From positions 62,001 to 126,000 of the forward strand of contig NZ_JANGCE010000002.1 in the NCBI RefSeq assembly GCF_024462775.1: 64,000 nucleotides of DNA, read 5' to 3'. Under the pieces are notes generated by a model that was given only the letters and a program-made list of their open reading frames with translations, was not told where the DNA came from and ran no database searches. The first letter of the stretch is position 1. Every line of letters begins with the position of its first letter. This document shows, one piece after another, positions 1 through 64,000 of the stretch. The position numbers and the translations under genes were made by a program. This DNA is from Butyricicoccus faecihominis (GTDB lineage Bacteria; Bacillota; Clostridia; Oscillospirales; Butyricicoccaceae).

Positions 1-1594
1 CGCCGCCGGTCTCACCGCCCGTGCTGCCGCCGCCGGATTCCCCGCCGCCGGTCTCGCCACCTGTGCCGCCGCCGGATTCTCCGCCGCCGGTCTCGCCGCC
101 CGTGCCGCCGCCGGTTTCTCCACCGCCGGTCTCGCCGCCCGTGCCGCCGCCGGATTCTCCGCCGCCGGTCTCGCCGCCCGTGCTGCCGCCGGGTTCTCCG
201 TCAGAGGTTCCCGGCGTAGTGGGCGTGCCGGGCGTTGTGCCTGTTCCCGTGCCGTCGCCCGATCCGTTACTGTCGCCTTGCTCAGGATCGATCGCGCCGG
301 AACCGGAGCCGCCCTCGTTGCTGTCGCTGCCCGAGCCGGAGCCGGAATCAGGCCAAACGTAATCGTCGCCCGGGTCTGTGCTTACATGTCCGCCGCCCGA
401 ATAGCTTTCCGGTCCGTCCACCATGTCCAGCGTGGTGATCGGCTCGGCAAAGGGATTCATATACTGGTTGACCAGATCGAGCGTTTGCTGATAATACGGG
501 AAATAGAATGAATACGCGACCGGGTCGCTGCCCGCCGTGCTCATTTGCCCATAGCCCGGCAGGGTAAAGAACTGGATATTCTCGTTTTTGATATTCATCG
601 CCTGCATGCCCATCCATAGGATCTGACCGGCGGTGAAGTCGGTTTTGACGTTATTGAAGATCGCGTCCGAAATGTCCTTGATCTTGAGGATGTTCTTCAT
701 CTGGAACAAATCGCTCGCGATCTTTTTCAGGAACTTCTGCTGGTTTTCCACACGGCCCTGATCGCCCGTTTCATACTGCATCGAATAGTCGTTCGAGTGC
801 CGCCAGCGCAGGAACTCGACCGTCTGCTTGCCGTTGAGGTGCTGCATACCGGCGTACAGGTCGATGTGCAGATCCTGCGAGGGATCGTCGTACTGCATAC
901 GGAACGGCACCTCGTAATCCACGCCGCCGATCGCGTCCACGATCGCGGCGATACCGTCAAAGTTGACGACAACATACTTATCCGGTTTAAAGCCAAGCAG
1001 ACGTTCGACTTCCTTCTTGGTCTGCTCGATATTGCCGCCCTTGCCGCCGGTCTTGATGCCGTATGCCGCGTTAATCTTACGGGACGCGCCCGAATAGCCG
1101 TTGTTGCACATGGTATCGCGCGGGATATTCATGATATTGATGGTCTTTTTCTTGGTATCCATGCGCGCGACCATGATGGCGTCCGTTCGCGTTTCATCCT
1201 CGTCCACCGCGCATACGACGAAGGTAAACAGATCGTCCACGCGCGTGCCGGCGTTTAAAAGCTCGTTGACATCCACCTTGTCTCCGTTTTCGGTATCATG
1301 GATGGTGGGATCGTTCTTGATTTCCGGCGGGCGGATAAAGATCCACGCCGCGGTTGCAAGACCCACGCATAGCACCGCCACGATGACCGCCGCGATGATG
1401 ATGCGTTTGCGCTTTTGATTTTTCGTTAGCGGCGTTTTTACTTTGCCGCCTTTTCCGGCTTTTGCCGGCTTTCCGCCCTTGCCCTGTGGCTTCGGCGCCG
1501 TCTTATGTGTGCCAGTGGCCGCTTTTGGAGCTGACTTTGGCGAGCCGCTCCCTGTCGTTTTCTTGCGGCCGCCGCCGCCTCCAAACAGTTTCAA
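1..1594 (-). CDS. LytR-CpsA-Psr (LCP) family cell-wall glycopolymer ligase, C-terminus cut by window edge
   Basis: LCP proteins transfer undecaprenyl-linked glycopolymers to peptidoglycan outside the membrane. I read this frame directly; it is open to the left edge. It has a basic Gly/Lys/Pro-rich cytoplasmic leader, one membrane segment (about residues 62-82, IIIAAVIVAVLCVGLATAAW), then the LCP core: TRTDAIMVARMD, NIPRDT, KINAAYG, VNFDGIAAIVDAIGGVD and VEFLRWRHSNDY. The C-terminus is a low-complexity Gly/Ser/Glu/Thr tail made of 13-residue repeats that runs out of the window. The start is a TTG with GGAGG 10 nt upstream; no ATG/GTG lies near it in frame before the membrane segment. It sits 20 bp after yqeK, probably in one operon. 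LCP assignment is firm; the transferred polymer is unknown. Confidence 0.88.
   Translation of the reverse strand, partial: MKLFGGGGGRKKTTGSGSPKSAPKAATGTHKTAPKPQGKGGKPAKAGKGGKVKTPLTKNQKRKRIIIAAVIVAVLCVGLATAAWIFIRPPEIKNDPTIHDTENGDKVDVNELLNAGTRVDDLFTFVVCAVDEDETRTDAIMVARMDTKKKTINIMNIPRDTMCNNGYSGASRKINAAYGIKTGGKGGNIEQTKKEVERLLGFKPDKYVVVNFDGIAAIVDAIGGVDYEVPFRMQYDDPSQDLHIDLYAGMQHLNGKQTVEFLRWRHSNDYSMQYETGDQGRVENQQKFLKKIASDLFQMKNILKIKDISDAIFNNVKTDFTAGQILWMGMQAMNIKNENIQFFTLPGYGQMSTAGSDPVAYSFYFPYYQQTLDLVNQYMNPFAEPITTLDMVDGPESYSGGGHVSTDPGDDYVWPDSGSGSGSDSNEGGSGSGAIDPEQGDSNGSGDGTGTGTTPGTPTTPGTSDGEPGGSTGGETGGGESGGGTGGETGGGETGGGTGGETGGGESGGGTGGETGGGESGGGSTGGETGG
36..191. repeat. Four tandem 39-bp repeats coding the Gly-rich tail of the LCP protein
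   Basis: Units start at 36, 75, 114 and 153 and are nearly identical; a diverged unit precedes and a degenerate one follows. On the minus strand each encodes roughly GGETGGGESGGGT (13 residues). Because 39 is a multiple of three, copy-number change would keep the reading frame. Confidence 0.85.
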
Positions 1595-1613
1595 AGATTT
1601 CCTGCCTCCAGTT

Positions 1614-2201
1614 TCAGTCCTGCGCGTCCCTCCAGCGGACGCCCTGCGCGATCAAGTCGTTGTACGCGGCGATCGTATCGCCGTGGATCAGCTTGGCCCG
1701 CGTCACCAGCTCGATCAACGTTTGGTCGAAGCAATACAGTAGCGCGCGGTCGATGTCTTCTTTTGCGAGTTCGCGCGCATTTTTCACACCGGGAAAGTCG
1801 CGCGTATCCTCGATATAATCCGCCAAATAGAGTATCTTATCGAGCACAGTCATTCCCGCCTTGCCGGTGGTATGGCAGGCAATCGCGTCGCACACATCCT
1901 GCGGCGCGCCGTACTCATCCTTTGCGATGGCGGCGGCCGTTTTTCCGTGCAGCATTTTTGGCTCGGAGAATTCAGCGTTACAGGGTATTATACCGTATTT
2001 CTTACTTAAATTCAACTGTTCTTCTTTAGAAAGATGCTTTGTTATGTCGTGCAGGATTGCTGAGAAAGCCGCTTTTTCCACGTCTCCCCCATAAAGTTCG
2101 GCTAGGTAGATCGCAGCGCGCTCGCAGCCGAGCGTATGCTCATAGCGGTACCCATGGAGACGCGCGAGTATTCCTTTTCTCATTTCGTCATTGCACAACA
2201 T
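1614..2201 (-). CDS. yqeK: YqeK-type HD-domain bis(5'-nucleosyl)-tetraphosphatase (symmetrical)
   Basis: Predicted to cleave Ap4A into two ADP in the cytoplasm. An HD-domain metal centre is visible: H in HGYRYEHTLGCE, ILHDITK, LHGKTAA, CHTTG and YLADYIED, in the order usual for YqeK. I chose the ATG at 2201 because AAGGCGGG lies 8 nt upstream; an in-frame ATG at 2231 has no ribosome-binding site. It follows nadD by about 40 bp, the usual Bacillota pairing nadD-yqeK. Length near 195 residues is normal for the family. Confidence 0.9.
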   Translation of the reverse strand: MLCNDEMRKGILARLHGYRYEHTLGCERAAIYLAELYGGDVEKAAFSAILHDITKHLSKEEQLNLSKKYGIIPCNAEFSEPKMLHGKTAAAIAKDEYGAPQDVCDAIACHTTGKAGMTVLDKILYLADYIEDTRDFPGVKNARELAKEDIDRALLYCFDQTLIELVTRAKLIHGDTIAAYNDLIAQGVRWRDAQD

Positions 2202-2243
2202 AACTTTTGACCCGCCTTTCTGTCTTTTCATCGAATAAAAATA

Positions 2244-2837
2244 TTAAAAACCGTAAAGGTGTTTTCGCTCGATGTAATCGGCGACCGCGTTCGTGGTATA
2301 GCGGCGCAGATCGCCGCCGCACCGCAGTTCGGTCGAAGAAATGGTGAGTACGTCGCCGCGCACCAGCTCGATGCGCGCGCCGAGGCTGCTTTGAAGGCCC
2401 TTCGCTTTTTCCCGCAGGTTGTTCCAGTCATCCGCTTCACGGGCACAGACGGCCAGCGTGGCCAGATGCGCGATCTCATCCGGCGCGCGCCAAACGCGAT
2501 CGAACGATAAAAGCATATCGGTGCCGATGATCAAAAACAGGTCGCTCTCGCCACGATCGTGCAGCGAGCGCAGCGTATCCACGGTATAGCTGGCGCCGCC
2601 GCGCCGGATCTCGATATCGCAGAGCTCGGCCCAGCTTTCCCCTTCGATCATCAGGCGCACCATCTTGCAACGGTCGGCTGCCGAAGCGGTGTCCTCCGGC
2701 AGTTCCTTATGCGGCGGTATATTGGTCGGGATAAACAGCACGCGTTCCAGCCCAAGCGCGGTCTTGGCGCTTTTCGCGGCGTTTAAATGGCCCAAATGCG
2801 GCGGATTAAAGGTGCCGCCCAAAACGCCCGTTCTCAT
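2244..2837 (-). CDS. nadD: Nicotinate-nucleotide adenylyltransferase
   Basis: Catalyses NaMN + ATP to deamido-NAD in NAD synthesis. The nucleotidyltransferase signature GGTFNPPHLGHLNAA stands at residues 8-22, FIPTNIPPHK follows, and the C-terminal ISSTELR matches the family's SSTxIR ATP-binding motif. At 197 residues it has the normal NadD length. Its start overlaps the yhbY stop by 4 bp, so the two are translationally coupled. Confidence 0.95.
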   Translation of the reverse strand: MRTGVLGGTFNPPHLGHLNAAKSAKTALGLERVLFIPTNIPPHKELPEDTASAADRCKMVRLMIEGESWAELCDIEIRRGGASYTVDTLRSLHDRGESDLFLIIGTDMLLSFDRVWRAPDEIAHLATLAVCAREADDWNNLREKAKGLQSSLGARIELVRGDVLTISSTELRCGGDLRRYTTNAVADYIERKHLYGF

Positions 2838-3133
2838 TTGACGAGGACGATCTTCCGCTTGTCCTTATCCGACGCGGGACGATAGATTACAAATTTCGAG
2901 CCGATCACCTGCACCGGATTGGCGCGGCAAGCCTGACACAGCGCTTCGGATACCGTGCGCGGTGTGAGCATGGCGCTTTCCAGCACCTTACCCTTGACGA
3001 GTTCGTGGCTTTCCAGCAGCACGTCGAGCTCGCGCTCGACCGCGTCGGTCACGCCCTCCTTGCCGATGATCAGCGTATCGGGCAATGTATTTGCCATCGC
3101 GCGCAGCTGCGCGCGTTGCTTGGTTGTTAGCAT
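2834..3133 (-). CDS. yhbY: YhbY/CRM-domain RNA-binding protein
   Basis: A 99-residue single CRM-domain protein; family members bind 50S ribosomal precursors and assist assembly. It shows the typical start LTTKQRAQLRAMAN, the GKEGVTDAV loop (GxxG-type, residues 25-33) and the C-terminal VQVIGSKFVIYR strand. It overlaps nadD by 4 bp and has AGGAGAG upstream of the ATG. It is the first gene of the yhbY-nadD-yqeK-LCP group after repeat copy 1. Confidence 0.92.
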   Translation of the reverse strand: MLTTKQRAQLRAMANTLPDTLIIGKEGVTDAVERELDVLLESHELVKGKVLESAMLTPRTVSEALCQACRANPVQVIGSKFVIYRPASDKDKRKIVLVK

Positions 3134-3151
3134 AATGCTCTCCTCTTAATC

Positions 3152-3269
3152 AATTAGGAATTAGTAGTTAGGAATTAGGAATTGTGGTGGCCGCCAAGGG
3201 CGGCTTATTTGATTTATCGCGCTTTGCGCGATACCGCAAACTCCTAACTCCTACTTCCTAACTCCTAAC
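3152..3269. repeat. Heptamer-arm inverted repeat, copy 1 (yhbY/rdgB junction)
   Basis: The left arm is TTAGGAA/TTAGTAG-like heptamers (3153-3184) and the right arm the complementary TCCTAAC/TCCTACT heptamers (3238-3269). The core has two hairpins, GCCGCCAAGGGCGGC and CGCGCTTTGCGCG. The right arm overlaps the rdgB 3' end and supplies its last codons and stop. Confidence 0.9.
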
Positions 3270-3908
3270 GATTTCATTTAGTTTTTCTTTTAGTTTTTGC
3301 AGCGCTCTCGCTCTGTGGGAGATTTGGTTTTTCACTTCTGCCGGCAGTTCGCCGAAGGTGCAGTCATAATCCGGCACAAAGAATACCGGATCGTAGCCGA
3401 AGCCGTTCTCCCCCGCCAGACGGCGGGCGATCTCGCCCTCACATTCGCCGCGAACGGTCAGCTCCCGGCCGTCCGGCCAGACGCAGGCGATTGCCGAGAC
3501 AAAGCGCGCCTGTCGTTTACCGTCCGGCACGGCGGCGAGGTTGCGCAGCAACCGGAGCGTGCGCTCCTTATCGTTTGCATGGGGAGGCAGCGGTTCCAGA
3601 CCGACCGAAAGCCCATGCTTTTCCGCGTACTCGAAATATTCCGCCGAGCCGTACCGCGCCGAATAGACGCCGGGCGCGCCGTTAAGCACGTCCACACAAA
3701 GCCCGGAATCGTCAGCCAGCGCGGGTAGGCCGGTGAGCGCGCACGCGGCGCGCGCTTTGATCAGCGCGTTTTCCTCAAAGGTGTCGCCATCCTCCACGGG
3801 CTCGGGCGCGCCTTCGGGCAGCGCGCTGACCTCGATGCCAAGCTCTTGCAAAATAGCGTCCATTTCGCGCAGTTTGTTTTTGTTATGGGAAGCCAGTATA
3901 AACTTCAT
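3258..3908 (-). CDS. rdgB: RdgB/HAM1 family XTP/dITP pyrophosphatase
   Basis: Hydrolyses non-canonical purine triphosphates (dITP, XTP) and so cleans the nucleotide pool. Visible family motifs are FILASHNKNKLREM at the N-terminus, the catalytic ALADDSGLCVDVLNGAPGVYSARY (start of the motif near residue 63), GYDPVFF and the C-terminal KNQISHRARAL. The start at 3908 has GGAGG 5 nt upstream; the longer ATG at 3920 has none. The last residues (VRS and stop) are encoded by repeat copy 1. Confidence 0.94.
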   Translation of the reverse strand: MKFILASHNKNKLREMDAILQELGIEVSALPEGAPEPVEDGDTFEENALIKARAACALTGLPALADDSGLCVDVLNGAPGVYSARYGSAEYFEYAEKHGLSVGLEPLPPHANDKERTLRLLRNLAAVPDGKRQARFVSAIACVWPDGRELTVRGECEGEIARRLAGENGFGYDPVFFVPDYDCTFGELPAEVKNQISHRARALQKLKEKLNEIVRS

Positions 3909-3923
3909 GCGAACCTCCATGAG

Positions 3924-4039
3924 AAGTAGGAATTAGTAGTTAGGAATTAGGAATTGTGGTGGCCGCCGTAGGCGGCTTATTCAATTATCGCGCTTTGCGC
4001 GATACCGCAAACTCCTACTTCCTACTTCCTAACTCCTAC
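3924..4039. repeat. Heptamer-arm inverted repeat, copy 2 (rdgB/rph junction)
   Basis: Same architecture as copy 1 and the same CGCGCTTTGCGCG core hairpin. The other core hairpin reads GCCGCCGTAGGCGGC, a loop change with the stem kept. On the minus strand the element begins exactly with the rph stop codon TAG and ends just before the rdgB ribosome-binding site. Confidence 0.9.
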
Positions 4040-4758
4040 CTCTTTACCAAGTGTTTTTGCTGCACCTTGCACAGCCTAGCGCAGCCGCGTTTTGCAAGCG
4101 CGAGCAGCTTTTTTAGCTCCGCATCGGTGAACGGGCGGCCCTCGCCCGTGCCCTGCACCTCGATAAACTCCCCCTTGGAGGTCATCACCACGTTACAATC
4201 CACGATGGCGTGCGAATCCTCGGCGTAATTCAAGTCCATCACGGCCTCGTTTTCAAAAATACCAACCGAAACGGCGGAAACAGAAGCGGTGAGCGGCATT
4301 TTTTCGATCACGCCGTCCTCCAGCAGCTTTTGGCAAGCCAACCACAGCGCGACAAAGCCGCCGGTGATCGAAGCGCAGCGCGTGCCGCCGTCCGCTTGGA
4401 TCACATCGCAGTCCACCGTGATCTGGCGCTCACCCAGCGCGGCGCGATCGACCACCGCGCGCAGGCTCCGGCCGATCAGGCGCTGAATTTCAGACGAGCG
4501 TCCGTCCAGCTTCAAGCTCTTGATATCGCGTTTTTTGCGCGTGTTTGTGGCGCGGGGCAGCATGGCGTATTCCGCCGTCACCCAGCCAAGGCCCTTGCCC
4601 GTGAGAAAGGGCGGCACGTTATCCTCCACGCTCGCCGTGCAGATCACCTTGGTGTTACCCATTTCGATCAGCACCGAACCCTCGGCGTGCATGGTGTAGT
4701 GAGGCGTTATTTTGACCGGTCGCAGGGCGCCCGGCGTTCTTCCATCGGGACGTGTCAT
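4036..4758 (-). CDS. rph: Ribonuclease PH
   Basis: Phosphorolytic 3'-5' exoribonuclease that trims tRNA 3' ends. The 240-residue protein starts with the standard MTRPDGR and contains [62 protein letters not shown] and [11 protein letters not shown], which are family hallmarks including the phosphate/RNA-binding arginines. It abuts ftsY directly (ftsY stops at 4759), so it is co-transcribed. rph next to rdgB is a common bacterial pairing. Confidence 0.96.
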
Positions 4759-5685
4759 TTATGATATTCCTCCTTCAAGCGGCGGCAGAATGGCTTCCAA
4801 AAAGGCCGAACGGTCGAAATCGACCAGATCGTCCAGTCCTTCGCCCACGCCGACCAACTTGACCGGCACGCCAAGACCCGCCGAGATCGCCACCACGATA
4901 CCGCCCTTGGCCGTACCGTCCAGCTTGGTCAGCACGATGCCGGACAGCTTCGCGACCTTGTTGAATTCCTCCGCCTGATGCACGGCGTTCTGGCCTGTCG
5001 TCGCATCCAGCACAAGCAGCGTCTCGCGCGAGGCGGTCGGCAGTTCGCGGGAGATAACGCGGTCGATCTTGGCCAGCTCGTTCATCAGATTGGCTTTGTT
5101 GTGCAGACGGCCCGCGGTATCGACGATGATAACATCGCTTTCTCGCGCCTTGGCCGCCGCGATCGAATCGAACACAACGGCGGCGGGATCCGCGCCCGCC
5201 CCGTGGCGGACGATATCCGCGCCCGCGCGCCCCGCCCAGATCTCAAGCTGATCCGCAGCAGCCGCACGGAACGTATCCGCGGCGGACAGCATGACCTTTT
5301 TGCCTTCCGCGACATAGCGCGCGGCAAGCTTACCGATGCTGGTCGTTTTGCCGACGCCGTTGACGCCGATGACTAGGATCACGGCGGGCTTGCCCGTCGT
5401 ATCGAGTGGCTGATTAGGCAGCATCATATCGGTGAGCGTGTCCTTTAAAACGTAGCGCAGCTCCAGCGAGGTGGTCACATTCTGACGCTTGGCGCGCTGC
5501 TCCACCTCCGCGACGATTTTCGCGGCGGAGACAGCGCCCACGTCGGACAGAATCAGCGCCTCCTCCAGTTCTTCCAGCAGATCGTCGTCGATCGTGACAA
5601 AGCCCGCAAACACCTGATCCAGCGACCGCGTGACCGCGTCGCTCGTTTTGGCGAGTCCCTTTTTGATCTTATCGAATAAACCCAT
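4759..5685 (-). CDS. ftsY: Signal recognition particle receptor FtsY
   Basis: The SRP receptor GTPase that docks ribosome-SRP complexes at the membrane. The 308-residue protein is a short form without a long acidic A domain. It carries the N domain, then the G domain with P-loop GVNGVGKTT (107-115), DTFRAAA, DTAGR, LDATTGQNA and TKLDGTAKGG. It lies downstream of smc, the canonical Bacillota order rnc-smc-ftsY, though repeat copy 3 separates them. Confidence 0.97.
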   Translation of the reverse strand: MGLFDKIKKGLAKTSDAVTRSLDQVFAGFVTIDDDLLEELEEALILSDVGAVSAAKIVAEVEQRAKRQNVTTSLELRYVLKDTLTDMMLPNQPLDTTGKPAVILVIGVNGVGKTTSIGKLAARYVAEGKKVMLSAADTFRAAAADQLEIWAGRAGADIVRHGAGADPAAVVFDSIAAAKARESDVIIVDTAGRLHNKANLMNELAKIDRVISRELPTASRETLLVLDATTGQNAVHQAEEFNKVAKLSGIVLTKLDGTAKGGIVVAISAGLGVPVKLVGVGEGLDDLVDFDRSAFLEAILPPLEGGIS

Positions 5686-5691
5686 TCTTTA

Positions 5692-5902
5692 ATTAATTAG
5701 GAATTAGGTTTTAGAATTAGGAATTAGGAATTAGGAATTAGGAATTAGGAATTGCGGTGGCCGCCAAGGGCGGCGATCCAAATCATCGCGCCTTGCACGA
5801 TACCGCAAATTCCTACCTCCTACTTCATAACTCCTACGTTCTTCTTTCTAACTCCTGACTCCCAGCTCCTCCCAATAATTACTAATTTCTAAATACTAAT
5901 TA
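5692..5902. repeat. Heptamer-arm inverted repeat, copy 3 (ftsY/smc junction), longest copy
   Basis: The left arm has at least six TAGGAAT-type units (5696-5752). The core hairpin pair is GCCGCCAAGGGCGGC plus a degenerate CGCGCCTTGCACG. The right arm is long and decayed (5806-5899). On the minus strand the element starts at the smc stop TAA. Confidence 0.88.
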
Positions 5903-8900
5903 CTTCAGCGTGTTTCCCAGCCGTTTTTCTGCTTCCGCGAGGTTCAGCATCAGCAGCTTGGAGACACCCTGCTCCTGCATGGTTACGCCGTACAGCATAT
6001 CGGCTTCTTCCATCGTGCCGCGGCGGTGCGTGATGACGATGAACTGCGTCTTATCGGACAGGCGGCGTATGTACTGCGCATAGCGGACGACGTTGACATC
6101 GTCCAGCGCGGCTTCGATCTCGTCTAGCACACAGAACGGCGTGGGCCGCAGCTTTAAAATAGCGAAGTACAGCGCGATGGCGACAAACGCCTTCTCACCG
6201 CCTGACAGCAGCGTCAGCGTTTTGACCGACTTGCCCGGCGGCGAAACGCGGATATCGATGCCGCAGTTTAAAATATCCGAGGTATCGGCCAACTGCAACT
6301 CCGCATGGCCGCCGCCGAATATTTCACGGAAGGTCTCGCCAAAGTACACGTTCAGCTTTGCGAATTCGGAAGCAAAAATCTCTTTCATGTTCTGCGTCAG
6401 TTGGTCGATGACCTTGTATAGCTCCTTTTGCGCCTTTTCCAGATCGTCCTTTTGTGTTCCAAGGAAGGTATAGCGTTCGCATACGTCCCGATATTCCTCC
6501 ACCGCGTCCAGATTGACGTTGCCAAGGCTCTTCATCTGCGCGCGGAGCGTACCTGCTTTCTCTTTTGCGGCGTTTCCGTCGCCCAGTTCTATGGCAACGT
6601 CCTGCGCGGGCGTGGGGGTCAGCTCATAGCTTTCCCACATTTTGTCCAAAATCTGCGCTTCCTCGTTTTTGAGCTGTGCGGCTTTGCTTTCCAAACGCGC
6701 GGCCTCTCGTTCGAGGTTCAGGATCGCCTCGTTCTGGCTCTGCGCCTCGCGGTCAACGCGGGCGCGTTCGCCTTCTATGCGCTCGCGCTGCTGGGTCGCG
6801 GCGGCAATGCTTTCACCCAGCTTTGCGGTGATGGTCTGCGTATCGCCGCGCCCGGCTTCGGCCTGCGCCAATTCCTGCGTCAGGCGCTCAATCTCGCGTT
6901 CAAAACCCGAGATTACATCGTCCGAACCGGAAACGCCTGCGTCCAGCTCGGCTTTCAGCTGCGTCAGTTCTTCCAGCGAGCGCGCCTCCGCCGCCGCAGC
7001 GGACCGGTTTTCCGCGATCGCAGTGCGCAGGGAGGCCGCTTCATCGGCTTCTCTCGCGGCTTCCTCCGCAATCTCGCGCAGCGTTTCGCGGCACCGCGCG
7101 GTCTCTGCTTCCGCCGCTTCGGTGGCGGCTGCCGCCGCTGTTTCGTTCTCCGCGCATGCGGCGATAACGCTTTGATAGCCCGCGCGCGCTTCGGCAATGT
7201 TATCACGTTCCAGCGTCAAACCGTTCAGCGACACGGTCAGGCTTTCGAGCAGCGCCCCATGCTGGGAAACGGAAGCGCGCAGCCCGGCTTCCTCCTGTTC
7301 GGCGCGGGCGCGTTCGGCTTCGATCGCCTTGAGATCATAGTCCAAAGCGGCCAGTTCCTCGCGCGCGGCTAGACTTGCCTGCTCCGCGTCCCCGAGCGCC
7401 TTTTGCAGCGCGGCGACCTGTTCGCGCAGGGCCTTCAGCTTGCCCGCGCGGGCGAGCGCGCCCGTGCCGCGAGAAGCCGAACCGCCCGTCATCGCGCCGC
7501 CGGCCTGCAAGATCTGCCCATCCAACGTCACAATGCGGAAACGCCGAGAATATGCTTTGGAAATGGCGAGCGCCGCGTCCATATCCTCTGCAATGACCGT
7601 GCGCGCCAATAGGTTGCGCACGATCGCCGAATACTTCGGATCGGCGGAAACGAGCTGGTCAGCAGTGCCGCAGCAGCCTTTATGACCAGAAAGCCCGGTT
7701 TCGCGCAGCTCCGCCGGGCGGATGGTATCCAGTGGCAGGAAGGTGGCGCGGCCGCCGTCCGAGCGTTTCAAATACTCGATACAGGCTTTGCCGTCCGCCG
7801 AAGTATCCACAACAATGGACGAGGCCGAAGCGCCCAGCGCGGTGTCGATCGCGGTAACGTACCGTTCCGGTACGTCAAGCAGCGCGGAAACCGGGCCGTG
7901 CACGCCTCTTTGCGCGCCCTTTTCCGCGCGCACCATGATATTTTTGACCGAGCGGGAAAAGCCTTCGTACTCGCGCTGCATGTCGGAAAGCATCTTCTCG
8001 CGGTTTTTCGCGTCTGTCAACGCGGCGGCGGCTCTCGAAAGCGCTTCCTGCGTCTCCGCCGCTTTTTTGCGGCGGCTTTCAGCCTTAAGCGCCGCGCCCG
8101 CCGCTTTGTTTTTGGCTCCCGCCAACGTATCGAGACAGTCTCGCAGACTGTTTTCCAGCGTTTCCTGTGCGGCCCGCTCGGCGGCCAGCCGCTTTTCAGC
8201 CGCCGCGATATCGGCGCCGATCGTGCCCACGCGGCTGTCCATGCCCGCTAGGCCGGTTTCGGCAGCGGTGCGGTCAAGCGCCAGCTTATGGGTCTGCTGC
8301 TGCGCCGCTAGACGTGCGTCCTCGGCCTGCCGTAGAGCGGCCTCCGCTTCGTCCTGCCGCGCGCGCCGGGTCTCGCTTTGACCCAGCACCGCGTTTAGGG
8401 ACGCCATAAAGCCTTCGTGTTCGGCATTCAGCAGCTCAATGCGGCCCCGCCGTTCGGCCAGCTGTGCGCCCAGCCCCTGCGCCTGCGCCGCGCGCGTTTC
8501 GCTTTCGCGGCGGGCGCGGTCGATATTATCGCGGTTATTTTGAATATTGGCTTTCAGCACCGCGGCGCGGCTCGCTTCATCGGCGGCGCGCTGCTCGGCT
8601 TCGCGAAGCTGCTGACGCAGCCGGTCGGCTTCGCGGTCGACCCCGCGCATATCCTCGGAAAGCTGCTCGGAGCGCGCGTAAAGCGTTTCCTGCCCCGCTT
8701 TGGTTTCGATCAGCTGCGCTTTGCAGGTTTCCATGTCGGTCAGATTCTTTTCCGTATCGGTCTTGATGCGCGTAAGACCGAGCAGCCAGAGCGAAATCTC
8801 CAGCACACGCAGCTCGTCGCGCAGCAGCAGGTATTGCTTTGCCTTTTCCGCCTGCTTTTCCAAAGGGCCGACCTGACGCTCCAGCTCCGCGTACAGGTCG

Positions 8901-9475
8901 CGGATGCGGGTCAGGTTATCCTCGGTGGCGGAAAGCTTGCGTTCCGCTTCCTCCTTGCGGTAACGGAACTTGGTGATGCCGGCGGCTTCCTCGAAGATCT
9001 CGCGCCGGTCCTCGCTTTTCAGAGACAGGATCTCGTCGATACGGCCCTGCCCAATGATGGAATAGCCATCCCGCCCAAGACCGGTATCCATAAACAGCTC
9101 GTGAATATCCTTGAGGCGGCAGTGGCTGCGGTTGATATAGTATTCGCTCTCGCCCGAGCGGTAATAGCGGCGGGTGATCATGATCTCGGTGAAATCAGAG
9201 CGGAAGGCGTTTCCGGAGTTATCCAGAATGAGCGATACCTCGGCAAAACCGACCGGGCCGCGTTTGGCGGTACCGCCGAAGATAACGTCCTCCATCTTGG
9301 CGCCGCGCAGAGAACGCGAGGACTGCTCGCCGAGCACCCAGCGGATCGCGTCCGATATATTGGATTTTCCCGACCCGTTCGGGCCGACGATCGCGGTCAG
9401 GCCGCCAAGGAAGCTTATCTCCGTCTTGTCCGGAAAGGACTTGAAGCCCTGCAAAATCAGGCTTTTTAAAACCAT
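5900..9475 (-). CDS. smc: Chromosome segregation ATPase SMC
   Basis: The condensin core subunit that organises and segregates the chromosome. The 1191 residues have the full SMC plan: N-terminal Walker A GPNGSGKSN (31-39), FRYRKEEAERKL leading into the first coiled coil, a hinge near 525-670 (GVHGPVSALLDV to AGGAMTGG), the second coiled coil, ABC signature LSGGEKAF near 1090 and Walker B VLDEIEAALDD near 1115. A coiled coil rich in Ala/Glu/Arg explains the many overlapping shadow frames. AGGTGG precedes the ATG. Confidence 0.97.
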   Translation of the reverse strand: MVLKSLILQGFKSFPDKTEISFLGGLTAIVGPNGSGKSNISDAIRWVLGEQSSRSLRGAKMEDVIFGGTAKRGPVGFAEVSLILDNSGNAFRSDFTEIMITRRYYRSGESEYYINRSHCRLKDIHELFMDTGLGRDGYSIIGQGRIDEILSLKSEDRREIFEEAAGITKFRYRKEEAERKLSATEDNLTRIRDLYAELERQVGPLEKQAEKAKQYLLLRDELRVLEISLWLLGLTRIKTDTEKNLTDMETCKAQLIETKAGQETLYARSEQLSEDMRGVDREADRLRQQLREAEQRAADEASRAAVLKANIQNNRDNIDRARRESETRAAQAQGLGAQLAERRGRIELLNAEHEGFMASLNAVLGQSETRRARQDEAEAALRQAEDARLAAQQQTHKLALDRTAAETGLAGMDSRVGTIGADIAAAEKRLAAERAAQETLENSLRDCLDTLAGAKNKAAGAALKAESRRKKAAETQEALSRAAAALTDAKNREKMLSDMQREYEGFSRSVKNIMVRAEKGAQRGVHGPVSALLDVPERYVTAIDTALGASASSIVVDTSADGKACIEYLKRSDGGRATFLPLDTIRPAELRETGLSGHKGCCGTADQLVSADPKYSAIVRNLLARTVIAEDMDAALAISKAYSRRFRIVTLDGQILQAGGAMTGGSASRGTGALARAGKLKALREQVAALQKALGDAEQASLAAREELAALDYDLKAIEAERARAEQEEAGLRASVSQHGALLESLTVSLNGLTLERDNIAEARAGYQSVIAACAENETAAAAATEAAEAETARCRETLREIAEEAAREADEAASLRTAIAENRSAAAAEARSLEELTQLKAELDAGVSGSDDVISGFEREIERLTQELAQAEAGRGDTQTITAKLGESIAAATQQRERIEGERARVDREAQSQNEAILNLEREAARLESKAAQLKNEEAQILDKMWESYELTPTPAQDVAIELGDGNAAKEKAGTLRAQMKSLGNVNLDAVEEYRDVCERYTFLGTQKDDLEKAQKELYKVIDQLTQNMKEIFASEFAKLNVYFGETFREIFGGGHAELQLADTSDILNCGIDIRVSPPGKSVKTLTLLSGGEKAFVAIALYFAILKLRPTPFCVLDEIEAALDDVNVVRYAQYIRRLSDKTQFIVITHRRGTMEEADMLYGVTMQEQGVSKLLMLNLAEAEKRLGNTLK

Positions 9476-9716
9476 GTATCCACCTCGTGAACATACTCTG
9501 GTAACAGTTTACCACTTCCGCCCCATCTTTTCAATCGCCAAACCCAGATTTTACACCGTGTTCATCTTCAAAAGCCTGCGTTTTCACGCGTTCCTTTCGT
9601 CTGCAATTTTCCCTCCCCCTATCTATTCACAAAAAGTTTACAGAGTTTGTACGATTTCCACGTGGTTGCATCCGCGCTATATCCATGCTACCATATTAAG
9701 TAGAAGGAGTGTCCCT

Positions 9717-11426
9717 ATGCTGCAAAATCGTTTACACAAAATATCTGTTATCGTTCGTTCCAAGTTCAAAACCGTTACGCGGGATTTTCTGTTTATCTTC
9801 CTATTCATCACCCTATTCGGCATGCTGTTCGGGCCGGAAAATTCCATCGTCGGCGTGATCCTCACTATTTTGATGATGTCCTCCCTCGCGCAGGACCTGA
9901 CCGCCACGCCGGTAAAAAATCTGATCTACGCTGCGTGTATTTTGGAAGCCATGACGCTCGCCGCGTTCCTCACCACGGCGCTGCCGCCGCTCTGGGCGGT
10001 GCCTTTCAACTTCCTGATGGTGTTTTTCCTGCTGTATACCTACACGTTTGAATACGCCAGCCACCTGTACATGCCCTATATCCTATCCTACCTGTTTCTG
10101 ATCTTTCTGGCCCCCATCGGCGCGGCGCAGCTGCCGCGGCGGCTTTTCTGCATGCTGGTCGGCGCAGGCTGCATTATGGCGTATCAGCTGATCCGGTGCC
10201 ATACCCGCGCGGCCGATACCGTGCAGGAAGCGCTCAACGCCATGCTGGATGAAGCGGGCAACTGCGTTTGCTGCCTGCTTACCGCTACTGCGACGCCCGC
10301 GGACCCGGAAACCGTGCGCGCCGAATTATGCAAGCTCAGCCGTGTGGTCTACGAGCGGCGGAAGCGGGCGCTGTGTGTATCGGACGCGAGCTTTTCCATG
10401 CTGGACGCGGGGCGCGGACTTGAGCACGTGATCTTACAGCTTTACGCGCTGGAAGGCCCCATCACACCGGCGCGGGAAGTGATGCTGCGACAGCTTCAAA
10501 CCCAGCTTTCCGCTTTCCGCGCCTTTACCGATAAGGAATGCGGCACGCTGCCTTTGCTCGACCGAAACGCTTTCGGCCCCTTGGATGATGCTGAGGCGGA
10601 GGAGCTTTACCGGTCCGCCGCCTATATCCGGGAGCATCTGCTCCATATGGCCGACCCGGATAAGCGCACCGCCTACCGCCCCACGGCGCAATCACTTTCG
10701 ATCCGTTTGAAAGCCGCGCTCGACGTCAGCCCGGTGCGCGTCGTTTACGCGTTGCGGGTAGCCGCGCTGCTCGCGGCGTTCACCGCGCTCGTGCAGCATT
10801 TTCAGCTGCCGCACGGTAAATGGCTGCTCTTTACGCTGGCCTCGGTCTCGATGCCGTACGCGGACGACGTGGCGCCCAAGGCGAAAAAGCGATTGATCGC
10901 CACGCTGCTTGGCGGCGCGGTTGCTTGGACCGCCTTTTCGCTGCTTCCCTCGCCGGGGATGCGCACGGCGGTGATGATGCTTTCGGGCTATCTCACCTCC
11001 TACTTTTCCGATTACCGCTTCACCTTTGCCTGCGCCACGGTGGGCGGTCTGGGCGGCGCGGTGACGGGCCTTGCCGGCTGGCGAGAAATAGGCGGTATGT
11101 TCGGCGTGCGGCTGGGGTATATCCTCCTCGGCATTGCGATCGCCTGCGTGGTCAACCGCCTGCTCTTCCCCTTTATGCGCCGCACGGCGACCGACCAGCT
11201 TTGGAAGAAATACGCCGCCACCACCGCGCTCCTTTCGGAGCTTTGCCGGCAGCCCGGCATCGATGTGCAGCTTTATTACAGCCTTGTGATACAAGCGCAC
11301 CTGATCGAACAAAAGTTGCTGCAAAACGCTTCCGACGCCCGGTACAACGGCATGGGGGAACTGCTCGCCACCTGCCGCGACCGTGTCCGCCGCGCACACC
11401 GCATGAGGAGCGCGGCCGGTTTCTAA
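9717..11426 (+). CDS. FUSC-like aromatic-acid exporter family membrane protein
   Basis: A 569-residue integral membrane protein with two hydrophobic blocks (about residues 20-150 and 340-470), each of several helices, separated by a soluble region. This is the bipartite FUSC/YccS plan; substrates are not deducible. The ATG at 9717 is preceded by AGAAGGAGTG, which decides the start; the frame stays open far upstream into smc antisense, which is not coding. A possible promoter is TTGCAT at 9666 with TACCAT 17 bp later, leaving a very short leader. It is the only plus-strand gene among the first 24 kb, divergent from smc and convergent with rnc. Confidence 0.75.
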   Translation: MLQNRLHKISVIVRSKFKTVTRDFLFIFLFITLFGMLFGPENSIVGVILTILMMSSLAQDLTATPVKNLIYAACILEAMTLAAFLTTALPPLWAVPFNFLMVFFLLYTYTFEYASHLYMPYILSYLFLIFLAPIGAAQLPRRLFCMLVGAGCIMAYQLIRCHTRAADTVQEALNAMLDEAGNCVCCLLTATATPADPETVRAELCKLSRVVYERRKRALCVSDASFSMLDAGRGLEHVILQLYALEGPITPAREVMLRQLQTQLSAFRAFTDKECGTLPLLDRNAFGPLDDAEAEELYRSAAYIREHLLHMADPDKRTAYRPTAQSLSIRLKAALDVSPVRVVYALRVAALLAAFTALVQHFQLPHGKWLLFTLASVSMPYADDVAPKAKKRLIATLLGGAVAWTAFSLLPSPGMRTAVMMLSGYLTSYFSDYRFTFACATVGGLGGAVTGLAGWREIGGMFGVRLGYILLGIAIACVVNRLLFPFMRRTATDQLWKKYAATTALLSELCRQPGIDVQLYYSLVIQAHLIEQKLLQNASDARYNGMGELLATCRDRVRRAHRMRSAAGF

Positions 11427-11439
11427 ACAACGCCAAGAC

Positions 11440-11656
11440 AACAAGAAGCGTTCCCGATCGGGAACGCTTCTTGTTCAGGCTGTCAAAAAACAAGTTTTGA
11501 CAGCCTGTCGATCGAAACAAAGCCCCATTTCGATCGAGAATTCCGGCTTCTGCGCGCGCCTTACAGGCACACTTGAAGTCGGTTTGTATAAAATCCGAGA
11601 TACATGCTCCCGGATTTTATGGATTTTGCCGCTTGCGGCAAAATCCTATTTTATAC
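11440..11656. terminator. Array of five consecutive hairpins between convergent genes
   Basis: In order: a perfect 36-bp palindrome without loop (11440-11475, centre CCCGATCGGG); a 13-bp stem around CAGGCTGTCAAAA (11476-11507); CGATCGAAA/TTTCGATCG (11509-11536); ATAAAATCCG/CGGATTTTAT (11587-11619); and GGATTTTGCCG/CGGCAAAATCC (11621-11646). The last two can re-pair through GTATAAAAT/ATTTTATAC. The first two hairpins are likely terminators for the FUSC gene and rnc. Confidence 0.75.
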
Positions 11657-11664
11657 GCACTGCG

Positions 11665-11688
11665 GCGCGAGGGGTTCTTTGACACGCT
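11665..11688 (-). repeat. Short interspersed element, copy A (shared with 34131-34154)
   Basis: This 24-bp block between the rnc stop codon and the hairpin array matches 34131-34154 at 22 of 24 positions. In both places it lies just downstream of a minus-strand gene, in the same orientation. Confidence 0.65.
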
Positions 11689-11697
11689 TCTTGTTGT

Positions 11698-12369
11698 TTA
11701 TTCCTCGCCCATGAGTTCCAGTGCTTTTTTTGCCGCCATCTGCTCCGCCTCTTTCTTGCTGCGGCCTTCGCCGGTGGCAAAGACGTTGGAGTTAAGCAGC
11801 AGCTCCATTTGAAAGCGCTTGTCGTGGTCCGGACCGGATTGCCCGGCCAAACGGTAGGACAGTGTTTCCTGCTTGTTTTTCTGCACAATTTCTTGCAGCA
11901 TGGTCTTATAGTCCTTAAACATGCAGCCAGCAAGCGAAGCGTCCACCTTTTTAGGAATAAAACGCAGAACGAACGCCCGCGCGGGCTCTATGCCGCCGTC
12001 CAGATAGATCGCGCCGATCAGCGCCTCGGTCGCGTCCGCTAAAATAGAGGCGCGGTCGCGGCCGCCGCCCGCCTCCTCGCCGTGACCCAGACGGATATGG
12101 TCGCGCAGGCCGATCTCCGCCGCGATGCCGCACAGCGCGCTTTCGCACACGACAGAGGCGCGGATCTTGGTCAACTCCCCTTCCGGCAGATCGGGGAAGC
12201 GGTTCATCAGATGATCCGCCGTGACAAAGCCCAGCACGGAGTCGCCCAAAAATTCCAGCCGCTCATTGTGATGCAAGTGCTGGCTCTTGTGCTCGTTGGC
12301 ATAGGACGAATGCGTCAGCGCTGTGTTCAAAAGTACCGCGTTTTTAAATTTATAGTTTAGATTCAGCAA
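11698..12369 (-). CDS. rnc: Ribonuclease III
   Basis: Double-strand-specific endoribonuclease for rRNA and mRNA processing. The signature NERLEFLGDSVL is at residues 35-46, the second catalytic cluster DATEALIGAIYLDGG near 108-122, and a C-terminal double-stranded RNA-binding domain ends with KKEAEQMAAKKALELM. The length of 223 residues is normal. plsX lies immediately upstream; the acyl carrier protein gene often found between plsX and rnc is absent here. Confidence 0.97.
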   Translation of the reverse strand: MLNLNYKFKNAVLLNTALTHSSYANEHKSQHLHHNERLEFLGDSVLGFVTADHLMNRFPDLPEGELTKIRASVVCESALCGIAAEIGLRDHIRLGHGEEAGGGRDRASILADATEALIGAIYLDGGIEPARAFVLRFIPKKVDASLAGCMFKDYKTMLQEIVQKNKQETLSYRLAGQSGPDHDKRFQMELLLNSNVFATGEGRSKKEAEQMAAKKALELMGEE

Positions 12370-12393
12370 TCGTAAAACCTGCCTCCCGGTAAA

Positions 12394-12511
12394 TAATTAG
12401 TAATTAGGAATGAGTAGTTAGGAATGATGGCGGCGCGCACAGCGCGCATTTATAATAATCGGCCTGCGGCCGATGCCGCAATTCCTAATTCCTAACTACT
12501 AATTCCTAACT
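12394..12511. repeat. Heptamer-arm inverted repeat, copy 4 (rnc/plsX junction)
   Basis: The arms are TTAGTAA/TTAGGAA-like (12396-12429) and complementary (12480-12510). The core hairpins keep the two-stem plan with different sequences, GCGCGCACAGCGCGC and ATCGGCCTGCGGCCGAT. Structure is kept while sequence changes. Confidence 0.9.
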
Positions 12512-12515
12512 GCCC

Positions 12516-13529
12516 TTATTCAACCGTCATGTATTGAATGTTTTCCGAAACCGCTTCGATCATGCCGCTTTTGGTGTAGGCAATGGCCTGCCGCACCGCG
12601 TTCATGATGGCGACTTCGTTCGACGAGCCGTGCGCCTTGATCACCGGCTTTGCAATGCCGAGGAAGGGCGCGCCGCCCACCCGGTCCTGATCGAACAGGC
12701 CGCGAAATTCGTCCATGCCCTTTTTACACGCCAGATAGGAAAGCTTGGTGCCAAGATTGCGGTAAAACACCTTCTTGATCTCGCCCGCCATAAACTTGGC
12801 CACGCCTTCGATCGTCTTGAGCATCACGTTGCCCGCAAAGCCGTCGCACACCGCCACGTCGCACGCGCCGAGGGGCGCCATGCTGCCTTCCACATTGCCA
12901 ACAAAGTTGATTCGGCCCGCATCGCCCGCCGCCTTTAACAGGCCGTACGCTTCACGGCGCAGCGCGTCGCCCTTGGTATCCTCGGTGCCGTTATTGATTA
13001 GGCCGACGCGCGGATTTTTTACGCCGTTTATCTTTTCCGCGTACAGCGAACCTAAAAACGCGAATTGCAGCAGCATTTCCGCAGTGCATTCGGTGTTCGC
13101 GCCCGCGTCGCACAGCATCATCTGTCCGCCCGCGCAGGGCATGACAGGCGCGAGCGCGCCGCGGCGGATGCCCTTGATGCGGCCGCCGTACAGCGTCGCG
13201 CCGGTCAGCAGCGCACCGGTGTTGCCTGCGGAAACGAGCGCGTCGCCCTCGCCCTTTTTGAGCAGGCCAAAGGCAACCGCCATAGAAGAATCCGGCTTCT
13301 TGCGGAGCACGGTGGCCGGATCGTCGTGCATATCGACCAGATCGTTAGCCGGGACAATAGACAGATTCGGCAGGCCTTCCAGCCCCTTGGCCGCGAGGAT
13401 CGCCTGCGCCGCTTCCGGCTTACCGACGAGCACGACCTCTTCCCCGAACTGCTTTGCGGCCAGCGCGCCGCCCCATACAGCCGATTCGGGCGCGTTATCG
13501 CCGCCCATTGCGTCTACGATGATCTTCAT
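12516..13529 (-). CDS. plsX: Phosphate acyltransferase PlsX
   Basis: Converts acyl-ACP to acyl-phosphate, the acyl donor for PlsY in phospholipid synthesis. The family start MKIIVDAMGGDNAP is present, followed by SAGNTGALL, LCDAGANTEC, LINNGTE and CDGFAGNVMLKTIEG, all PlsX hallmarks. Length 337 is typical. The stop overlaps the trmFO end by 4 bp (13526-13529), so plsX is coupled to trmFO and lies in the topA-trmFO-plsX-rnc run. Confidence 0.96.
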   Translation of the reverse strand: MKIIVDAMGGDNAPESAVWGGALAAKQFGEEVVLVGKPEAAQAILAAKGLEGLPNLSIVPANDLVDMHDDPATVLRKKPDSSMAVAFGLLKKGEGDALVSAGNTGALLTGATLYGGRIKGIRRGALAPVMPCAGGQMMLCDAGANTECTAEMLLQFAFLGSLYAEKINGVKNPRVGLINNGTEDTKGDALRREAYGLLKAAGDAGRINFVGNVEGSMAPLGACDVAVCDGFAGNVMLKTIEGVAKFMAGEIKKVFYRNLGTKLSYLACKKGMDEFRGLFDQDRVGGAPFLGIAKPVIKAHGSSNEVAIMNAVRQAIAYTKSGMIEAVSENIQYMTVE

Positions 13530-14836
13530 GCGTCTATTTCCCCTTTCAAAGCTTCGATACGCCCGAGCGCGCGCTCGGATATTTGCATGTTCTTCTCGCG
13601 CTTACCCTTTACCTTGAAGCCAAGCGGCTCCAGTATGCCGAAGTTGATATTCATGGGCTGGAATTTTGTTACGGTGTGATCGGAAATATACGCTGCCAGC
13701 GCCCCGGTAGCCGTTTCCCGGTCGAGCGCGGGCAGTTTTTTCCCCTTGATCTCCAGCGCGGACGCGATCCCGGCGACAAGCCCCGAGGCGGTCGATTCAA
13801 TATATCCCTCCACGCCCGTCATCTGTCCGGCAAAGCGGATGCGCGGATCGGTTTTCAGCGCGTAGGTCGCGTCCAGCAGGCGTGGCGAGTCCAAGAACGT
13901 GTTGCGGTGCATAACGCCGTAACGCACGAATTCCGCGTTCCGAAGCGCCGGTATCATGGAAAACACACGCTTCTGTTCGCCAAATTTTAAATGCGTTTGG
14001 CAACCCACCAAATTGTACAGCGTGCCCGAAGCGTTGTCACGCCGAAGCTGCAAAACCGCGAACGGGTCGCGCCCGGTCTTGGGATCGGGCAGGCCGATGG
14101 GCTTTAAAATGCCAAAGCGGAGCGTATCGTACCCGCGCCGCGCGTTCACCTCGATCGGCATGCAGCCCTCGAACACGCGCGCGTCCTCGAAACCGTGGAC
14201 GGGCGCTTCCTCGGCGGCCGTCAGCGCGTTCCAAAACGCGTCGTATTCCTCGCGGGAAAACGGGCAGTTGATATAATCCGCCGTGCCCTTGCCATAGCGG
14301 GAAGCGGCGTAGGCGCTTTCCATATCGATGCTCTCCGCGGTGACGATGGGCGCGGCCGCATCGAAAAAGTGCAGAAATTCGCCACCCACCGCGCGGTGGA
14401 TCGCATCGAACAGCTTGTCCGAGGTGAGCGGGCCGGAAGCGACAATCACACACCCGGCGGGCAGCTCGGTCACCTCGCCCGGCACGATCTCGATCAAGGG
14501 ATGGCTGTTGATTTTTTCGGTCACGGCTTTTGCGAAGGCCTCCCGGTCCACCGCGAGCGCGCCGCCCGCCTCCACGCGGTTTTCATCGGCGCAGCGCAGG
14601 ATCAGGCTGCCCAAACGGCGCAGCTCCTCCTTGAGCAGGCCCGCCGCGTTCGTCAGCTCGTCCGAACGCAGCGAGTTGGAGCATACCAGCTCCGCGAAAT
14701 CATCCGAATGGTGCGCGGGCGTGCGGACCGCCGGCTTCATCTCGCACAGCACTACCGGCACGCCGCGTTCGGCCAGCTGCCACGCGGCCTCGCAGCCCGC
14801 GAGGCCCGCGCCGATCACCGTCACTTTCTCATGCAT
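13526..14836 (-). CDS. trmFO: Methylenetetrahydrofolate-tRNA (uracil-5-)-methyltransferase TrmFO
   Basis: FAD- and folate-dependent enzyme making m5U54 in tRNA. It shows the FAD dinucleotide fold VIGAGLAGCEAAW near the N-terminus and the TrmFO motif CSNSLRSDELTNAAGLL; INFGILEP near the C-terminus is also typical. The ATG at 14836 gives the usual 436 residues; the open frame extends upstream only because it is out of frame with the Lys-rich tail of topA. It overlaps the topA stop by 8 bp and has AAGGAAGG upstream. Confidence 0.95.
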   Translation of the reverse strand: MHEKVTVIGAGLAGCEAAWQLAERGVPVVLCEMKPAVRTPAHHSDDFAELVCSNSLRSDELTNAAGLLKEELRRLGSLILRCADENRVEAGGALAVDREAFAKAVTEKINSHPLIEIVPGEVTELPAGCVIVASGPLTSDKLFDAIHRAVGGEFLHFFDAAAPIVTAESIDMESAYAASRYGKGTADYINCPFSREEYDAFWNALTAAEEAPVHGFEDARVFEGCMPIEVNARRGYDTLRFGILKPIGLPDPKTGRDPFAVLQLRRDNASGTLYNLVGCQTHLKFGEQKRVFSMIPALRNAEFVRYGVMHRNTFLDSPRLLDATYALKTDPRIRFAGQMTGVEGYIESTASGLVAGIASALEIKGKKLPALDRETATGALAAYISDHTVTKFQPMNINFGILEPLGFKVKGKREKNMQISERALGRIEALKGEIDA

Positions 14837-17348
14837 CGGCGCCTTCCTTTCCTTCGTCCGTGGTTTCCGCCGCCTTTTTCGCCGCGGTCTTCTTGGCGGT
14901 CGTGGTCTTCTTTGTCGCGGTCGTCTTTTTCGCCGTCGTGGTTTTCTTAGCTGCAGCGGTCTTCTTTGCCGCCGTCTTCTTGGCGCCGGTCTTTTCCTCG
15001 CTTGCCGACTCCTCGGCATCCGCGGTTTTTTTCGCGGCGGCGGTCTTCTTGGCAGCGGTGGTTTTTTTCGCGGCCGTCTTTTTGGCGGCTGTCTTTTTCG
15101 TTGTGGTTTTCTTTGCGGCCGTCTTTTTGGCGGCGGTCTTCTTTTCGCCCTCTTCCTCTTCGCCCGCGGCCGCCTTGGCGGCGGCGCGCTCGGCCATCTT
15201 GGCGGCGCGCGCTTCGCGGCGGGCGCGGTTCTTTTCAGCCTCCTCGGGCGGCAGGCCTTCCTTAACCAGCTCAGAATAGCCGCAGCCCTCGCGCAGGCAG
15301 ATATCGGTCACTTCCTTGGAATCGCGGTCGGTATGGCGGAACAGCGAGGAATCGCAGTTCGGGCACTTGGTTTTCAGCGGCTTGTCCCAAGTCATAAATT
15401 TGCATTCCGGGTACTTGTCGCAGCCAAAGTACACGTAGCCGCGCGCCGATTTCTTCTTGACCACCTTGGCCCCGCATACCGGGCAGGCCGCGCCGGTATC
15501 CTCCGTAATGGCCTTGGTGTTGGTGCACTCCGGAAAGCCCGGACACGCAAGGAACTTGCCGAACCGGCCCGACTTGATCACCATGTTGCGGCCGCACTTA
15601 TCGCAGATGATATCGGTCACTTCATCCTGAATTTTGATGCGTTGGCCCTCAAGGTCCTTTTCGGCCTGCTCGAGCGCGTTTTCAAAGCCGCCGTAAAAGT
15701 TCTTGAGCAGCTGGATATATTGCAGCTTGCCCGCTTCGACCTCGTCGAGCTCGTGCTCCATGTTGGCGGTAAACTCATAGTCCGAAACAGAGGTGAATTT
15801 ATCCACTAAAAGGCCGGTCACTCCTTCGCCGAGCGGGGTCGGACGCAGCGCCTTGTTTTCCTTGGTCACGTAGTCGCGGTCAATAATGGTGGAAATCGTC
15901 GGCGCGTAGGTGGACGGACGGCCAATGCCGCGTTCCTCCATCGCGCGGATAAGCGAGGCTTCGGTATAGCGCGCGGGCGGCTGGGTAAAGTGCTGGCCCG
16001 GCGTAAGCGACTCGACCGTAAGCTTGTCTCCCTCGTCAAAGGACGGCAGCGGCTTGCCGGCCTCACCCTTCTTATCATCGTCCGTGCCTTCCTCATAAAC
16101 GGCGGTAAAGCCGGGGAACGCGACCGTGTGGCCGGACGCGCGGAACACATATGACTCACACAGAATATCGGCGGATACGGTGTCGAGGATCGCATCCGAC
16201 ATCTGGCAGGCGACAAAGCGCGACCAAATCAGCTTGTACAGCTTGAACTGATCGGGCGAAAGCGAATCGCGGATATCCTCGGGCACCAGCTTGACGTCCG
16301 ACGGGCGAATGGCTTCGTGCGCGTCCTGCGCATTGCCCTTGGTCTTAAATACGCGGGGCTTGCCGGGATAATAGGCATCGCCGTAACGGCCCCGGATAAA
16401 ACCGGCGGCGGCGATCGTCGCCTCGTCCGCCAGACGGAGCGAGTCGGTACGCATGTAAGTGATCAGACCGGTCAAGCCCACGTTTTTCAGCTCAACGCCT
16501 TCGTACAGCTCCTGCGCCACGCTCATGGTGCGGCGGGGCGTCATATTGAGCTTGCGCGAGGCTTCCTGCTGCAAGGTGGAGGTGATGAACGGCGCGGGCG
16601 CGGATTTCTTCTTTTTGCCGCGCTTGACCGGGCCGACCGCGAACGGTTTATCCGTGACGGCGGCGACGACCGCGTTCGTCTGCTCTTCGTTTTTGAGTTC
16701 CACCTTGCCGGTCTGGTCGCCGTAAAAGCGCGCGGTAAAGCCGCCGCCCGCCTCGGTCAAAAGGGCCGCTTCGATCGTCCAGTATTCTTCGGGAACAAAA
16801 GCGCGGATCTCGTTTTCGCGATCCACCACCAGTCTGGTCGCGACCGACTGTACGCGGCCCGCGGACAGGCCGCGCTTCACCTTGCGCCACAGGAACGGCG
16901 AAAGCTGGTAGCCCACGACGCGGTCCAGAATACGGCGCGCCTGCTGCGCGTCCACCAGATCCGCGTCGATATCGCGCGGGTGCTCAATCCCGTATTTCAC
17001 CGCGGGCTTTGTAATCTCGTTAAAGGTAACGCGCTTGGATTTATCATCCTTCAGCTTTAAAAGCTCCTTCAGGTGCCACGAGATTGCTTCGCCTTCGCGG
17101 TCAGGGTCAGTTGCGAGATAGACGAAGTCCGCTTTACGGGCTTCGCTTTTCAGTTCGGTGATGATCTTGTTTTTTCCCTCGATCGGAATATATTCGGGGT
17201 CGAAATCGTGCTCGATATCAACGCCCATGGTCTTTCTCGGCAGGTCACGCAGGTGCCCCATCGAGGCCTTGACCACATAATCGGAGCCCAGATACTTGCC
17301 AATGGTCTTTGCCTTGGCGGGAGACTCCACAATTACTAATTTCGACAT
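14829..17348 (-). CDS. topA: DNA topoisomerase I with long Lys/Ala-rich C-terminal tail
   Basis: Type IA topoisomerase that relaxes negative supercoils. The TOPRIM start (VIVESPAKAKTIGKYLG), the active-site tyrosine motif GLITYMRTDS and RPSTYAPTISTIIDRDYV are all visible. Three C-terminal zinc ribbons follow (CDKCG...CPGFPEC, CPVCG...CDKYPEC, CPNCD...CLREGC). After about residue 725 comes a roughly 105-residue tail of AKKTA/KKTT repeats, like histone H1. Such a tail is best known from actinobacterial TopA, where it promotes processivity. It lies between dprA and trmFO, the classic dprA-topA-trmFO order. Confidence 0.96.
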   Translation of the reverse strand: MSKLVIVESPAKAKTIGKYLGSDYVVKASMGHLRDLPRKTMGVDIEHDFDPEYIPIEGKNKIITELKSEARKADFVYLATDPDREGEAISWHLKELLKLKDDKSKRVTFNEITKPAVKYGIEHPRDIDADLVDAQQARRILDRVVGYQLSPFLWRKVKRGLSAGRVQSVATRLVVDRENEIRAFVPEEYWTIEAALLTEAGGGFTARFYGDQTGKVELKNEEQTNAVVAAVTDKPFAVGPVKRGKKKKSAPAPFITSTLQQEASRKLNMTPRRTMSVAQELYEGVELKNVGLTGLITYMRTDSLRLADEATIAAAGFIRGRYGDAYYPGKPRVFKTKGNAQDAHEAIRPSDVKLVPEDIRDSLSPDQFKLYKLIWSRFVACQMSDAILDTVSADILCESYVFRASGHTVAFPGFTAVYEEGTDDDKKGEAGKPLPSFDEGDKLTVESLTPGQHFTQPPARYTEASLIRAMEERGIGRPSTYAPTISTIIDRDYVTKENKALRPTPLGEGVTGLLVDKFTSVSDYEFTANMEHELDEVEAGKLQYIQLLKNFYGGFENALEQAEKDLEGQRIKIQDEVTDIICDKCGRNMVIKSGRFGKFLACPGFPECTNTKAITEDTGAACPVCGAKVVKKKSARGYVYFGCDKYPECKFMTWDKPLKTKCPNCDSSLFRHTDRDSKEVTDICLREGCGYSELVKEGLPPEEAEKNRARREARAAKMAERAAAKAAAGEEEEGEKKTAAKKTAAKKTTTKKTAAKKTAAKKTTAAKKTAAAKKTADAEESASEEKTGAKKTAAKKTAAAKKTTTAKKTTATKKTTTAKKTAAKKAAETTDEGKEGADA

Positions 17349-17400
17349 TGCTTCAACTTCACTTCGCTTTCGGTTTTCTATCCAAACACTTAAGAAAAAA

Positions 17401-17478
17401 TTAGGAATTAGTAATTAGTAGTTAGGAATTATAGTACCGCTTATCGATATCCAATTTCTAATTACTAATTTCTAATTA
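17401..17478. repeat. Heptamer-arm inverted repeat, copy 5 (topA/dprA junction), shortest copy
   Basis: Arms TTAGGAA-TTAGTAA-TTAGTAG and the complementary AT-rich arm flank only a vestigial core (TAGTACCGCTTATCGATATCC), with no strong GC hairpins. On the minus strand it begins at the dprA stop TAA. Confidence 0.8.
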
Positions 17479-18705
17479 TGAATTAACAATCGTGAGCATG
17501 CCCCGTTCTCGTTTTAAGATACCGTCCATTTCCAGCATGGTGACGATGGACATCACACGGGCCGGGGCCATATCGCATTGCTCAACTAATTCTGCCGGCG
17601 TCAGAGCGCCGCCCCGCACCAACTCCGCGACCTGCCGTTCCTCCGCTGTGAGGTTTTCGGGAAGCGGTTTTGCCGCGGCGGGCTCGTCCGCCTGCGGCGC
17701 GGAGAGCGGCTTAACCGCCTGCCGCTGTTCCACCGCCTGCCATGCAGCTTTCGCATCCGCCGTTTCTCCGCCCGCCTGCCGCAAAAAGGCTTCGCGCACG
17801 CGCGCGCTGTCGGGCGGTGCGGGCAGCATACCGGCATAGGCGCGCAGAAGCGTTTCCGGTCCGGTCAGGATCGCGGCCTCGCCGCGCTCCAAAAGCTCGT
17901 TGCAGCCGGCGGAGCAGCCCGCGTCCACCGGGCCGGGCACGGCGTAAACATCCCGCCCCTGATCGAGCGCGTGGTGCGCGGTCAGCATGGTGCCCGAACG
18001 GTAGCTGCGCGCTTCCACGACGACCGACGCGACCGCAAGGCCGCTGATGATGCGGTTGCGCGCCGGGAAAAGCCCGCCTTTATGCACGGTGCCCGGCGGG
18101 TTTTCACTGACGACCGCGCCGGAAAGCAGGATATCGCCCATCAGCCGCCGGTTTTCCTGTGGGTAGCATAGATCCACGCCGCCCGCGAGCACGGCCACAG
18201 TGATGCCGCCGCCGCGCAGCGCGCCCCGGTGGGCGGCCGCGTCCGCGCCGCGCGCCATACCGCTTACCGTAACAAAGCCCGCCTCGGCGAGCGACCGTCC
18301 AAGCCCTTCGGCCATGCGCACGCCGTAAGACGTTGGCTCGCGCGAACCGACCACCGCGATACCGGGCGCGGCGTCCAGATCGGGCCAGCGCCCCCGCACA
18401 TAGAGGACGAGCGGCGGATCGGCGATCGCGCACAGCCGGTCGGGGTAGGCGCTGTCGCCAAGGGTCAGGATGCGGATATCCTTCTTTTCACAATCCGACA
18501 GGATTTCATGCGCGCGGGTCAGGGACTTGTCCATCAGGCATTCCACCTGCCGGCGGTTCAGCCCGGCGGCGGAAGCGGCAAGAGCGGCGCGGTCCGCCGC
18601 GTACACCGCGTCCGGCGAACCGAACGCCTGCACGGCCAGATTTGCCGCCTGCGGCCCCAGCCCCGGCAATGTCGCCAGCCAAAGATAGCTTTGCAATGCA
18701 GACAC
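17476..18705 (-). CDS. dprA: DNA-processing protein DprA/Smf
   Basis: Loads RecA on incoming single-stranded DNA during transformation. An N-terminal helical region (LPGLGPQAANL) precedes the Rossmann-like DprA domain with VVGSREPTSYG, SGMARGADAAAHRGAL, VLAGGVDLCYPQENRRL, FPARNRIISGL and SGTMLTAHHALDQGRDVYAVPG. The C-terminal winged-helix domain follows a Pro/Ala-rich linker. The start is GTG with AAGGGG about 10 nt upstream. Length 409 is slightly above average because of the linker. Confidence 0.95.
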   Translation of the reverse strand: MSALQSYLWLATLPGLGPQAANLAVQAFGSPDAVYAADRAALAASAAGLNRRQVECLMDKSLTRAHEILSDCEKKDIRILTLGDSAYPDRLCAIADPPLVLYVRGRWPDLDAAPGIAVVGSREPTSYGVRMAEGLGRSLAEAGFVTVSGMARGADAAAHRGALRGGGITVAVLAGGVDLCYPQENRRLMGDILLSGAVVSENPPGTVHKGGLFPARNRIISGLAVASVVVEARSYRSGTMLTAHHALDQGRDVYAVPGPVDAGCSAGCNELLERGEAAILTGPETLLRAYAGMLPAPPDSARVREAFLRQAGGETADAKAAWQAVEQRQAVKPLSAPQADEPAAAKPLPENLTAEERQVAELVRGGALTPAELVEQCDMAPARVMSIVTMLEMDGILKRERGMLTIVNS

Positions 18706-18726
18706 CGTTCAACACCCCTTTTGTTA

Positions 18727-18823
18727 AATTAGGAATTAGTAGTTAGTAATTAGTAATGAAAGGACATCGATCCACGGTTATTTCCCGTGCAATTACTAAC
18801 TACTAATTACTCATTACTAATTA
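18727..18823. repeat. Heptamer-arm inverted repeat, copy 6 (dprA/SpoU junction)
   Basis: The left arm is TTAGGAATTAGTAGTTAGTAA and the right arm its near complement; the core hairpin is weak (CACGGTTATTTCCCGTG). On the minus strand it starts directly at the methyltransferase stop TAA. Confidence 0.85.
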
Positions 18824-19600
18824 TTTTGTCATTTCATAGATCAAAATCGATGCGGCGACGCCCGCGTTGAGCGATTCGGCGCGCCCCGCCATCGGGATGA
18901 TCACGGAGCCGTCCGCCGCGTCCAGCGCGGCCTGCGTCACGCCCGCGCCCTCACTGCCGACGATCACGGCGGCGTTTTTCATTGCTCTGTCGCAGATGGG
19001 TACGGCGTCCGCCCGCAAGGCGGCGGCATAAATATACAGCCCATTTTGCCGCAGCAGCGACACCGCCTCCAAAAGCGGCAGGCGCGGACAGGGCAAGCGG
19101 AAAATGGCCCCCATCGTCGCCCGCACTACCTTGGGGGAAAACGGATCAGCGCAGCCTTCGCACAATACCACGCCGCCGAGCGCGAACGCATCGGCAGACC
19201 GCAAAATTGTGCCAAGGTTGCCGGGATCCTGCACCCCATCGAGCAAGAGCACAGGCTTTTGCTCCGCAAGGGTATCCGCGCCCCACCGCGGCTGCGCGCA
19301 GGAAAACAGCACGCGGCCCGGCGTTTCCACCTCGGAGGCGGAACGAAACAGCGCGTCCGGCGCCTCGTACAGCTTGGCGCCGGCCTCCTCCGCTTTGCCG
19401 AGGAGCGCGGAAAACGCCGCGTCCTTCTCCCCCGCCCGCGCGATCACCGTGCCGATTTTCGCGTTTGACGATAGCGCTTCGCGCAGCATCTTTTCGCCCT
19501 CGCACAGCATTTCGCCGGTCTCGCGGCGGTACTTCTTTTCACGGCCCAGCCGGGCCAGATGGCGAAGCGCCGCGTTCTGTTTGCTTTCAATGAGGATCAT
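18821..19600 (-). CDS. SpoU/TrmH-family RNA 2'-O-methyltransferase
   Basis: Predicted 2'-O-ribose methyltransferase of rRNA or tRNA. The N-terminal substrate-binding domain (NAALRHLARLGREKKYRRE) precedes the knotted SPOUT domain with motifs LLDGVQDPGNLGTILRSADAF (motif 1), IVGSEGAGV (motif 2) and IPMAGRAESLNAGVAASILIYE (motif 3). 259 residues is typical for the RlmB/TsnR-like group. Target nucleotide unknown. It overlaps ktrA by 4 bp, an unusual but clear coupling with potassium transport. Confidence 0.9.
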   Translation of the reverse strand: MILIESKQNAALRHLARLGREKKYRRETGEMLCEGEKMLREALSSNAKIGTVIARAGEKDAAFSALLGKAEEAGAKLYEAPDALFRSASEVETPGRVLFSCAQPRWGADTLAEQKPVLLLDGVQDPGNLGTILRSADAFALGGVVLCEGCADPFSPKVVRATMGAIFRLPCPRLPLLEAVSLLRQNGLYIYAAALRADAVPICDRAMKNAAVIVGSEGAGVTQAALDAADGSVIIPMAGRAESLNAGVAASILIYEMTK

Positions 19601-20253
19601 TCGAGCTCCACCACCTGATTGACATTTTCGTTCGTGCCGATCACGATCAACACATCGCCTTCCGCGATCACTTGATCGACCGCCGGGGTCACATCGACCT
19701 TGCCGCCCTCGCCGTGGCGGATGGCCAATACGTTGATCAGATATTTGGCGCGCACATTGAGCTGGCCCAGCGAGTGCCCGATCCAGCTATGCGGCGGATG
19801 AATTTCCACGATCGAAAAATCATCGCTCACGCCGATATAATCGACCACGTTGGTGCGCGCGAGCCGCTGCGCCAAACGCTGGCCCATCTCGCTTTCGGGC
19901 AGCACCACACGGTCCGCGCCGATACGTTCAAGCACGCGGGCGTGCACCGGGCTTTGGGCCTTGGCCACGATATATTTGGCGCCCATATCCTTCAGCATGA
20001 CCGTGATGAGCACGCTTGCCTCCAGATCGGTGCCGACCGAAACGATGCAGCAATCGAAGTTGCGCGCGCCGACCGAGCGCAGAACGGCTTCATCCTCGCC
20101 GTCGCCCACGATAGCCTGCGTCACGCTGTCCGCGATGCGCTGTACGTTTTCCTCGCTGGAATCCAGCACAAGGACTTCCTGTCCAAGCAGCGACAGCTCG
20201 CGCGCCACCGCCATACCAAACCGCCCAAGGCCGATCACTAAGAATGACTTCAC
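19597..20253 (-). CDS. ktrA: KtrA/TrkA-type potassium uptake regulatory subunit
   Basis: Cytoplasmic RCK ring subunit that gates the KtrB channel. An RCK-N Rossmann fold with VIGLGRFGMAVARELSLLG opens the protein, the acidic end VLDSSEE of the second strand follows, and VGTDLEASVLITVMLKD and IGADRVVLPESEMG complete it. An RCK-C domain ends with EGDVLIVIGTNENV. Length 218 is standard. It follows ktrB, separated by repeat copy 7. Nucleotide binding at the GxGxxG is expected from the family. Confidence 0.94.
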   Translation of the reverse strand: MKSFLVIGLGRFGMAVARELSLLGQEVLVLDSSEENVQRIADSVTQAIVGDGEDEAVLRSVGARNFDCCIVSVGTDLEASVLITVMLKDMGAKYIVAKAQSPVHARVLERIGADRVVLPESEMGQRLAQRLARTNVVDYIGVSDDFSIVEIHPPHSWIGHSLGQLNVRAKYLINVLAIRHGEGGKVDVTPAVDQVIAEGDVLIVIGTNENVNQVVELE

Positions 20254-20273
20254 GTTGCATCCCCCTCATGTTT

Positions 20274-20397
20274 GAGTTAGGAGTTAGGAAGTAGGAAGTA
20301 GGAAGTAGGAGTTTATTGTGCCGCGCTACGCGCGGCCACCGCAACTCCTAATTACTAATTCCTAATTACTAATTACTAATTCCTAACTCCTAATTAC
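20274..20397. repeat. Heptamer-arm inverted repeat, copy 7 (ktrA/ktrB junction)
   Basis: One arm is GTTAGGA/AGTAGGA-type units (20275-20311), the core is a hairpin GCCGCGCTACGCGCGGC, and the second arm is a long stretch of CTAATTC/CTAATTA units up to 20397. It lies just downstream of the ktrB stop on the minus strand. Confidence 0.88.
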
Positions 20398-20402
20398 AAG
20401 CT

Positions 20403-21713
20403 TCATCCCACCATGACAAACCCTTCCGGGTAGTGCATCTTGGGCGGTTCGCGGCGGCGCATGAGCACGGCGACGCCCAGCGTCAGCACACCCACGCGTC
20501 CAAGGTACATCAGCGCGATCAATATGAAATGCGACACCGTGCCCAGCGCGGGCGTCAGCCCCATGGACAGGCCGACCGTTGCAAACGCGGATACCGCTTC
20601 AAACAGGCACTGGTGAAAGGGCGCGGCCTCCAAAAAGGAGATGGCGCACGCGCCGGTCAGGCTGAGCATAAAACCGACGATCAGCATGGTCACGGCGTTC
20701 ATCACGCTGCGCGGCGCAATGGCACGGCCAAAGGCGAAAACCGTCGTCCTGCCGCGCAGAGCCGAAAGCGTGGAAAGCAGCAGGATCGCCGCTGTGACTG
20801 TTTTTACGCCGCCCGCCGTCGATCCGGGCGATCCGCCGATCAGCATCAGAAAGCAGCCGAGCGCCTGACTTGGCCCGGTCAGCGCCGCCTGATCGATCGT
20901 GTTAAAGCCCGCCGTGCGCAGCGTGACCGACTGGAAGCCCGCGGCCAACAGCTTGCCGCCCGTATTGAGCTGGCCAAGCGTGGACGGGTTGCCCCACTCG
21001 AACAACAGCGTTAGTCCGAAGCCCGCGAGCAGCAAAATGCCGGTCGTGACGAGTACCAGCTTGGTATGCAGGTGCAGGCGCTTAAAATTGCGCTTATCCC
21101 ACACATCGCTCCACACGAAAAAGCCGAGGCCGCCGACCACGACCAGCACCATCAGCGTTAAAGAAACGATCGGATCGGAAACATAAGCCGTCACCGAGGG
21201 GTAGAGCCTGCCCGGCTCACCCATCAAATCAAAGCCCGCGTTGCAGAAAGCGGATACCGCGTGGAACACGCCCATTTTTACGCCGCGCGCCGGTCCGACG
21301 AGCGGGATAAAGCGCAAGGCAAGCACCACCGCACCCGCGCCCTCAAACGCGAGCGTGCCGAGCAGCACGCGGCGCGTCAGCCGCACGATACCGGCGTTTT
21401 CGGTCATATTGAGGCCCGCGCCCATCACCATGCGCTCGCGCAGCGTGATCGTGCGGCGCAGCAGGAAGGAGGCGAGCGAAGCCATGGTCATAAACCCAAG
21501 GCCGCCGATCTGGATGAGCAGCAAAATCACCAGATGACCGAAATTCGACCAATAGGTGGCCGTATCATGCACCACCAGACCGGTGACGCAGGTTGCGGAG
21601 GTAGCGGTGAACAGCGCATCCTGAAAGGAAGTGAAATCGCCGTTTCTGGATGAGACCGGAAGCGTCAGCAACACCGCGCCCAGCAGGATAATGCCGATAA
21701 AGCCAAGGGCCAT
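20403..21713 (-). CDS. ktrB: KtrB/TrkH-type potassium channel subunit
   Basis: Membrane K+ translocating subunit. The four pore-repeat plan is visible: TSATCVTGLVVHDTA, AVSAFCNAGFDLMG, LRTAGFNTID and AVSAFATVGLSMGLT, each with the filter glycine, interleaved with membrane helices. The first ATG (21713) lacks a ribosome-binding site. The frame continues 18 codons upstream to an ACG (21767) with GAGGGGAGAGG 7 nt before it, and those extra residues resemble normal KtrB N-termini (see findings). The true start may therefore be 21767. Confidence 0.92.
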   Translation of the reverse strand: MALGFIGIILLGAVLLTLPVSSRNGDFTSFQDALFTATSATCVTGLVVHDTATYWSNFGHLVILLLIQIGGLGFMTMASLASFLLRRTITLRERMVMGAGLNMTENAGIVRLTRRVLLGTLAFEGAGAVVLALRFIPLVGPARGVKMGVFHAVSAFCNAGFDLMGEPGRLYPSVTAYVSDPIVSLTLMVLVVVGGLGFFVWSDVWDKRNFKRLHLHTKLVLVTTGILLLAGFGLTLLFEWGNPSTLGQLNTGGKLLAAGFQSVTLRTAGFNTIDQAALTGPSQALGCFLMLIGGSPGSTAGGVKTVTAAILLLSTLSALRGRTTVFAFGRAIAPRSVMNAVTMLIVGFMLSLTGACAISFLEAAPFHQCLFEAVSAFATVGLSMGLTPALGTVSHFILIALMYLGRVGVLTLGVAVLMRRREPPKMHYPEGFVMVG

Positions 21714-21806
21714 AACGGACGTGGGCCGCCAGCACCTACGGCCACGCCCTAACGTATGGGAAAACGTAGTAAAACCTCTCCCCTCGAAAAGAAATACGAA
21801 ATGCCG

Positions 21807-21835
21807 AAAGCCTGAACGGCACCCGTTCAGGCTTT
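21807..21835 (-). terminator. Intrinsic terminator after lysS
   Basis: A perfect 13-bp stem AAAGCCTGAACGG / CCGTTCAGGCTTT with a 3-nt loop lies 10 bp after the lysS stop; a T-rich stretch (TTTCTTTTC) follows on the minus strand. It separates lysS from ktrB. Confidence 0.75.
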
Positions 21836-21844
21836 ATGTGCGGT

Positions 21845-23362
21845 TTAGTCCGCGCCCAGCGGTTTCATGGTCGGGAACAATAAAACGTCGCGGATGGAGG
21901 CCGAATCGGTCAGGAACATGACCAGACGGTCGATGCCCATACCCATGCCGCCCGTGGGGGGCATGCCGTATTCCAGCGCGGTGACAAAATCGTCGTCCAT
22001 CATATTGGCTTCGTCGTCGCCCGCAGCGCGCAGCGCGACCTGACGCTCAAAGCGTCCGCGCTGGTCGATCGGGTCGTTCAGCTCGGAGAAGGCGTTGGCC
22101 AGCTCGCGGCCGAACACAAACAGCTCGAACCGCTCGGTCAGGCGGGGATCGGACGCCATGCGCTTGGCCAGCGGCGATACCTCGACCGGGTAATCGATGA
22201 TGAAAGTGGGTTGGGTGAGCTTTTCTTCGACAAATTCCTCAAAGCACAACGCGAGCAGGTCGCCCCAGCTCTCCTTGCCCTTTTCGGTTTCCACGCCCTT
22301 GGCCTTTACTTGGCGCAGGGCTTCCTCGCCGTTTATATTCATAAAATCGATCCCGGCGTACTCCTTGACCGCGTCCGCCATGGTCTGGCGCTTCCAGCCC
22401 TTGGCAAAGTCGATCTCCGCGCCCTGATAGGTCACCTTGGTTTTGCCCAGCACCGCGTTGCACACGTGCACGATCATATCCTCGGTGATGTCCATCATGC
22501 CGTTATAATCGGTATAGGCCTGATAAAGCTCAATGGTGGTAAACTCCGGATTGTGCTTGGTATCCATGCCTTCGTTGCGGAAGATACGGCCGATCTCGTA
22601 CACCTGCTCCAAGCCGCCCACGATCAGGCGCTTGAGGTGCAGCTCGGTCGCGATGCGCATGTACATATCGATATCGAGCGCGTTATGGTGCGTGATGAAC
22701 GGACGGGCCGCCGCGCCGCCGGGGATGGTGTTCAGGCACGGAGTCTCGACCTCCATAAAGCCGCGGCCATCCATAAAGCGGCGAATTTCGCGCACAATAG
22801 CGGAGCGCTTTTCAAAGGTATCGCGCACCTCCGGGTTGACGATCAGGTCAACATAGCGCTGGCGGTAGCGCATATCGGTATCCTTCAGGCCGTGCCACTT
22901 TTCGGGCAGGGGCAAAAGGTTCTTGGAGAGCAGCGTCAGCTCCTGCACGGCAACGGAGATCTCGCCCTTCTGGGTGCGAAAAACCTCGCCGGAGACGCCG
23001 ATCAGATCGCCGATGTCCAGCTTTTTGTAGCCCTTATACTCCTCTTCGCCGATGTTGTCGCGCTTGATATAAAGCTGCAACCGGCCGCGGCGGTCGGAAA
23101 GGTCGGAAAAGGACGCCTTGCCCATGATGCGCTTCGACATCATGCGGCCCGCGAGGCGAACGGTCTGCCCTTCGAGCGCGTCAAAGTTTTCGTGTATCTC
23201 GTTTGTGTGGTGGGTGCGCTCAAATCGCACCTGCTGGAACGGGTCGGCCCCGGCCTGCTGGAGCTCGGCGAGCTTTTCGCGGCGAATGCGCGCAAGCTCG
23301 TGCAGCTCTTCGGCGGTCGGTTCTGCCGCCTGCGGGTTTTGCTCAACTGCCATATCTTTCAC
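21845..23362 (-). CDS. lysS: Lysyl-tRNA synthetase, class II
   Basis: Charges tRNA-Lys. An N-terminal OB-fold anticodon domain ([21 protein letters not shown]) precedes the class II catalytic core: motif 1 near [21 protein letters not shown], motif 2 [20 protein letters not shown], and motif 3 [12 protein letters not shown] near the end. 505 residues is the usual length. It is 17 bp from greA and read from the same promoter, a common Bacillota arrangement. Confidence 0.97.
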
Positions 23363-23379
23363 CTATCTTTAAATATCGA

Positions 23380-23853
23380 TTACTTCTTGATTTCGAGGAT
23401 CTTGTACTTGACCGTGCCGGAGGGCGCTTCCACCTCTACGATCTTGCCCACCTTTTTGCCCAGCATGGCCTTGCCAAAGGGGGATTCGTCGGAAATCTTG
23501 CCTTCCATGGGATCGGCTTCCTGCGAGCCGACGAAGTGGTACTCCTCTTCCTCGCCGAACTCCATATCCTTTACGACAAAGCGGCAGCCGGGCGATACCT
23601 CGTCCGCCGAGTACATATCTTCATTAATAATGACCGCGTGCGAGACAATATTCTCAAGCTCCGCGATACGAGAGAAAACCTTGCCCTGTTCGTTTTTCGC
23701 TTCGTCGTACTCCGAGTTCTCCGAAAGGTCACCGAAGGAGCGGGCTTCCTTGATCTGTTCCGCGACTTCTTTTTCGCGTACAGTTTTTAAATATTCCAGT
23801 TCGTCGCTCAGTTTATCCAGACTTTCCTGTGTCATCTTAAATTCTTTTGCCAT
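23380..23853 (-). CDS. greA: Transcription elongation factor GreA
   Basis: Binds RNA polymerase's secondary channel and stimulates cleavage of backtracked RNA. The 157-residue protein has an N-terminal coiled coil ([20 protein letters not shown]) with the tip motif [20 protein letters not shown] carrying the essential acidic residues, then the FKBP-like domain ([20 protein letters not shown]). It is the first gene of greA-lysS, with a consensus promoter about 60 bp upstream. Confidence 0.97.
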
Positions 23854-23910
23854 AATCGAAACCTTCTCATTCTACGGAATCGGCCCAACTGGAGCCGTAC
23901 AATACTCACT

Positions 23911-23939
23911 ATTATATGTAAGGAAAACAGCAATGTCAA
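23911..23939 (-). promoter_or_regulatory. Perfect consensus sigma-70/sigma-A promoter for greA-lysS
   Basis: Read on the minus strand: TTGACA, 17 bp, TATAAT, with no mismatch in either hexamer. The start would be near 23904, giving a leader of about 50 nt to the greA ATG. Confidence 0.85.
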
Positions 23940-24021
23940 GCGACGATCAATTTTTTTGCCTAATTTGCCATATCCACGCCAGCTTATGCGCGCTTTTTGT
24001 GCTTTATTCGCCCATGCGCAA

Positions 24022-24051
24022 AAAAAGGGCGGCGGTATTCCCCCGTCGCCC
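24022..24051 (-). terminator. Intrinsic terminator of the unknown gene at 24062
   Basis: On the minus strand GGGCGACGG pairs with CCGCCGCCC (one mismatch), followed by TTTTTTT, 10 bp after the stop codon. Confidence 0.7.
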
Positions 24052-24061
24052 GTGTCGATTG

Positions 24062-24655
24062 CTATTTTTCTTCCAGCCGGTAGCGCCGCATAGCCTCCGG
24101 CAGCGTATCCTCCCGGTCGTCGCCCGGCCAGCGCGCCCGTTGCAGCTCATAGCCGCCCAGCATATAAATTTCGCGCACCGAGCGGTCGATCGCCTCCTGC
24201 CGCGTGCAGTACGCGCGGAATTGATTGACCTTTTCCTCGTCCGCGAGCCGCCGCTCGACCGCCGCTTTATGCGCTTCCGCCGTCAATCTGAGCTGCTGCA
24301 CATACGCCCGCCCGCAATAATGCGCAAACTCAGCCTCCGCCTGCTTGAGGTCCGGCGCGCCCTCCGCCTTGCCCAGAAACACCAGCATGGCGTGCGCCTG
24401 TCCATAGGCGACAAAATAACCGCGCAGCGCGTCTAAATAGATCCAAATGTCGTACATTTCCTCGGTCAGCGCGTTACAGGCGGCGATGTCAAAGCCTTCG
24501 TAAACACGATCCATCAGCTTTCTGTTTTCCTCCAGCGCCTGCTGATAGCCCTGTCCAAAGTCCTTCAGATACCGGTTCAGCTCTTCCGTTATCCCGTCAA
24601 AGTCCGCGTGCTCGTCCGGCGCGAGCGCCTTGATCGCATATGACAGAATGCTCAT
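24062..24655 (-). CDS. Uncharacterised 197-residue protein, divergent from XRE regulator
   Basis: I do not recognise this family. The protein is soluble, rich in Ala, Glu, Tyr and Arg, and largely helical by composition. There is no signal peptide, membrane segment or obvious catalytic motif. Aromatic stretches such as EEMYDIWIYLDALRGYFVAYGQAHAMLVFLG could pack a helical bundle. AAGGAG lies upstream of the ATG; a nearer ATG runs straight into a stop. It shares a short intergenic region, with operator-like repeats, with the divergent XRE gene, so regulation by it is likely. It has its own terminator. Confidence 0.7.
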   Translation of the reverse strand: MSILSYAIKALAPDEHADFDGITEELNRYLKDFGQGYQQALEENRKLMDRVYEGFDIAACNALTEEMYDIWIYLDALRGYFVAYGQAHAMLVFLGKAEGAPDLKQAEAEFAHYCGRAYVQQLRLTAEAHKAAVERRLADEEKVNQFRAYCTRQEAIDRSVREIYMLGGYELQRARWPGDDREDTLPEAMRRYRLEEK

Positions 24656-24692
24656 AGCATCAAATCTCCTTTTTGTTTATAGGTATATTATG

Positions 24693-24733
24693 TGTCATTT
24701 TGGGACAAATATCAAGTGTTTCATTTTGGCACA
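24693..24733. promoter_or_regulatory. Operator-like direct repeats between divergent genes
   Basis: TGTCATTTTGGGACA (24693-24707) and TGTTTCATTTTGGCACA (24717-24733) share TCATTTTGG at 26-bp spacing, and each has TGT...ACA ends. A TATACT box (24735) serves the XRE gene; AT-rich boxes at 24665-24692 face the other gene. Likely binding site of the 64-residue XRE protein. Confidence 0.6.
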
Positions 24734-24758
24734 TTATACTTTGCTTGAGGTGATTTAT

Positions 24759-24953
24759 GTGAGACTTCGTATAAAGGATGTGCGCGAAGACAAGGATTTA
24801 AACCAAGAGGATGTTGCCAAAGCGATTGGCATTCCACGGTCTACTTATTGCAATTATGAAAGTGGACGTCGCAACATTCCCAATCAGGTTCTTTTTGATC
24901 TCGCAAACTATTTTAATGTGTCGATCGACTATCTTCTTGGACGAACCGATTAA
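24759..24953 (+). CDS. Small XRE-family transcriptional regulator (64 residues)
   Basis: A single helix-turn-helix domain of the Cro/C1 type: MRLRIKDVREDKDLNQEDVA, then AIGIPRSTYCNYESGRRNIP as the recognition helix region, ending IDYLLGRTD, the common XRE terminus. The start is GTG at 24759 with GAGGTG 7 nt upstream; an ATG two bases before runs straight into TGA. No dimerisation or sensor domain is present. The AT content of this gene and its upstream region is clearly higher than its neighbours, which may point to transfer. Probable repressor of itself and the divergent gene. Confidence 0.85.
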   Translation: MRLRIKDVREDKDLNQEDVAKAIGIPRSTYCNYESGRRNIPNQVLFDLANYFNVSIDYLLGRTD

Positions 24954-24994
24954 TTGTATCAGTATAAACTTCCTTGCGTATTTTATTCAAACAA

Positions 24995-25045
24995 AAAAGC
25001 CGCTTGTTGCCCGGTCTGTTATCGACCAAGGCACAAGCGGTTTTT
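24995..25045. terminator. Bidirectional terminator after the XRE gene
   Basis: AAAAAGCCGCTTGT pairs with ACAAGCGGTTTTT (8-bp GC-rich stem flanked by A and T runs) around a 25-nt loop. Confidence 0.6.
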
Positions 25046-25139
25046 GGACGGTATATCAAAAATGCGCGGCCGGATGAGATCACCAATATCATTAAGATAA
25101 GGTCAGGCGAGACAAAAAGGTAACGCAAACACAGAAAAA

Positions 25140-25288
25140 GTAGGGCGCGACGCCCTCGGCGCGCCGAGAGCGAAGCACCGGGATAAGTGAGAGCATCAAA
25201 CAGGCTGGTACGGCCGAGCGAAGGGACATGGTTTCTCAGCAAGTGTTACGTCCCTTCGAGACGGCGCGCCGAGGGCGTCGCGCCCTAC
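25140..25288. repeat. MITE-like element with perfect 27-bp terminal inverted repeats
   Basis: Positions 25140-25166 are the exact reverse complement of 25262-25288 (outer end GTAGGGCGCGACGCC). The 95-bp interior contains a further hairpin CGAAGGGAC / GTCCCTTCG. No open frame for a transposase. Target-site duplication is not obvious. Confidence 0.8.
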
Positions 25289-25347
25289 TAGCTCGGTGAA
25301 TCCCTTGTTTTTTTCTATGAGTTTCCCTTAATTAAATGACATTGATA

Positions 25348-25396
25348 GGGTCACTCGGCCCTACTTTTTTGTAGGGCGTGGTGACCCCACCACGCC
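25348..25396. repeat. Nested hairpin element related in its ends to the MITE-like element
   Basis: GGGTCAC...CCCTAC pairs with GTAGGG...GTGACCC around a T6 loop (25348-25387), and an alternative stem GGCGTGGTG/CACCACGCC (25375-25396) overlaps it. The GTAGGGCG start is shared with the neighbouring 149-bp element. Confidence 0.6.
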
Positions 25397-25431
25397 GTTC
25401 CTTTGGTCACGAGCGCGGCGAACCGCCAACG

Positions 25432-26589
25432 CTACTTTAATACTTCTATCGCCTTTTGCAGCTGCGGGTCCTCCTCGGGCTCCAAAAAGTAAAAGTTCTT
25501 CCGTTGCTCTTCGGTTAGATTCACCTCAATATCGGGCGCGATTCCCTTGCCCGCAAGGCTCACGCCCTTGGGTGTGAAATACTCCTCCTCCGACAGGTTG
25601 ACCGCCGAGCCGTCGGACAGCTTGAACGTCTGCTGCGCGCGGCCCTTGCCCGTCGTATGCGTGCCAATCAGCGTCGCGCGGCCATATTCCTGCAAGGCAG
25701 CCGGGAAAAACTCGCCGGCGGAGATGGAACGTTCATCGATCAGCACCGCGATCGGCAGGTCGATCATCTCCGCGTCCGACGAATAAACGGTCTCCTTGCC
25801 CTCGCGCGTGCGCAGCGTCATGACCGTGCCCTCGGGCAGAAGCGGGTCGAGCGCTTCGCTCAACTCGGTGACCCGGCCGCCGCCGTTGCGCCGCACATCG
25901 ATGATGAGCGCCCGCGCGCCCTGCTCGATCAGGCCGTCCAACGCCGCCTTGAACTGCTCGGCGGCGCCCGCATGAAAGCTTGCGATGCGTAAGTACCCGA
26001 TCTGATCCTCCAGCATTTCACCCCAAGAGATGCGCTGCACCACCATGGCGCGCGTCATCGCAAGCGTTTTTTGCTCGCCGGTCTCGCCCTTGCGGATGGT
26101 CACGGATACCTCGGTCCCCTCTTCGCCCGCGACGGCGCTGATCACTTCGCTCGCCCCGTCCTTTTCGGTGGTTTTGTCGTCCGCGCCCAAGATATAGTCA
26201 CCCTTTTCGACGCCCGCCTTTTCTGCCGGCGAATCGTCGTAAACCTCGCTCACGCGGATCTCCTTATCGCTCGAAACAACGGAAACGCCGATGCCGCAGG
26301 TCTTCCCCTCGCTCGACAGGCTGTATTCCTCGTATTCCTCCGCCGTCATGTAATAGGACCATTTATCCTCCAGCCCTGCGACATAGCCGGTCGCCGCGTA
26401 ATCGGCCAGCTTTTCTTGGTCGATATCTCCCACGAACACACGGTTTGTAATATCGTCTATTTCATGCAGCTTGCTTTGCACCGCCCGGTTGGGCCATGCA
26501 AACGCCGCATAGCTGCCCGCCACGCCTACCGCGAGCGCCATCAGGCACATCACGCAAGCCGTTAAAACAGAAACTCGCTTTTCCCTCAT
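25432..26589 (-). CDS. ctpA: Carboxyl-terminal processing protease (S41/CtpA family)
   Basis: Membrane-anchored serine protease acting outside the cell. One N-terminal membrane segment (VLTACVMCLMALAVGVAGSYAAF), a CtpA N-terminal region, a PDZ domain (DDSPAEKAGVEKGDYILG) and the S41 protease domain are seen, with the catalytic serine in DERSISAGEF and lysine in HTTGKG, the usual Ser-Lys dyad. 385 residues is typical. It is the last gene of the ftsE-ftsX-M23 group; in Gram-positives CtpA-type proteases often process envelope hydrolases or their partners. GGAAAGG precedes the ATG. Confidence 0.94.
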   Translation of the reverse strand: MREKRVSVLTACVMCLMALAVGVAGSYAAFAWPNRAVQSKLHEIDDITNRVFVGDIDQEKLADYAATGYVAGLEDKWSYYMTAEEYEEYSLSSEGKTCGIGVSVVSSDKEIRVSEVYDDSPAEKAGVEKGDYILGADDKTTEKDGASEVISAVAGEEGTEVSVTIRKGETGEQKTLAMTRAMVVQRISWGEMLEDQIGYLRIASFHAGAAEQFKAALDGLIEQGARALIIDVRRNGGGRVTELSEALDPLLPEGTVMTLRTREGKETVYSSDAEMIDLPIAVLIDERSISAGEFFPAALQEYGRATLIGTHTTGKGRAQQTFKLSDGSAVNLSEEEYFTPKGVSLAGKGIAPDIEVNLTEEQRKNFYFLEPEEDPQLQKAIEVLK

Positions 26590-26614
26590 TTAAATTCGCC
26601 TTTCCTCAAAAACA

Positions 26615-26641
26615 GGGGGAGAGCGTTTTGTGCTCTCCCCC
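26615..26641 (-). terminator. Terminator between the M23 gene and ctpA
   Basis: GGGGGAGAGC / GCTCTCCCCC stem with a 7-nt loop, followed on the minus strand by TGTTTTTG. It lies 14 bp after the M23 stop and would attenuate read-through into ctpA. Confidence 0.7.
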
Positions 26642-26655
26642 CAGATGTTGATCAA

Positions 26656-27846
26656 TTAAAATGTAAAGTAGCTCTTCGGGTCGGTGGTCTGACCGTTGAC
26701 GTACACCTCGAAGTGAAGGTGCGGGCCGGTGGAGTTGCCGGTAGAACCGACATAGCCGATTACCTGTCCCTGCTCGACATACTGGCCCACCGAAACGACC
26801 TGACTGGACTGGTGGCCGTAAGCCGTCATAACGCCGCCGCCGTGGTCGATGACCGTATAGTTGCCATAGCCGGAAACCCAGCCCGCGGTGGTGACGGTAC
26901 CGGAGGCCGCCGCCAAGATCTCCGCGCCGTAGCCCGCCGGGATATCCTCGCCCGCGTGGAACTTACGGGTGCCGAAGATCGGGTGGATACGCCAGCCGTA
27001 CGCCGAGGAATTGGAGGTGCAGCTCGGCGTGGGCCAAACAAAGGTGCCGGAATACGGGATGCCGCCCGCCGCCGCGGACTGGCGGCTCATCGCCGCGATT
27101 TCGCTGCTGACGGACGCCATTTCACTGGCGATGCGGTCATACTCGGCTTCCTGCTCGGATTTATAGGCTTCCAGACTTTCCTGCAAGGCGGCCTGCTGCT
27201 TTTCGTTCGCCGCAAGCTCATCCGCCTTGTAGCTCAGGTTTTCCTGATAGTTTTTCTGTTCATCCTGCGTGGTCTGCAATTCGTCGCGCTTCTTTTCAAT
27301 GTCTTCCTTAGCGGCGCGGAACTCCTCGACCACCTTCTTGTTATGGTCGATCAGCTGGGTGACGACCTCGATGCGGGAAAGCATATCCGTAAGGCTTTTG
27401 GAGTTGAGGACAACTTCCAGATAGGAAGTGTCGCCCTGCTCATAGGTCTCGCGCACGCACTCGTCGAGCTGATCCTTCTTGACCTGCAACTGCTCTTCCG
27501 CAACCGTCAACTCGCTGGTTTTTACATCGATCTGGGTTTGCAGGCGGCTTATGTAATCCTCAACCGTGGCGATTTCCTGCTTGGTCAGCTCGATCTCGCT
27601 ATTAAGCGCTTTTCGCGCGGCCTCGATATCGCTCACCTGATCGCCTAGAGAAGCCAGTTCCGCTTTAATAGCGGATTTCTGTTCCTCCAAGGTGGATAGC
27701 TTATCCTTTAATTCATCCGCGTCCGCCGCCCCCGCCAGAGGGACCAGACCGGAAACGACCACGGAAACCACCATGACGATCACAAGGATCGCGGCGATCG
27801 CACCGGAGATCATACGAATGGTCTTTTTGCTCATCATAGAAATCAC
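26656..27846 (-). CDS. EnvC-like coiled-coil M23 peptidase, partner of FtsEX
   Basis: Predicted secreted peptidoglycan endopeptidase or amidase activator. A signal/anchor segment (ISGAIAAILVIVMVVSVVVSG) leads into a long coiled coil (about 35-245), then a LytM/M23 domain with zinc-site motifs FHAGEDIPAGYG and GPHLHFEV. Both histidine motifs are intact, so it is probably an active hydrolase. It follows ftsX directly, the same logic as EnvC in Gram-negatives and PcsB in streptococci. The start is either GTG 27846 or ATG 27837; AAAGGAG lies 4 nt before the GTG. Confidence 0.93.
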   Translation of the reverse strand: MISMMSKKTIRMISGAIAAILVIVMVVSVVVSGLVPLAGAADADELKDKLSTLEEQKSAIKAELASLGDQVSDIEAARKALNSEIELTKQEIATVEDYISRLQTQIDVKTSELTVAEEQLQVKKDQLDECVRETYEQGDTSYLEVVLNSKSLTDMLSRIEVVTQLIDHNKKVVEEFRAAKEDIEKKRDELQTTQDEQKNYQENLSYKADELAANEKQQAALQESLEAYKSEQEAEYDRIASEMASVSSEIAAMSRQSAAAGGIPYSGTFVWPTPSCTSNSSAYGWRIHPIFGTRKFHAGEDIPAGYGAEILAAASGTVTTAGWVSGYGNYTVIDHGGGVMTAYGHQSSQVVSVGQYVEQGQVIGYVGSTGNSTGPHLHFEVYVNGQTTDPKSYFTF

Positions 27847-27870
27847 ATCGCTCCTTTGCTCAATCGGGAA

Positions 27871-28755
27871 TCAGACATTCATAAACTTGCGGATGCTCGT
27901 GACCGAGCCGCCGATGCCGAACAGCACGCCCGCTCCCGCGAACACGCCGAGCACCAGATACCGCAGGTGGTCAAACGGAACAAGATCGAGCAGCGGTATG
28001 ACGCCGGAAACAACATTTTGCATTTCGGTATACACGCCCCACTCGGCAAAGAAAGCCAAAACACCGGCGAACAGGCCAAGCACCATTCCCTCGATCACAA
28101 AGGGCCAGCGGATGAACCAGTTGGTCGCGCCGACCATCTTCTGAATGGAGATCTCCTCGCGGCGGGCAAACATGGCCAGCTTTACGGTGTTGGAGATGAT
28201 AAAGATCGAAATGAGCGCCAACGCCACGACCATGGCCAACGCGACAATGTTGAACACGCGCTGAATCTGCACCAGCTTAGCAATGGCGGAAGCATCCGCG
28301 CGAACGCGGGCCACGCCTTCCACGGCTTCGATCTCGGCGATCGTCTGGCTGGCGATGCTGGCGTCCTTAAAGGTCAAAACAAAGGAGTTGCGCAGCGGGT
28401 TGTTGCTCGAATCGTAAATATCGAGAATATCGGAATCCTCGCCCATATCGATGCGGTAGTTGGCAAGCGCCTGATCGCGGTCTACGAATTCTATGGTCGC
28501 GACGTTCTCAATATCCTTAAAATCGCGGCCAAGGCTTTTGGCGGCGCGGGTATCGAGGCTGTCGTCAATGAAAACGACGATCTCGCTTTGCTTTTGCAAA
28601 TCGACGATGTTCAGGTCGATATTGAGCGCGATCAGCGTCACGGTCCCGGTAAGAAGGAGACAGGCCAGCATAATGATCACAGCGGCGATGGACATAAAGC
28701 CGTGCGAAAAAATGTTGCGAAAGCCTTCCTTCCAGTAATAACTAAAGCTTCTCAT
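27871..28755 (-). CDS. ftsX: Cell-division permease FtsX
   Basis: Membrane half of the FtsEX complex that gates peptidoglycan hydrolysis. An N-terminal helix (IAAVIIMLACLLLTGTVTLIAL), an extracellular domain containing EIVVFIDDSLD, and three C-terminal helices with the REEISIQKMVGATNWFIRWPF signature show the standard FtsX plan. I favour the ATG at 28755 ([14 protein letters not shown]); a GTG at 28770 would add five residues. The gene overlaps the ftsE end by 14 bp. Confidence 0.95.
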   Translation of the reverse strand: MRSFSYYWKEGFRNIFSHGFMSIAAVIIMLACLLLTGTVTLIALNIDLNIVDLQKQSEIVVFIDDSLDTRAAKSLGRDFKDIENVATIEFVDRDQALANYRIDMGEDSDILDIYDSSNNPLRNSFVLTFKDASIASQTIAEIEAVEGVARVRADASAIAKLVQIQRVFNIVALAMVVALALISIFIISNTVKLAMFARREEISIQKMVGATNWFIRWPFVIEGMVLGLFAGVLAFFAEWGVYTEMQNVVSGVIPLLDLVPFDHLRYLVLGVFAGAGVLFGIGGSVTSIRKFMNV

Positions 28756-29431
28756 AATTATAGTACCCACCTGTCTGGTCGCTGATGATTTCGCCCTGAT
28801 CGATCACGACGACGCGCTTTTCAAACTCGTCCACAAGCCCCTTTTCGTGCGTGACGATCAGCACGGTCGTGCCCAATTCGTTGATCTTCTCGAACAGCGT
28901 CATCAGTTCGAGGGAGCGGGCGGGATCAAGGTTGCCGGTCGGTTCGTCCGCAATGATCAGGCGCGGATTATTGACCAGCGCGCGGGCCACCGCGACACGC
29001 TGCTGCTCGCCGCCCGAAAGGTTCATCGGCTTTTCACCGGCCTTTTCCGCAAGGCCGACCAGATCGAGCACATACGGCACGCGTTCTTTGATCGCGCGGC
29101 TTTTGGCGCCGATCGTCCGCATCGCAAAGGCGACGTTTTCATAGACCGTCTTATTCACGATCAGGCGAAAATCCTGAAACACCACGCCAAGCGTGCGCCG
29201 CAGGTAAGGAATCTGCCGTTTTTTCATTTCCCCAATGTTGTAGTTATTGACCAGTACCCGCCCTTCGGTGGGCCGCACCTCGCCGGTCAAAAGCTTTATC
29301 ATGGTCGTTTTGCCCGAACCGGACGCGCCGACCAAAAAGACAAATTCACCCGCTTCAATGTGCAGGCTCACTTTGTTCACAGCGCGCGTGCCATTGTCGT
29401 ACACCATGGTGGCGTCTGTCATTCGTATCAC
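28742..29431 (-). CDS. ftsE: Cell-division ATP-binding protein FtsE
   Basis: ATPase of the FtsEX complex. Walker [11 protein letters not shown]-loop VFQDFRL, signature [15 protein letters not shown], Walker [14 protein letters not shown] and the switch histidine VTHEKG are all present. The start is GTG at 29431 with GGGGAGG 7 nt upstream, giving the usual 229 residues; the frame stays open upstream without a ribosome-binding site. First gene of ftsE-ftsX-M23-ctpA. Confidence 0.96.
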
Positions 29432-29470
29432 AGGTAGTCCTCCCCGGATTTCTGTTCTTTTTACAAAAAA

Positions 29471-29504
29471 AGACAAAGGCGCGTGCGTATGCGCGCCTCT
29501 GTCT
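29471..29504 (-). terminator. Terminator-like hairpin in front of ftsE
   Basis: On the minus strand AGACAGAGGCGCG pairs with CGCGCCTTTGTCT (one G-T pair) and is followed by seven T. It lies between the PucR gene and ftsE and overlaps the predicted start of the ftsE promoter, so it most likely ends the PucR transcript. Confidence 0.7.
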
Positions 29505-29533
29505 ATTGTAACAGATATTCCCCAAACGCGCAA
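29505..29533 (-). promoter_or_regulatory. Predicted ftsE promoter
   Basis: TTGCGC, 17 bp, TACAAT on the minus strand. Its start point would fall at the edge of the hairpin at 29471-29504. Confidence 0.5.
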
Positions 29534-29667
29534 GTCGACAATTCCTGTCAAAACCCCGCATAAGACGGTTTTTTTGTGAAGATTTCATGGATTTTTGGTA
29601 ACACCGGCAATTCTTCCGCGCCGATTCCGCATCCCCGGTCGAAACTCTGTATTTTGATAAAACGCTT

Positions 29668-30759
29668 TTACCGGTTGTTCTCCTCGCGGCTCGCCAGATA
29701 CTTGCGTACCATGAGCGCGACCTTAAATACGATCGCGTGGTCGAACTCGCGCAGATCGAGACCGGTGAGCTTCTTGATCTTTTCCAGACGGTACACCAGC
29801 GTGTTGCGGTGCACGAACAACTTGCGCGAAGTCTCGGACACGTTCAGGTTGTTCTCAAAAAACTTTTGAATGGTAAAGAGCGTTTCCTGATCGAGCGAAT
29901 CGATAGAGCCTTTTTTGAACACCTCGGTCAAGAACATTTCGCACAGCGTGATCGGAAGCTGATAGATCAGTCGGCCAATGCCGAGGTTTTCAAAGCTGAT
30001 GATACTCTTTTCCGTATCGAACACGCCGCCAACCTCAATCGCGGTCTGCGCTTCCTTAAAGGAGCGGGCGATGTCCTTCATCTGGGACGAGATCGAACCG
30101 ATGCCAATCAGGCTCTTGACCGAAAGCTCGGTTTCGAGCGCCTCTTCGATCGCCGCGGCGGACTTGGTCAGCTCCTTCAAATCACAGCCGGCCTTGACCT
30201 CGCGAACGACGACGATATCGCTCTCCGAAATATGCAGCACAAAATCGCGCTGCTTGTCCGGAAACAGGCTGGTCACCACGTCGATGGCGGCGACGTCCGC
30301 CGGGGCCTGCTGGCGGATCAGGAATACCACGCGCGGCACATCGTTCCCAAAGTGCAGTTCGCGGGACTTGATGTAGATATCGCCGGGCAGGATATTATCC
30401 AGAATAATGTTTTTTACAAAAGTCGCCTTGTCGTGCTTTTCATCGTAAAGCGTCTTGACGTTGTTGATCGCGACTGCCACCAGCGAACAAATGCTGCGGG
30501 CAAGCTCATCTTCGCCCTGTACAAACACGGCGTACTCCATGCGGGAGGTCCTGTCCCCCGTGGTGTGGTAAGTATATCCGCCAAAGCGCACCAACTCTCC
30601 GGCAAAGCCAAGCTCGGTGACCGCTTCCTCGCGCATCTCACCGATACGAGGCAGATCGGTGCATGCGATGACCGCTCCTGAAGCATCCACGATGCCAATG
30701 GTGCGATCCACCGTATCCTTCATCTGCAAAATGATCGACTGGAACAATCTCGAAGCCAT
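29668..30759 (-). CDS. PucR/CdaR-type transcriptional regulator
   Basis: A 363-residue cytoplasmic regulator. The N-terminal part resembles a sugar-diacid/GAF-like sensor (IGIVDASGAVIACTDLPRIGE, YAVFVQGEDELARSICSLVAVAI), the middle a GGDEF-like PucR region, and the C-terminus the PucR helix-turn-helix VSETSRKLFVHRNTLVYRL. The chosen start is ATG 30759 with AAAGG 8 nt upstream; the frame extends further without a good site. Ligand and targets unknown. It lies directly upstream of ftsE but is separated by a terminator. Confidence 0.85.
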   Translation of the reverse strand: MASRLFQSIILQMKDTVDRTIGIVDASGAVIACTDLPRIGEMREEAVTELGFAGELVRFGGYTYHTTGDRTSRMEYAVFVQGEDELARSICSLVAVAINNVKTLYDEKHDKATFVKNIILDNILPGDIYIKSRELHFGNDVPRVVFLIRQQAPADVAAIDVVTSLFPDKQRDFVLHISESDIVVVREVKAGCDLKELTKSAAAIEEALETELSVKSLIGIGSISSQMKDIARSFKEAQTAIEVGGVFDTEKSIISFENLGIGRLIYQLPITLCEMFLTEVFKKGSIDSLDQETLFTIQKFFENNLNVSETSRKLFVHRNTLVYRLEKIKKLTGLDLREFDHAIVFKVALMVRKYLASREENNR

Positions 30760-30988
30760 TTCCATCACCTTTCCCGACTGTCGTTTACCCTCTTCTTCTC
30801 CTGCGCCGAACGCGCCCCTCATCTGAAGGTCTCTTCTTTGTGCGCTGTCATATGCGTGCTCGTTTAAACGGTTATGAGGAACCATCATTGTTCACAAGAA
30901 TAAGACGGCATCCCTGTGCATTTTAAGTAATTATATCACAACCGTCAATAGTTTTGTACAAATTTTTTAAAAATTCTTTGTAGAAATT

Positions 30989-31738
30989 TTATTTTTTTGT
31001 TGAGGTCGCCGCGGCAAGCCCCTCCGAAGGGCGCAAAAGCGCGATTTCAGCCTCCGTCAGCGGACGGTATGCGCCGGGCGCGAGCGACGTGTCCAGCCCC
31101 AGCGCGCCGATCGACAGCCGCTTGAGCGCGTTCACCTCCGCCCCCACGGCTTTGAGCATGCGTTTCACTTGATGGTACTTGCCCTCACACAAGGTGACGC
31201 GCACGGTGAGCGCGGGCGCGTCGCGCACGATCTCCAACGCGGCGGGGCGGCATACCGTGCCGTCCCCCAGCGTCAGCCCCTCGCGAAAACGGGCTTCGGC
31301 GTCCGGCGCGAGCTCACCGTCGCACACGGCTTCGTACAGCTTTTGCACATGGCGGCCCGGGGCCATGAGCGCGTGGCTCAAAGCGCCGTCGTCCGTGATC
31401 AAAAGCAGCCCTTCCGTGTCCTTATCCAGCCGGCCGATCGCAAACAGGCCCTTGCGCTCGTTCTCGGGAAACAGCTCCATCACCGTTTGATGGCGGCCGT
31501 CCCTGTTGGCGGTTATGACGCCGGCGGGTTTATTGAGCATATAATACCGCTGAGCGCGGTAACAAAGCGCCCTGCCGTCCAGCGTGAGCGCGGCAAGATC
31601 GGGATCGGCCTTATACGCGGGATCGCGTACGGTTTGTCCGTCCACTGTCACACGGCCCGCGCGGACCCACGCGGCGACCTCGCGCCTGCTGCCGCAGTTG
31701 AGATGTGTGAGAATTTTATCCAAACGCATTCCGGGCAT
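30989..31738 (-). CDS. RsuA/RluB-family rRNA pseudouridine synthase
   Basis: Isomerises a specific uridine in rRNA. An N-terminal S4 domain (MRLDKILTHLNCGSRREVAAWVRAG) precedes the catalytic domain with YYMLNKPAGVIT and GRLDKDTEGLLLITDDG, which contains the catalytic aspartate. The target site (16S or 23S) cannot be set by reading. ATG 31738 has GGGAGG 6 nt upstream, which decides the start over the ATG at 31756. A promoter lies at 31771-31799. Confidence 0.93.
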   Translation of the reverse strand: MPGMRLDKILTHLNCGSRREVAAWVRAGRVTVDGQTVRDPAYKADPDLAALTLDGRALCYRAQRYYMLNKPAGVITANRDGRHQTVMELFPENERKGLFAIGRLDKDTEGLLLITDDGALSHALMAPGRHVQKLYEAVCDGELAPDAEARFREGLTLGDGTVCRPAALEIVRDAPALTVRVTLCEGKYHQVKRMLKAVGAEVNALKRLSIGALGLDTSLAPGAYRPLTEAEIALLRPSEGLAAATSTKK

Positions 31739-31770
31739 TTTGTGCCTCCCGACCATCGATTACTGCAAAT

Positions 31771-31799
31771 AGCATAACACTTTTTCGCAATTTGCACAA
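31771..31799 (-). promoter_or_regulatory. Predicted promoter of the pseudouridine synthase gene
   Basis: TTGTGC, 17 bp, TATGCT on the minus strand, about 30 bp before the ATG. Confidence 0.5.
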
Positions 31800-31902
31800 T
31801 AGACAATCGTAAAAAAAGTGTATTTCTATCAGGCAACCGTGCGAAACAGAGAAACCAACAGCCATTTTTTGTGCGAATCGGCGTATACATTTGCATAAAA
31901 AC

Positions 31903-31932
31903 AGCCCGCCGCAGACTCTGCTGCGGCGGGCT
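31903..31932 (-). terminator. Terminator after the DUF4830-like gene
   Basis: AGCCCGCCGCAG / CTGCGGCGGGCT, a perfect 12-bp stem, followed on the minus strand by TGTTTTTATG, 12 bp past the stop. Confidence 0.8.
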
Positions 31933-31944
31933 TTGGGTGTCATA

Positions 31945-32625
31945 TTACTCGCTTGGCGCGCTTTCTGGCGTATCGCTGGCGTCCGCCGGCGGGGTCTCCG
32001 CACTGTCGGATGGGGCGGCCGCGTCCTCTGATGGAGTCGCGTCGGGCGCCGCCGTGCCCTCAGAAGGCGTTTCCGCGCCTTCCTCCGGCGGGGTCTGGCC
32101 GTCCTGCTGGGGCTGGCCGGTCTGCGGCGCGGCCGTCTTTTCCTCCGGCATGCCGGTGATTCCGTGCACAAAGCCGTCCGCCTCGGCGGCGCTGATATCG
32201 GCCGCGATCAGCTTGTTTTTGCGGATAAGCAAATTGGCGGTCACGCCCTCCGCCCCGCTGGGATATTCGGTCAGTTCATAGGTGTAAAGCGTGGCGCGTT
32301 TGCCCTGATAGGGCGTAAGATCGAGGCCCTGCGCGAGCTGAATGGCGTTGTAGGCCTCGTATGTTTCATCGAAGGTCTTGGGCACCTGCACCTCGCGCTC
32401 GCTGCGCGGCTCCGGTTCGACCTTCCAGCCGAAGCTGTTTAGAAGCGCGACGCGCTGCTCATTGTTCTTTAGTTTGGCGTCCATCCCCTCGGCCGCCGTA
32501 GCCTCCGCGCTGGCCGGTTCCGCCGCGTCGGGCACAAGCGCCGATACGCCCCACACGACCGCACCGACCACTAAAACGCCCGCAATCGCCTTTTTTACCG
32601 ATACCTTAGTTGCGTAAACGATCAT
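31945..32625 (-). CDS. DUF4830-like membrane-anchored protein with Pro/Ala/Glu-rich tail
   Basis: Unknown function. One N-terminal membrane segment (AIAGVLVVGAVVWGVSALV) anchors an extracellular domain resembling DUF4830: LLNSFGWKVEPEP, FDETYEAYNAIQLAQGLDL and KRATLYTYELTEYP. After about residue 165 comes a disordered tail of Pro, Ala, Ser, Glu and Thr. The start at 32625 has GGAGGG upstream; an ATG eight codons earlier is unsupported. It has its own terminator. Confidence 0.7.
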   Translation of the reverse strand: MIVYATKVSVKKAIAGVLVVGAVVWGVSALVPDAAEPASAEATAAEGMDAKLKNNEQRVALLNSFGWKVEPEPRSEREVQVPKTFDETYEAYNAIQLAQGLDLTPYQGKRATLYTYELTEYPSGAEGVTANLLIRKNKLIAADISAAEADGFVHGITGMPEEKTAAPQTGQPQQDGQTPPEEGAETPSEGTAAPDATPSEDAAAPSDSAETPPADASDTPESAPSE

Positions 32626-32691
32626 TTTCGTCCCTCCTGCCGCTAACATGGTCTATCCTATGCGGCGGGCGGACGGGTCAGAACAAAAAAG

Positions 32692-33894
32692 TTAAACAAG
32701 CTCCGCGGCAAACGCCTGCGCGAGCGCGTGCAGGCTTTCGCGCTGCACCTCGGTCAGCGAGGACCTGAGCGAGACCGGGTTCTCCATCACGTTCATGGCT
32801 TTCATTTCTGCAAGGCGCGCGGCCATGTGCTTGGCCGCCACGGGCGCCCAAGTGCCGTTATCGATCAGGGCCACCGTGCGGTTCTGCACGTTCAGCGCCT
32901 TCATATCGCTCATCAGCGCTTCCATTTTGGGATGCAGATTGCCATTATACGTCGGCGCGGCAAAGACAAGATGACTGCACCGGAAGATTTCGGCGATCAG
33001 GTCGGACAGATCGGCATCCGATACATCGTACATCTTGATATCATGCACGCCCGCTTCGGCCAGTTCGCCCGCAAGGACGGAGGCGGCGTTTTCGGTATTG
33101 CCGTACATGGTGGCGTAAAGGATGAGCACCGCTTTATCTTCCGGTTCGTAGGTGCTCCATTTCTGGTATTTCTCCACCAGCACCTCCGGATGCGCGCGCC
33201 AGACCGGCCCGTGCAGCGGGCAAAGGAACTGGATATCGAGCAGCGCGGCCTTTTTCAGCACCGTCTGCACCTGCGCGCCGTATTTTCCCACAATGTTGGC
33301 GTAATAACGGCGGGCGTCGGTCATCCAGTTCTGGTCAAAGGTGATCTCATCGTCAAACAAATTGCCGGCCAGCGCGCCGAACGTGCCGAAAGCGTCGGCG
33401 GAGAACAGGGTCTTGCCCAGCTCGTCGTAAGTGACCATGACCTCGGGCCAGTGCACCATGGGCGCCATGAGAAAATGCAGCGTGTGGCGGCCGGTGGAGA
33501 GCTTGTCCCCCTCGGCGACGACGAGCGTACGGTCGCTCACGTTGAGCGGGAAAAACTGGCCGATCATGGACAGGGCTTTGGCGCTGCAAACCAGCTTGAC
33601 ATCCGGCCAGCGGCGCAGCGTTTCGCCCAGCAGCACGCAGTGATCGGGCTCCATGTGGTGGATGACCAAATAATCGAGCGCGCGGCCATCCAAACCATGC
33701 TCCAAATTTTCAAAAAACAGGCGGCCAATGGCTTCATCCGCCGTATCAAACAGTACGGTCTTTTCATCCAGCAGCAGATAGCTGTTGTACGACACGCCGC
33801 GCGGGATTGGAAAAAGGTTTTCAAACCGGTTCAGCCGGCGGTCGCTGCCGCCGATATAAAGAAGATCATCCGTAATTTTTCTTGTGCAATACAT
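32692..33894 (-). CDS. fprA: A-type flavoprotein FprA (flavodiiron oxygen/NO reductase)
   Basis: Reduces O2 to water (or NO to N2O) and protects anaerobes. The N-terminal metallo-beta-lactamase domain carries the diiron motif HHMEPDHC near residue 79, HWPEVMVTYDE and a later DAFG; the C-terminal flavodoxin domain starts with LILYATMYGNTENAAS and contains VFAAPTYNGNLHPKM. There is no rubredoxin or flavin-reductase fusion, so an external donor is needed. 400 residues is standard. AATGGAGG precedes the ATG. Confidence 0.95.
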   Translation of the reverse strand: MYCTRKITDDLLYIGGSDRRLNRFENLFPIPRGVSYNSYLLLDEKTVLFDTADEAIGRLFFENLEHGLDGRALDYLVIHHMEPDHCVLLGETLRRWPDVKLVCSAKALSMIGQFFPLNVSDRTLVVAEGDKLSTGRHTLHFLMAPMVHWPEVMVTYDELGKTLFSADAFGTFGALAGNLFDDEITFDQNWMTDARRYYANIVGKYGAQVQTVLKKAALLDIQFLCPLHGPVWRAHPEVLVEKYQKWSTYEPEDKAVLILYATMYGNTENAASVLAGELAEAGVHDIKMYDVSDADLSDLIAEIFRCSHLVFAAPTYNGNLHPKMEALMSDMKALNVQNRTVALIDNGTWAPVAAKHMAARLAEMKAMNVMENPVSLRSSLTEVQRESLHALAQAFAAELV

Positions 33895-34130
33895 ATTAAG
33901 GTGTGCACCTCCATTACTTCTAAGTCTGCTTCCAGTATACCACGTATTTTTCTCTAAGTGTATACAAAAATCCTGCCACGCAAACCGTGCGCTTCGTCAA
34001 AAAAGCACGGATTCGCCGTATTTAATGCGCCCGCTCCGCCTTACGGGCGGCCGCTCATATGCCGCTTGCATGAAACCGGCCGCCCCTGCCCGGTCATGCT
34101 GGACCTGCCACTGCTCGACACGCGGCGGGG

Positions 34131-34154
34131 GCGCGAGGGGCTCTTTAACACGCT
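34131..34154 (-). repeat. Short interspersed element, copy B
   Basis: 22 of 24 bases match 11665-11688. It abuts the EF-G-like gene's terminator on its 3' side in minus-strand orientation. Confidence 0.65.
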
Positions 34155-34190
34155 AAAAGGAACCGGAGAAGGCTTTCTCCGGTTCCTTTT
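34155..34190 (-). terminator. Terminator of the EF-G-like gene
   Basis: Perfect 16-bp stem AAAAGGAACCGGAGAA / TTCTCCGGTTCCTTTT around a 4-nt loop, 12 bp past the stop. A and T tracts on both sides allow bidirectional function. Confidence 0.85.
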
Positions 34191-34202
34191 TGGGTTTTTC
34201 TG

Positions 34203-36287
34203 TTATTCTTTATTGAGTGCTTCCAGACGCGCCTTGTTCTCAGCAATGACCTTTTCCTGAACCGGCTGGGGCGCTTCGTCGTACCGCTCGAACTGGGATA
34301 CGAACGAACCGCGGCCCTGCGTCATCGAACGCAGCGTGATCGCATAGTCGGTCAGCTCGGCCATCGGCGCTTCCGCGACGATCTCCTGCTTGCCGCCCTC
34401 AATCGGGTTCATACCCATGATGCGGCCGCGGCGCTTGTTCAGGTCGCCGATCACATCGCCCATGTAAGCATCCGGAACGACGGTCTTGATCGCGGAGATC
34501 GGCTCGAGCAGAACCGGGCTGGCCTGCGGAATGCCCGCCTTGTAGGCCAGACGCGCCGCCATTTTGAACGAAAGCTCGTTGGAGTCCACATCGTGGTACG
34601 AGCCGTCGGTCAGCACGGCGTGCAAGCCGACCAGCGGATAGCCCGCCAAAACGCCATGCTCCATCGCTTCGCGGATGCCCTTATCTACCGCCGGGTGGAA
34701 GTTCTTCGGCACGGAACCGCCGAAAATCTTTTCCTCGAACAGATAATCGCCCTCGGTATACGGCTCGAAGTCCATCTTGACATGGCCATACTGGCCGTGA
34801 CCGCCGGACTGCTTCTTATGCTTGCCTTCCACCGATACCTTTTTGCGGATCTTCTCGCGGTAAGGCACGATCGGCTCGGTCAGATCGACATCCACGCCGA
34901 ACTTATCTCTCAGCTTGGCGCACAGCACATCCAGATGGATGTCGCCCGCACCCGAAATGGTGTGCTGCTTGGTCTCGGGGTTGAATTCGGTTTCAAACGA
35001 AGGATCCTCATCGTGCAGACGGCTGAGACCGGCGGATATCTTTTCTTCCGCGCCCTTCACCTTGGGCACGATACCGCGCGTGTAGCACGGCGGCGCGATC
35101 TCAATCGGCTCGAGTTCTACCTTGCGCACGCTCATGGAAAGCGTATCGCCTGTCTTGGTGGTGACCAGCTTGGATACCGCGCCGATGTCGCCGCAGCCGA
35201 CAAGCGGCACTTCGGTCGTCTTTTTACCGCAGACGGTAAAGATATGGCTCATTTTTTCGTTCGCGTCCGCCCGCTTGTTGACAAGCACCATGTCCTGCTT
35301 GACCTCGCCCGACATCACCTTGAAATAGGAGAAGCGGCCGTACTGGTCGGCAACGGTCTTGAACACGAACGCGCAGGCGGAACCGTTGGGCGTGCAGTTA
35401 ATCTCGATCAGTTCGCCCTTTTCATCCTCGCACAGCTCGATGGGCTTTTCATCCGGCGAGGGCATGTAGTCCGCAATGCCCTTGAGCATGGCATAGGAAC
35501 CGATGCCGGTCGCCGCGGTACCACAGAACACGGGCGCGATAACCAGATCCTTAACGCCCTGACGGATGCCCGCGATCAGCTCTTCATCGGAAAATTCCTC
35601 GCCCGCGAAGTAGCGCTCCATCAGTTCTTCGGACAGCTCGGCCACGTTTTCGCAAAGCGCGGCGCGGTGCTGGTCGATGCGCTCCTTCATATCCTCCGGG
35701 ATCGGAATCTCGACGCGCTTATTGCCATCCATCTTGTAGGCCTTGCGAATGACGCAATCGACCACGCCAACGGTATCGCGGTTGCCTTCAAAGATAGGCA
35801 CGACGATCGGCGCGACGGATACGCCAAACTGCTTTTGCAGCTTGTGCAGCGAGGTATAGTAATCCGAGTTTTCCTCGTCAATCTTGGAGATGTAGAACAT
35901 ACGCGGCATAGCGTGTTCTTCGGCGCGCTCCCACGCTTTTTCCGTGCCGACGCCCGGGCCGGATTTACCGGTCGCGACGATCAGAGCGGATTCCGCCACG
36001 CGCATCGCACAGTTTACTTCGCTTTCAAAGTCGAAGAAGCCGGGCGTATCGAGCAGATTGATCTTGCAACCCTGCCACTCAAGCGGCGCGACAGCGGTAG
36101 AAATAGTGAACTGGCGCTTGATCTCTTCGGGATCAAAATCGCACACGGTGTTGCCATCTGTGATTTTACCGACACGATCGGTCACGCCAGCGATGTTCAG
36201 CAGGCTTTCGATCAGCGAGGTCTTGCCATCGCCGCCATGGCCCATCAGACATACGTTGCGAATCTTATTTACTGGATAATTGGCCAT
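34203..36287 (-). CDS. EF-G-like translational GTPase (second-type, FusA paralog)
   Basis: A five-domain EF-G-type GTPase of 694 residues. P-loop GHGGDGKTS, switch II DTPGFFDF, then the G4 position reads SKID instead of the usual NKxD. Domains II-V follow, with domain IV motif KKQSGGHGQYGHVKMD and domain V GRIMGMNPIEGG. Clostridia often encode such a second EF-G beside the main fusA; its role is not settled. The ATG at 36287 is chosen over the longer frame because the homologous N-terminus begins YPVNKIRNVCLMGHG. Confidence 0.88.
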   Translation of the reverse strand: MANYPVNKIRNVCLMGHGGDGKTSLIESLLNIAGVTDRVGKITDGNTVCDFDPEEIKRQFTISTAVAPLEWQGCKINLLDTPGFFDFESEVNCAMRVAESALIVATGKSGPGVGTEKAWERAEEHAMPRMFYISKIDEENSDYYTSLHKLQKQFGVSVAPIVVPIFEGNRDTVGVVDCVIRKAYKMDGNKRVEIPIPEDMKERIDQHRAALCENVAELSEELMERYFAGEEFSDEELIAGIRQGVKDLVIAPVFCGTAATGIGSYAMLKGIADYMPSPDEKPIELCEDEKGELIEINCTPNGSACAFVFKTVADQYGRFSYFKVMSGEVKQDMVLVNKRADANEKMSHIFTVCGKKTTEVPLVGCGDIGAVSKLVTTKTGDTLSMSVRKVELEPIEIAPPCYTRGIVPKVKGAEEKISAGLSRLHDEDPSFETEFNPETKQHTISGAGDIHLDVLCAKLRDKFGVDVDLTEPIVPYREKIRKKVSVEGKHKKQSGGHGQYGHVKMDFEPYTEGDYLFEEKIFGGSVPKNFHPAVDKGIREAMEHGVLAGYPLVGLHAVLTDGSYHDVDSNELSFKMAARLAYKAGIPQASPVLLEPISAIKTVVPDAYMGDVIGDLNKRRGRIMGMNPIEGGKQEIVAEAPMAELTDYAITLRSMTQGRGSFVSQFERYDEAPQPVQEKVIAENKARLEALNKE

Positions 36288-36358
36288 ATGTTTATAACAC
36301 TCCCCTGCCCTTGCTCCATGCGCGGGCACTTTGTTTCGGGAACAACTCCCTGTTTGTT

Positions 36359-36387
36359 ATTATACACGAGTTTGCATGTCGTTGCAA
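36359..36387 (-). promoter_or_regulatory. Promoter of the EF-G-like gene
   Basis: TTGCAA, 17 bp, TATAAT on the minus strand, about 70 bp before the ATG. Confidence 0.7.
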
Positions 36388-36598
36388 GCGGTTTTTTGTG
36401 CAAGTTTATGAGGTTCGTCCGACGCAACCGGACAACACCCGCGCGCGTCCGGGCTATTGAAAATCTCTGCGCATTCCACACAATTTCCATTTTCGCATTT
36501 TGTGCAACTCGACGAATTTTAATTTTTTTCAAATTTTCTGTCACAAAACGCCTTTGTAAAACGTTTATATAGTATACGAACATTTGGAGGGATGGAAT

Positions 36599-36685
36599 AT
36601 GACCAGAGCCTATATCGCGACCGCAGCAGCCGTACTGATGGTAGCACTTGCCGTGTTTTCCATCCTATCCGTCATGCCGTTTTAA
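36599..36685 (+). CDS. 28-residue single-pass membrane peptide
   Basis: ATG at 36599 with a strong GGAGG 8 nt upstream, then 28 codons and TAA: MTRAYIATAAAVLM followed by VALAVFSILSVMPF. Residues 5-26 form one hydrophobic helix with a short basic N-terminus, so it should insert in the membrane. An AT-rich upstream region and a perfect terminator 40 bp after the stop frame it as its own unit. I do not recognise a family. Confidence 0.65.
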   Translation: MTRAYIATAAAVLMVALAVFSILSVMPF

Positions 36686-36724
36686 GCGTTGCCGTACATT
36701 CTCTTTTTTCTTCATTTCTTTTTT

Positions 36725-36763
36725 GACAAAGAGCCGTTTCCAGTAAGGAAACGGCTCTTTGTC
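36725..36763. terminator. Bidirectional terminator between the small peptide gene and the hybrid kinase
   Basis: Perfect 17-bp stem GACAAAGAGCCGTTTCC / GGAAACGGCTCTTTGTC with a 5-nt loop. The kinase stop codon TGA (36762-36764) overlaps the base of the stem. Confidence 0.85.
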
Positions 36764-39700
36764 ATTTGTCTGAAAGCAGCTTTTCCAGCGCGTCGCGCAA
36801 AAGCTTCATATCGATGGGCTTGGCCACATGCGCGTTCATCCCGGCGGCCAGCGCCGCCTGCACATCCTCGGAGAAAGCGTTAGCCGTCATGGCAACGATG
36901 GGGATGGAAGCCGCGTCCGGCCGGTCAGCTGCGCGGATCGCCCGCGTCGCTTCATAACCGTTCAGTTCCGGCATCTGCACATCCATCAAAATCGCGTCAT
37001 ACGTGCCGGGAGCGGCGCTTAAAAACGCCTGTACGGCCCGGCGGCCATCCTCGGCCACGGTTGAACGCGCGCCGTACAATTCGAGCAGCGCGCCCAGTAT
37101 TTCGGCATTGATCGCATTGTCCTCCGCCACCAGAAAGTGGCGCCCGGCAAAAGCCGCGTCTTCTGACTCAGCCCCGGCCAGATAAAGCTGTCCGGTCATC
37201 GTGTCGGCGCAGTCCGCTATCTCACAAAAGCGGAAATCCAGCGTGACAAGGAAGGTAGAGCCCTCGTCTACACGGCTTGAAACGCTGATCTGGCCGTCCA
37301 TCAGATCGATCAGTCCCTTGGTGATGCTCAGGCCAAGACCGGTGCCCTCCATGCGCCCCGAAACCGATTCACGGCTGCGGGTAAAAGGCTCGAACAGGTG
37401 CGCGAGAAATTCTTCCGACATGCCGCGGCCATTATCCTGAATGGTAAAACGATACCTTGCCCAGCCCACGCCCTTATTTTCCGGCAGTTCGTCCACCGCA
37501 AACCGCACTGTACCGCCCCGCGGCGTGAACTTGACCGCGTTTCCAAGGATATTAATCAGAATCTGGTTTAGGCGCAGCGCATCTCCATAGAAGCACGGAT
37601 GATCCAGCCGGCCCATTTGCCGTTCCAGCGTAAGGCCGCCCGTTTCCGCCTGCGGCTGTAAAATGGCGAACAACTGCTCGACAAGCTCAGGCAGCAGGAT
37701 CTGTGTGCTGCCCAGCGTTACTTTGCCGCTTTCGATCTTGCTCATATCCAGTACATCATTGATCAGACTGAGCAAATGCTTGGATGAGATCGCAATTTTG
37801 GACAGACAGTCCCACACGCGTTCGGAATCGTCAAAATGGGCGGTGGCCAGCGTGGTCATTCCCATGATCGCGTTCATCGGCGTGCGGATATCATGGCTCA
37901 TTGCGGAAAGGAAGTCGCTTTTGGCGCGGCTTGCCTCCTTGGCAAGCATGAGCGCCCGCTCCAGTTCGTCCTTGGCCTGCCGTTCCGCGCGGAGCATATC
38001 AGTCACATCGGCCCGCGCAAGGCAGACGCGGCCGAGCGCCAGATCCGCCGCGGAGATCGTGATGCGCTTGATGCGCTTACCCGTCGCGGACGATAGGGTA
38101 GCATAAGTAAACGAATAGGGTCCCTCGCGCGCGAGCCGGTCCATGATGCGGTCCCGCTCGAGCATATTGAAAAACGTTTCCCTATCCTCCGGCGTCACGT
38201 AAGCTTTGCCAAAGTGGCGCACCGCATCGGAGTAGCAATGGCGTTTGGGCCATGCATCCGCGCTTTGGGTAAAAACCAAAGCGGTAAAGCTGTCCTCCTG
38301 CACGTCCACATCGGCGACCAGATCGTAGCCTGTCAGCGAAAGACCGCGCAGGATACGGTCGGAGATCACCTGATCGGTCATATCCATAACGGTCAGGATA
38401 CCCGTTACATTGCCGGTATCCGGCTCAGCCACCAGATGCACCGTGATTTGCACATACCGGCCGCGCTTTTCCCGCGGCATCCGCATGAAGCATTTCAGCC
38501 GCTGTTCGGACTCGCCGCGCCGAAAAGCCGCCAACGCCGGCTCGTTCAAATAGAGGCTTAAAAACGCCTGCCGCTCCGCCGGGTCGGGAATCAGCTCCGA
38601 AATGCCGGTAAAAAAGGCGTTGCGCTCGTTGCCCAGATTTTTCAGCAGATCGGAACCGGTAAAGTCGATGATCTCTTCTATCCTGCTTTCGGTCACATTG
38701 CAGTGGCCCACGATCAGCGTGTTTGGGTCGGGAGAACGATAGTGCTGCAACAGCAGTTCTTTATACTGCTGGCGGATGCGCTCCTGATCCTCTATCTCCT
38801 TTGTCACATCGTTGCAGGTGGCATAGATCCGCTTGGCGCCGGTTTCCTCCCGCGCGATGGACAGGCGGCATTTGATCCATATCGCGCTCCCGTCTACCCG
38901 TATCAGCCGCCCGCGCAGTTCCAGAAAATCGTCCTTCCCCGCCACAAATTCCCGCACAAGGCAGCTCACGCGCGGTGCGTCGTCCGGATGGATAAAGCCC
39001 AGCACATCGTTTCCATAGCGATCCTGCGCTTGCTCGGCCGTCATACCAAGCAGCGCGCCAAAACCTTCGGATAGGTATTCCGTATAGCATTGTTGTTCCG
39101 CGCTCAGCCGCACGACGGCAACGCCGCCGGGCAGATTGCTCACAATGGTTTGGAAGTATTGCTCTAGCCGCACCATTTCCTTCTGCGTTTCTTTCAGGTC
39201 GGTGATATTATGAAACACGCAGTGCAGCAGCGGACAGCCGTCCTGCTCGCCGGTCTGCTTGGCCAGCACATGCACCCAAACGGTGTGCCCATCCCGGTGC
39301 AGCTTGCGGAATTCAAAATCCGCCACGGTGTGGTTTTGCAGCGCCTCGTTCACCCGTCGAACGACCATTTCCGTATCCGCCGGATGGATCATCTTGACCG
39401 CGTCGCCGCGGCATAGCTCCCGGTATTCTTCCACGCTGTAGCCCGTTATCTCGGGCACGCCGTCGGAAAAGTAAATGGTTTCAAAGCGATCCGATATCTT
39501 ATAGATCGCCACGCCGCCCGGTATGGCGTTAATAATATCCTGCATTTTTTCGCTGGATTCGGCCAGTTCCTTTTCCAGCCGCACCTGCTCGCTGACATCG
39601 GTATACACCGCGTACAGCAGCTTGGATCCATCCTCCTGCGCCTTGACCGAACCGTCGAGCTGGATCCAGCGGTATTCTCCTTTTTTATCGTTGAACACGC

Positions 39701-40331
39701 GGTAGATATGGCGCATGACGCGTCCCGTGCGTATGGTTTCCGCGATTTTCTGCGTCAGCGCGGGCAGATCGTCCGGATGCACGCCCAGAAAGGTGGTTTC
39801 CTGCTCCATATTCGCGATGTGCTCATCCGAATAGCCCATGATCTCGTAAAAAGCAGAGTTATGGAACACCGGCGCGATCGTGCGTCCATCGTACCGGTAG
39901 CCGCACAGACCGCAGGGCACGCTGCTGAAGGTGGTCTCCAGCTCCTCCGTGACCGCGCGCACCCGCGCTTCCTCACGCTTTTGATCGGTGATATCCAGAA
40001 TGTATTCGATATGGGCGCGGCGGCGCCCCCAGAGAATGACCTTGCCGCTCAGCTGATAAACGCGGCTGTTGGAGGGCAGGCGGAACTCGCGCACACACAG
40101 CTCATCCTCCCGCATTTCACCGACCCGGCAAAACGGGCAGGGACGGTCGAAACCGGCGGCGCCGTAGCACGTTGTCTTTCCCACAACGCCGGACCGCATG
40201 AGAAGATCGCGGGACAGCCGGTTGGCATAGAGCAGCTCGTAATCGTCCAGCGCGCTCACGTACACAGCAACCGGAGCATTATCTAAAACGGCCGCCATTT
40301 GATCCGGGGATAAAACGATGCCCTGCATCAT
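36762..40331 (-). CDS. Multi-PAS hybrid sensor histidine kinase with receiver domain
   Basis: A 1189-residue sensor kinase without membrane segments, so sensing is probably cytoplasmic. The first PAS region (about 10-115) includes a cysteine cluster CYGAAGFDRPCPFC. Three clear PAS/PAC units follow (about 135-250, 265-375, 385-510), then a PAS-like region to about 760. HisKA has the phospho-acceptor in SAMSHDIRTPMNAIMGM near 814; the HATPase domain has NAVKFTPRGG, DNGRGM and GTGLGLSI; the C-terminal receiver carries AEDNAINAEIL and the phospho-aspartate in ILMDVQMPELNGYEATR near 1118. No response regulator or Hpt protein lies next to it. Confidence 0.93.
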   Translation of the reverse strand: MMQGIVLSPDQMAAVLDNAPVAVYVSALDDYELLYANRLSRDLLMRSGVVGKTTCYGAAGFDRPCPFCRVGEMREDELCVREFRLPSNSRVYQLSGKVILWGRRRAHIEYILDITDQKREEARVRAVTEELETTFSSVPCGLCGYRYDGRTIAPVFHNSAFYEIMGYSDEHIANMEQETTFLGVHPDDLPALTQKIAETIRTGRVMRHIYRVFNDKKGEYRWIQLDGSVKAQEDGSKLLYAVYTDVSEQVRLEKELAESSEKMQDIINAIPGGVAIYKISDRFETIYFSDGVPEITGYSVEEYRELCRGDAVKMIHPADTEMVVRRVNEALQNHTVADFEFRKLHRDGHTVWVHVLAKQTGEQDGCPLLHCVFHNITDLKETQKEMVRLEQYFQTIVSNLPGGVAVVRLSAEQQCYTEYLSEGFGALLGMTAEQAQDRYGNDVLGFIHPDDAPRVSCLVREFVAGKDDFLELRGRLIRVDGSAIWIKCRLSIAREETGAKRIYATCNDVTKEIEDQERIRQQYKELLLQHYRSPDPNTLIVGHCNVTESRIEEIIDFTGSDLLKNLGNERNAFFTGISELIPDPAERQAFLSLYLNEPALAAFRRGESEQRLKCFMRMPREKRGRYVQITVHLVAEPDTGNVTGILTVMDMTDQVISDRILRGLSLTGYDLVADVDVQEDSFTALVFTQSADAWPKRHCYSDAVRHFGKAYVTPEDRETFFNMLERDRIMDRLAREGPYSFTYATLSSATGKRIKRITISAADLALGRVCLARADVTDMLRAERQAKDELERALMLAKEASRAKSDFLSAMSHDIRTPMNAIMGMTTLATAHFDDSERVWDCLSKIAISSKHLLSLINDVLDMSKIESGKVTLGSTQILLPELVEQLFAILQPQAETGGLTLERQMGRLDHPCFYGDALRLNQILINILGNAVKFTPRGGTVRFAVDELPENKGVGWARYRFTIQDNGRGMSEEFLAHLFEPFTRSRESVSGRMEGTGLGLSITKGLIDLMDGQISVSSRVDEGSTFLVTLDFRFCEIADCADTMTGQLYLAGAESEDAAFAGRHFLVAEDNAINAEILGALLELYGARSTVAEDGRRAVQAFLSAAPGTYDAILMDVQMPELNGYEATRAIRAADRPDAASIPIVAMTANAFSEDVQAALAAGMNAHVAKPIDMKLLRDALEKLLSDK

Positions 40332-40435
40332 CAGCTTCCGCCCCCTTTCTGTTGTATATCTTCATTTTATCTCAGACGATCATCAATTACAAGTTCAAAA
40401 GCGTTCGCATGTTCGAAATCTACAAGATCCATAAG

Positions 40436-40477
40436 AAAAAAGAGGAAGAAAAACGCATGGTTTTCTTCCTCTTTTTT
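40436..40477. terminator. Terminator after the P-type-ATPase-like gene
   Basis: AAAAAAGAGGAAGAAAA pairs perfectly with TTTTCTTCCTCTTTTTT around an 8-nt loop; both sides have runs that allow termination in either direction. Confidence 0.8.
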
Positions 40478-40492
40478 CTATCCCTGCCCCGG

Positions 40493-42781
40493 TTAGTGGG
40501 TTTGCTGTGTGATGATGAACACGGGGATGTACCAAATCAGTAAATAAAGCAGCAGGTGCAGCACGGGCAGCGCGGAGACGGCGTTCTGGAACAAAAGGTA
40601 GAACACGATCAGCATACCGCAAACACCGGCAAACGCGCCCAGCGTGATGCACGAACGCACCGCGCCCGCTAGCTTATCCGCCGCGCGCAGCACCGTGATG
40701 AACGGCCCGGCGCCCTCGCGCGTCAGGATGGCGGCCGGCGCATCGTCGGCGGTATAGGCCGCGTCCATGATACGATCGACGGTGGCCGGATCGGGTTGGT
40801 CGGCAAAGCCGCGTTTCAGATCGAACTGACTTTCGACCATGGCGGGCGAAATATTAAAATCCGTTACAGCCAGCGCGGCACTCATATGCATGCGGCGCAT
40901 GGTGCGCATGGCGTGGTAGGTGCCCTTGGTCGGTTGGTAGCGCAGCGTCAGCACGCCCGCGAGCGCGCCGTCCACGACCAGATAAGCGTTGCAGGTGTCC
41001 GCGCTCTGCCCGGCACGCATGCGCACGCCCATCTTGACCATGAGCGCCGCCGTGCCCAAAACGGCGCGGTGCCCGCCTACTTCACCGGCAACGCCGCCGT
41101 CTACCAGCTGTACGCTTTTGGCGCTCGCGACCGCGCCGTACCGCTCGCGCAGCGTGTCGTTCAGCACACGGCCAAGCTCCAGCCCTGCCCCGTCGGTCAG
41201 CGCGGCGGCAAAGGCCAACACCTTATCATCCGCCATGCCGCCCATGTTTTGCAGCGCTTCCAGCGCGATCGAACCCGCGGGAAACAGATCGTTCTCCGTC
41301 AGGATGACTTCCTCCGTGCCGCGCAGCAGACCGGCCTGACGCGCGCCCGCGAGCGCCGCGCCCGTGCCGAGCAAGCGGCGGGATACGTTTTTATACCCCG
41401 CGCCGAACGCGCACAGCAGGCCGATCGGCGCGGAAACGGATAGGAGCGCGGAAAACGCCCAGAAAAAACGGATCGGATCGCCCCGGCCGAGCGAAGCCAC
41501 CAGCGCGAAGATAATGGACGCGGCCAAAGCGATCGGCGCGTAGATCATGGAAAAGCGGTCGATCGTGTCCGGGCGCTCCATTTCGCGGAGAAAATCCTCC
41601 ATTTGACCAAGCCTGCCCTTGACCGCGCGGCATACATCGTCCGTCCGGTCATAATGGCTGTAGACCGCCATCGGCCGCTCCGCCGAAGCGATCGCCTTAT
41701 ATGCTCTCGCCCGCGCCGCGCAGCGGCCGCGCTCCTCACGCATGGCCGCGTAAAGCAGCAAAATGCTGACGGCGAGATACGGGATCTCCACACCGGACTG
41801 GTTGTCGAACACAATGATGGACGCGCCGTGCAGCAGCGAGGCGATTACCGAGAACGAGACCAACGTGGAGCGGTCCGGAATGCCGTGGAACAGGTTGAAA
41901 AAACCCATGCCGAATACGTCGACGCCCAGAAAGATCGCGATAAATTGCAGCAGCATCAGCGCGCCGATCGCGATCGACTGGTTTTCGCCCGCATCGAGCG
42001 CGATGGGCACCGGCAGCATTTCAAACGTGGGCGCAAGGCTTAAGTAAGCGGCGGCGGCGGCGAGCAGCAGCACCAGAAGCGACCGCACATTCAGCCCGCG
42101 CGCGCGGCGTAGGGCCGAGCGCTGGGCCTGCGTGGGATCGCGCAGAACGATGTCTTCCTCTTCCTCGGCCTGCTCGGCGGCAAGGCGCGCGGCGCGCTCC
42201 TCCTTGCGGGACAGCTTCTGCCCGCGCGCGCGCTTTTGGGCGCGCGGCGAGGGCTGCGCCTGTTCGATCTCCTCTTCCGGCGGTTCGGCCGCGCGGGCGA
42301 CACGGACGGCGCGCTTTTGTTCGGCCCTTTCACGTTTTGTATTTTCTTTCGCTTCACGGGCGGCGCGGCGCGCCTTGCGCTCGTCCACCTCCTGCTGTTC
42401 AAAAGCGCTCAGATCGGGCAAGTCGTCCTCGCCCACGACCTTCTTTGGCGCGGGCCGCGTTTTGGGAGCGGCCTGCGCGCGGGGCGCGGGCTGCGGCGCG
42501 GCTTTAGGCGCCGCTTGCCGGCGCGGCGATTCCGGGCGCGCTTGCGCCTGCGGGGCGGCCTGCGTTCTAGGTTCAGGCGTTTGCTGCGGGGCGGCCGGAG
42601 CTCTGGGGGCGGCCTGCGCCTTGGGCGCTGGCGCCGCGGGCGGCTGGCGCTTTGGCTGCGCCGGGGCCAGCCCTTCCACCTCGGCGATGATAGAATCAAG
42701 GTCGAACTCCCCGCTGTCAGGCACGTCGTTTAAATACGCCTTGAGATCGTCAAGGTTCATGGTTTCGTCTTTTCTATCCAT
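40493..42781 (-). CDS. P1B-type-ATPase-like pseudoenzyme with long disordered N-terminus
   Basis: A 762-residue protein of unrecognised function. Residues 40-230 are Pro/Ala/Gln- then Lys/Arg/Glu-rich and likely disordered. Eight predicted helices follow in the P1B order: four (about 232-250, 267-290, 305-325, 332-347), a short loop in place of the actuator domain, two (411-431, 438-462), a soluble domain, and two (704-731, 737-757). The soluble part resembles P- and N-domains, but the motifs are lost: CPC reads SAP (450-452), DKTGT reads ENDLF (496-500), the HP motif is absent, TGDN reads TDFN (640-643), and GDGxND reads YTADDAP (676-682). A transport ATPase role is unlikely. rlmB ends 19 bp upstream. 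Confidence 0.7.
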   Translation of the reverse strand: MDRKDETMNLDDLKAYLNDVPDSGEFDLDSIIAEVEGLAPAQPKRQPPAAPAPKAQAAPRAPAAPQQTPEPRTQAAPQAQARPESPRRQAAPKAAPQPAPRAQAAPKTRPAPKKVVGEDDLPDLSAFEQQEVDERKARRAAREAKENTKRERAEQKRAVRVARAAEPPEEEIEQAQPSPRAQKRARGQKLSRKEERAARLAAEQAEEEEDIVLRDPTQAQRSALRRARGLNVRSLLVLLLAAAAAYLSLAPTFEMLPVPIALDAGENQSIAIGALMLLQFIAIFLGVDVFGMGFFNLFHGIPDRSTLVSFSVIASLLHGASIIVFDNQSGVEIPYLAVSILLLYAAMREERGRCAARARAYKAIASAERPMAVYSHYDRTDDVCRAVKGRLGQMEDFLREMERPDTIDRFSMIYAPIALAASIIFALVASLGRGDPIRFFWAFSALLSVSAPIGLLCAFGAGYKNVSRRLLGTGAALAGARQAGLLRGTEEVILTENDLFPAGSIALEALQNMGGMADDKVLAFAAALTDGAGLELGRVLNDTLRERYGAVASAKSVQLVDGGVAGEVGGHRAVLGTAALMVKMGVRMRAGQSADTCNAYLVVDGALAGVLTLRYQPTKGTYHAMRTMRRMHMSAALAVTDFNISPAMVESQFDLKRGFADQPDPATVDRIMDAAYTADDAPAAILTREGAGPFITVLRAADKLAGAVRSCITLGAFAGVCGMLIVFYLLFQNAVSALPVLHLLLYLLIWYIPVFIITQQTH

Positions 42782-42800
42782 ATCTCTGTGATCCCTTTCT

Positions 42801-43574
42801 CTATTTCGCGTGCGTACGGCGGCGCACAGCCTCGAACAGCATCACAGCGGCGGCGTTCGACGCGTTAAGCGAGTTGACGCGCCCCCGCATCGGGATGCTG
42901 ACGATATAATCGCATTTTTCGCGCGTCAGGCGGCTGAGGCCTTCGCCTTCGGACCCAATCACCAGCGCGCAGGGTCGGTCAAAATCAGCTTCAAAAAGCG
43001 GCGCGTCGCCGTCGGCCTCAGCGCCGAACAGCCAGATGCCGCGCTCTTTCAGCTCGTCCAGCACGGCGGCGAGGTTATTCGCCTTGTGCACGCCCATGTG
43101 GGCCAGCGCGCCGGCGGCCGCGCGGGCCACCGCGGCGGTCAGCCCAACCGCGCGGCGCTTGGGGATCACGATTCCGTGCGCACCCGCCGCCTCGGCGGAG
43201 CGAATGATGGCGCCCAAATTGTGCGGATCCTCGATACCGTCGCATACGACGAGAAGAGGCGGCTCTCCGCGCTGCTCCGCGACGAGCAAAATATCCTCCA
43301 GCGCCACGTAATCCTGCGCGGCCACCTGTGCGATCACGCCTTGATGGCTGCCGGTCGGGCTCATGTGGTCTAATTTGCGTCTGTCGCACGTGACCACCGG
43401 CACCCCCTGTTTTTTTGCGGCGGAAGCAATATCGCCGCCGCGGCCGCCCTCTGCCAGAAAGATCTTATCGATTGTCCGGCCGGCGCGCAGCAGCTCCAAA
43501 ACGGCGTTGCGCCCTTCGATCAGCGTTCCGTCATCCTGACGCGGCGGGCGCTCACTCCGATATCCACTGGACAT
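42801..43574 (-). CDS. rlmB: 23S rRNA (guanosine-2'-O-)-methyltransferase RlmB-like (TrmH group 3)
   Basis: SPOUT-fold ribose methyltransferase. It starts with the substrate-binding domain (LIEGRNAVLELLRAGRTIDKIF), then VTCDRRKLDHMSPTGSHQGV, and the knot motifs CDGIEDPHNLGAIIRSAEAAG, VIGSEGEGLS and IPMRGRVNSLNASNAAAVMLFE. This is a different subgroup from the SpoU protein at 18821, so the window has two paralogs. It lies 19 bp upstream of the ATPase-like gene on the same strand. Confidence 0.92.
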   Translation of the reverse strand: MSSGYRSERPPRQDDGTLIEGRNAVLELLRAGRTIDKIFLAEGGRGGDIASAAKKQGVPVVTCDRRKLDHMSPTGSHQGVIAQVAAQDYVALEDILLVAEQRGEPPLLVVCDGIEDPHNLGAIIRSAEAAGAHGIVIPKRRAVGLTAAVARAAAGALAHMGVHKANNLAAVLDELKERGIWLFGAEADGDAPLFEADFDRPCALVIGSEGEGLSRLTREKCDYIVSIPMRGRVNSLNASNAAAVMLFEAVRRRTHAK

Positions 43575-43671
43575 TTTTGTCCTCCCATTTAATTTCAGAT
43601 AAATGGATTATACCATATTCGATGCCTACTATTCAACGCCGCTCGACCGAATTCGTGAAAAAAGCACAAAA

Positions 43672-43702
43672 GTTCGGCGCGTTTTTCCAAAACGCCCCGA
43701 AC
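43672..43702 (-). terminator. Terminator at the end of the LacI-linked left arm
   Basis: GTTCGGCGCGTTTT pairs with AAAACGCCCCGAAC (one mismatch); on the minus strand TTTTGTGCTTTTTT follows. It lies 14 bp after the SDR stop. Confidence 0.75.
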
Positions 43703-43715
43703 CTTTGCGCCCGTT

Positions 43716-44546
43716 TTACTCTGTCTCGGCGTGCTGCTTCGCGCCATAGGCCGTGGGAAAGTACCATGGCGTGCCGCCTGCCAGCGCGCCGCCGTCCACG
43801 TTATACACCTGCCCCGTCATATAGCTCGACGCGTCGGATAGCAGCAGGATTGTCATGCCCATCAATTCCTCCGGCTGCGCCATGCGGCGGCAGCAGGTCA
43901 TGTCCTCAATACAGGATAGGCGCGCCTGATCCTCTTTCAATTCGCGGCACAGCGGCGTTTCGATAAAGCCGGGCGCGATGGCGTTGGCCTGAATGCCAAA
44001 CCCGCCCCATTCGACCGCCATCGACCGCGTCAGTCCCAAGATACCGCTTTTGGCGCAGCCGTAAACCGAGCTGCCGCCGCAGATGCGCGTGGAATTGTAG
44101 GAGGCGATATTGACGATCTTGCCGCCCCGCCCCCGCATCGCCTTGCGCACCACCTGCTGCCCCATGAAAAAGGCCGCCTTCAGATTGACGTCCATGATCG
44201 CGTCGTACAGCGCCTCGTCCACATCGAGCAGGCCCAGCCGCTTGCTGACGCCCGCCCCGTTGACCAGACCGTCGATGCGGCCGTGCGCCGCAAGCACCTC
44301 GTCCACGCAGGCCTCGATCTCGCTCACCCGCCGCAGATCGACCCGATGCGCCGTATGTCCCGCGCCCTGCATGGTCGGTAGCACCGCCCGCACCGCATCC
44401 AAGTTCAAGTCGCACAGCGCTACCTCCGCGCCCGCGCCCGCAACGGCCCGCGCCATCTCGCTGCATATGCCGCCGCCCGCGCCGGTGATCAAAACCACCT
44501 TGCCTTCTAAAGAATAGTGTTTTCGCAGATTTTCCGCAACATTCAT
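43716..44546 (-). CDS. Short-chain dehydrogenase/reductase
   Basis: NAD(P)-dependent oxidoreductase of the classical SDR type, 276 residues. The cofactor motif TGAGGGICSEMA, NGAG (VNGAGVSK), the catalytic serine in NIASYNST and YGCAK for Tyr/Lys are in place, and the ending YMTGQVYNVDGG is typical. The acidic CDLNLD after strand 2 favours NAD(H). A polyol or hydroxy-acid substrate is likely. It is the last gene of the nine-gene left arm, 16 bp after the preceding dehydrogenase. Confidence 0.9.
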   Translation of the reverse strand: MNVAENLRKHYSLEGKVVLITGAGGGICSEMARAVAGAGAEVALCDLNLDAVRAVLPTMQGAGHTAHRVDLRRVSEIEACVDEVLAAHGRIDGLVNGAGVSKRLGLLDVDEALYDAIMDVNLKAAFFMGQQVVRKAMRGRGGKIVNIASYNSTRICGGSSVYGCAKSGILGLTRSMAVEWGGFGIQANAIAPGFIETPLCRELKEDQARLSCIEDMTCCRRMAQPEELMGMTILLLSDASSYMTGQVYNVDGGALAGGTPWYFPTAYGAKQHAETE

Positions 44547-44562
44547 AGCTGTAAGCTCCTTC

Positions 44563-45585
44563 TTATCCTCCCACCGTCAACACGATCTTGCAAGCGTCCG
44601 CTTCCCGCTGCAAGGCAAGCGCGAACGCTTGCTCGTACTGCTCCAGCGGGAACGTATGCGTCACAAAGCGCCGCAGCATATCCATGCGCGCGGGCAGCGC
44701 CGCCAGCACCTTAGGAAACATTTTGTACTGATGCCGGGTGCCCGCGATGGTTAACTCCTTTTGATTGAGCGGCGCGAAATTGACCGGGACCGGGTCGCTG
44801 CTGAACGACAGCGGCACGATCGCTCCCGCGGTCGCCGCCAGCTCGATCGAGAGCGGCAGCAAGGAAACGTCGTCCGTCGCGTCAAAGATCTCGTTCGCAC
44901 CCACGCCGCCGGTCTGTTCCATGACAAACGCCCGCAAATCATCTGTTCGCGGATCGATCGTCGCATCCGCGCCAAAGGCCGCCGCCCGGCAGCGACGGCT
45001 TTCACTTGGGTCGGATACGATCGCGCGGGCGCCCAGCCGCTTTGCGGTATCCAGCACCATCAGGCCGATCGGCCCCGCGCCGTGGATCAACACCGTGTCG
45101 CCGGGCAGAGTGCCCGCCCTCGCATGCGCCTGTTCGCCGATCGTACAGGGCTCGATCGCGGTGGCAAGCGCCCAACCAATATCGTCTGGCAAGTGGAACA
45201 GGTTGCGCGCCGGACTGACAAAATACTCGGCAAAGCCGCCGTCCACATGCACGCTGACGATCTGTAGATTCCGACATACGTTGCGCCTGCCCCGGCGGCA
45301 GGCGTGGCAATCGCCGCAGTATCGCAGCGGTTCCGCGATTACCCGGTCGCCGGGCGCAAGCCCGGTCACGCCATCGCCCACCGCTTGCACCTCGCCCACG
45401 ATCTCGTGCCCCGGAATGCGCGGGTACTGCGCCGCGGAATTGCCGCCGCAGAGCAAATGCAGATCCGAACCGCAAATGCCCACAGCGTGTACCCGGACCA
45501 GCACGTCGTCCGGCCGAATGATACGCGGCGGCTCCACCTCACGCAATCCATAAACGCCCGGCCTTTCGACCACGATTGCTTTCAT
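44563..45585 (-). CDS. Zinc-dependent medium-chain alcohol dehydrogenase
   Basis: A 340-residue polyol-dehydrogenase-like enzyme. Catalytic zinc ligands are in VGICGSDLH and GHEIVGEV; the structural zinc site CGDCHACRRGRRNVC is intact; the Rossmann motif is HGAGPIGLMVLD with acidic SDPSESRR, suggesting NAD. Its start overlaps the epimerase-like stop by 4 bp (45582-45585). It sits in the left arm of the LacI divergon; its substrate is probably the imported compound or an intermediate. Confidence 0.92.
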   Translation of the reverse strand: MKAIVVERPGVYGLREVEPPRIIRPDDVLVRVHAVGICGSDLHLLCGGNSAAQYPRIPGHEIVGEVQAVGDGVTGLAPGDRVIAEPLRYCGDCHACRRGRRNVCRNLQIVSVHVDGGFAEYFVSPARNLFHLPDDIGWALATAIEPCTIGEQAHARAGTLPGDTVLIHGAGPIGLMVLDTAKRLGARAIVSDPSESRRCRAAAFGADATIDPRTDDLRAFVMEQTGGVGANEIFDATDDVSLLPLSIELAATAGAIVPLSFSSDPVPVNFAPLNQKELTIAGTRHQYKMFPKVLAALPARMDMLRRFVTHTFPLEQYEQAFALALQREADACKIVLTVGG

Positions 45586-46259
45586 ACTGATACCGCCTTT
45601 CCTTCCGCTGCCGCGCGGATGCGCGGCACGATCCGATCATAGGGCGCTTGCTGCCCCAAAAGCACGCGGTTGCCGCAGATGAATCCGCGTACCCCCTGCT
45701 TTGCGAGCCGGGCGATTACCGCGGGCGTAACGCCGCCGTCTATCATCACGGTATAGCCCCACCGCGCCTGCCCGGCGGCAAACCGCTTGATCTTCGGCTC
45801 GACAAAGTCCAGATAGCTTTGTCCGGCAAAGCCGGGATTCACCGTCATCAGCAGCACATAGTCGCAAAGCGGCAGCAGCTCCTCCACCTGTGCTAAGGAG
45901 GTCCCCGGATTCACCGCCAGACCGCTCTTGCAGCCCAACGCGCGGATCGTCGCAAGGGTCGCCGCAGGGTGGCGGTCCGCCTCCGCGTGAACATACAGGA
46001 TGTCGGCCCCGTGCTCCGCCGCCAGACCGATGTAGCGCGCCGGATCGTTCACCATCATATGCACATCGATCGGCCGCTTCGTATGGCGGCGTATCGCGTC
46101 CAGATCCTGCATGCTCATTCCAAGGTTGCCGACAAAGCCGCCGTCCATCAGGTCAACATGAAACAGATCGACCCCCGCGCGGTCCAGCGCTTCCACCTCT
46201 TCCACGATGCGGTCCACCGGCAGGTAAAAGGCGGATACTGAAAGAACAAGAGATTGCAT
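45582..46259 (-). CDS. Ribulose-phosphate 3-epimerase-like protein with altered phosphate loop
   Basis: A 225-residue TIM barrel of the RPE/allulose-6-phosphate epimerase family. Catalytic and metal residues are kept: HVDLMDG (His34, Asp36), DVHMMV (His67), VNPGFAGQ, MIDGGV (Asp174). The last phosphate-binding loop, usually G-S/T-rich, reads CGNRVLLG (195-202), placing an Arg where phosphate normally binds. It is in the TRAP/dehydrogenase operon, not with pentose-phosphate housekeeping genes. Activity on a non-phosphate anion is possible but unproven. Confidence 0.85.
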   Translation of the reverse strand: MQSLVLSVSAFYLPVDRIVEEVEALDRAGVDLFHVDLMDGGFVGNLGMSMQDLDAIRRHTKRPIDVHMMVNDPARYIGLAAEHGADILYVHAEADRHPAATLATIRALGCKSGLAVNPGTSLAQVEELLPLCDYVLLMTVNPGFAGQSYLDFVEPKIKRFAAGQARWGYTVMIDGGVTPAVIARLAKQGVRGFICGNRVLLGQQAPYDRIVPRIRAAAEGKAVSV

Positions 46260-46358
46260 GCTTCGCCTCCCTTTTCTGTTTTGCTCGGATGAATCATTTT
46301 GCCCACCGGCGTGCTGCCGGCGGGCAAAAGAAATGTGTACGCTGTTGGTTTACCTTCC

Positions 46359-47654
46359 TTATCCCGCCAGCAGATTGGGCAAAAAGGTGACGATTTGCGG
46401 GATATACGTGATCAGCAGCAGGCAGATGATCAGCTGCGCGATATAGGGCAGCGCTTCCCTTGTATAGTCCTCTATTCGCGTGCCGGTGATCGAGGTGGAA
46501 ACGAACATCATCGCGCCAAACGGCGGCGTCATGCCGGCGATGGTCAGGTTGACCGCCAGCACGATACCGAAATGGATCAGATCGATGCCCAACGCCTGCG
46601 CTGCAGGCACCAAAAGCGGCGCGAGTAAGATCATCGCCGCGCCGCCGTCGAAGAACATACCGACGATGAGCAGCAAGATATTGACGACGATGAGGAACAC
46701 ATACGGGTTGGAAATGCCGCTGATGATCGCTTCGGAGATCATATTCGGCAAACGCTCCCAAGTCAAGTAGATCGAAAACGCCTGCGCGCCCGCCAGAATG
46801 AACATAACGCCGGCCGTGTTCACAACCGATTCCTTGATGATCTTCGGAATGTCGGACGGCTTAAGCTCCTTATAAACGAACATGCCGATGATAATAGCAT
46901 ACAGTACGCAAATCGCGCCCGCCTCGGTCGGCGTGAAAATGCCGAAGCGCAGGCCGAGAACGAGGCCGAACGGCACGAACAGCGCTGGGAGCGCGTCGAT
47001 AAAAGCACGGCCGAACTCGCCGCCGGAAGCCGCCTTTTCGCGCGAGGGCTTGTAGTTTCTCTTTTTGGAGATCCACCAAGTGAGCACCATCATGGTAACC
47101 GTAATGACGATGCCGGGGATATAGCCCGCATAGAACATTTTGGCGACCGAAACGTTAGAGGCTGTTGCGTATAGGATCAGGATAATGCCGGGCGGGATGA
47201 TCGGCGTGATGCACGAGGACGCCGCGGTGACCGCGCAGGAAAACGCGCGGTTATAGCCGAGCTTCTCCATCTGCGGCACCAGCATTTTGCTTTGCAGCGC
47301 GGCGTCCGCGTTCGCGGAGCCGGACAGGCCGCCCATCAGCGCGGAAAGCAGCACATTGACCTGCGCCATGCCGCCGCGCATTTGACCGACGATCATTTCC
47401 GCCAGCCCCATCAGACGCTTTGTAATGCCTGAATAGCCGAACACCACGCCCGCGCAGGTAAAGAACGGGATCGCCAAATAAGTAAACGATGAATTGGACG
47501 AGATCATTTTTTGTATCATGCTGCACGGGTCCATCGTCCCCGGGGCGAGCAGAAAATAGCTGGCAGCCGCAATGATCATAGAATAAGCGACCGGCACCTT
47601 GAGAAAGAACAGAACGAATAAAATGATGATCGGCACTACAGACCAGAATGACAC
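46359..47654 (-). CDS. TRAP transporter large permease (DctM family)
   Basis: Twelve-helix membrane subunit that drives sodium-coupled uptake of an anionic solute. It begins SFWSVVPIIILFVLFFLKVPVAYSM and has the DctM hallmarks GGLSGSANADAAL, AASSCITPIIPPG and FFDGGAAMILLAPLLVPAA. The start is GTG 47654 with AAGGGGG 7 nt before it; the frame extends further without a site. It lies directly after the small permease gene. TRAP substrates are mostly carboxylates or sulfonates; the exact one is unknown. Confidence 0.94.
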   Translation of the reverse strand: MSFWSVVPIIILFVLFFLKVPVAYSMIIAAASYFLLAPGTMDPCSMIQKMISSNSSFTYLAIPFFTCAGVVFGYSGITKRLMGLAEMIVGQMRGGMAQVNVLLSALMGGLSGSANADAALQSKMLVPQMEKLGYNRAFSCAVTAASSCITPIIPPGIILILYATASNVSVAKMFYAGYIPGIVITVTMMVLTWWISKKRNYKPSREKAASGGEFGRAFIDALPALFVPFGLVLGLRFGIFTPTEAGAICVLYAIIIGMFVYKELKPSDIPKIIKESVVNTAGVMFILAGAQAFSIYLTWERLPNMISEAIISGISNPYVFLIVVNILLLIVGMFFDGGAAMILLAPLLVPAAQALGIDLIHFGIVLAVNLTIAGMTPPFGAMMFVSTSITGTRIEDYTREALPYIAQLIICLLLITYIPQIVTFLPNLLAG

Positions 47655-47670
47655 AGCGTTTCCCCCTTTC

Positions 47671-48168
47671 TCAGGTACGTTCCTCAAGGGCGGCTTCTTC
47701 GATCTTTTCGCCCTTTAGGCACTTTATCATGTTATAGAATGAATAGCCGCCCAAGATCAGGGCCGCCGCCGGCACGCTCAGATCGACCCAGAAATACGGG
47801 ATGCGCAGGATCGGGGTCGAACGCACCAGCCCTTGGATCGAAAGCTCGATCCCCCAAACGATCAGGCCGATATTGGCCACGCCGACCAGCGCGAAGGTAA
47901 AAGCCTGTACTGCGCGCTGGACCCCTTCCGGCAGGCGGCTGACCAGCGCGTCAATGGAGATTAGCCCTTGATTGCGGTATACGATGCAGATGCCGAAAAA
48001 CACCGCCCAGTTAAAGCTGAGATAGGCGATCTCCTCCGCCCAAGCAAACGATTTAGAAAACAGAAAACGCGCCAGTACGTTGACCGTTATGACGCCGACC
48101 ATGACGACAAAGCCGGTTCCCGCCACGATCGTTTCCAGACGGTATAGGATATCTCCGAATTTTTTCAT
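47671..48168 (-). CDS. TRAP transporter small permease (DctQ family)
   Basis: A 165-residue four-helix membrane protein with the DctQ motifs VNVLARFLFSKSFAWAEEIAYLSFNW (only the start and SFAWAEEIA part is diagnostic) and a terminal helix AALILGGYSFYNMIKC. The start is ATG 48168 with GGAGG 8 nt upstream, not the ATG at 48183. It lies between the solute-binding and large-permease genes in the standard P-Q-M order. Confidence 0.92.
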   Translation of the reverse strand: MKKFGDILYRLETIVAGTGFVVMVGVITVNVLARFLFSKSFAWAEEIAYLSFNWAVFFGICIVYRNQGLISIDALVSRLPEGVQRAVQAFTFALVGVANIGLIVWGIELSIQGLVRSTPILRIPYFWVDLSVPAAALILGGYSFYNMIKCLKGEKIEEAALEERT

Positions 48169-48204
48169 ATGTGGTTCCTCCATCCGGTCCGGCAGTGCGA
48201 TCGC

Positions 48205-49221
48205 TTACGCGATCGCCTGCTGGATGCGCTCATACAGACCATCCGACCATTCCGGGAACTGCTTCGGCGTGTCCTGCGCGGCTTCGATAAACGCGGCCTT
48301 GTCGATCTCAATGATCTGCACGCCCTCGTCCACCAGCTTTTGCTCGTATTCCTTTTCCACGCTCTGCACCCGCTCGACCGCCTTATCGGCAAAATCGGAA
48401 GCGCAGTCGTCGATCGCCTTTTTCGCCTCGTCCGAAAGCGACTGGTACACCTCTTCGCTCATGACGATCGCGGTGGAGGCGATCAAATGCTCGGTGCGTA
48501 CCAGATACTTGCAGGGCTCGTACAGGCGCGCGGAATAGAGAAGGCCCATCGGAGACTCCGCGCCGTCCGCCACGCCCTGCGACAGCGCCTGATAGGTTTC
48601 GCTCCACGCGGTGTTGGTCGCGTTGCCGCCGAGCACGCGCACGACTTCGTTCCACATCGGCGTGGCCGCGCAGCGGATCTTCAGCTTGCCGATGTCCTCG
48701 CGCGAATGCACCTCTTTATTGCAGATCAGGTTGCGCGCGCCAAAGTAATGCAGATCGATCAGGTGCAGGCCCTTATCCGCCAGCGCTCGGCTCCAATCCT
48801 CGCCAACCTCGCTTTTCCAAAGCGTTTTGATCTGTTCGGGGGTCTGGATCAGGTAGGGCGCCATCCCGGCCGCCAGATCAGGCACGTAATTTGCCAGATA
48901 GGAAAGGTCGCAGTCCACCACGACCGGTTGGCCCATGGCCGCCATTTCCAGCACGTCGGCGGTGGCGCCGAGCGCTTCGGAGGGATACAGCTCGTAGTTC
49001 ACTTCCTCGCCGGAGGCCTCGCGGATATCGGAAAAGTACTCGTCGTACCACTGGTACTCGGGATCGGTGCTGGCCTTGACGAAGTTGAACTTCAGTGTGA
49101 CCTTGTTTCCGCCCGCCTCGCCGCTTTGCCCGCCGGCTGTTTTCGCGTCGCCGTTTCCGCAGGCCGCCAGTGATACGCACAGGCTCGCCGCTGTCAATGC
49201 TGCTAACAATCGCTTTTTCAT
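48205..49221 (-). CDS. TRAP transporter solute-binding lipoprotein (DctP family)
   Basis: The extracytoplasmic binding protein of the TRAP system, 338 residues. A lipoprotein signal KRLLAALTAASLCVSLAACG precedes the mature Cys. The DctP fold shows MGQPVVVDCDL, YFGARNLICNKEV, KIRCAATPMWNEVVRVLG with the arginine that usually binds the substrate carboxylate or sulfonate (R in IRCAATP), and YQALSQGVADGAESP. First of the three TRAP genes. Confidence 0.94.
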   Translation of the reverse strand: MKKRLLAALTAASLCVSLAACGNGDAKTAGGQSGEAGGNKVTLKFNFVKASTDPEYQWYDEYFSDIREASGEEVNYELYPSEALGATADVLEMAAMGQPVVVDCDLSYLANYVPDLAAGMAPYLIQTPEQIKTLWKSEVGEDWSRALADKGLHLIDLHYFGARNLICNKEVHSREDIGKLKIRCAATPMWNEVVRVLGGNATNTAWSETYQALSQGVADGAESPMGLLYSARLYEPCKYLVRTEHLIASTAIVMSEEVYQSLSDEAKKAIDDCASDFADKAVERVQSVEKEYEQKLVDEGVQIIEIDKAAFIEAAQDTPKQFPEWSDGLYERIQQAIA

Positions 49222-49302
49222 TGTGAAAACCCCTTTTCATTACACGTTCTTAGTTTGTCTTTTTTTTCTTTATTCATGATGCCAAACGGCAACCATAAAC
49301 AT

Positions 49303-50103
49303 TTATTCGCCCCGGTAGTTCGGTTCGCGCTTTTCCAGAAAGGCCGTTACGCCCTCCGCGAAGTCCTGATGCCGCGCCATATACCGGGTGTAGGTGACCT
49401 CCAGATCGTTTTTTCGCTTCATCTGAAAATCCTCCTGTGCGTTCAGGCACGCTTTCAGGTACCGAAGCACCAGCGGGCCGCGTTTCACCAGCTCCCGCGC
49501 CTTGGCCATGGCCGCGGGCATCAGCTCTTCCAGCGTATCGACGACCTGCGTCACGCCGCCGTACCGTTGCAGCTCCTCCGCCGTCAGAAAGGTGCCGCAG
49601 TAGCACATATCGCGCTGGATCATCGGCGGCAGGATGCGCCCCAGATGGCCCGAGCCGCCGACAACGGATAGCTTGGCCTCCGGCGCGCCGAACACGGTGT
49701 CCTTCACCGCGATGGTGATATCGGCCCCCGCCGGGTAGCACAGGCCGCCGCCCAGACAGTGCCCGTGCACCGCGCAGATGAGCGGCACGCGCAGCTCGTA
49801 CAGCGCCAGCGCCCCATCGTAATACTTTTCCTGTACGTTGGTCACGTCCCGGTCGTCGATGCTCTTCTTAAATCGTTTGATGTCAACGCCCACGCAAAAG
49901 GTTTTGATATCCGAATGCAGGATGCATACCCAAATATCATCCTCCCGATCAATGTAATCGCACAGCAGCAGAATCTCCTCCTGCACCGTGCCGCTCGCCG
50001 CGTTAACGGGCGGGTTGTGCAGCGTCATGACCGCAATGTGGTCCTCCACGGTCAAAAACACCTGTTCCAGCTTGTGCGCGCCCACGTGTTCCACTGTTTT
50101 CAT
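49303..50103 (-). CDS. Enoyl-CoA hydratase/isomerase (crotonase) family protein
   Basis: Acts on a CoA thioester. Oxyanion-hole motifs are visible in KTFCVGVDIKRF (first) and HGHCLGGGLCYPAGADI (second). The positions where classic hydratases have two catalytic Glu read differently: one lies in FGAPEAKLSVVGGSG, where the Glu is kept; the second is not evident. So hydratase, isomerase or lyase chemistry are all possible. It overlaps the CoA-transferase end by 4 bp, tying the two steps together. Confidence 0.88.
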   Translation of the reverse strand: MKTVEHVGAHKLEQVFLTVEDHIAVMTLHNPPVNAASGTVQEEILLLCDYIDREDDIWVCILHSDIKTFCVGVDIKRFKKSIDDRDVTNVQEKYYDGALALYELRVPLICAVHGHCLGGGLCYPAGADITIAVKDTVFGAPEAKLSVVGGSGHLGRILPPMIQRDMCYCGTFLTAEELQRYGGVTQVVDTLEELMPAAMAKARELVKRGPLVLRYLKACLNAQEDFQMKRKNDLEVTYTRYMARHQDFAEGVTAFLEKREPNYRGE

Positions 50104-51413
50104 GTCCCTGCCTCCTCGTTTCCATAGCGTTCGCGGTAAGCCTGCCGGAGCTCATCCCGGAAATCCGGGTGCGCGATAGAGATGAGCAGCCGCGCGCGTT
50201 CGCGCAGACTTTTGCCGCGCAGATCGACCGCGCCGTACTCCGTTACGATATAATGTACGTCTGTGCGGGTGGTCGTCACCGTGGTGCCCGGGGCAAATAC
50301 CGGCACGATACGAGAAACGGTACCATGCTTTGCCGTGGACGGCATGGCAAGAATCGCCTTGCCATTCGGACACATGGACGCGCCCCGCACATAATCGAGC
50401 TGCCCGCCGATGCCGGAAAACTGCTTTGCCCCCATGGATTCGGAATTGACCTGCCCGTTAAAATCGACCTGTAAGCAGGAGTTGATCGCCACCATTTTGT
50501 TTTGCTGCGCGATTACGACCGGATCGTTGACATAATCGACCGGCAGCATCAACACATCGGGGTTCTGGTCGACAAATTCATAAAGCTTTTTGCTGCCCAT
50601 CAAAAAGGCGGCCACCATTTTGCCCTTGTTCAGCGTTTTCGCCGCGCCGGTGATCACGCCCTTCCGGTATAGATCGACCACGCCGTCGGAAAACATTTCG
50701 GAATGGATGCCCAGATCCTTTTTATCGCCAAGAAATTTCAGCACCGCGTCCGGGATAGAGCCGATGCCGAGCTGCAAGGTCGAGCCGTCCTCGATCAGCG
50801 CCGCGCAGTTGCGGCCGATCGCCTCCTCCACCGCGCCGATGCTGCCGCCGCCCAGCTCGGGCAGCGGGCTGGACGCTTCCACCGCATAGGTAAGACGCGA
50901 AACGTGAATAAAAGAATCGCCCATGGTGCGCGGCATTTGGTCGTTGATCTGCGCGATCACGATCTTTGCCGCCAGCGCCGCCGGCTTAGTGCCGCCCACC
51001 GAAACGCCGAACGAGCAAAAGCCGTGCTTGTCGGGCGGGGTCAGGGATACCAGCGCCACATCGACCGGCATGGTGCCGTCCGTGAAAAACCGGGGCGACT
51101 GATAGAAGAAAAACGGGGTGTAATCCGCCCGCCCTTCCTGCACGGCGGCCCTTGTGGACGGACCGACGAACAGCGCGTTATGCCGGATGTGCCCTGCCAT
51201 TTTGGGCAGCGTATACTCGCCCTTGCCCATCGGCACCCAATGAACGATCTCCACATTTTTATACTGCTCATAGTTTTGCACCATCGCGTCCACCAAGACC
51301 GGCGGCTCGTTCGCGGCGTGCCCGAAAAACACGCGCGCGCCGTCCGGTATATGCTTCACCGCCTCCGCAGCCGTGGTCAGCTTGGCGCGGTAGATCTCTT
51401 TCCAATCCTGCAT
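50100..51413 (-). CDS. 4-Hydroxybutyrate/acetyl-CoA-type CoA-transferase
   Basis: Predicted to move CoA between a short acyl-CoA and an organic acid. The 437 residues match the 4-hydroxybutyrate CoA-transferase (AbfT/Cat2) group in overall motif order: VFFGHAANEPPVL, LGIGSIPDAVL, the catalytic glutamate in HSEMFSDGVVDLY, KQFSGIGGQLDYVRGAS and VTEYGAVDLRGKS. Butyryl-CoA:acetate transferases are close relatives and cannot be excluded. It is coupled to the crotonase gene and lies in the LacI left arm. The partner 4-hydroxybutyrate dehydrogenase-like gene is in the right arm. Confidence 0.9.
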   Translation of the reverse strand: MQDWKEIYRAKLTTAAEAVKHIPDGARVFFGHAANEPPVLVDAMVQNYEQYKNVEIVHWVPMGKGEYTLPKMAGHIRHNALFVGPSTRAAVQEGRADYTPFFFYQSPRFFTDGTMPVDVALVSLTPPDKHGFCSFGVSVGGTKPAALAAKIVIAQINDQMPRTMGDSFIHVSRLTYAVEASSPLPELGGGSIGAVEEAIGRNCAALIEDGSTLQLGIGSIPDAVLKFLGDKKDLGIHSEMFSDGVVDLYRKGVITGAAKTLNKGKMVAAFLMGSKKLYEFVDQNPDVLMLPVDYVNDPVVIAQQNKMVAINSCLQVDFNGQVNSESMGAKQFSGIGGQLDYVRGASMCPNGKAILAMPSTAKHGTVSRIVPVFAPGTTVTTTRTDVHYIVTEYGAVDLRGKSLRERARLLISIAHPDFRDELRQAYRERYGNEEAGT

Positions 51414-51440
51414 GTTGTGTTCAGCCCCTTTTATGCGTTG

Positions 51441-52475
51441 TTACGAAAAATCAATGAGTACTTTCAGCATGGATTTATCCCGCCGCGCCGCCTCAAACGC
51501 TTCCACGGCCTTTTCCTTTGGGTAAACAGCGGAAACCACCCGGCGTAAATGCTTATCGAGCAGACCGTCGTCGATGATCTTGGCCGCGGCTTCCATTGAG
51601 CGCGCGGTCGAATTGCGCACGCCCAAATAATTCGCTTCATTAAAAATGATCGCGTTCACATCAAAGCCGCTTTCAAACGAACCGCTGCCCGGCATGCCGA
51701 CCTGCACCATCGTCGCGCCCTGCCGCAGCATTTTCAGGCAGGTATCGAAGCCGCTTTGAAAGCCGGTCACTTCAAAAACGCGGTCAAATTTCCTGCCGCC
51801 CGTAACGGCGGTGCACTGCGCTTCAAAATCCGCGGCCGCAATATCCGCCACGTCAAAACCCAGCTCGCGCGCGATGCGGATGCGATCGGCGTTGATCTCG
51901 GCCAGCACCACGTGTGCAGCGCCGTTCAGCCGCGCCACCATACCGATCAGCACGCCGATGGTGCCCGCCCCGGCGATAAACACATCCTCGCCCGCCTGCA
52001 AGCCCGACCGCCGCACATCGTGCACCGCGATCGTCAGCGGCTCGACCAGCGCCGCGAGCTTCATATCGACCTCCGCCCGGAAGGGAACGATCCGGTCGGC
52101 GCGGCATTTCACATATTCGCTGTAAAAACCGTCGCAGCCCGCGCCCATGATCTCAATCCGCTTGCACAGGTTCTCACGCCCCGACCGGCACATCTCGCAC
52201 GATCCGCAGCCCTTGACCGCGTGGATCGCGACCTTATCGCCCGGTTTCAGATCGCGTCTTCGCACGCTGTCGATCGATACGATCTCGCCGCATACCTCGT
52301 GCCCCATGACAAAGGGCGGGCGCGCCGTCGGATGCTGGCCGGACATGATGTGCATATCCGAACCGCATATCCCCGCGTACCGGACGCGGACAACCGCTTC
52401 CTCTTCCTCCGGTTCCGGAATAGGCGCTTCCACCAGTTCCAGCTTGTTGATATCTGTTAAAACCAATTTCTTCAT
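51441..52475 (-). CDS. Zinc-dependent sorbitol/threonine-dehydrogenase-like enzyme
   Basis: First gene of the left arm; 344 residues. Catalytic zinc region YAGICGSDMH and GHEVCGEI, structural zinc cluster CGSCEMCRSGRENLC, and Rossmann motif AGAGTIGVLIGMVARLNG followed by LAEINADR are all present. It probably oxidises a secondary alcohol of a polyol or sugar acid with NAD. The upstream 200 bp carries several operator-like motifs, so expression is likely set by the adjacent LacI protein. Confidence 0.92.
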   Translation of the reverse strand: MKKLVLTDINKLELVEAPIPEPEEEEAVVRVRYAGICGSDMHIMSGQHPTARPPFVMGHEVCGEIVSIDSVRRRDLKPGDKVAIHAVKGCGSCEMCRSGRENLCKRIEIMGAGCDGFYSEYVKCRADRIVPFRAEVDMKLAALVEPLTIAVHDVRRSGLQAGEDVFIAGAGTIGVLIGMVARLNGAAHVVLAEINADRIRIARELGFDVADIAAADFEAQCTAVTGGRKFDRVFEVTGFQSGFDTCLKMLRQGATMVQVGMPGSGSFESGFDVNAIIFNEANYLGVRNSTARSMEAAAKIIDDGLLDKHLRRVVSAVYPKEKAVEAFEAARRDKSMLKVLIDFS

Positions 52476-52530
52476 TGCTCTATTTGCCTCGTTTCCGGTG
52501 CCGCTGCACCATATTCAAAGAAATGCTGTA

Positions 52531-52643
52531 AGAAACCGTTCTCGGTACCGCTCCCGCAGAGGTTTCAGAAATATCCCCTGTAAAGTGTAATCATAGGGGG
52601 ATTACCATATATAGCCGGTACCGTGACCGGCACCGTTCCCGCG
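52531..52643. promoter_or_regulatory. LacI-type operator cluster before the left arm
   Basis: GGTACCGCTCCCGC (52544-52557) and GGCACCGTTCCCGC (52629-52642), plus weaker GAAACCGTTCTCG (52532) and GGTACCGTGACC (52617). The shared core is an 11-bp odd-centred dyad GGNACCGNTCC. They flank the expected promoter of the 52475 gene. Confidence 0.6.
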
Positions 52644-52678
52644 ATCGAATAAAGAACCGTCCGCCCACGAATGTTCGC

Positions 52679-53698
52679 TCATGAGCGGACTTTGCTTGTA
52701 CTCTCCCTGACGCACAGCGTCGGCGCGATATCAATCGAATGCGCGCGCTGCGTGTTCGGCTCCTCCAACAGGTCGAGCAGCAGATCGACGCATAGCTGCC
52801 CTTTTTCTTCGATATGCTGATCCACCGTTGTCAGCGCCGGGCTGATCTGTGCGGCGATCGGGATATTATCGAAGCTGACGATGGAGATATCATCCGGCAC
52901 GCGCATGCCGCTGTCGCGCACCGCGCTTTCCACGCCAATCGCCATATAGTCGGAAGCGACGAAAAGCGCGGTGATGTCCGGATGGGCGGATAAGATCTCT
53001 TTTGTGGCGGCATAGCCCGATTCGATCGAGTTGCCGCCCTCGCGGATCATTCCTTCCGTAACCGGAAGGTTTTCGGCGCGCATCGCGTCCAGATAGGCGC
53101 GGCAGCGTTCCCCGCTGGAGGGCAGGAAGTGCGGGCCGTTGATATAAGCAATCCGCCGGTGGCCCAGCCCCAATAAATGCTCCATCGCGAGCATCGCACC
53201 TTTATAGTTGTCGGTACAGACCTGATAGGCGTTTGATAAGAACTGACACTTGCCCACCGTCACAAACGGAATATTGCTTTCCAGAAAAGTCGTCATCGCG
53301 CTTTTATGCTCGGGCAGCGGGCTGACCATGATCAGACCGTCCACCCGGCGCTGCTTGACCGCGTTAATGGCTTCCTTCATATCCTTGCAGCACAGCAGCA
53401 GCACATAATAGCCGCGTTTTTGAGCCGCTTTCAGCATGGTTCGCTGAATTTCGGAATAATACTGGTTTTTGAAAATATAGTCGATATCGTGCGGGATGAC
53501 CACGCCGATGCAGTTGCAGCGCTTTTGCGACATGCTGATCGCGTACACGCTGGGTTGGAAGCCGTACTTTTCCACGATCTCCATCACCCGCTGCTTGGTT
53601 TCCGGCAGTACATCCGGCTTGCTGTTGAGCACACGCGAAACGGTGGATTTGGAAACGCCGGCTTCCCGCGCAATTTCAGATATGGTGATATTGGCCAT
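52679..53698 (-). CDS. LacI-family transcriptional regulator
   Basis: A 339-residue repressor: helix-turn-helix TISEIAREAGVSKSTVSRVL, hinge helix region NSKPDVLPETKQRV, then the periplasmic-binding-like ligand domain (VVIPHDIDYIFKN, DNYKGAMLAMEHLLGLGHRRIAYI, FVASDYMAIG, DDISIVSFDNIPIA). The effector is probably the imported compound. It sits between the two arms of the catabolic divergon with operator-like motifs on both sides, so it very likely controls both and itself. AGGAGGGG precedes the ATG. Confidence 0.94.
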   Translation of the reverse strand: MANITISEIAREAGVSKSTVSRVLNSKPDVLPETKQRVMEIVEKYGFQPSVYAISMSQKRCNCIGVVIPHDIDYIFKNQYYSEIQRTMLKAAQKRGYYVLLLCCKDMKEAINAVKQRRVDGLIMVSPLPEHKSAMTTFLESNIPFVTVGKCQFLSNAYQVCTDNYKGAMLAMEHLLGLGHRRIAYINGPHFLPSSGERCRAYLDAMRAENLPVTEGMIREGGNSIESGYAATKEILSAHPDITALFVASDYMAIGVESAVRDSGMRVPDDISIVSFDNIPIAAQISPALTTVDQHIEEKGQLCVDLLLDLLEEPNTQRAHSIDIAPTLCVRESTSKVRS

Positions 53699-53857
53699 CG
53701 TTTCTCCCCTCCTCCGTCCGTTGTTCCGTCTGTCTGTTTCACACTATACGTTCAACCGTCCGCTTTGTCAATACCCGAAAGGCGTATTTTTAACCCCTTC
53801 GCGGCAATTTTGTGAACAACCGCCATTCTGTGCAGATGATCTTTGTATAAATCTCAT

Positions 53858-53946
53858 AAAACCGTTCCCGCAGAGTATTTCCCATCGTTTTATGTGGATT
53901 TACAATAGGACTTTGTGCAGGTTGCATTATCTCCCGGGAACGGTTT
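53858..53946. promoter_or_regulatory. Inverted pair of LacI-type operators
   Basis: AAAACCGTTCCCGC (53858-53871) and its reverse complement CGGGAACGGTTT (53935-53946) lie 63 bp apart, upstream of the right-arm promoter. The spacing would suit looping by a tetrameric or bridged repressor. Confidence 0.6.
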
Positions 53947-53987
53947 CGTGCAATCTTTTCAAACTTATTGAAATTTCGCAAAAGCGC

Positions 53988-54016
53988 TTGACTTCCGCTC
54001 CGCTCCGGTTTATAGT
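53988..54016 (+). promoter_or_regulatory. Promoter of the right arm
   Basis: TTGACT, 17 bp, TATAGT on the plus strand; start near 54023. Confidence 0.75.
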
Positions 54017-54093
54017 TGCCATAGAAACAGGAATGCGCAGGAGATCGGTCCGGCTGTGCCGAACCGTCCGCGCCTTTCTTTTTGTAACGTCGC

Positions 54094-54107
54094 GGTACCG
54101 CTCCCGC
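54094..54107. promoter_or_regulatory. LacI-type operator in the right-arm leader
   Basis: GGTACCGCTCCCGC, identical over 14 bases to the site at 52544-52557 on the other side of lacI. It lies about 70 nt downstream of the predicted start, a roadblock position. Confidence 0.65.
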
Positions 54108-54174
54108 GCAAGGCTTCAATCATAATATCGATAGGATCACTCGTGCTTCAAACGCTAAGGAGGCTGTCTAACAA

Positions 54175-55290
54175 ATGAAAGAATTTAAAATGTACGCTGA
54201 TATCGTCTATCAGGATTCGCTGCAAGACTTTATGGAAAGCGAACGGATCGATGGAAACGATTTTATCCTTACGAACGAATTTCTCTATCACGAATTTGTA
54301 AGTCCCCTCGCCCCGCCGTGCGGCGCGCTCTTTATCGAGGCCTACGGAAAGGGCGAGCCGACGACCGATATGGTAGACGCCATTCGCAAGGATTTGCCCG
54401 CCGGCATTCGCCGCTTGATCGCGATCGGCGGCGGCTCGGTCATCGATATCGCCAAAATGCTCTCGCTTCATGTGCCAAGCGAAAAGACGGAGGATCTGTT
54501 TCTTGGCCAGCAAGCGCCCACGCGCATTTACGAGGTCTACGCCCTGCCCACCACCTGCGGCACCGGCAGCGAGGTAACGAACGCCTGCGCCGTCGAATTG
54601 ACCAGCCTGCACACCAAGCGCGGTCTGAACAGCCCCTTGATGTTCCCGGCGAAGTCCGTGCTGATCCCCGCGCTGATCGAGGGCCTGCCCTATCGTTTTT
54701 TCGCCACCTCCTCGATCGACGCGCTAATCCACGCGGCCGAATCCTTCCTTTCCCCCAATGCCTCGCCGGTTTCCGAATTGTTTTCCAAGGAAGCGATGCG
54801 GCTGATCATCAGCGGGTATCGGTACATTCTGCAAAACGGAACGGACAAATGGGCCGACCGCGCCTCGGATTTTATCAGCGCATCCAATTTCGCGGGCCTT
54901 GCGTTCTGCTCCGCGGGTTGCGCCGCCGTGCACGCGCTCAGCTATCCCCTTGGCGGCGGCTACCACATCCCTCACGGCGAGGCCAATCAGCTCGTTTTTG
55001 CCGCCACCTTCCGCAAATATAAGGAGAAGCAGCCGGTAGGCAAGCTGAACGCGCTGGAGGCGCTCTGGGGCGAATGGCTGGGCGTGCCCGCCGAAGAGGC
55101 GCTTGAAGCCGCCTTCACGCTGTTCGATCAGGTGCAGGCCCGCCGGCCGCTGCGCGAGTACGGTATCCCGCAGGATGCGCTTTCCGGCTTTGCCGAGGGC
55201 GTGCTCGCAGGGCAGACGCGCCTTTTGAACAACAACTATGTGCCGCTGACGATCGCGGATATGATTGATATCTATCAGGCGGTTTATTGA
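54175..55290 (+). CDS. 4-Hydroxybutyrate dehydrogenase-like iron-containing alcohol dehydrogenase
   Basis: Group III metal-dependent alcohol dehydrogenase, 371 residues. Nucleotide motif AIGGGSVIDIAK, then PTTCGTGSEVT, and metal ligands in SSIDALIHAAES and VHALSYPLGGGYHIPHGEAN. The opening with FILTNEFLYHEF and the ending LLNNNYVPLTIADMIDIYQ resemble clostridial 4-hydroxybutyrate dehydrogenases as I remember them. It would interconvert an aldehyde acid and hydroxy acid with NADH. First gene of the right arm, with AAGGAGG 11 nt upstream of the ATG. A sulfoacetaldehyde-reductase-like role is an alternative. Confidence 0.88.
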   Translation: MKEFKMYADIVYQDSLQDFMESERIDGNDFILTNEFLYHEFVSPLAPPCGALFIEAYGKGEPTTDMVDAIRKDLPAGIRRLIAIGGGSVIDIAKMLSLHVPSEKTEDLFLGQQAPTRIYEVYALPTTCGTGSEVTNACAVELTSLHTKRGLNSPLMFPAKSVLIPALIEGLPYRFFATSSIDALIHAAESFLSPNASPVSELFSKEAMRLIISGYRYILQNGTDKWADRASDFISASNFAGLAFCSAGCAAVHALSYPLGGGYHIPHGEANQLVFAATFRKYKEKQPVGKLNALEALWGEWLGVPAEEALEAAFTLFDQVQARRPLREYGIPQDALSGFAEGVLAGQTRLLNNNYVPLTIADMIDIYQAVY

Positions 55291-55314
55291 TGGAAGAAAG
55301 CGAAGGGATGAAAC

Positions 55315-56157
55315 ATGAATAACAATTTAAAGGAGCTCAACATTTTCGCCGCACGGATCCGAAAGGCGGCGCTGCGCTCGATGAACTCGTTCCATGGCGG
55401 CCACGTCGGCGGCTCCATGTCCATGGCCGATCTGATGGCCGCGCTATACGGCGCGGCCATGCGGGTCGATCCGAAAAATCCCCAGTGGCCGGAACGCGAT
55501 TGGCTGGTCGTATCCAAGGGGCATTGCGGCCCCGCCGTTTACGGCACGCTCGCGCTCATGGGGTATTTCCCCGAGGACGAGCTGGAGACCCTGAATAAGG
55601 AAGGCACCCGCCTCCCCTCCCACTGCGACCGCAACCGTACCCCCGGCATCGATATGACCACCGGCTCGCTCGGACAGGGCGTTTCGTGCGCGGTGGGCGC
55701 GGCTTGGGCCATGCAGTACCGCGGCATGCCCAACATCGTATATACCATTTTGGGCGACGGCGAATGCGACGAGGGACAGGTTTGGGAAGCCGCCCTTTTC
55801 GCGGCGACCAAAAAGCTCGGCAACCTGATCGCCTTTGTCGATCAAAACCAAAAGCAGCTGGACGGCTTTACCCGGGAAATCTGCGACGTGGGCGACCTGC
55901 GCCAAAAGTTTGAGGACTTTGGCTGGCACGCGCAGGAGGTGGACGGCCACGATATCGCCGCCATTCTTGCCGCCATCGAGCAGGCCAAGCAAACGCCCGG
56001 CCAGCCTTCCATGATTGTGCTGCACACGGTAAAGGGCAAGGATTGCTGCTTTGCCGATCAGTATTACAACCACTTTATCCGCTTTTCGGAGGAGGATTAT
56101 CAAAACGCTGCCGACTGGCTGGATCAAAAAATCGCAAAGCTGGAAAGTGAGGACTGA
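55315..56157 (+). CDS. Transketolase, N-terminal (TPP-binding) subunit
   Basis: The N-terminal half of a split transketolase, 280 residues. Early histidines HGGHVGGSMSM, SKGHCGPAVYGTLA, TTGSLGQGVSCAVG and the TPP/Mg motif GDGECDEGQVWEAA...VDQNQ are intact. It needs the next gene's product for the pyrimidine-binding half; the pair is 3 bp apart. Split transketolases occur in specialised sugar pathways, and its position in the LacI divergon supports such a role instead of the general pentose pathway. Confidence 0.94.
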   Translation: MNNNLKELNIFAARIRKAALRSMNSFHGGHVGGSMSMADLMAALYGAAMRVDPKNPQWPERDWLVVSKGHCGPAVYGTLALMGYFPEDELETLNKEGTRLPSHCDRNRTPGIDMTTGSLGQGVSCAVGAAWAMQYRGMPNIVYTILGDGECDEGQVWEAALFAATKKLGNLIAFVDQNQKQLDGFTREICDVGDLRQKFEDFGWHAQEVDGHDIAAILAAIEQAKQTPGQPSMIVLHTVKGKDCCFADQYYNHFIRFSEEDYQNAADWLDQKIAKLESED

Positions 56158-56160
56158 ACC

Positions 56161-57123
56161 ATGTACAAAGTAGTCAGCGATATCCGCCCCGAAAACGAGG
56201 AAATGCGCGTAGCCTTTGCCGCTACCATGGAGGAATTGGCCGCGGCCGATCCCGATGTGGTCTATTTCGACTGCGACGTAATCAATTCAATCGGCATGAC
56301 GGCATTCTCCAAGAAATATCCCGACCGCTGCGTCGACTGCGGCATTCAGGAATCCAATATGATCTCCGCCGCCGCGGGCGCCTCCGCCGTCGGCCTAAAA
56401 CCCTTTACGCACACCTTCGGTCCCTTCGCGGCGCGGCGCGTCATCGATCAGGTTTACATTTCCGCCGCCTACGCGGGCCTCAATATCCGCATGGTCGGCT
56501 CTGATGCCGGCGTGACCGCCTCCTATAACGGCGGCACGCACATGCCGATCGAGGATATGGGCCTTTTGCGCACCATCCCGCAGGTCACGCTGCTGGAACC
56601 GACCGATTCGGTCATGCTGGCCGACCTGATGCGGCAGACCAAGGATCTGCACGGCGTATACTACATTCGCATCACCCGCAAGGTGACCGACCGCATTTTT
56701 GAGGAAGGCTCCACCTTTACCATTGGCAAGGCCGCCGAGCTGCGCGACGGAAGCGATGTGACGCTGGTCTGTTCCGGCTATTCCACTTCGGACACGCTCC
56801 GCGCCGCCGGGCTGCTCGCGAACGAAGGCATATCCGCCAAGGTGCTCAATATTTTCACCCTCAAGCCGATCGACGCCGAGGCGATCACCGCGGCTGCCCG
56901 CGCGACCGGCGCGCTCGTCACGGTTGAAAATCATAGTATCATCAACGGACTGGGTTCCGCCGTTGCCGAAGTGCTGGGCGAGACCTGCCCGGTCCCGCTC
57001 AAGCGCATCGGTGTGCCGGACGTTTTCGGCGAGGTTGGCTCGATCGATTACCTGAAAGATACCTTTGGCATGAACGTTCGCCATATCGTGGACGCGGCCA
57101 AAGAAGTGCTGCGCCGCAAATAA
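56161..57123 (+). CDS. Transketolase, C-terminal subunit
   Basis: Pyrimidine-binding and C-terminal domains of the split transketolase, 320 residues. It has GIQESNMISAAAGASAVG with the catalytic Glu that activates TPP, THTFGPFAARRVIDQVY, NGGTHMPIEDMGLLR, and a C-terminal domain with VENHSIINGLGSAVAEVL. The arginine and histidine set for phosphate binding in classic enzymes should be compared, since the operon lacks a kinase. Last gene of the right arm, followed by a terminator. Confidence 0.94.
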   Translation: MYKVVSDIRPENEEMRVAFAATMEELAAADPDVVYFDCDVINSIGMTAFSKKYPDRCVDCGIQESNMISAAAGASAVGLKPFTHTFGPFAARRVIDQVYISAAYAGLNIRMVGSDAGVTASYNGGTHMPIEDMGLLRTIPQVTLLEPTDSVMLADLMRQTKDLHGVYYIRITRKVTDRIFEEGSTFTIGKAAELRDGSDVTLVCSGYSTSDTLRAAGLLANEGISAKVLNIFTLKPIDAEAITAAARATGALVTVENHSIINGLGSAVAEVLGETCPVPLKRIGVPDVFGEVGSIDYLKDTFGMNVRHIVDAAKEVLRRK

Positions 57124-57158
57124 AACAGCTTCTCTCTTTTTCTCCTCTCTTCTATCGG

Positions 57159-57211
57159 CCGGCTGCCCGTTTTCTCCGCGCAGAAGCAAAACGGACAGCC
57201 GGTCCCTTTTT
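57159..57211 (+). terminator. Terminator of the right arm
   Basis: CCGGCTGCCCGTTTT pairs with AAAACGGACAGCCGG (one mismatch) and is followed by CCTTTTTAC, about 35 bp after the transketolase stop. Confidence 0.7.
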
Positions 57212-57251
57212 ACGGTCGCCGGCTTTTGCGCTTTGCTGGCAGACATACCAA

Positions 57252-57288
57252 GCCGCCGCGTAACACATACGCGGCGGCCCGATTTTTT
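57252..57288. terminator. Second terminator between convergent genes
   Basis: GCCGCCGCGTA / TACGCGGCGGC, a perfect 11-bp stem with a 5-nt loop, followed on the plus strand by a run of seven T. It ends at the deoR stop. Confidence 0.7.
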
Positions 57289-58061
57289 TATTCAGCAATC
57301 AGAACATCGATATGCAGTTTTTCAAACATTTGCCGCCACGCCGCGTCCGGCGGCCGGTCGGTAATGATCGTCTGCACCGCTTCAAAATCGGCAAGCTTGG
57401 GAAAACCCAGCTTTTCAAATTTGGAGCTGTCGCAAAGCAGCACCGTTTGCTTGGAGGAGGCAAACATTGCCTTTTTAATATTCGCCTCGGCCTCCACCGC
57501 GTCGAAAATACCAAATTTTTGTGAAATGCCGCAGCAGGAGAAAAACACCTTATCCGCATAGAAGCCGGTGCGGATCAGCTTTTCCGCCGTTTCTCCCACA
57601 TAGGAAAGGTTCTTCTTGCGCAGCGCGCCGCCCGTGCAGATCACGCGCACGCCCTCCTCATCGCACAGCTCGAGCACCACGCGTTCGGCATTGGTGATCA
57701 CGGTAATGTCTTTTCGAGCCTTGAGGTGTTTTGCCACAAAAAGCGAGGTGGACGAAGCATCGATAAAAATCGTTTCCCCATCGGCTACCAGCCCGGCGGC
57801 CAGCGCGCCGATCCGGTCCTTGACCACTTGGTTGGTCACCTCGCGCTCGCTGATGCATACGGATTTGTCCTCCGCCCGTTCGGGCAGAACGGCGCCGCCG
57901 TACGTCCGCTTCAGCACGCCCCGCTCCTCGAGTGTTTCAAGGTCCTTTCGGATCGTTCCGGGGGACACGTCGAAATGCTCGCACAGCTCCACACAGGTGA
58001 CGCTGTGCCGCTCCCGTACCAAACCCACAATTCTTTGTCTTCGCTCTGCCGGTAATACCAT
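57288..58061 (-). CDS. DeoR-family transcriptional regulator
   Basis: A 257-residue sugar-pathway regulator: N-terminal helix-turn-helix (VTCVELCEHFDVSPGTIRKDL), KRTYGGAVLP linker, and the DeoR C-terminal sensor domain (IFIDASSTSLFVAKHL, VICTGGALRKKNLSYVG, KVFFSCCGIS, CDSSKFEKLGF). Its ligand is typically a phosphorylated sugar. It follows the iolO-like gene on the same strand but has a terminator in between, and probably controls the adjacent inositol-type genes. AAGGCGGG precedes the ATG. Confidence 0.93.
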   Translation of the reverse strand: MVLPAERRQRIVGLVRERHSVTCVELCEHFDVSPGTIRKDLETLEERGVLKRTYGGAVLPERAEDKSVCISEREVTNQVVKDRIGALAAGLVADGETIFIDASSTSLFVAKHLKARKDITVITNAERVVLELCDEEGVRVICTGGALRKKNLSYVGETAEKLIRTGFYADKVFFSCCGISQKFGIFDAVEAEANIKKAMFASSKQTVLLCDSSKFEKLGFPKLADFEAVQTIITDRPPDAAWRQMFEKLHIDVLIAE

Positions 58062-58211
58062 ACGAATCCCGCCTTTTCGCTCTGATAAACGCCCGCCCTG
58101 CTTGGCAAGATATGGCGTTTTTTCTCTCTTACCTCTATCTTACTGAAAAAGCGACCCAAACACAAGCTGTTTTTGTAAATTCACGCCAAGGCAGCCCGGT
58201 TTTTCACAACA

Positions 58212-58248
58212 GCAAAAGGCGAAGCACCTATCGTACTTCGCCTTTTGC
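58212..58248 (-). terminator. Terminator after the iolO-like gene
   Basis: GCAAAAGGCGAAG / CTTCGCCTTTTGC, a perfect 13-bp stem around an 11-nt loop, 10 bp past the stop. Confidence 0.7.
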
Positions 58249-58258
58249 GTCGCGCTAT

Positions 58259-59080
58259 TTAATGGATCAGCGCTTTCATATGCTCGATCGAACGCTTTGC
58301 CGCTTCCTCGCCGTTCGGCACGGGCAGGCACTCGACTGAGAGGATGCCCTCATAGCCGATCTCGTCGAGCGCTTCCAGCATGCGGCCAAAATCGAATTGA
58401 CCGCTGCCGCAATACTGGCGGGAATTGTCCGCCAGATGGAAGTAGCCGAGCCGCCCCTTGCAGCGACGGATGGCCGCGATCGGGTCGCATTCGTCAATGC
58501 CCATGTGGAACGCATCCAGATGCGCGTAGCAGTTATCAAGATTATACTTCTCCAAAAAGGACATGGTCTCTTCCGCTGTTGTGAAAATGTTCACTTCGTA
58601 GCGGTTGATTACCTCAATATTCAGCTTAACGCCGCGCTCCTTGCCATAATCGTTTAGAATGCGCATATTTTGGGCCAGACGCGACAAATATTTTTCACGG
58701 CTGCCGCCCTTCGGCACATTGCCCTTGACCCAGCCGACCACGATATCGGCGCCGAACTTCTGCGCCATATCGATATACTGTCGCATGCCGTCCAGCGCGG
58801 CCTGCGTGATATAGGGCTCGTCCGCGATCAAGCTGCACATGCCTTCGGTATTGAGCCTGCCGGTGATGACCATGCCGACGCGCGCGCCGGTGCGCTCGGA
58901 CACGGCGCGGATCGCGTCGTAGTCAAATTCGACGTCCTCGCGGGTGTGCACCTCAATCGCGTCATAGCCAAGCCTTGCCGCCTTTTCGAGGTTTTCTTCC
59001 ACCGTTCCCTTGAGCAGGATCGGCGCCGTCGCCGGCGCGTCGTCCGCCGAAGATACAGCAAATTTCCAATTATACATCAA
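58259..59080 (-). CDS. iolO: 5-Dehydro-L-gluconate epimerase-like TIM barrel (IolO type)
   Basis: A 273-residue xylose-isomerase-like TIM barrel. INRYEVNIFTT, LDAFHMGIDE, YFHLADNSRQYCGSGQFDF and LSVECLPVPNG match, in order, the segments I recall from Thermotoga maritima IolO (TM0416), which turns 5-keto-L-gluconate into D-tagaturonate. Metal ligands Glu, Asp, His and Glu are in place in these motifs. It is the last gene of iolM-iolN-dehydrogenase-iolO, and that context strengthens the call; related sugar epimerases remain possible. Confidence 0.8.
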   Translation of the reverse strand: MMYNWKFAVSSADDAPATAPILLKGTVEENLEKAARLGYDAIEVHTREDVEFDYDAIRAVSERTGARVGMVITGRLNTEGMCSLIADEPYITQAALDGMRQYIDMAQKFGADIVVGWVKGNVPKGGSREKYLSRLAQNMRILNDYGKERGVKLNIEVINRYEVNIFTTAEETMSFLEKYNLDNCYAHLDAFHMGIDECDPIAAIRRCKGRLGYFHLADNSRQYCGSGQFDFGRMLEALDEIGYEGILSVECLPVPNGEEAAKRSIEHMKALIH

Positions 59081-59110
59081 GCCGCCTCCTAATAAAGCCG
59101 GATTTGCGAA

Positions 59111-59134
59111 TGGGGCCTCGCAAACGAGGCCCCA
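59111..59134. other. Intercistronic hairpin
   Basis: TGGGGCCTCG / CGAGGCCCCA, perfect 10-bp stem with a 4-nt loop, between the zinc dehydrogenase and the iolO-like gene. No T-run follows on the minus strand, so an mRNA-stability or processing element is more likely than a terminator. Confidence 0.55.
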
Positions 59135-59192
59135 TCCACATGAGAGAGAGAAGAATAGGAAAGATATAAAGGATAGAGAATTGAGAGCGAAC

Positions 59193-60272
59193 TTAGTCGT
59201 CGAAGGTCAGCATGACCTTGCGGGCAACTTCCTGATTCTGCGCCATCTTCATGGCTTCATCCAGATCGTCAAACTTATAGTAGTGGGAAACCAGACCCTT
59301 GAAGTCGTACTTATCCTTGATCTTGGACATGAAGCGGATCGTGCGCGGGAACCAGTTGGTCGTGCCGCCGGAGCCCGAGATGTGCAGGGTCTTCCAGATG
59401 GTCTTGCCGATCTCGACCGGAACCTTGCGGCCGATGGAGTGGCCGACAACGCCTACGCGGGCGGAATGGCCGGCAATATCGAATAGGGACGCGATGCCGA
59501 TGTCGTTGCCCGAGCACTCGATGACAACGGACGGGCCGCGGCCGCCGGTCAGGCGCTTGAGCTCAGCTTCGAGCGCGCCCGGCTCCTTGAACTGGGAGGG
59601 GTCTACGGTCAGGGTCGCGCCATACTTCATGGCGTTCTGACGGCGGGACTCTACCGGATCGATCACGATAACGGTCGCGCCGGAGGTAGCCGCTACCATC
59701 GCGGCAGAGCAGCCGATCGGGCCGCCGCCGATGATTGCAACATCATCCGAAGCGTCGGGATCACAGTGGTTGCCCCAAATGCCCCAGTAAGCAACGTTGA
59801 AGTTTTCAACAAAGATGCCGATTTCGTCGGACCAATCGTCCGGGATCACGTGGGTGTAAGCTTCCTCAAGGATCATGTATTCGCCAAAGCCGCCGGGCGA
59901 GTCGGGACGGAAGCCGACTTCACGCATGTTCAGGCACGCGGAGGACATTTTGCCGTCCTTGCAGTTTGCACACTCATGGCAGGGCAGCACGCAGTCGCCA
60001 ACGACCTTGTCGCCAACCTTAACGGAGGAAACGCCGGAGCCGATCTCAGCCGCGACGCCCACCCATTCGTGGCCGGGGGTGTAGGGGCCCAGATCGTAAC
60101 GGCCTTCGGCCGATTCGCCTTCAAAGCACTCTACGTCGGACTTGCAGATACCGCAGGCCTTCAGCTTGATCAGGATCTGGTTGGGCTTCAGCGGCGGCAG
60201 CTCGAGCTCCTCGATGCGCAGATCGAACGGACCATGCATAAACGCAGCCTTGCACTTGTTAGGACGATTCAT
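59193..60272 (-). CDS. Zinc-dependent alcohol dehydrogenase within the inositol-type operon
   Basis: A 359-residue medium-chain dehydrogenase. Catalytic zinc motifs KACGICKSDVE and GHEWVGVA, structural zinc CHECANCKDGKMSSAC, Rossmann motif GGGPIGCSAAMVAATSG followed by VIDPVESRR (NAD-type). Within a Thermotoga-like inositol pathway the steps without a gene here are myo-inositol to scyllo-inosose and tagaturonate to altronate; either could be this enzyme. It is distinct from the longer IolM-like dehydrogenase two genes upstream. Confidence 0.88.
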   Translation of the reverse strand: MNRPNKCKAAFMHGPFDLRIEELELPPLKPNQILIKLKACGICKSDVECFEGESAEGRYDLGPYTPGHEWVGVAAEIGSGVSSVKVGDKVVGDCVLPCHECANCKDGKMSSACLNMREVGFRPDSPGGFGEYMILEEAYTHVIPDDWSDEIGIFVENFNVAYWGIWGNHCDPDASDDVAIIGGGPIGCSAAMVAATSGATVIVIDPVESRRQNAMKYGATLTVDPSQFKEPGALEAELKRLTGGRGPSVVIECSGNDIGIASLFDIAGHSARVGVVGHSIGRKVPVEIGKTIWKTLHISGSGGTTNWFPRTIRFMSKIKDKYDFKGLVSHYYKFDDLDEAMKMAQNQEVARKVMLTFDD

Positions 60273-60306
60273 AATAAACGCTCCTTTTCTTAACTGTTTA
60301 TTCGTT

Positions 60307-60342
60307 GCGGCGGGGCCATGGGGAGACCCAAGTCCCCGCCGC
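60307..60342. other. Intercistronic GC-rich hairpin
   Basis: GCGGCGGGG / CCCCGCCGC with an 18-nt loop, between the iolN-like gene and the next dehydrogenase; no T-run follows. Confidence 0.5.
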
Positions 60343-60368
60343 GGTCATTCGTTTTCAGACGTCGGGAA

Positions 60369-61331
60369 TCAATACTCCAGCGTGTAGATGTGACGGCCGC
60401 CGGGCTCGTTCGGCCCCTTGATGACGGCTTCGATGTCCTCGCGCGAACGCTGGGTCATCTTGTCGATCGGAGGCAGCTTGCCGGCCGGGTACATCTCGAG
60501 GATGTCGTTTACGAGCTTCTCGAGGTAATCGAGCGTGCGCTCTACGCCTGCTTCCGCCTTCTTGCCATCAGCCATGCGCGCATCGCCGATAACGCCCTCG
60601 GGCTGGCAGATGCATTCCATGCCGCAGGAACCAAACGCGTTGTACCACTTGATCGGGCCAGCGCCGTCCTCAGCAGAGGTATTGATGTGGCCGGCGGGCA
60701 GGAGCGGAGCCTTGTTGACAGCGATCGCGTCTTCCATGTGGATGAACTCCGGGAAGAGCTCGAGGCACCAGGACTGCTCCACTTCGTCAGCGTGTACGAA
60801 CGGCATGTCGTAGGGCCCGCCCTTCTCCTTGGTGAACATCTGATCGCCCGCGCAGTTCCAGAAGTGGGTGTACAGCACGATGCCGGGCACCTGCCACTTC
60901 TTGCCGAAGGTGTGAATCGCAAGCGGGATCACATAGTCCTGACCGTGGCCGTTGACGATGATGATCTTTCGGAAGCCGGTGTTCCAGTAGCCGGCCAGCA
61001 CATAAGCGATGTAATCGGCCAAGATCTTCTCGGGGATCATGATGGTGCCCTTCTGGCCGAGGTGGTGATACGGATGAGAGCCATACCAGATCGGCATTGC
61101 GACCGTGCAGCCGGTCTTTTCCGCTACCAGCTCGCAAAGGCGGGTATCAAGGTAAGTATCCTCGCCGTAGGGGGCGGAAGGACCGTGGTTTTCGGTGGAG
61201 CCGACAGGCAGCAGCAGTACGTCGTTCTTTTTCAGGCGCTCGTCGAGCATCTTGGTGGTCATGTTCTGGTAGTAGATGCCGTCCTGCGCTTCCATGTGTC
61301 CGCCCTTAGCGGGCAGGTTCCATTTGGACAT
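60369..61331 (-). CDS. iolN: Creatininase-family hydrolase (IolN type, 3-dehydro-scyllo-inosose hydrolase)
   Basis: A 320-residue creatininase-fold metal hydrolase. The metal motif VGSTENHGPSAPYGEDTYLD supplies the Glu, His and Asp ligands, followed by GSHPYHHLGQKGTIMI, VNGHGQDYVIP and a later HADEVEQSW acidic pair. The family includes creatininase, MftE and IolN (TM0413), which opens the diketo-inositol ring to 5-keto-L-gluconate. The specific call rests mainly on its place between iolM-like and iolO-like genes. Confidence 0.8.
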   Translation of the reverse strand: MSKWNLPAKGGHMEAQDGIYYQNMTTKMLDERLKKNDVLLLPVGSTENHGPSAPYGEDTYLDTRLCELVAEKTGCTVAMPIWYGSHPYHHLGQKGTIMIPEKILADYIAYVLAGYWNTGFRKIIIVNGHGQDYVIPLAIHTFGKKWQVPGIVLYTHFWNCAGDQMFTKEKGGPYDMPFVHADEVEQSWCLELFPEFIHMEDAIAVNKAPLLPAGHINTSAEDGAGPIKWYNAFGSCGMECICQPEGVIGDARMADGKKAEAGVERTLDYLEKLVNDILEMYPAGKLPPIDKMTQRSREDIEAVIKGPNEPGGRHIYTLEY

Positions 61332-61402
61332 AATTTGTTCCTCCTTAGTTTTCTTGAAGTGTGTGTATTTATATGGTTGTTAAAGATAGATCGCGAAAGT
61401 GA

Positions 61403-62575
61403 TTACAGGCGCGGGTAGCTGGTGGATACCAGTACCTTGCCGGCGGTGATCTTCATACCTTCGAGGATGTCCTCAAGGTTGAAGCGGCCGGTGCACATTT
61501 TGCGCATATCAATACGGCCGGAAGCCATCAGCGCGATCACATCGGGGTAGATGCCCTGACCGGACTGGCCGTTGGAGCCCGAGATCGTCGCCGCGTTCCA
61601 CTGCCAGTTGAAGATATCGACCGGGGTAATGCCCACGGTGTGGCCGATCTGCACGGTCTTGCCGCCGATCGCCAGCGCCTTGCCCATAACGGGGTAGGTA
61701 AACTTGGTGGCGCCCGCGCACTCCGCGAAGAGCGAGATGCCCGCGCCGTTGGTCATGTCCATCAGCATTTCCGCCTGCTCGTCGGGAGACTTGAAGGAGG
61801 TGGGATCGTACACGTAGTCCGCGCCGCAGGCCTTGGCCAGCTCCACGCGCTCCGGCACGCTCTCGAAAGCGATCAGCTTGGCAGCGCCCGAGGTCTTGAG
61901 CAGCTGAATGGCAGCCAGACCGATCGGGCCGCAGCCAAATACCGCCGCGTGTCCGCCGGGACGAAGGCCGCCGCCGCGAACGAACAGGCCGTTGTAAGCA
62001 ACGCCGGTGGGCTCGATCATCGCGCCCAGCTCGAAAGCGGTCATCTTGTCGCCGCCATAGTAGTTCATGATATCGTTAAGCTTGTAGCAGTACTTGGCAT
62101 GAACCGCCGTGTACTCGGCAAAGCCGCCGTCATATGTAAGGCCGGGCTCTTCAAGCTCCTTGCACTGGTTGAACATGCCGCGGCGGCATGCGTCGCACTC
62201 GCCGCACCAGTGCATGGATTCGACCGACACCAGATCGCCTACCTGCAGCTTCTTGACGTTCTTGCCTACCTCGACGATCTCGCCGGCGAACTCGTGGCCG
62301 GTGATGATCGGGTACTTGGAGTGTCCGTCATACATCGAGTAGCCGTCCGCGTCCTGCTTGAGCAGGTGAGCGTCCGTGCCGCAGATGCCGGCGGCGCCTA
62401 CCTTGATCATGACCTGCTCGTCGCCGCAAACCGGCATCGGACGGTCGGTCACAGAACCGTGGATGTTCTTCCAGATCTGGTTGCCGCGCAGCGCACGTCC
62501 GGTCGTCTTTTCCCGTTCGGAAAGGACATAGCCTTCACGCGGCGCGTGATCCGCTTCCACATAAAATGCTCTCAT
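61403..62575 (-). CDS. iolM: Scyllo-inosose 3-dehydrogenase-like zinc dehydrogenase (IolM type)
   Basis: A 390-residue medium-chain dehydrogenase longer than most, matching the IolM length. GRALRGNQIWKN near the N-terminus, AAGICGTDAHLLKQDADGY, GHEFAGEIVE, structural zinc CGECDACRRGMFNQC, MIEPTGVAYNGLFVRGGG, GCGPIGLAAIQLL and ISGSNGQSGQGIYPDVIAL follow the segment order I recall for T. maritima TM0412, including the insertion before the zinc site. It would oxidise scyllo-inosose to a diketo-inositol. First gene of the operon. Confidence 0.82.
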   Translation of the reverse strand: MRAFYVEADHAPREGYVLSEREKTTGRALRGNQIWKNIHGSVTDRPMPVCGDEQVMIKVGAAGICGTDAHLLKQDADGYSMYDGHSKYPIITGHEFAGEIVEVGKNVKKLQVGDLVSVESMHWCGECDACRRGMFNQCKELEEPGLTYDGGFAEYTAVHAKYCYKLNDIMNYYGGDKMTAFELGAMIEPTGVAYNGLFVRGGGLRPGGHAAVFGCGPIGLAAIQLLKTSGAAKLIAFESVPERVELAKACGADYVYDPTSFKSPDEQAEMLMDMTNGAGISLFAECAGATKFTYPVMGKALAIGGKTVQIGHTVGITPVDIFNWQWNAATISGSNGQSGQGIYPDVIALMASGRIDMRKMCTGRFNLEDILEGMKITAGKVLVSTSYPRL

Positions 62576-63081
62576 TTCATTATCCTCTTTTCGTCAGCAG
62601 TTCGTTTGGTTGCTTTCCTTCGTGGTTTATGGTATATCCGGGGGTTTAAGGAACGCTGCGCGCCTTGCGTTCCCTCTTTGCTTTTGTGTCTCTATTATAG
62701 CTTTGCACGCCGCTTTCCGCTATATTTTTCTTGTGCCATGTTTTCTTTTTGAGGGCCGTTTTTCGTGAAATCCCGCCTCGTTCTTTCACATTCTTGCGAG
62801 CACCTAATTCTTGCGGTGTCCGGCGCCCCTTTCTTGGGCATTCCTGCTTTCCTCTCCCCCTTCCCCCTCCCAAAGAAGACCAATATGCGCTGTTTTGGCG
62901 ATTATTTATAATTTACACCCTTCTTTTTGTTTACTTCGCATAATCGAGGCGCAAGGTATAAATCATTGTGAAATCATCAGAACGCCGGCCATATCGCAAA
63001 ATTTCCATTCCCCTTGCGCGCGGTATGGGCAAAAGCACAGAGCCCCGGCGGCACGCGCAACGCGGCCCCGGGGCAAATAAA
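62576..63081. other. Non-coding stretch upstream of the inositol-type operon
   Basis: No supported gene. A TATAAT box on the minus strand (62694-62699) is the best promoter candidate for the iolM-like gene, but no matching -35 box is seen, which fits an activator-dependent promoter. A short stem GGAACGC/GCGTTCC (62651-62673) lies in the presumed leader. Open frames here are Lys/Arg- or Ser/Pro-rich and lack ribosome-binding sites. Confidence 0.5.
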
Positions 63082-63109
63082 GAGGGCCGGAACTTACGTT
63101 CCGGCCCTC
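63082..63109 (-). terminator. Terminator of the sugar permease gene
   Basis: GAGGGCCGGAAC / GTTCCGGCCCTC, a perfect 12-bp stem with a 4-nt loop, followed on the minus strand by TTTATTTG, 45 bp past the stop. Confidence 0.85.
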
Positions 63110-63153
63110 GATGCCGCTCTTACATCTTATATAGGAGCAGTTTGGGTCTGTCA

Positions 63154-64000
63154 TTACTTTTCGCTCTTCTCTTCAGCCTTAGCAACAGCAAGACGCTTTG
63201 CGTTAGCTTCCATACGGCTGCGGACTACGTCGACGAATACCGCCGCGATAATGATGGCGCCGATAACGATCAGCTGCAAGTCGGACGAAACGCCCAGCAG
63301 GTTACAGCCGTTGCGGATAACGGTGATCATGAACGCGCCGATCAGCGTGCCCCAAACGTTGCCCTTGCCGCCGAGGAAGGACGCGCCGCCGATGATACAG
63401 GACGCGATAGCATCCAGATCGCCTTCCTGCGATGCCAGCGGTACCGCAGAGTTCAGACGGCCGATGTACACGACGCCGGCCAGCGCGCAGAAGAAGCCGC
63501 TCAGCGCATAGCAGGTGATCTGTACATTATCGGTATTGATACCGGCCAGACGGGCCGCTTCCGAGTTGCCGCCGAAGGAGTAAATCTTACGGCCAAGCGG
63601 CGTCTTGGAAAGGAAGATGTGCATCAGAACAAATACAACGATCGTCAGGATAAACGAGAGCGGAATGCCAACAGGCTCCGCGGTGCCCACGGTCAGTACG
63701 CCCTTCGGGAAGCCGGCGATAGAAGCCGAGCCCATGATAACGAGCGTGATGCCGCGGTAGATGTTCTTGGTGCCCAGCGTTGCGATGAAGGGGTGAGGCA
63801 GGTGCAGCTTGGTCAGCAGCAGGCCGTTGATCATACCCGCTACCGCGCCGATGACCAGACAGATGACGATCAGGACGATCGAGTTGACCATCGTATCGGC
63901 GGAAAAGAATTTCTTCATCAATACGGCGGTCACGCCGGTCGAGATCGCGAGCAGGGAGCCCGCGGATAGGTCGATACCGCCAAGCAGGATAACGCACAAC
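63154..64000 (-). CDS. RbsC-type sugar/inositol ABC transporter permease, N-terminus cut by window edge
   Basis: The C-terminal 280 or so residues of a BPD_transp_2 permease. ILLGGIDLSAGSLLAIS is the family hallmark near the N-terminal third, followed by HPFIATLGTKNIYRGI, RAVYSFGGNSEAARLAGI-like spacing (here KIYSFGGNSEAARLAGINT) and GGASFLGGKGNVWGTLIGAF. Such permeases carry ribose, xylose, galactose or inositol. The ATP-binding and binding-protein genes would lie to the right. It ends before a strong terminator, so the iolM-like gene downstream is a separate transcript. Confidence 0.92.
   Translation of the reverse strand, partial: LCVILLGGIDLSAGSLLAISTGVTAVLMKKFFSADTMVNSIVLIVICLVIGAVAGMINGLLLTKLHLPHPFIATLGTKNIYRGITLVIMGSASIAGFPKGVLTVGTAEPVGIPLSFILTIVVFVLMHIFLSKTPLGRKIYSFGGNSEAARLAGINTDNVQITCYALSGFFCALAGVVYIGRLNSAVPLASQEGDLDAIASCIIGGASFLGGKGNVWGTLIGAFMITVIRNGCNLLGVSSDLQLIVIGAIIIAAVFVDVVRSRMEANAKRLAVAKAEEKSEK

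What the first reader, a model, noticed from the sequence alone, without database searches (positions are those of the whole stretch)
43716..57123. LacI-controlled catabolic divergon with sugar-phosphate enzymes but no kinase
The 12 enzyme and transport genes include a TRAP importer (anionic substrates), an RPE-like epimerase, a split transketolase, two zinc dehydrogenases, an SDR, a crotonase, a CoA-transferase and a 4-hydroxybutyrate-dehydrogenase-like enzyme. No kinase, isomerase or aldolase is present. A substrate whose sulfonate or carboxylate mimics phosphate would need no kinase, as in sulfoglycolysis; from memory, a split transketolase next to an iron alcohol dehydrogenase also occurs in the sulfoquinovose transketolase route. 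The CoA-transferase plus crotonase part fits none of the pathways I know, so this may be an undescribed route.
Basis: partly seen in the sequence, partly recalled or inferred. Interest (0 to 1): 0.8.

Follow-up and report, generated by a model that had tools for sequence, protein, structure and literature searches.

The report
Kinase-free transketolase route for sugar acids
A gut-type anaerobic bacterium carries a one-regulator gene cluster that seems to import a sugar acid, chop it with a special transketolase and turn the leftover short acid into a CoA compound for fermentation, a route we could not match to a described one, although its exact substrate is still a guess.

Summary
In detail: 12 enzyme/transport genes plus a LacI regulator, no kinase, isomerase or aldolase. 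A LacI-type operator (CGGGARCGGTNYCG) occurs exactly four times in the divergon's gaps, and again before FeADH-TK in a congener where FeADH-TK lies elsewhere, so both arms belong to one regulon. New: the genome has a paralogous operon with the same core (FeADH, split TK, Zn-dehydrogenase, CoA-transferase) but with genuine 4-hydroxybutyryl-CoA dehydratase (AbfD) instead of the crotonase; it recurs in other Clostridia. This suggests that the transketolase strips a C2 unit off a keto-acid sugar and releases a short semialdehyde, which is reduced, CoA-activated and dehydrated. The TK is in a catabolic clade with sulfoquinovose-type TK but is not one; nothing is sulfonate-specific. UxuA, the UxaA family and KDPG aldolase were not found in the window's species, whereas three relatives have part of the cluster beside uxuA. 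Best reading: a kinase-free, carboxylate counterpart of the sulfo-TK pathway feeding an enoyl-CoA electron sink. Substrate, chain length (C6->C4 or C5->C3) and crotonase reaction are inferred, and two relatives keep FeADH and crotonase without this TK.

The parts
43716..44546 (-). SDR oxidoreductase, best model KduD but below its cut-off; proposed C5 oxidation/reduction of a hexonate
   Evidence: (194 bits, cut-off 339); 79% in G011
44563..45585 (-). MDR1, Zn-dehydrogenase, nearest solved structure RspB (4ilk)
45582..46259 (-). ribulose-phosphate-3-epimerase-like; catalytic residues kept, Ser of the phosphate loop is Asn (residue roles recalled); proposed C4 epimerisation of a 5-ketohexonate
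46359..47687 (-). TRAP large permease DctM
   Evidence: 409 bits, cut-off 268
47671..48183 (-). TRAP small permease DctQ
48205..49221 (-). TRAP substrate-binding protein DctP, anionic substrate presumed
49303..50103 (-). crotonase (ECH); Glu142 kept, Cys122 at the position of the other catalytic Glu
50100..51413 (-). 4-hydroxybutyrate-CoA-transferase-like CoA-transferase
51441..52475 (-). MDR2, Zn-dehydrogenase; counterpart of the MDR in the paralogous operon (41%)
52531..52641 (.). operator cluster in the MDR2-LacI gap: exact sites 52543 and 52628, 2-mismatch sites 52531 and 52616
52679..53698 (-). LacI-family regulator
53743..53771 (-). promoter-like site before lacI
   Evidence: 11 of 12
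53857..54106 (.). operator cluster in the LacI-FeADH gap: exact sites 53935 and 54093, 2-mismatch site 53857
53988..54016 (+). promoter-like site before FeADH, between two exact operators
   Evidence: 10 of 12
54175..55290 (+). iron alcohol dehydrogenase, 4-hydroxybutyrate-dehydrogenase-like; proposed semialdehyde reductase
55315..56157 (+). split transketolase, N-terminal (thiamine-diphosphate) subunit
56161..57123 (+). split transketolase, C-terminal subunit; R358 S385 F434 D461 N469 H473 R520 in E. coli TktA numbering

Best explanation
A LacI-controlled, kinase-free catabolic route for a TRAP-imported sugar acid. Steps: (1) TRAP import [family shown, ligand unknown]; (2) SDR/MDR1/MDR2 make a keto group next to the terminal CH2OH, i.e. 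a 5-ketohexonate-type ketose acid [inferred]; (3) the RPE-like enzyme inverts the neighbouring carbon, as RPE does for ribulose 5-phosphate, with the carboxylate in place of phosphate [inferred]; (4) the split transketolase moves the HOCH2-CO- unit to glyceraldehyde 3-phosphate, giving xylulose 5-phosphate for central metabolism and releasing a short acid semialdehyde [inferred from the paralogous operon]; (5) the iron alcohol dehydrogenase reduces it to a hydroxy acid [inferred from family]; (6) the CoA-transferase activates it [inferred from family]; (7) the crotonase removes water to an enoyl-CoA that serves as electron sink (butyrate or propionate) [inferred]. In the paralogous operon AbfD points to 4-hydroxybutyrate, so the semialdehyde there should be succinate semialdehyde. 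With a crotonase here, the most likely acid is 3,4-dihydroxybutyrate, from a 2-deoxy-5-ketohexonate (C6 -> C4).
For: One regulon: exact operator sites 52543, 52628, 53935, 54093 in the window, against 0.05 exact per 64 kb (maximum 1) in 20 Markov sequences; 4 of 6 exact sites of G000 and 4 of 5 of G060 are in this divergon. In G012, FeADH and TKN (80%, 82%) lie at a separate locus, and one of that genome's 2 exact sites is 57 bp before its FeADH. G009 has an exact site in the gap before MDR2, G012 a one-mismatch site there. Paralogous operon on contig C10: FeADH 56%, TKN 64%, TKC 61%, MDR 41%, CoAT 56% plus AbfD; AbfD is genuine (1u8v, 750 bits). Of 80 TK loci from named genomes, 6 have strong FeADH, TKC and MDR matches, and the 4 of these that reach far enough also have AbfD and CoAT. 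FeADHs of 6 crotonase-carrying genomes form one clade (1.0). TK is in a clade of 32, all D461/N469, with the L054 transketolase. RPE keeps its catalytic residues, phosphate-loop Ser is Asn. UxuA (E<=1e-30), PF04295 and PF01081 (E<=0.001) have no match in G000 and G060.
Against: No substrate or product is shown. Of the six other crotonase-carrying genomes, only G060 and G012 have the window-type TK (100%, 82%); G011's contig ends inside FeADH and its best other TKN match is 51%; G009 (81% complete) has only the AbfD-operon type (63%) and no close FeADH (53%); G083 and G068 have crotonase and FeADH (74%, 72%) but no TKN above 52%. FeADH and crotonase therefore also work without this TK. G068 (100% complete) has no AbfD, so a passage by 4-hydroxybutyryl-CoA cannot be the rule. 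The uxuA link (G011, G012, G009) points to non-deoxy hexonates, for which the crotonase step makes little sense. All six crotonases aligned have Cys where the other Glu of enoyl-CoA hydratases sits. In the CoAT tree the CoATs of the AbfD operons do not form one group. D461/N469 also occurs in the C54 copy of G000 (L013), and every genome compared has a 48-50% match that may be its ortholog, so the signature may mark the clade, not the substrate. At one mismatch the operator pattern is no commoner than its control.
Confidence: 0.4

Rival explanations
1. C5 -> C3 version: the TK acts on a 2-deoxy-4-ketopentonate (for instance from 2-deoxyribonate), releasing malonate semialdehyde; FeADH makes 3-hydroxypropionate, CoAT and crotonase make acryloyl-CoA, and propionate is the product.
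For: A crotonase on 3-hydroxypropionyl-CoA is ordinary chemistry (a 3-hydroxypropionyl-CoA dehydratase, 5zai, is among the nearer solved structures); a CoA-transferase plus hydratase module from 3-oxopropionate/3-hydroxypropionate to propionate is described in Anaerostipes (passages of PMC8355322 and PMC7618129). It explains FeADH, CoAT and crotonase without TK and without AbfD in G068.
Against: FeADH and CoAT have C4 (4-hydroxybutyrate) enzymes as nearest solved relatives, and paralogs beside AbfD. The uxuA neighbourhood is C6 chemistry. No acryloyl-CoA reductase is evident in the cluster.
Confidence: 0.22
2. Ordinary hexonate/hexuronate operon: TRAP, MDR1/MDR2, SDR and RPE-like epimerase shuttle an aldonate to fructuronate or tagaturonate, which leaves by uxuB/uxuA; TK, FeADH, CoAT and crotonase are only fermentation helpers.
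For: uxuA beside part of the cluster in G011, G012 and G009, with a uxuB-like gene in G011 and G012; MDR1 is nearest to RspB. G000 and G060 do have PF01232 (UxuB/UxaB family) proteins.
Against: No match for UxuA, PF04295 or PF01081 in G000 and G060, so the usual exit is missing where the cluster is most complete; alternative dehydratase or aldolase families were not searched. TK, FeADH and CoAT are a set shared with another operon.
Confidence: 0.2
3. The crotonase is a lyase: an acyl-CoA sugar acid is split by retro-aldol cleavage into acetyl- or glycolyl-CoA and a shorter aldehyde, which TK and FeADH then use.
For: Cys in place of one Glu with the other Glu kept, invariant in 6 of 6, resembles the Ser/Glu pair of feruloyl-CoA hydratase-lyase (recalled, not from a call).
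Against: No entry among the 60 nearest solved structures listed is named hydratase-lyase; the AbfD operon, where this cleavage is not an option, has the same core.
Confidence: 0.08
4. A sulfonated sugar acid is the substrate (sulfo-TK route).
For: Same TK clade as L054/L055; split TK next to an Fe-ADH.
Against: No SQ isomerase, SqwI-type isomerase or transaldolase among the 13 proteins; FeADH 29% to the FeADH of L054; Ser not Ala at 385; CoAT and crotonase would have no role.
Confidence: 0.04

Closest known systems
Sulfo-transketolase (sulfo-TK) pathway of sulfoquinovose degradation (PMC11659671: passages and section 22 read)
   Same: No kinase; split TK moves C2 from a non-phosphorylated ketose to G3P; a reductase for the leftover semialdehyde (in L054 an Fe-ADH-family gene is adjacent); D461/N469 TK clade
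   Different: No SqvD, SqwI or transaldolase; TK motif RSFDR, not RAFDR; TRAP importer, RPE-like epimerase, CoA-transferase and crotonase instead
4-Hydroxybutyrate to crotonyl-CoA module (4HB dehydrogenase, 4HB CoA-transferase, AbfD)
   Same: FeADH and CoAT belong to these families; the paralogous operon has all three with TK
   Different: Crotonase in place of AbfD in the window cluster; coupled to TK and sugar-acid enzymes
Inositol/3-hydroxypropionate to propionate module of Anaerostipes (OxcT, EcdH, AcaD; passages of PMC8355322 and PMC7618129 read)
   Same: CoA-transferase plus hydratase turning a short oxo/hydroxy acid into an enoyl-CoA
   Different: 'Transketolase' occurs 0 times in either main text; homology of the enzymes not tested here
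Hexuronate/hexonate (UxuAB, KDG) pathway
   Same: TRAP, Zn-dehydrogenase and SDR types fit 5-ketohexonates; uxuA adjacent in three relatives
   Different: UxuA, UxaA family and KDPG aldolase not found in the window's species; TK and CoA part not in that pathway

Membership tests
Sulfo-TK pathway | split transketolase with a semialdehyde-reductase-type alcohol dehydrogenase, no kinase | tested here: met
   (families only)
Sulfo-TK pathway | TK sulfonate motif RAFDR (PMC11659671, section 22) | tested here: not met
   window RSFDR
Sulfo-TK pathway | SQ isomerase and SqwI-type isomerase in the cluster | tested here: not met
   no such family among the 13 proteins
Sulfo-TK pathway | sulfonated substrate | not testable with these tools
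   ligand unknown
4-hydroxybutyrate to crotonyl-CoA module | 4HB dehydrogenase and 4HB CoA-transferase families | tested here: met
   nearest solved structures; NCBIfam equivalog cut-offs are not reached
4-hydroxybutyrate to crotonyl-CoA module | AbfD in the cluster | tested here: not met
   crotonase instead; AbfD is elsewhere in the genome, three copies
Hexuronate (UxuAB/KDG) pathway | UxuA, UxaA family and KDPG aldolase in the genome | tested here: not met
   0 matches in G000 and G060; other families for these steps not searched
Hexuronate (UxuAB/KDG) pathway | uxu genes beside the cluster in relatives | tested here: met
   G011, G012, G009
Enoyl-CoA hydratase (crotonase proper) | two catalytic Glu | tested here: not met
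   Glu142 kept, Cys122 in 6 of 6 aligned orthologs; the equivalence to rat Glu144/Glu164 is recalled
Ribulose-phosphate 3-epimerase | catalytic and metal residues | tested here: met
   aligned with E. coli Rpe; residue roles recalled
Ribulose-phosphate 3-epimerase | equivalog-level score | tested here: not met
   TIGR01163 180 bits, cut-off 213; the broader subfamily model NF004076 is just passed (166.2, cut-off 165)
Anaerostipes propionate module | orthologous OxcT and EcdH | not tested
   their sequences were not retrieved

The most novel reading that the evidence does not exclude
A new kind of sugar-acid fermentation: a carboxylate mirror of the pentose phosphate segment (aldonate dehydrogenase, RPE-like epimerase, transketolase) in which the acid group replaces phosphate, and the leftover C4 semialdehyde is made into a hydroxyacyl-CoA and enters butyrate formation. 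A sister operon (radical enzyme, aldehyde oxidation, MDR, TK, FeADH, CoAT, AbfD) does the same for a neutral sugar or polyol in several gut Clostridia and could be the undescribed myo-inositol-to-butyrate route.
Probability: 0.28. Interest if true: 0.8.

Novelty: new variant of a known kind. Interest (0 to 1): 0.6.

Why it matters
If right, transketolase is a general tool for breaking down acidic sugars without ATP, not only sulfosugars, and gut Clostridia have a route from sugar acids or polyols to butyrate that annotation would call only 'transketolase', 'alcohol dehydrogenase' and 'CoA-transferase'. A 2025 review (PMC12482443, passages read) says that the myo-inositol-to-butyrate pathway of Dysosmobacter welbionis and Intestinibacillus massiliensis (unpublished data there) is not yet characterised; the sister operon found here occurs in a MAG labelled Intestinibacillus massiliensis (L035), which makes that question directly testable.

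Tried and rejected
Sulfonate reading: rejected (no sulfo-specific gene; TK motif differs). Anaerostipes-type inositol-propionate pathway with TK: a four-term search gave 2 papers, neither relevant by listing, and 'transketolase' occurs 0 times in the two Anaerostipes papers looked into. TK H461D/D469N as proof of a non-phosphate donor: not accepted, since the C54 copy of G000 shares it. Operator pattern with one mismatch as a regulon finder: useless, counts are like the reversed control. The exact sites at G011:C33:9344, G000:C45 and G060:C1:268364 were looked at and not assigned to a regulon gene; G000:C55 got no locus and was not looked at. AlphaFold2 model of the crotonase from six orthologs: mean pLDDT 39.6, unusable; no fold search was made. 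DctP gives no ligand: best solved relative 4ovt at 163 bits, no ligand named in the output. Candidate substrates thought of and not chosen for lack of evidence: KDG/DKII, quinate, ascorbate products, threonate, isosaccharinate. Spread of the crotonase: 7 of 87 family genomes (own included) at E<=1e-70; 0 of the 390 other genomes of a class-wide sample at E<=1e-60. The genome-contig scan used the TK pair only; the best 80 of 169 confirmed candidates were kept; the first neighbourhood table covered 29 of those 80, the later one all 80.


Full report
What is there. All 13 genes of the divergon are intact and in the stated families; the CoA-transferase's nearest solved relatives are called 4-hydroxybutyrate CoA-transferase and the iron alcohol dehydrogenase's nearest is Cvir-Hbd2. 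None is a kinase, isomerase or aldolase by family. Two divergent promoter-like sites stand between lacI and FeADH.

One regulon. A 14-base motif, CGGGARCGGTNYCG, recurs in the two gaps of the divergon: exact at 52543, 52628, 53935 and 54093, with 2-mismatch sites at 52531, 52616 and 53857. Twenty order-2 Markov sequences of 64 kb held 0.05 exact sites on average, at most 1. Of the 6 exact sites in G000, 4 are here; of 5 in the same-species genome G060, 4 are in its copy of the divergon. With one mismatch the pattern is no more frequent than its reversed control, so weight is put on exact sites only. In the congener G012, FeADH and TKN are at another place of the chromosome (80% and 82%), and one of that genome's 2 exact sites lies 57 bp before that FeADH; its lacI and MDR2-CoAT-ECH-TRAP genes are 2.8 Mb away on the record, with a one-mismatch site in the uxuA-MDR2 gap. 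G009 has an exact site in the same gap, G011 in its CoAT-LacI and LacI-FeADH gaps. The FeADH-TK arm and the TRAP-CoAT-crotonase arm therefore belong together by regulation and not only by adjacency. That LacI itself binds the motif is inference. The listing was cut before the rows of G083 and G068 and within those of G009; the intergenic stretches of G083 and G068 that I scanned for palindromes showed no such site.

The paralogous operon. Searching the genome with TKN found six other matches. The best, on contig C10, sits in FeADH-TKN-TKC-MDR-AbfD-CoAT-symporter-glycyl radical enzyme-activase. Identities to the window: TKN 64, TKC 61, FeADH 56, CoAT 56, MDR versus MDR2 41%. The dehydratase is a real AbfD: 750 bits to 1u8v, with the cysteine and histidine motifs I remember as iron-sulfur ligands kept in the alignment. 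Of the 80 TK loci fetched from named genomes (best 80 of 169 confirmed), 6 have strong FeADH, TKC and MDR matches (L033-L037, L052), and the 4 that extend far enough (L033, L035, L037, L052) also have AbfD and CoAT; none of the 80 has the crotonase. Three of the 6 show the radical enzyme in the fetched stretch. L033, L037 and L052 carry an aldehyde-dehydrogenase-like gene (family searched for L052 only) and L035 an aldehyde ferredoxin oxidoreductase. Since AbfD works on 4-hydroxybutyryl-CoA, the transketolase of that operon should, if the operon is one pathway, supply succinate semialdehyde: transketolase releases an aldehyde two carbons shorter than its ketose donor. The window has the same core with another dehydratase, so by parallel its TK releases a semialdehyde that, once reduced and activated, can lose a 3-hydroxyl. 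FeADHs of the crotonase-carrying genomes form a clade (1.0) next to those of the TK/AbfD operons (0.89); the support of the joining node was not printed. The CoAT tree agrees only in part: crotonase-linked CoATs group (0.93), but those of L033 and L052 join them (1.0) while C10, L037 and L035 fall elsewhere.

The transketolase. In E. coli TktA numbering (tktA fetched) the window subunit has R358, S385, F434, D461, N469, H473, R520. In a tree of concatenated subunits, 32 sequences form a clade with support 1.0, all D461/N469, apart from the mainly H461/D469 rest; the window, G012, C10 and the other AbfD-type operons are a subclade (1.0) (the printed tree was cut, the clade lists were not). L054, in the same large clade, stands beside an RpiB-type isomerase, two transaldolase-family genes and an Fe-ADH, like the Faecalicatena sulfoquinovose cluster, for which an RAFDR motif in place of RSFHR is reported (PMC11659671, section 22). 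The window is RSFDR: related, not the same. Caution: the C54 copy of G000 (L013) also has D461/N469, and each of the six genomes compared has a 48-50% match that may be its ortholog, so the signature may not mean a non-phosphate donor.

The hexonate link. In G011 the genes after SDR are uxuA, a uxuB-like gene, a broken glucuronate-isomerase-like piece (my reading), eda and a pfkB kinase. In G012 uxuA and a uxuB-like gene are divergent from MDR2, and G009 has uxuA in the same place. Yet G000 and G060 show no UxuA ortholog at E<=1e-30, no PF04295 (UxaA family) and no PF01081 (KDPG aldolase); they do have PF01232 (UxuB/UxaB family) proteins, and other families able to do the missing steps were not searched. 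The window's neighbours 57288-63999 are inositol genes: IolN and IolM above curated cut-offs, IolO-like below, and IolG above its cut-off about 8 kb beyond the window. From memory, that Thermotoga-type route ends at D-tagaturonate, another 5-ketohexonate. So the species probably makes 5-ketohexonates but lacks the textbook exit; the divergon is a candidate exit, though its own transporter and regulator argue for a separate inducer.

What does not fit. Seven of 87 family genomes have the crotonase. Of the six besides G000, only G060 and G012 have the window-type TK; G011's contig ends inside FeADH; G009 has only the AbfD-operon type of TK and FeADH; G083 and G068 carry crotonase (87%, 85%) and FeADH (74%, 72%) but no TKN above 52%, and G068 lacks AbfD (AbfD is in 45 of 87 family genomes). 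FeADH and crotonase therefore have a life of their own, which suits malonate semialdehyde/3-hydroxypropionate as well as 3,4-dihydroxybutyrate. A non-deoxy hexonate would give a 2-hydroxylated acid for which simple dehydration is odd. The crotonase has an invariant Cys122 where hydratases have Glu (6 of 6). These points keep the specific route below even odds.

Verdict. In the PMC subset, the listings (2 of 2, 3 of 3, 10 of 10, 1 of 1 and 12 of 42 papers listed) showed no description of a transketolase/CoA-transferase/crotonase or transketolase/AbfD pathway.

Noticed in passing
L012 (G000 contig C10), L033-L037, L052: A conserved operon of split transketolase, Fe-ADH, Zn-dehydrogenase, genuine AbfD and 4HB CoA-transferase (complete in 4 of the 6 named loci), with a glycyl radical enzyme of unassigned type in three of them, aldehyde-oxidising genes and sugar transporters; present in MAGs labelled Intestinibacillus massiliensis and (in part) Butyricicoccus. 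Possible myo-inositol or polyol to butyrate route.
   Followed up: partly
window 57288-63999 and L011:8331-9377: Inositol cluster of the IolG/IolM/IolN type (equivalog cut-offs passed) in a genome where UxuA, the UxaA family and KDPG aldolase were not found; the fate of its 5-ketohexonate is unclear.
   Followed up: partly
L127 (G012:C2:1805766) and L124 (G009:C19:49772): An exact copy of the operator motif lies beside an MFS-like transporter gene next to a tyrA-like gene in both genomes (names by eye), so this transporter may belong to the LacI regulon.
   Followed up: no
L113:16450-16659 (G012, before FeADH): A consensus-like promoter facing away from FeADH (read by eye), an operator-like site and a terminator-like hairpin within about 200 bp and no obvious gene: a possible small RNA or the remnant of the lacI promoter.
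   Followed up: no
L117 and L116 (G000 contigs C7 and C12): Further FeADH-CoAT pairs, one with a 99% identical second AbfD near a branched-chain-amino-acid-type ABC transporter (by eye); with a third AbfD on C23 the genome has several separate 4-hydroxybutyrate modules.
   Followed up: no
L054 (and L055): Sulfoquinovose-type cluster with split TK, Fe-ADH, RpiB-type isomerase and two transaldolase-family genes in a Lachnospiraceae MAG; L055 shares at least FeADH-TKN-TKC.
   Followed up: partly
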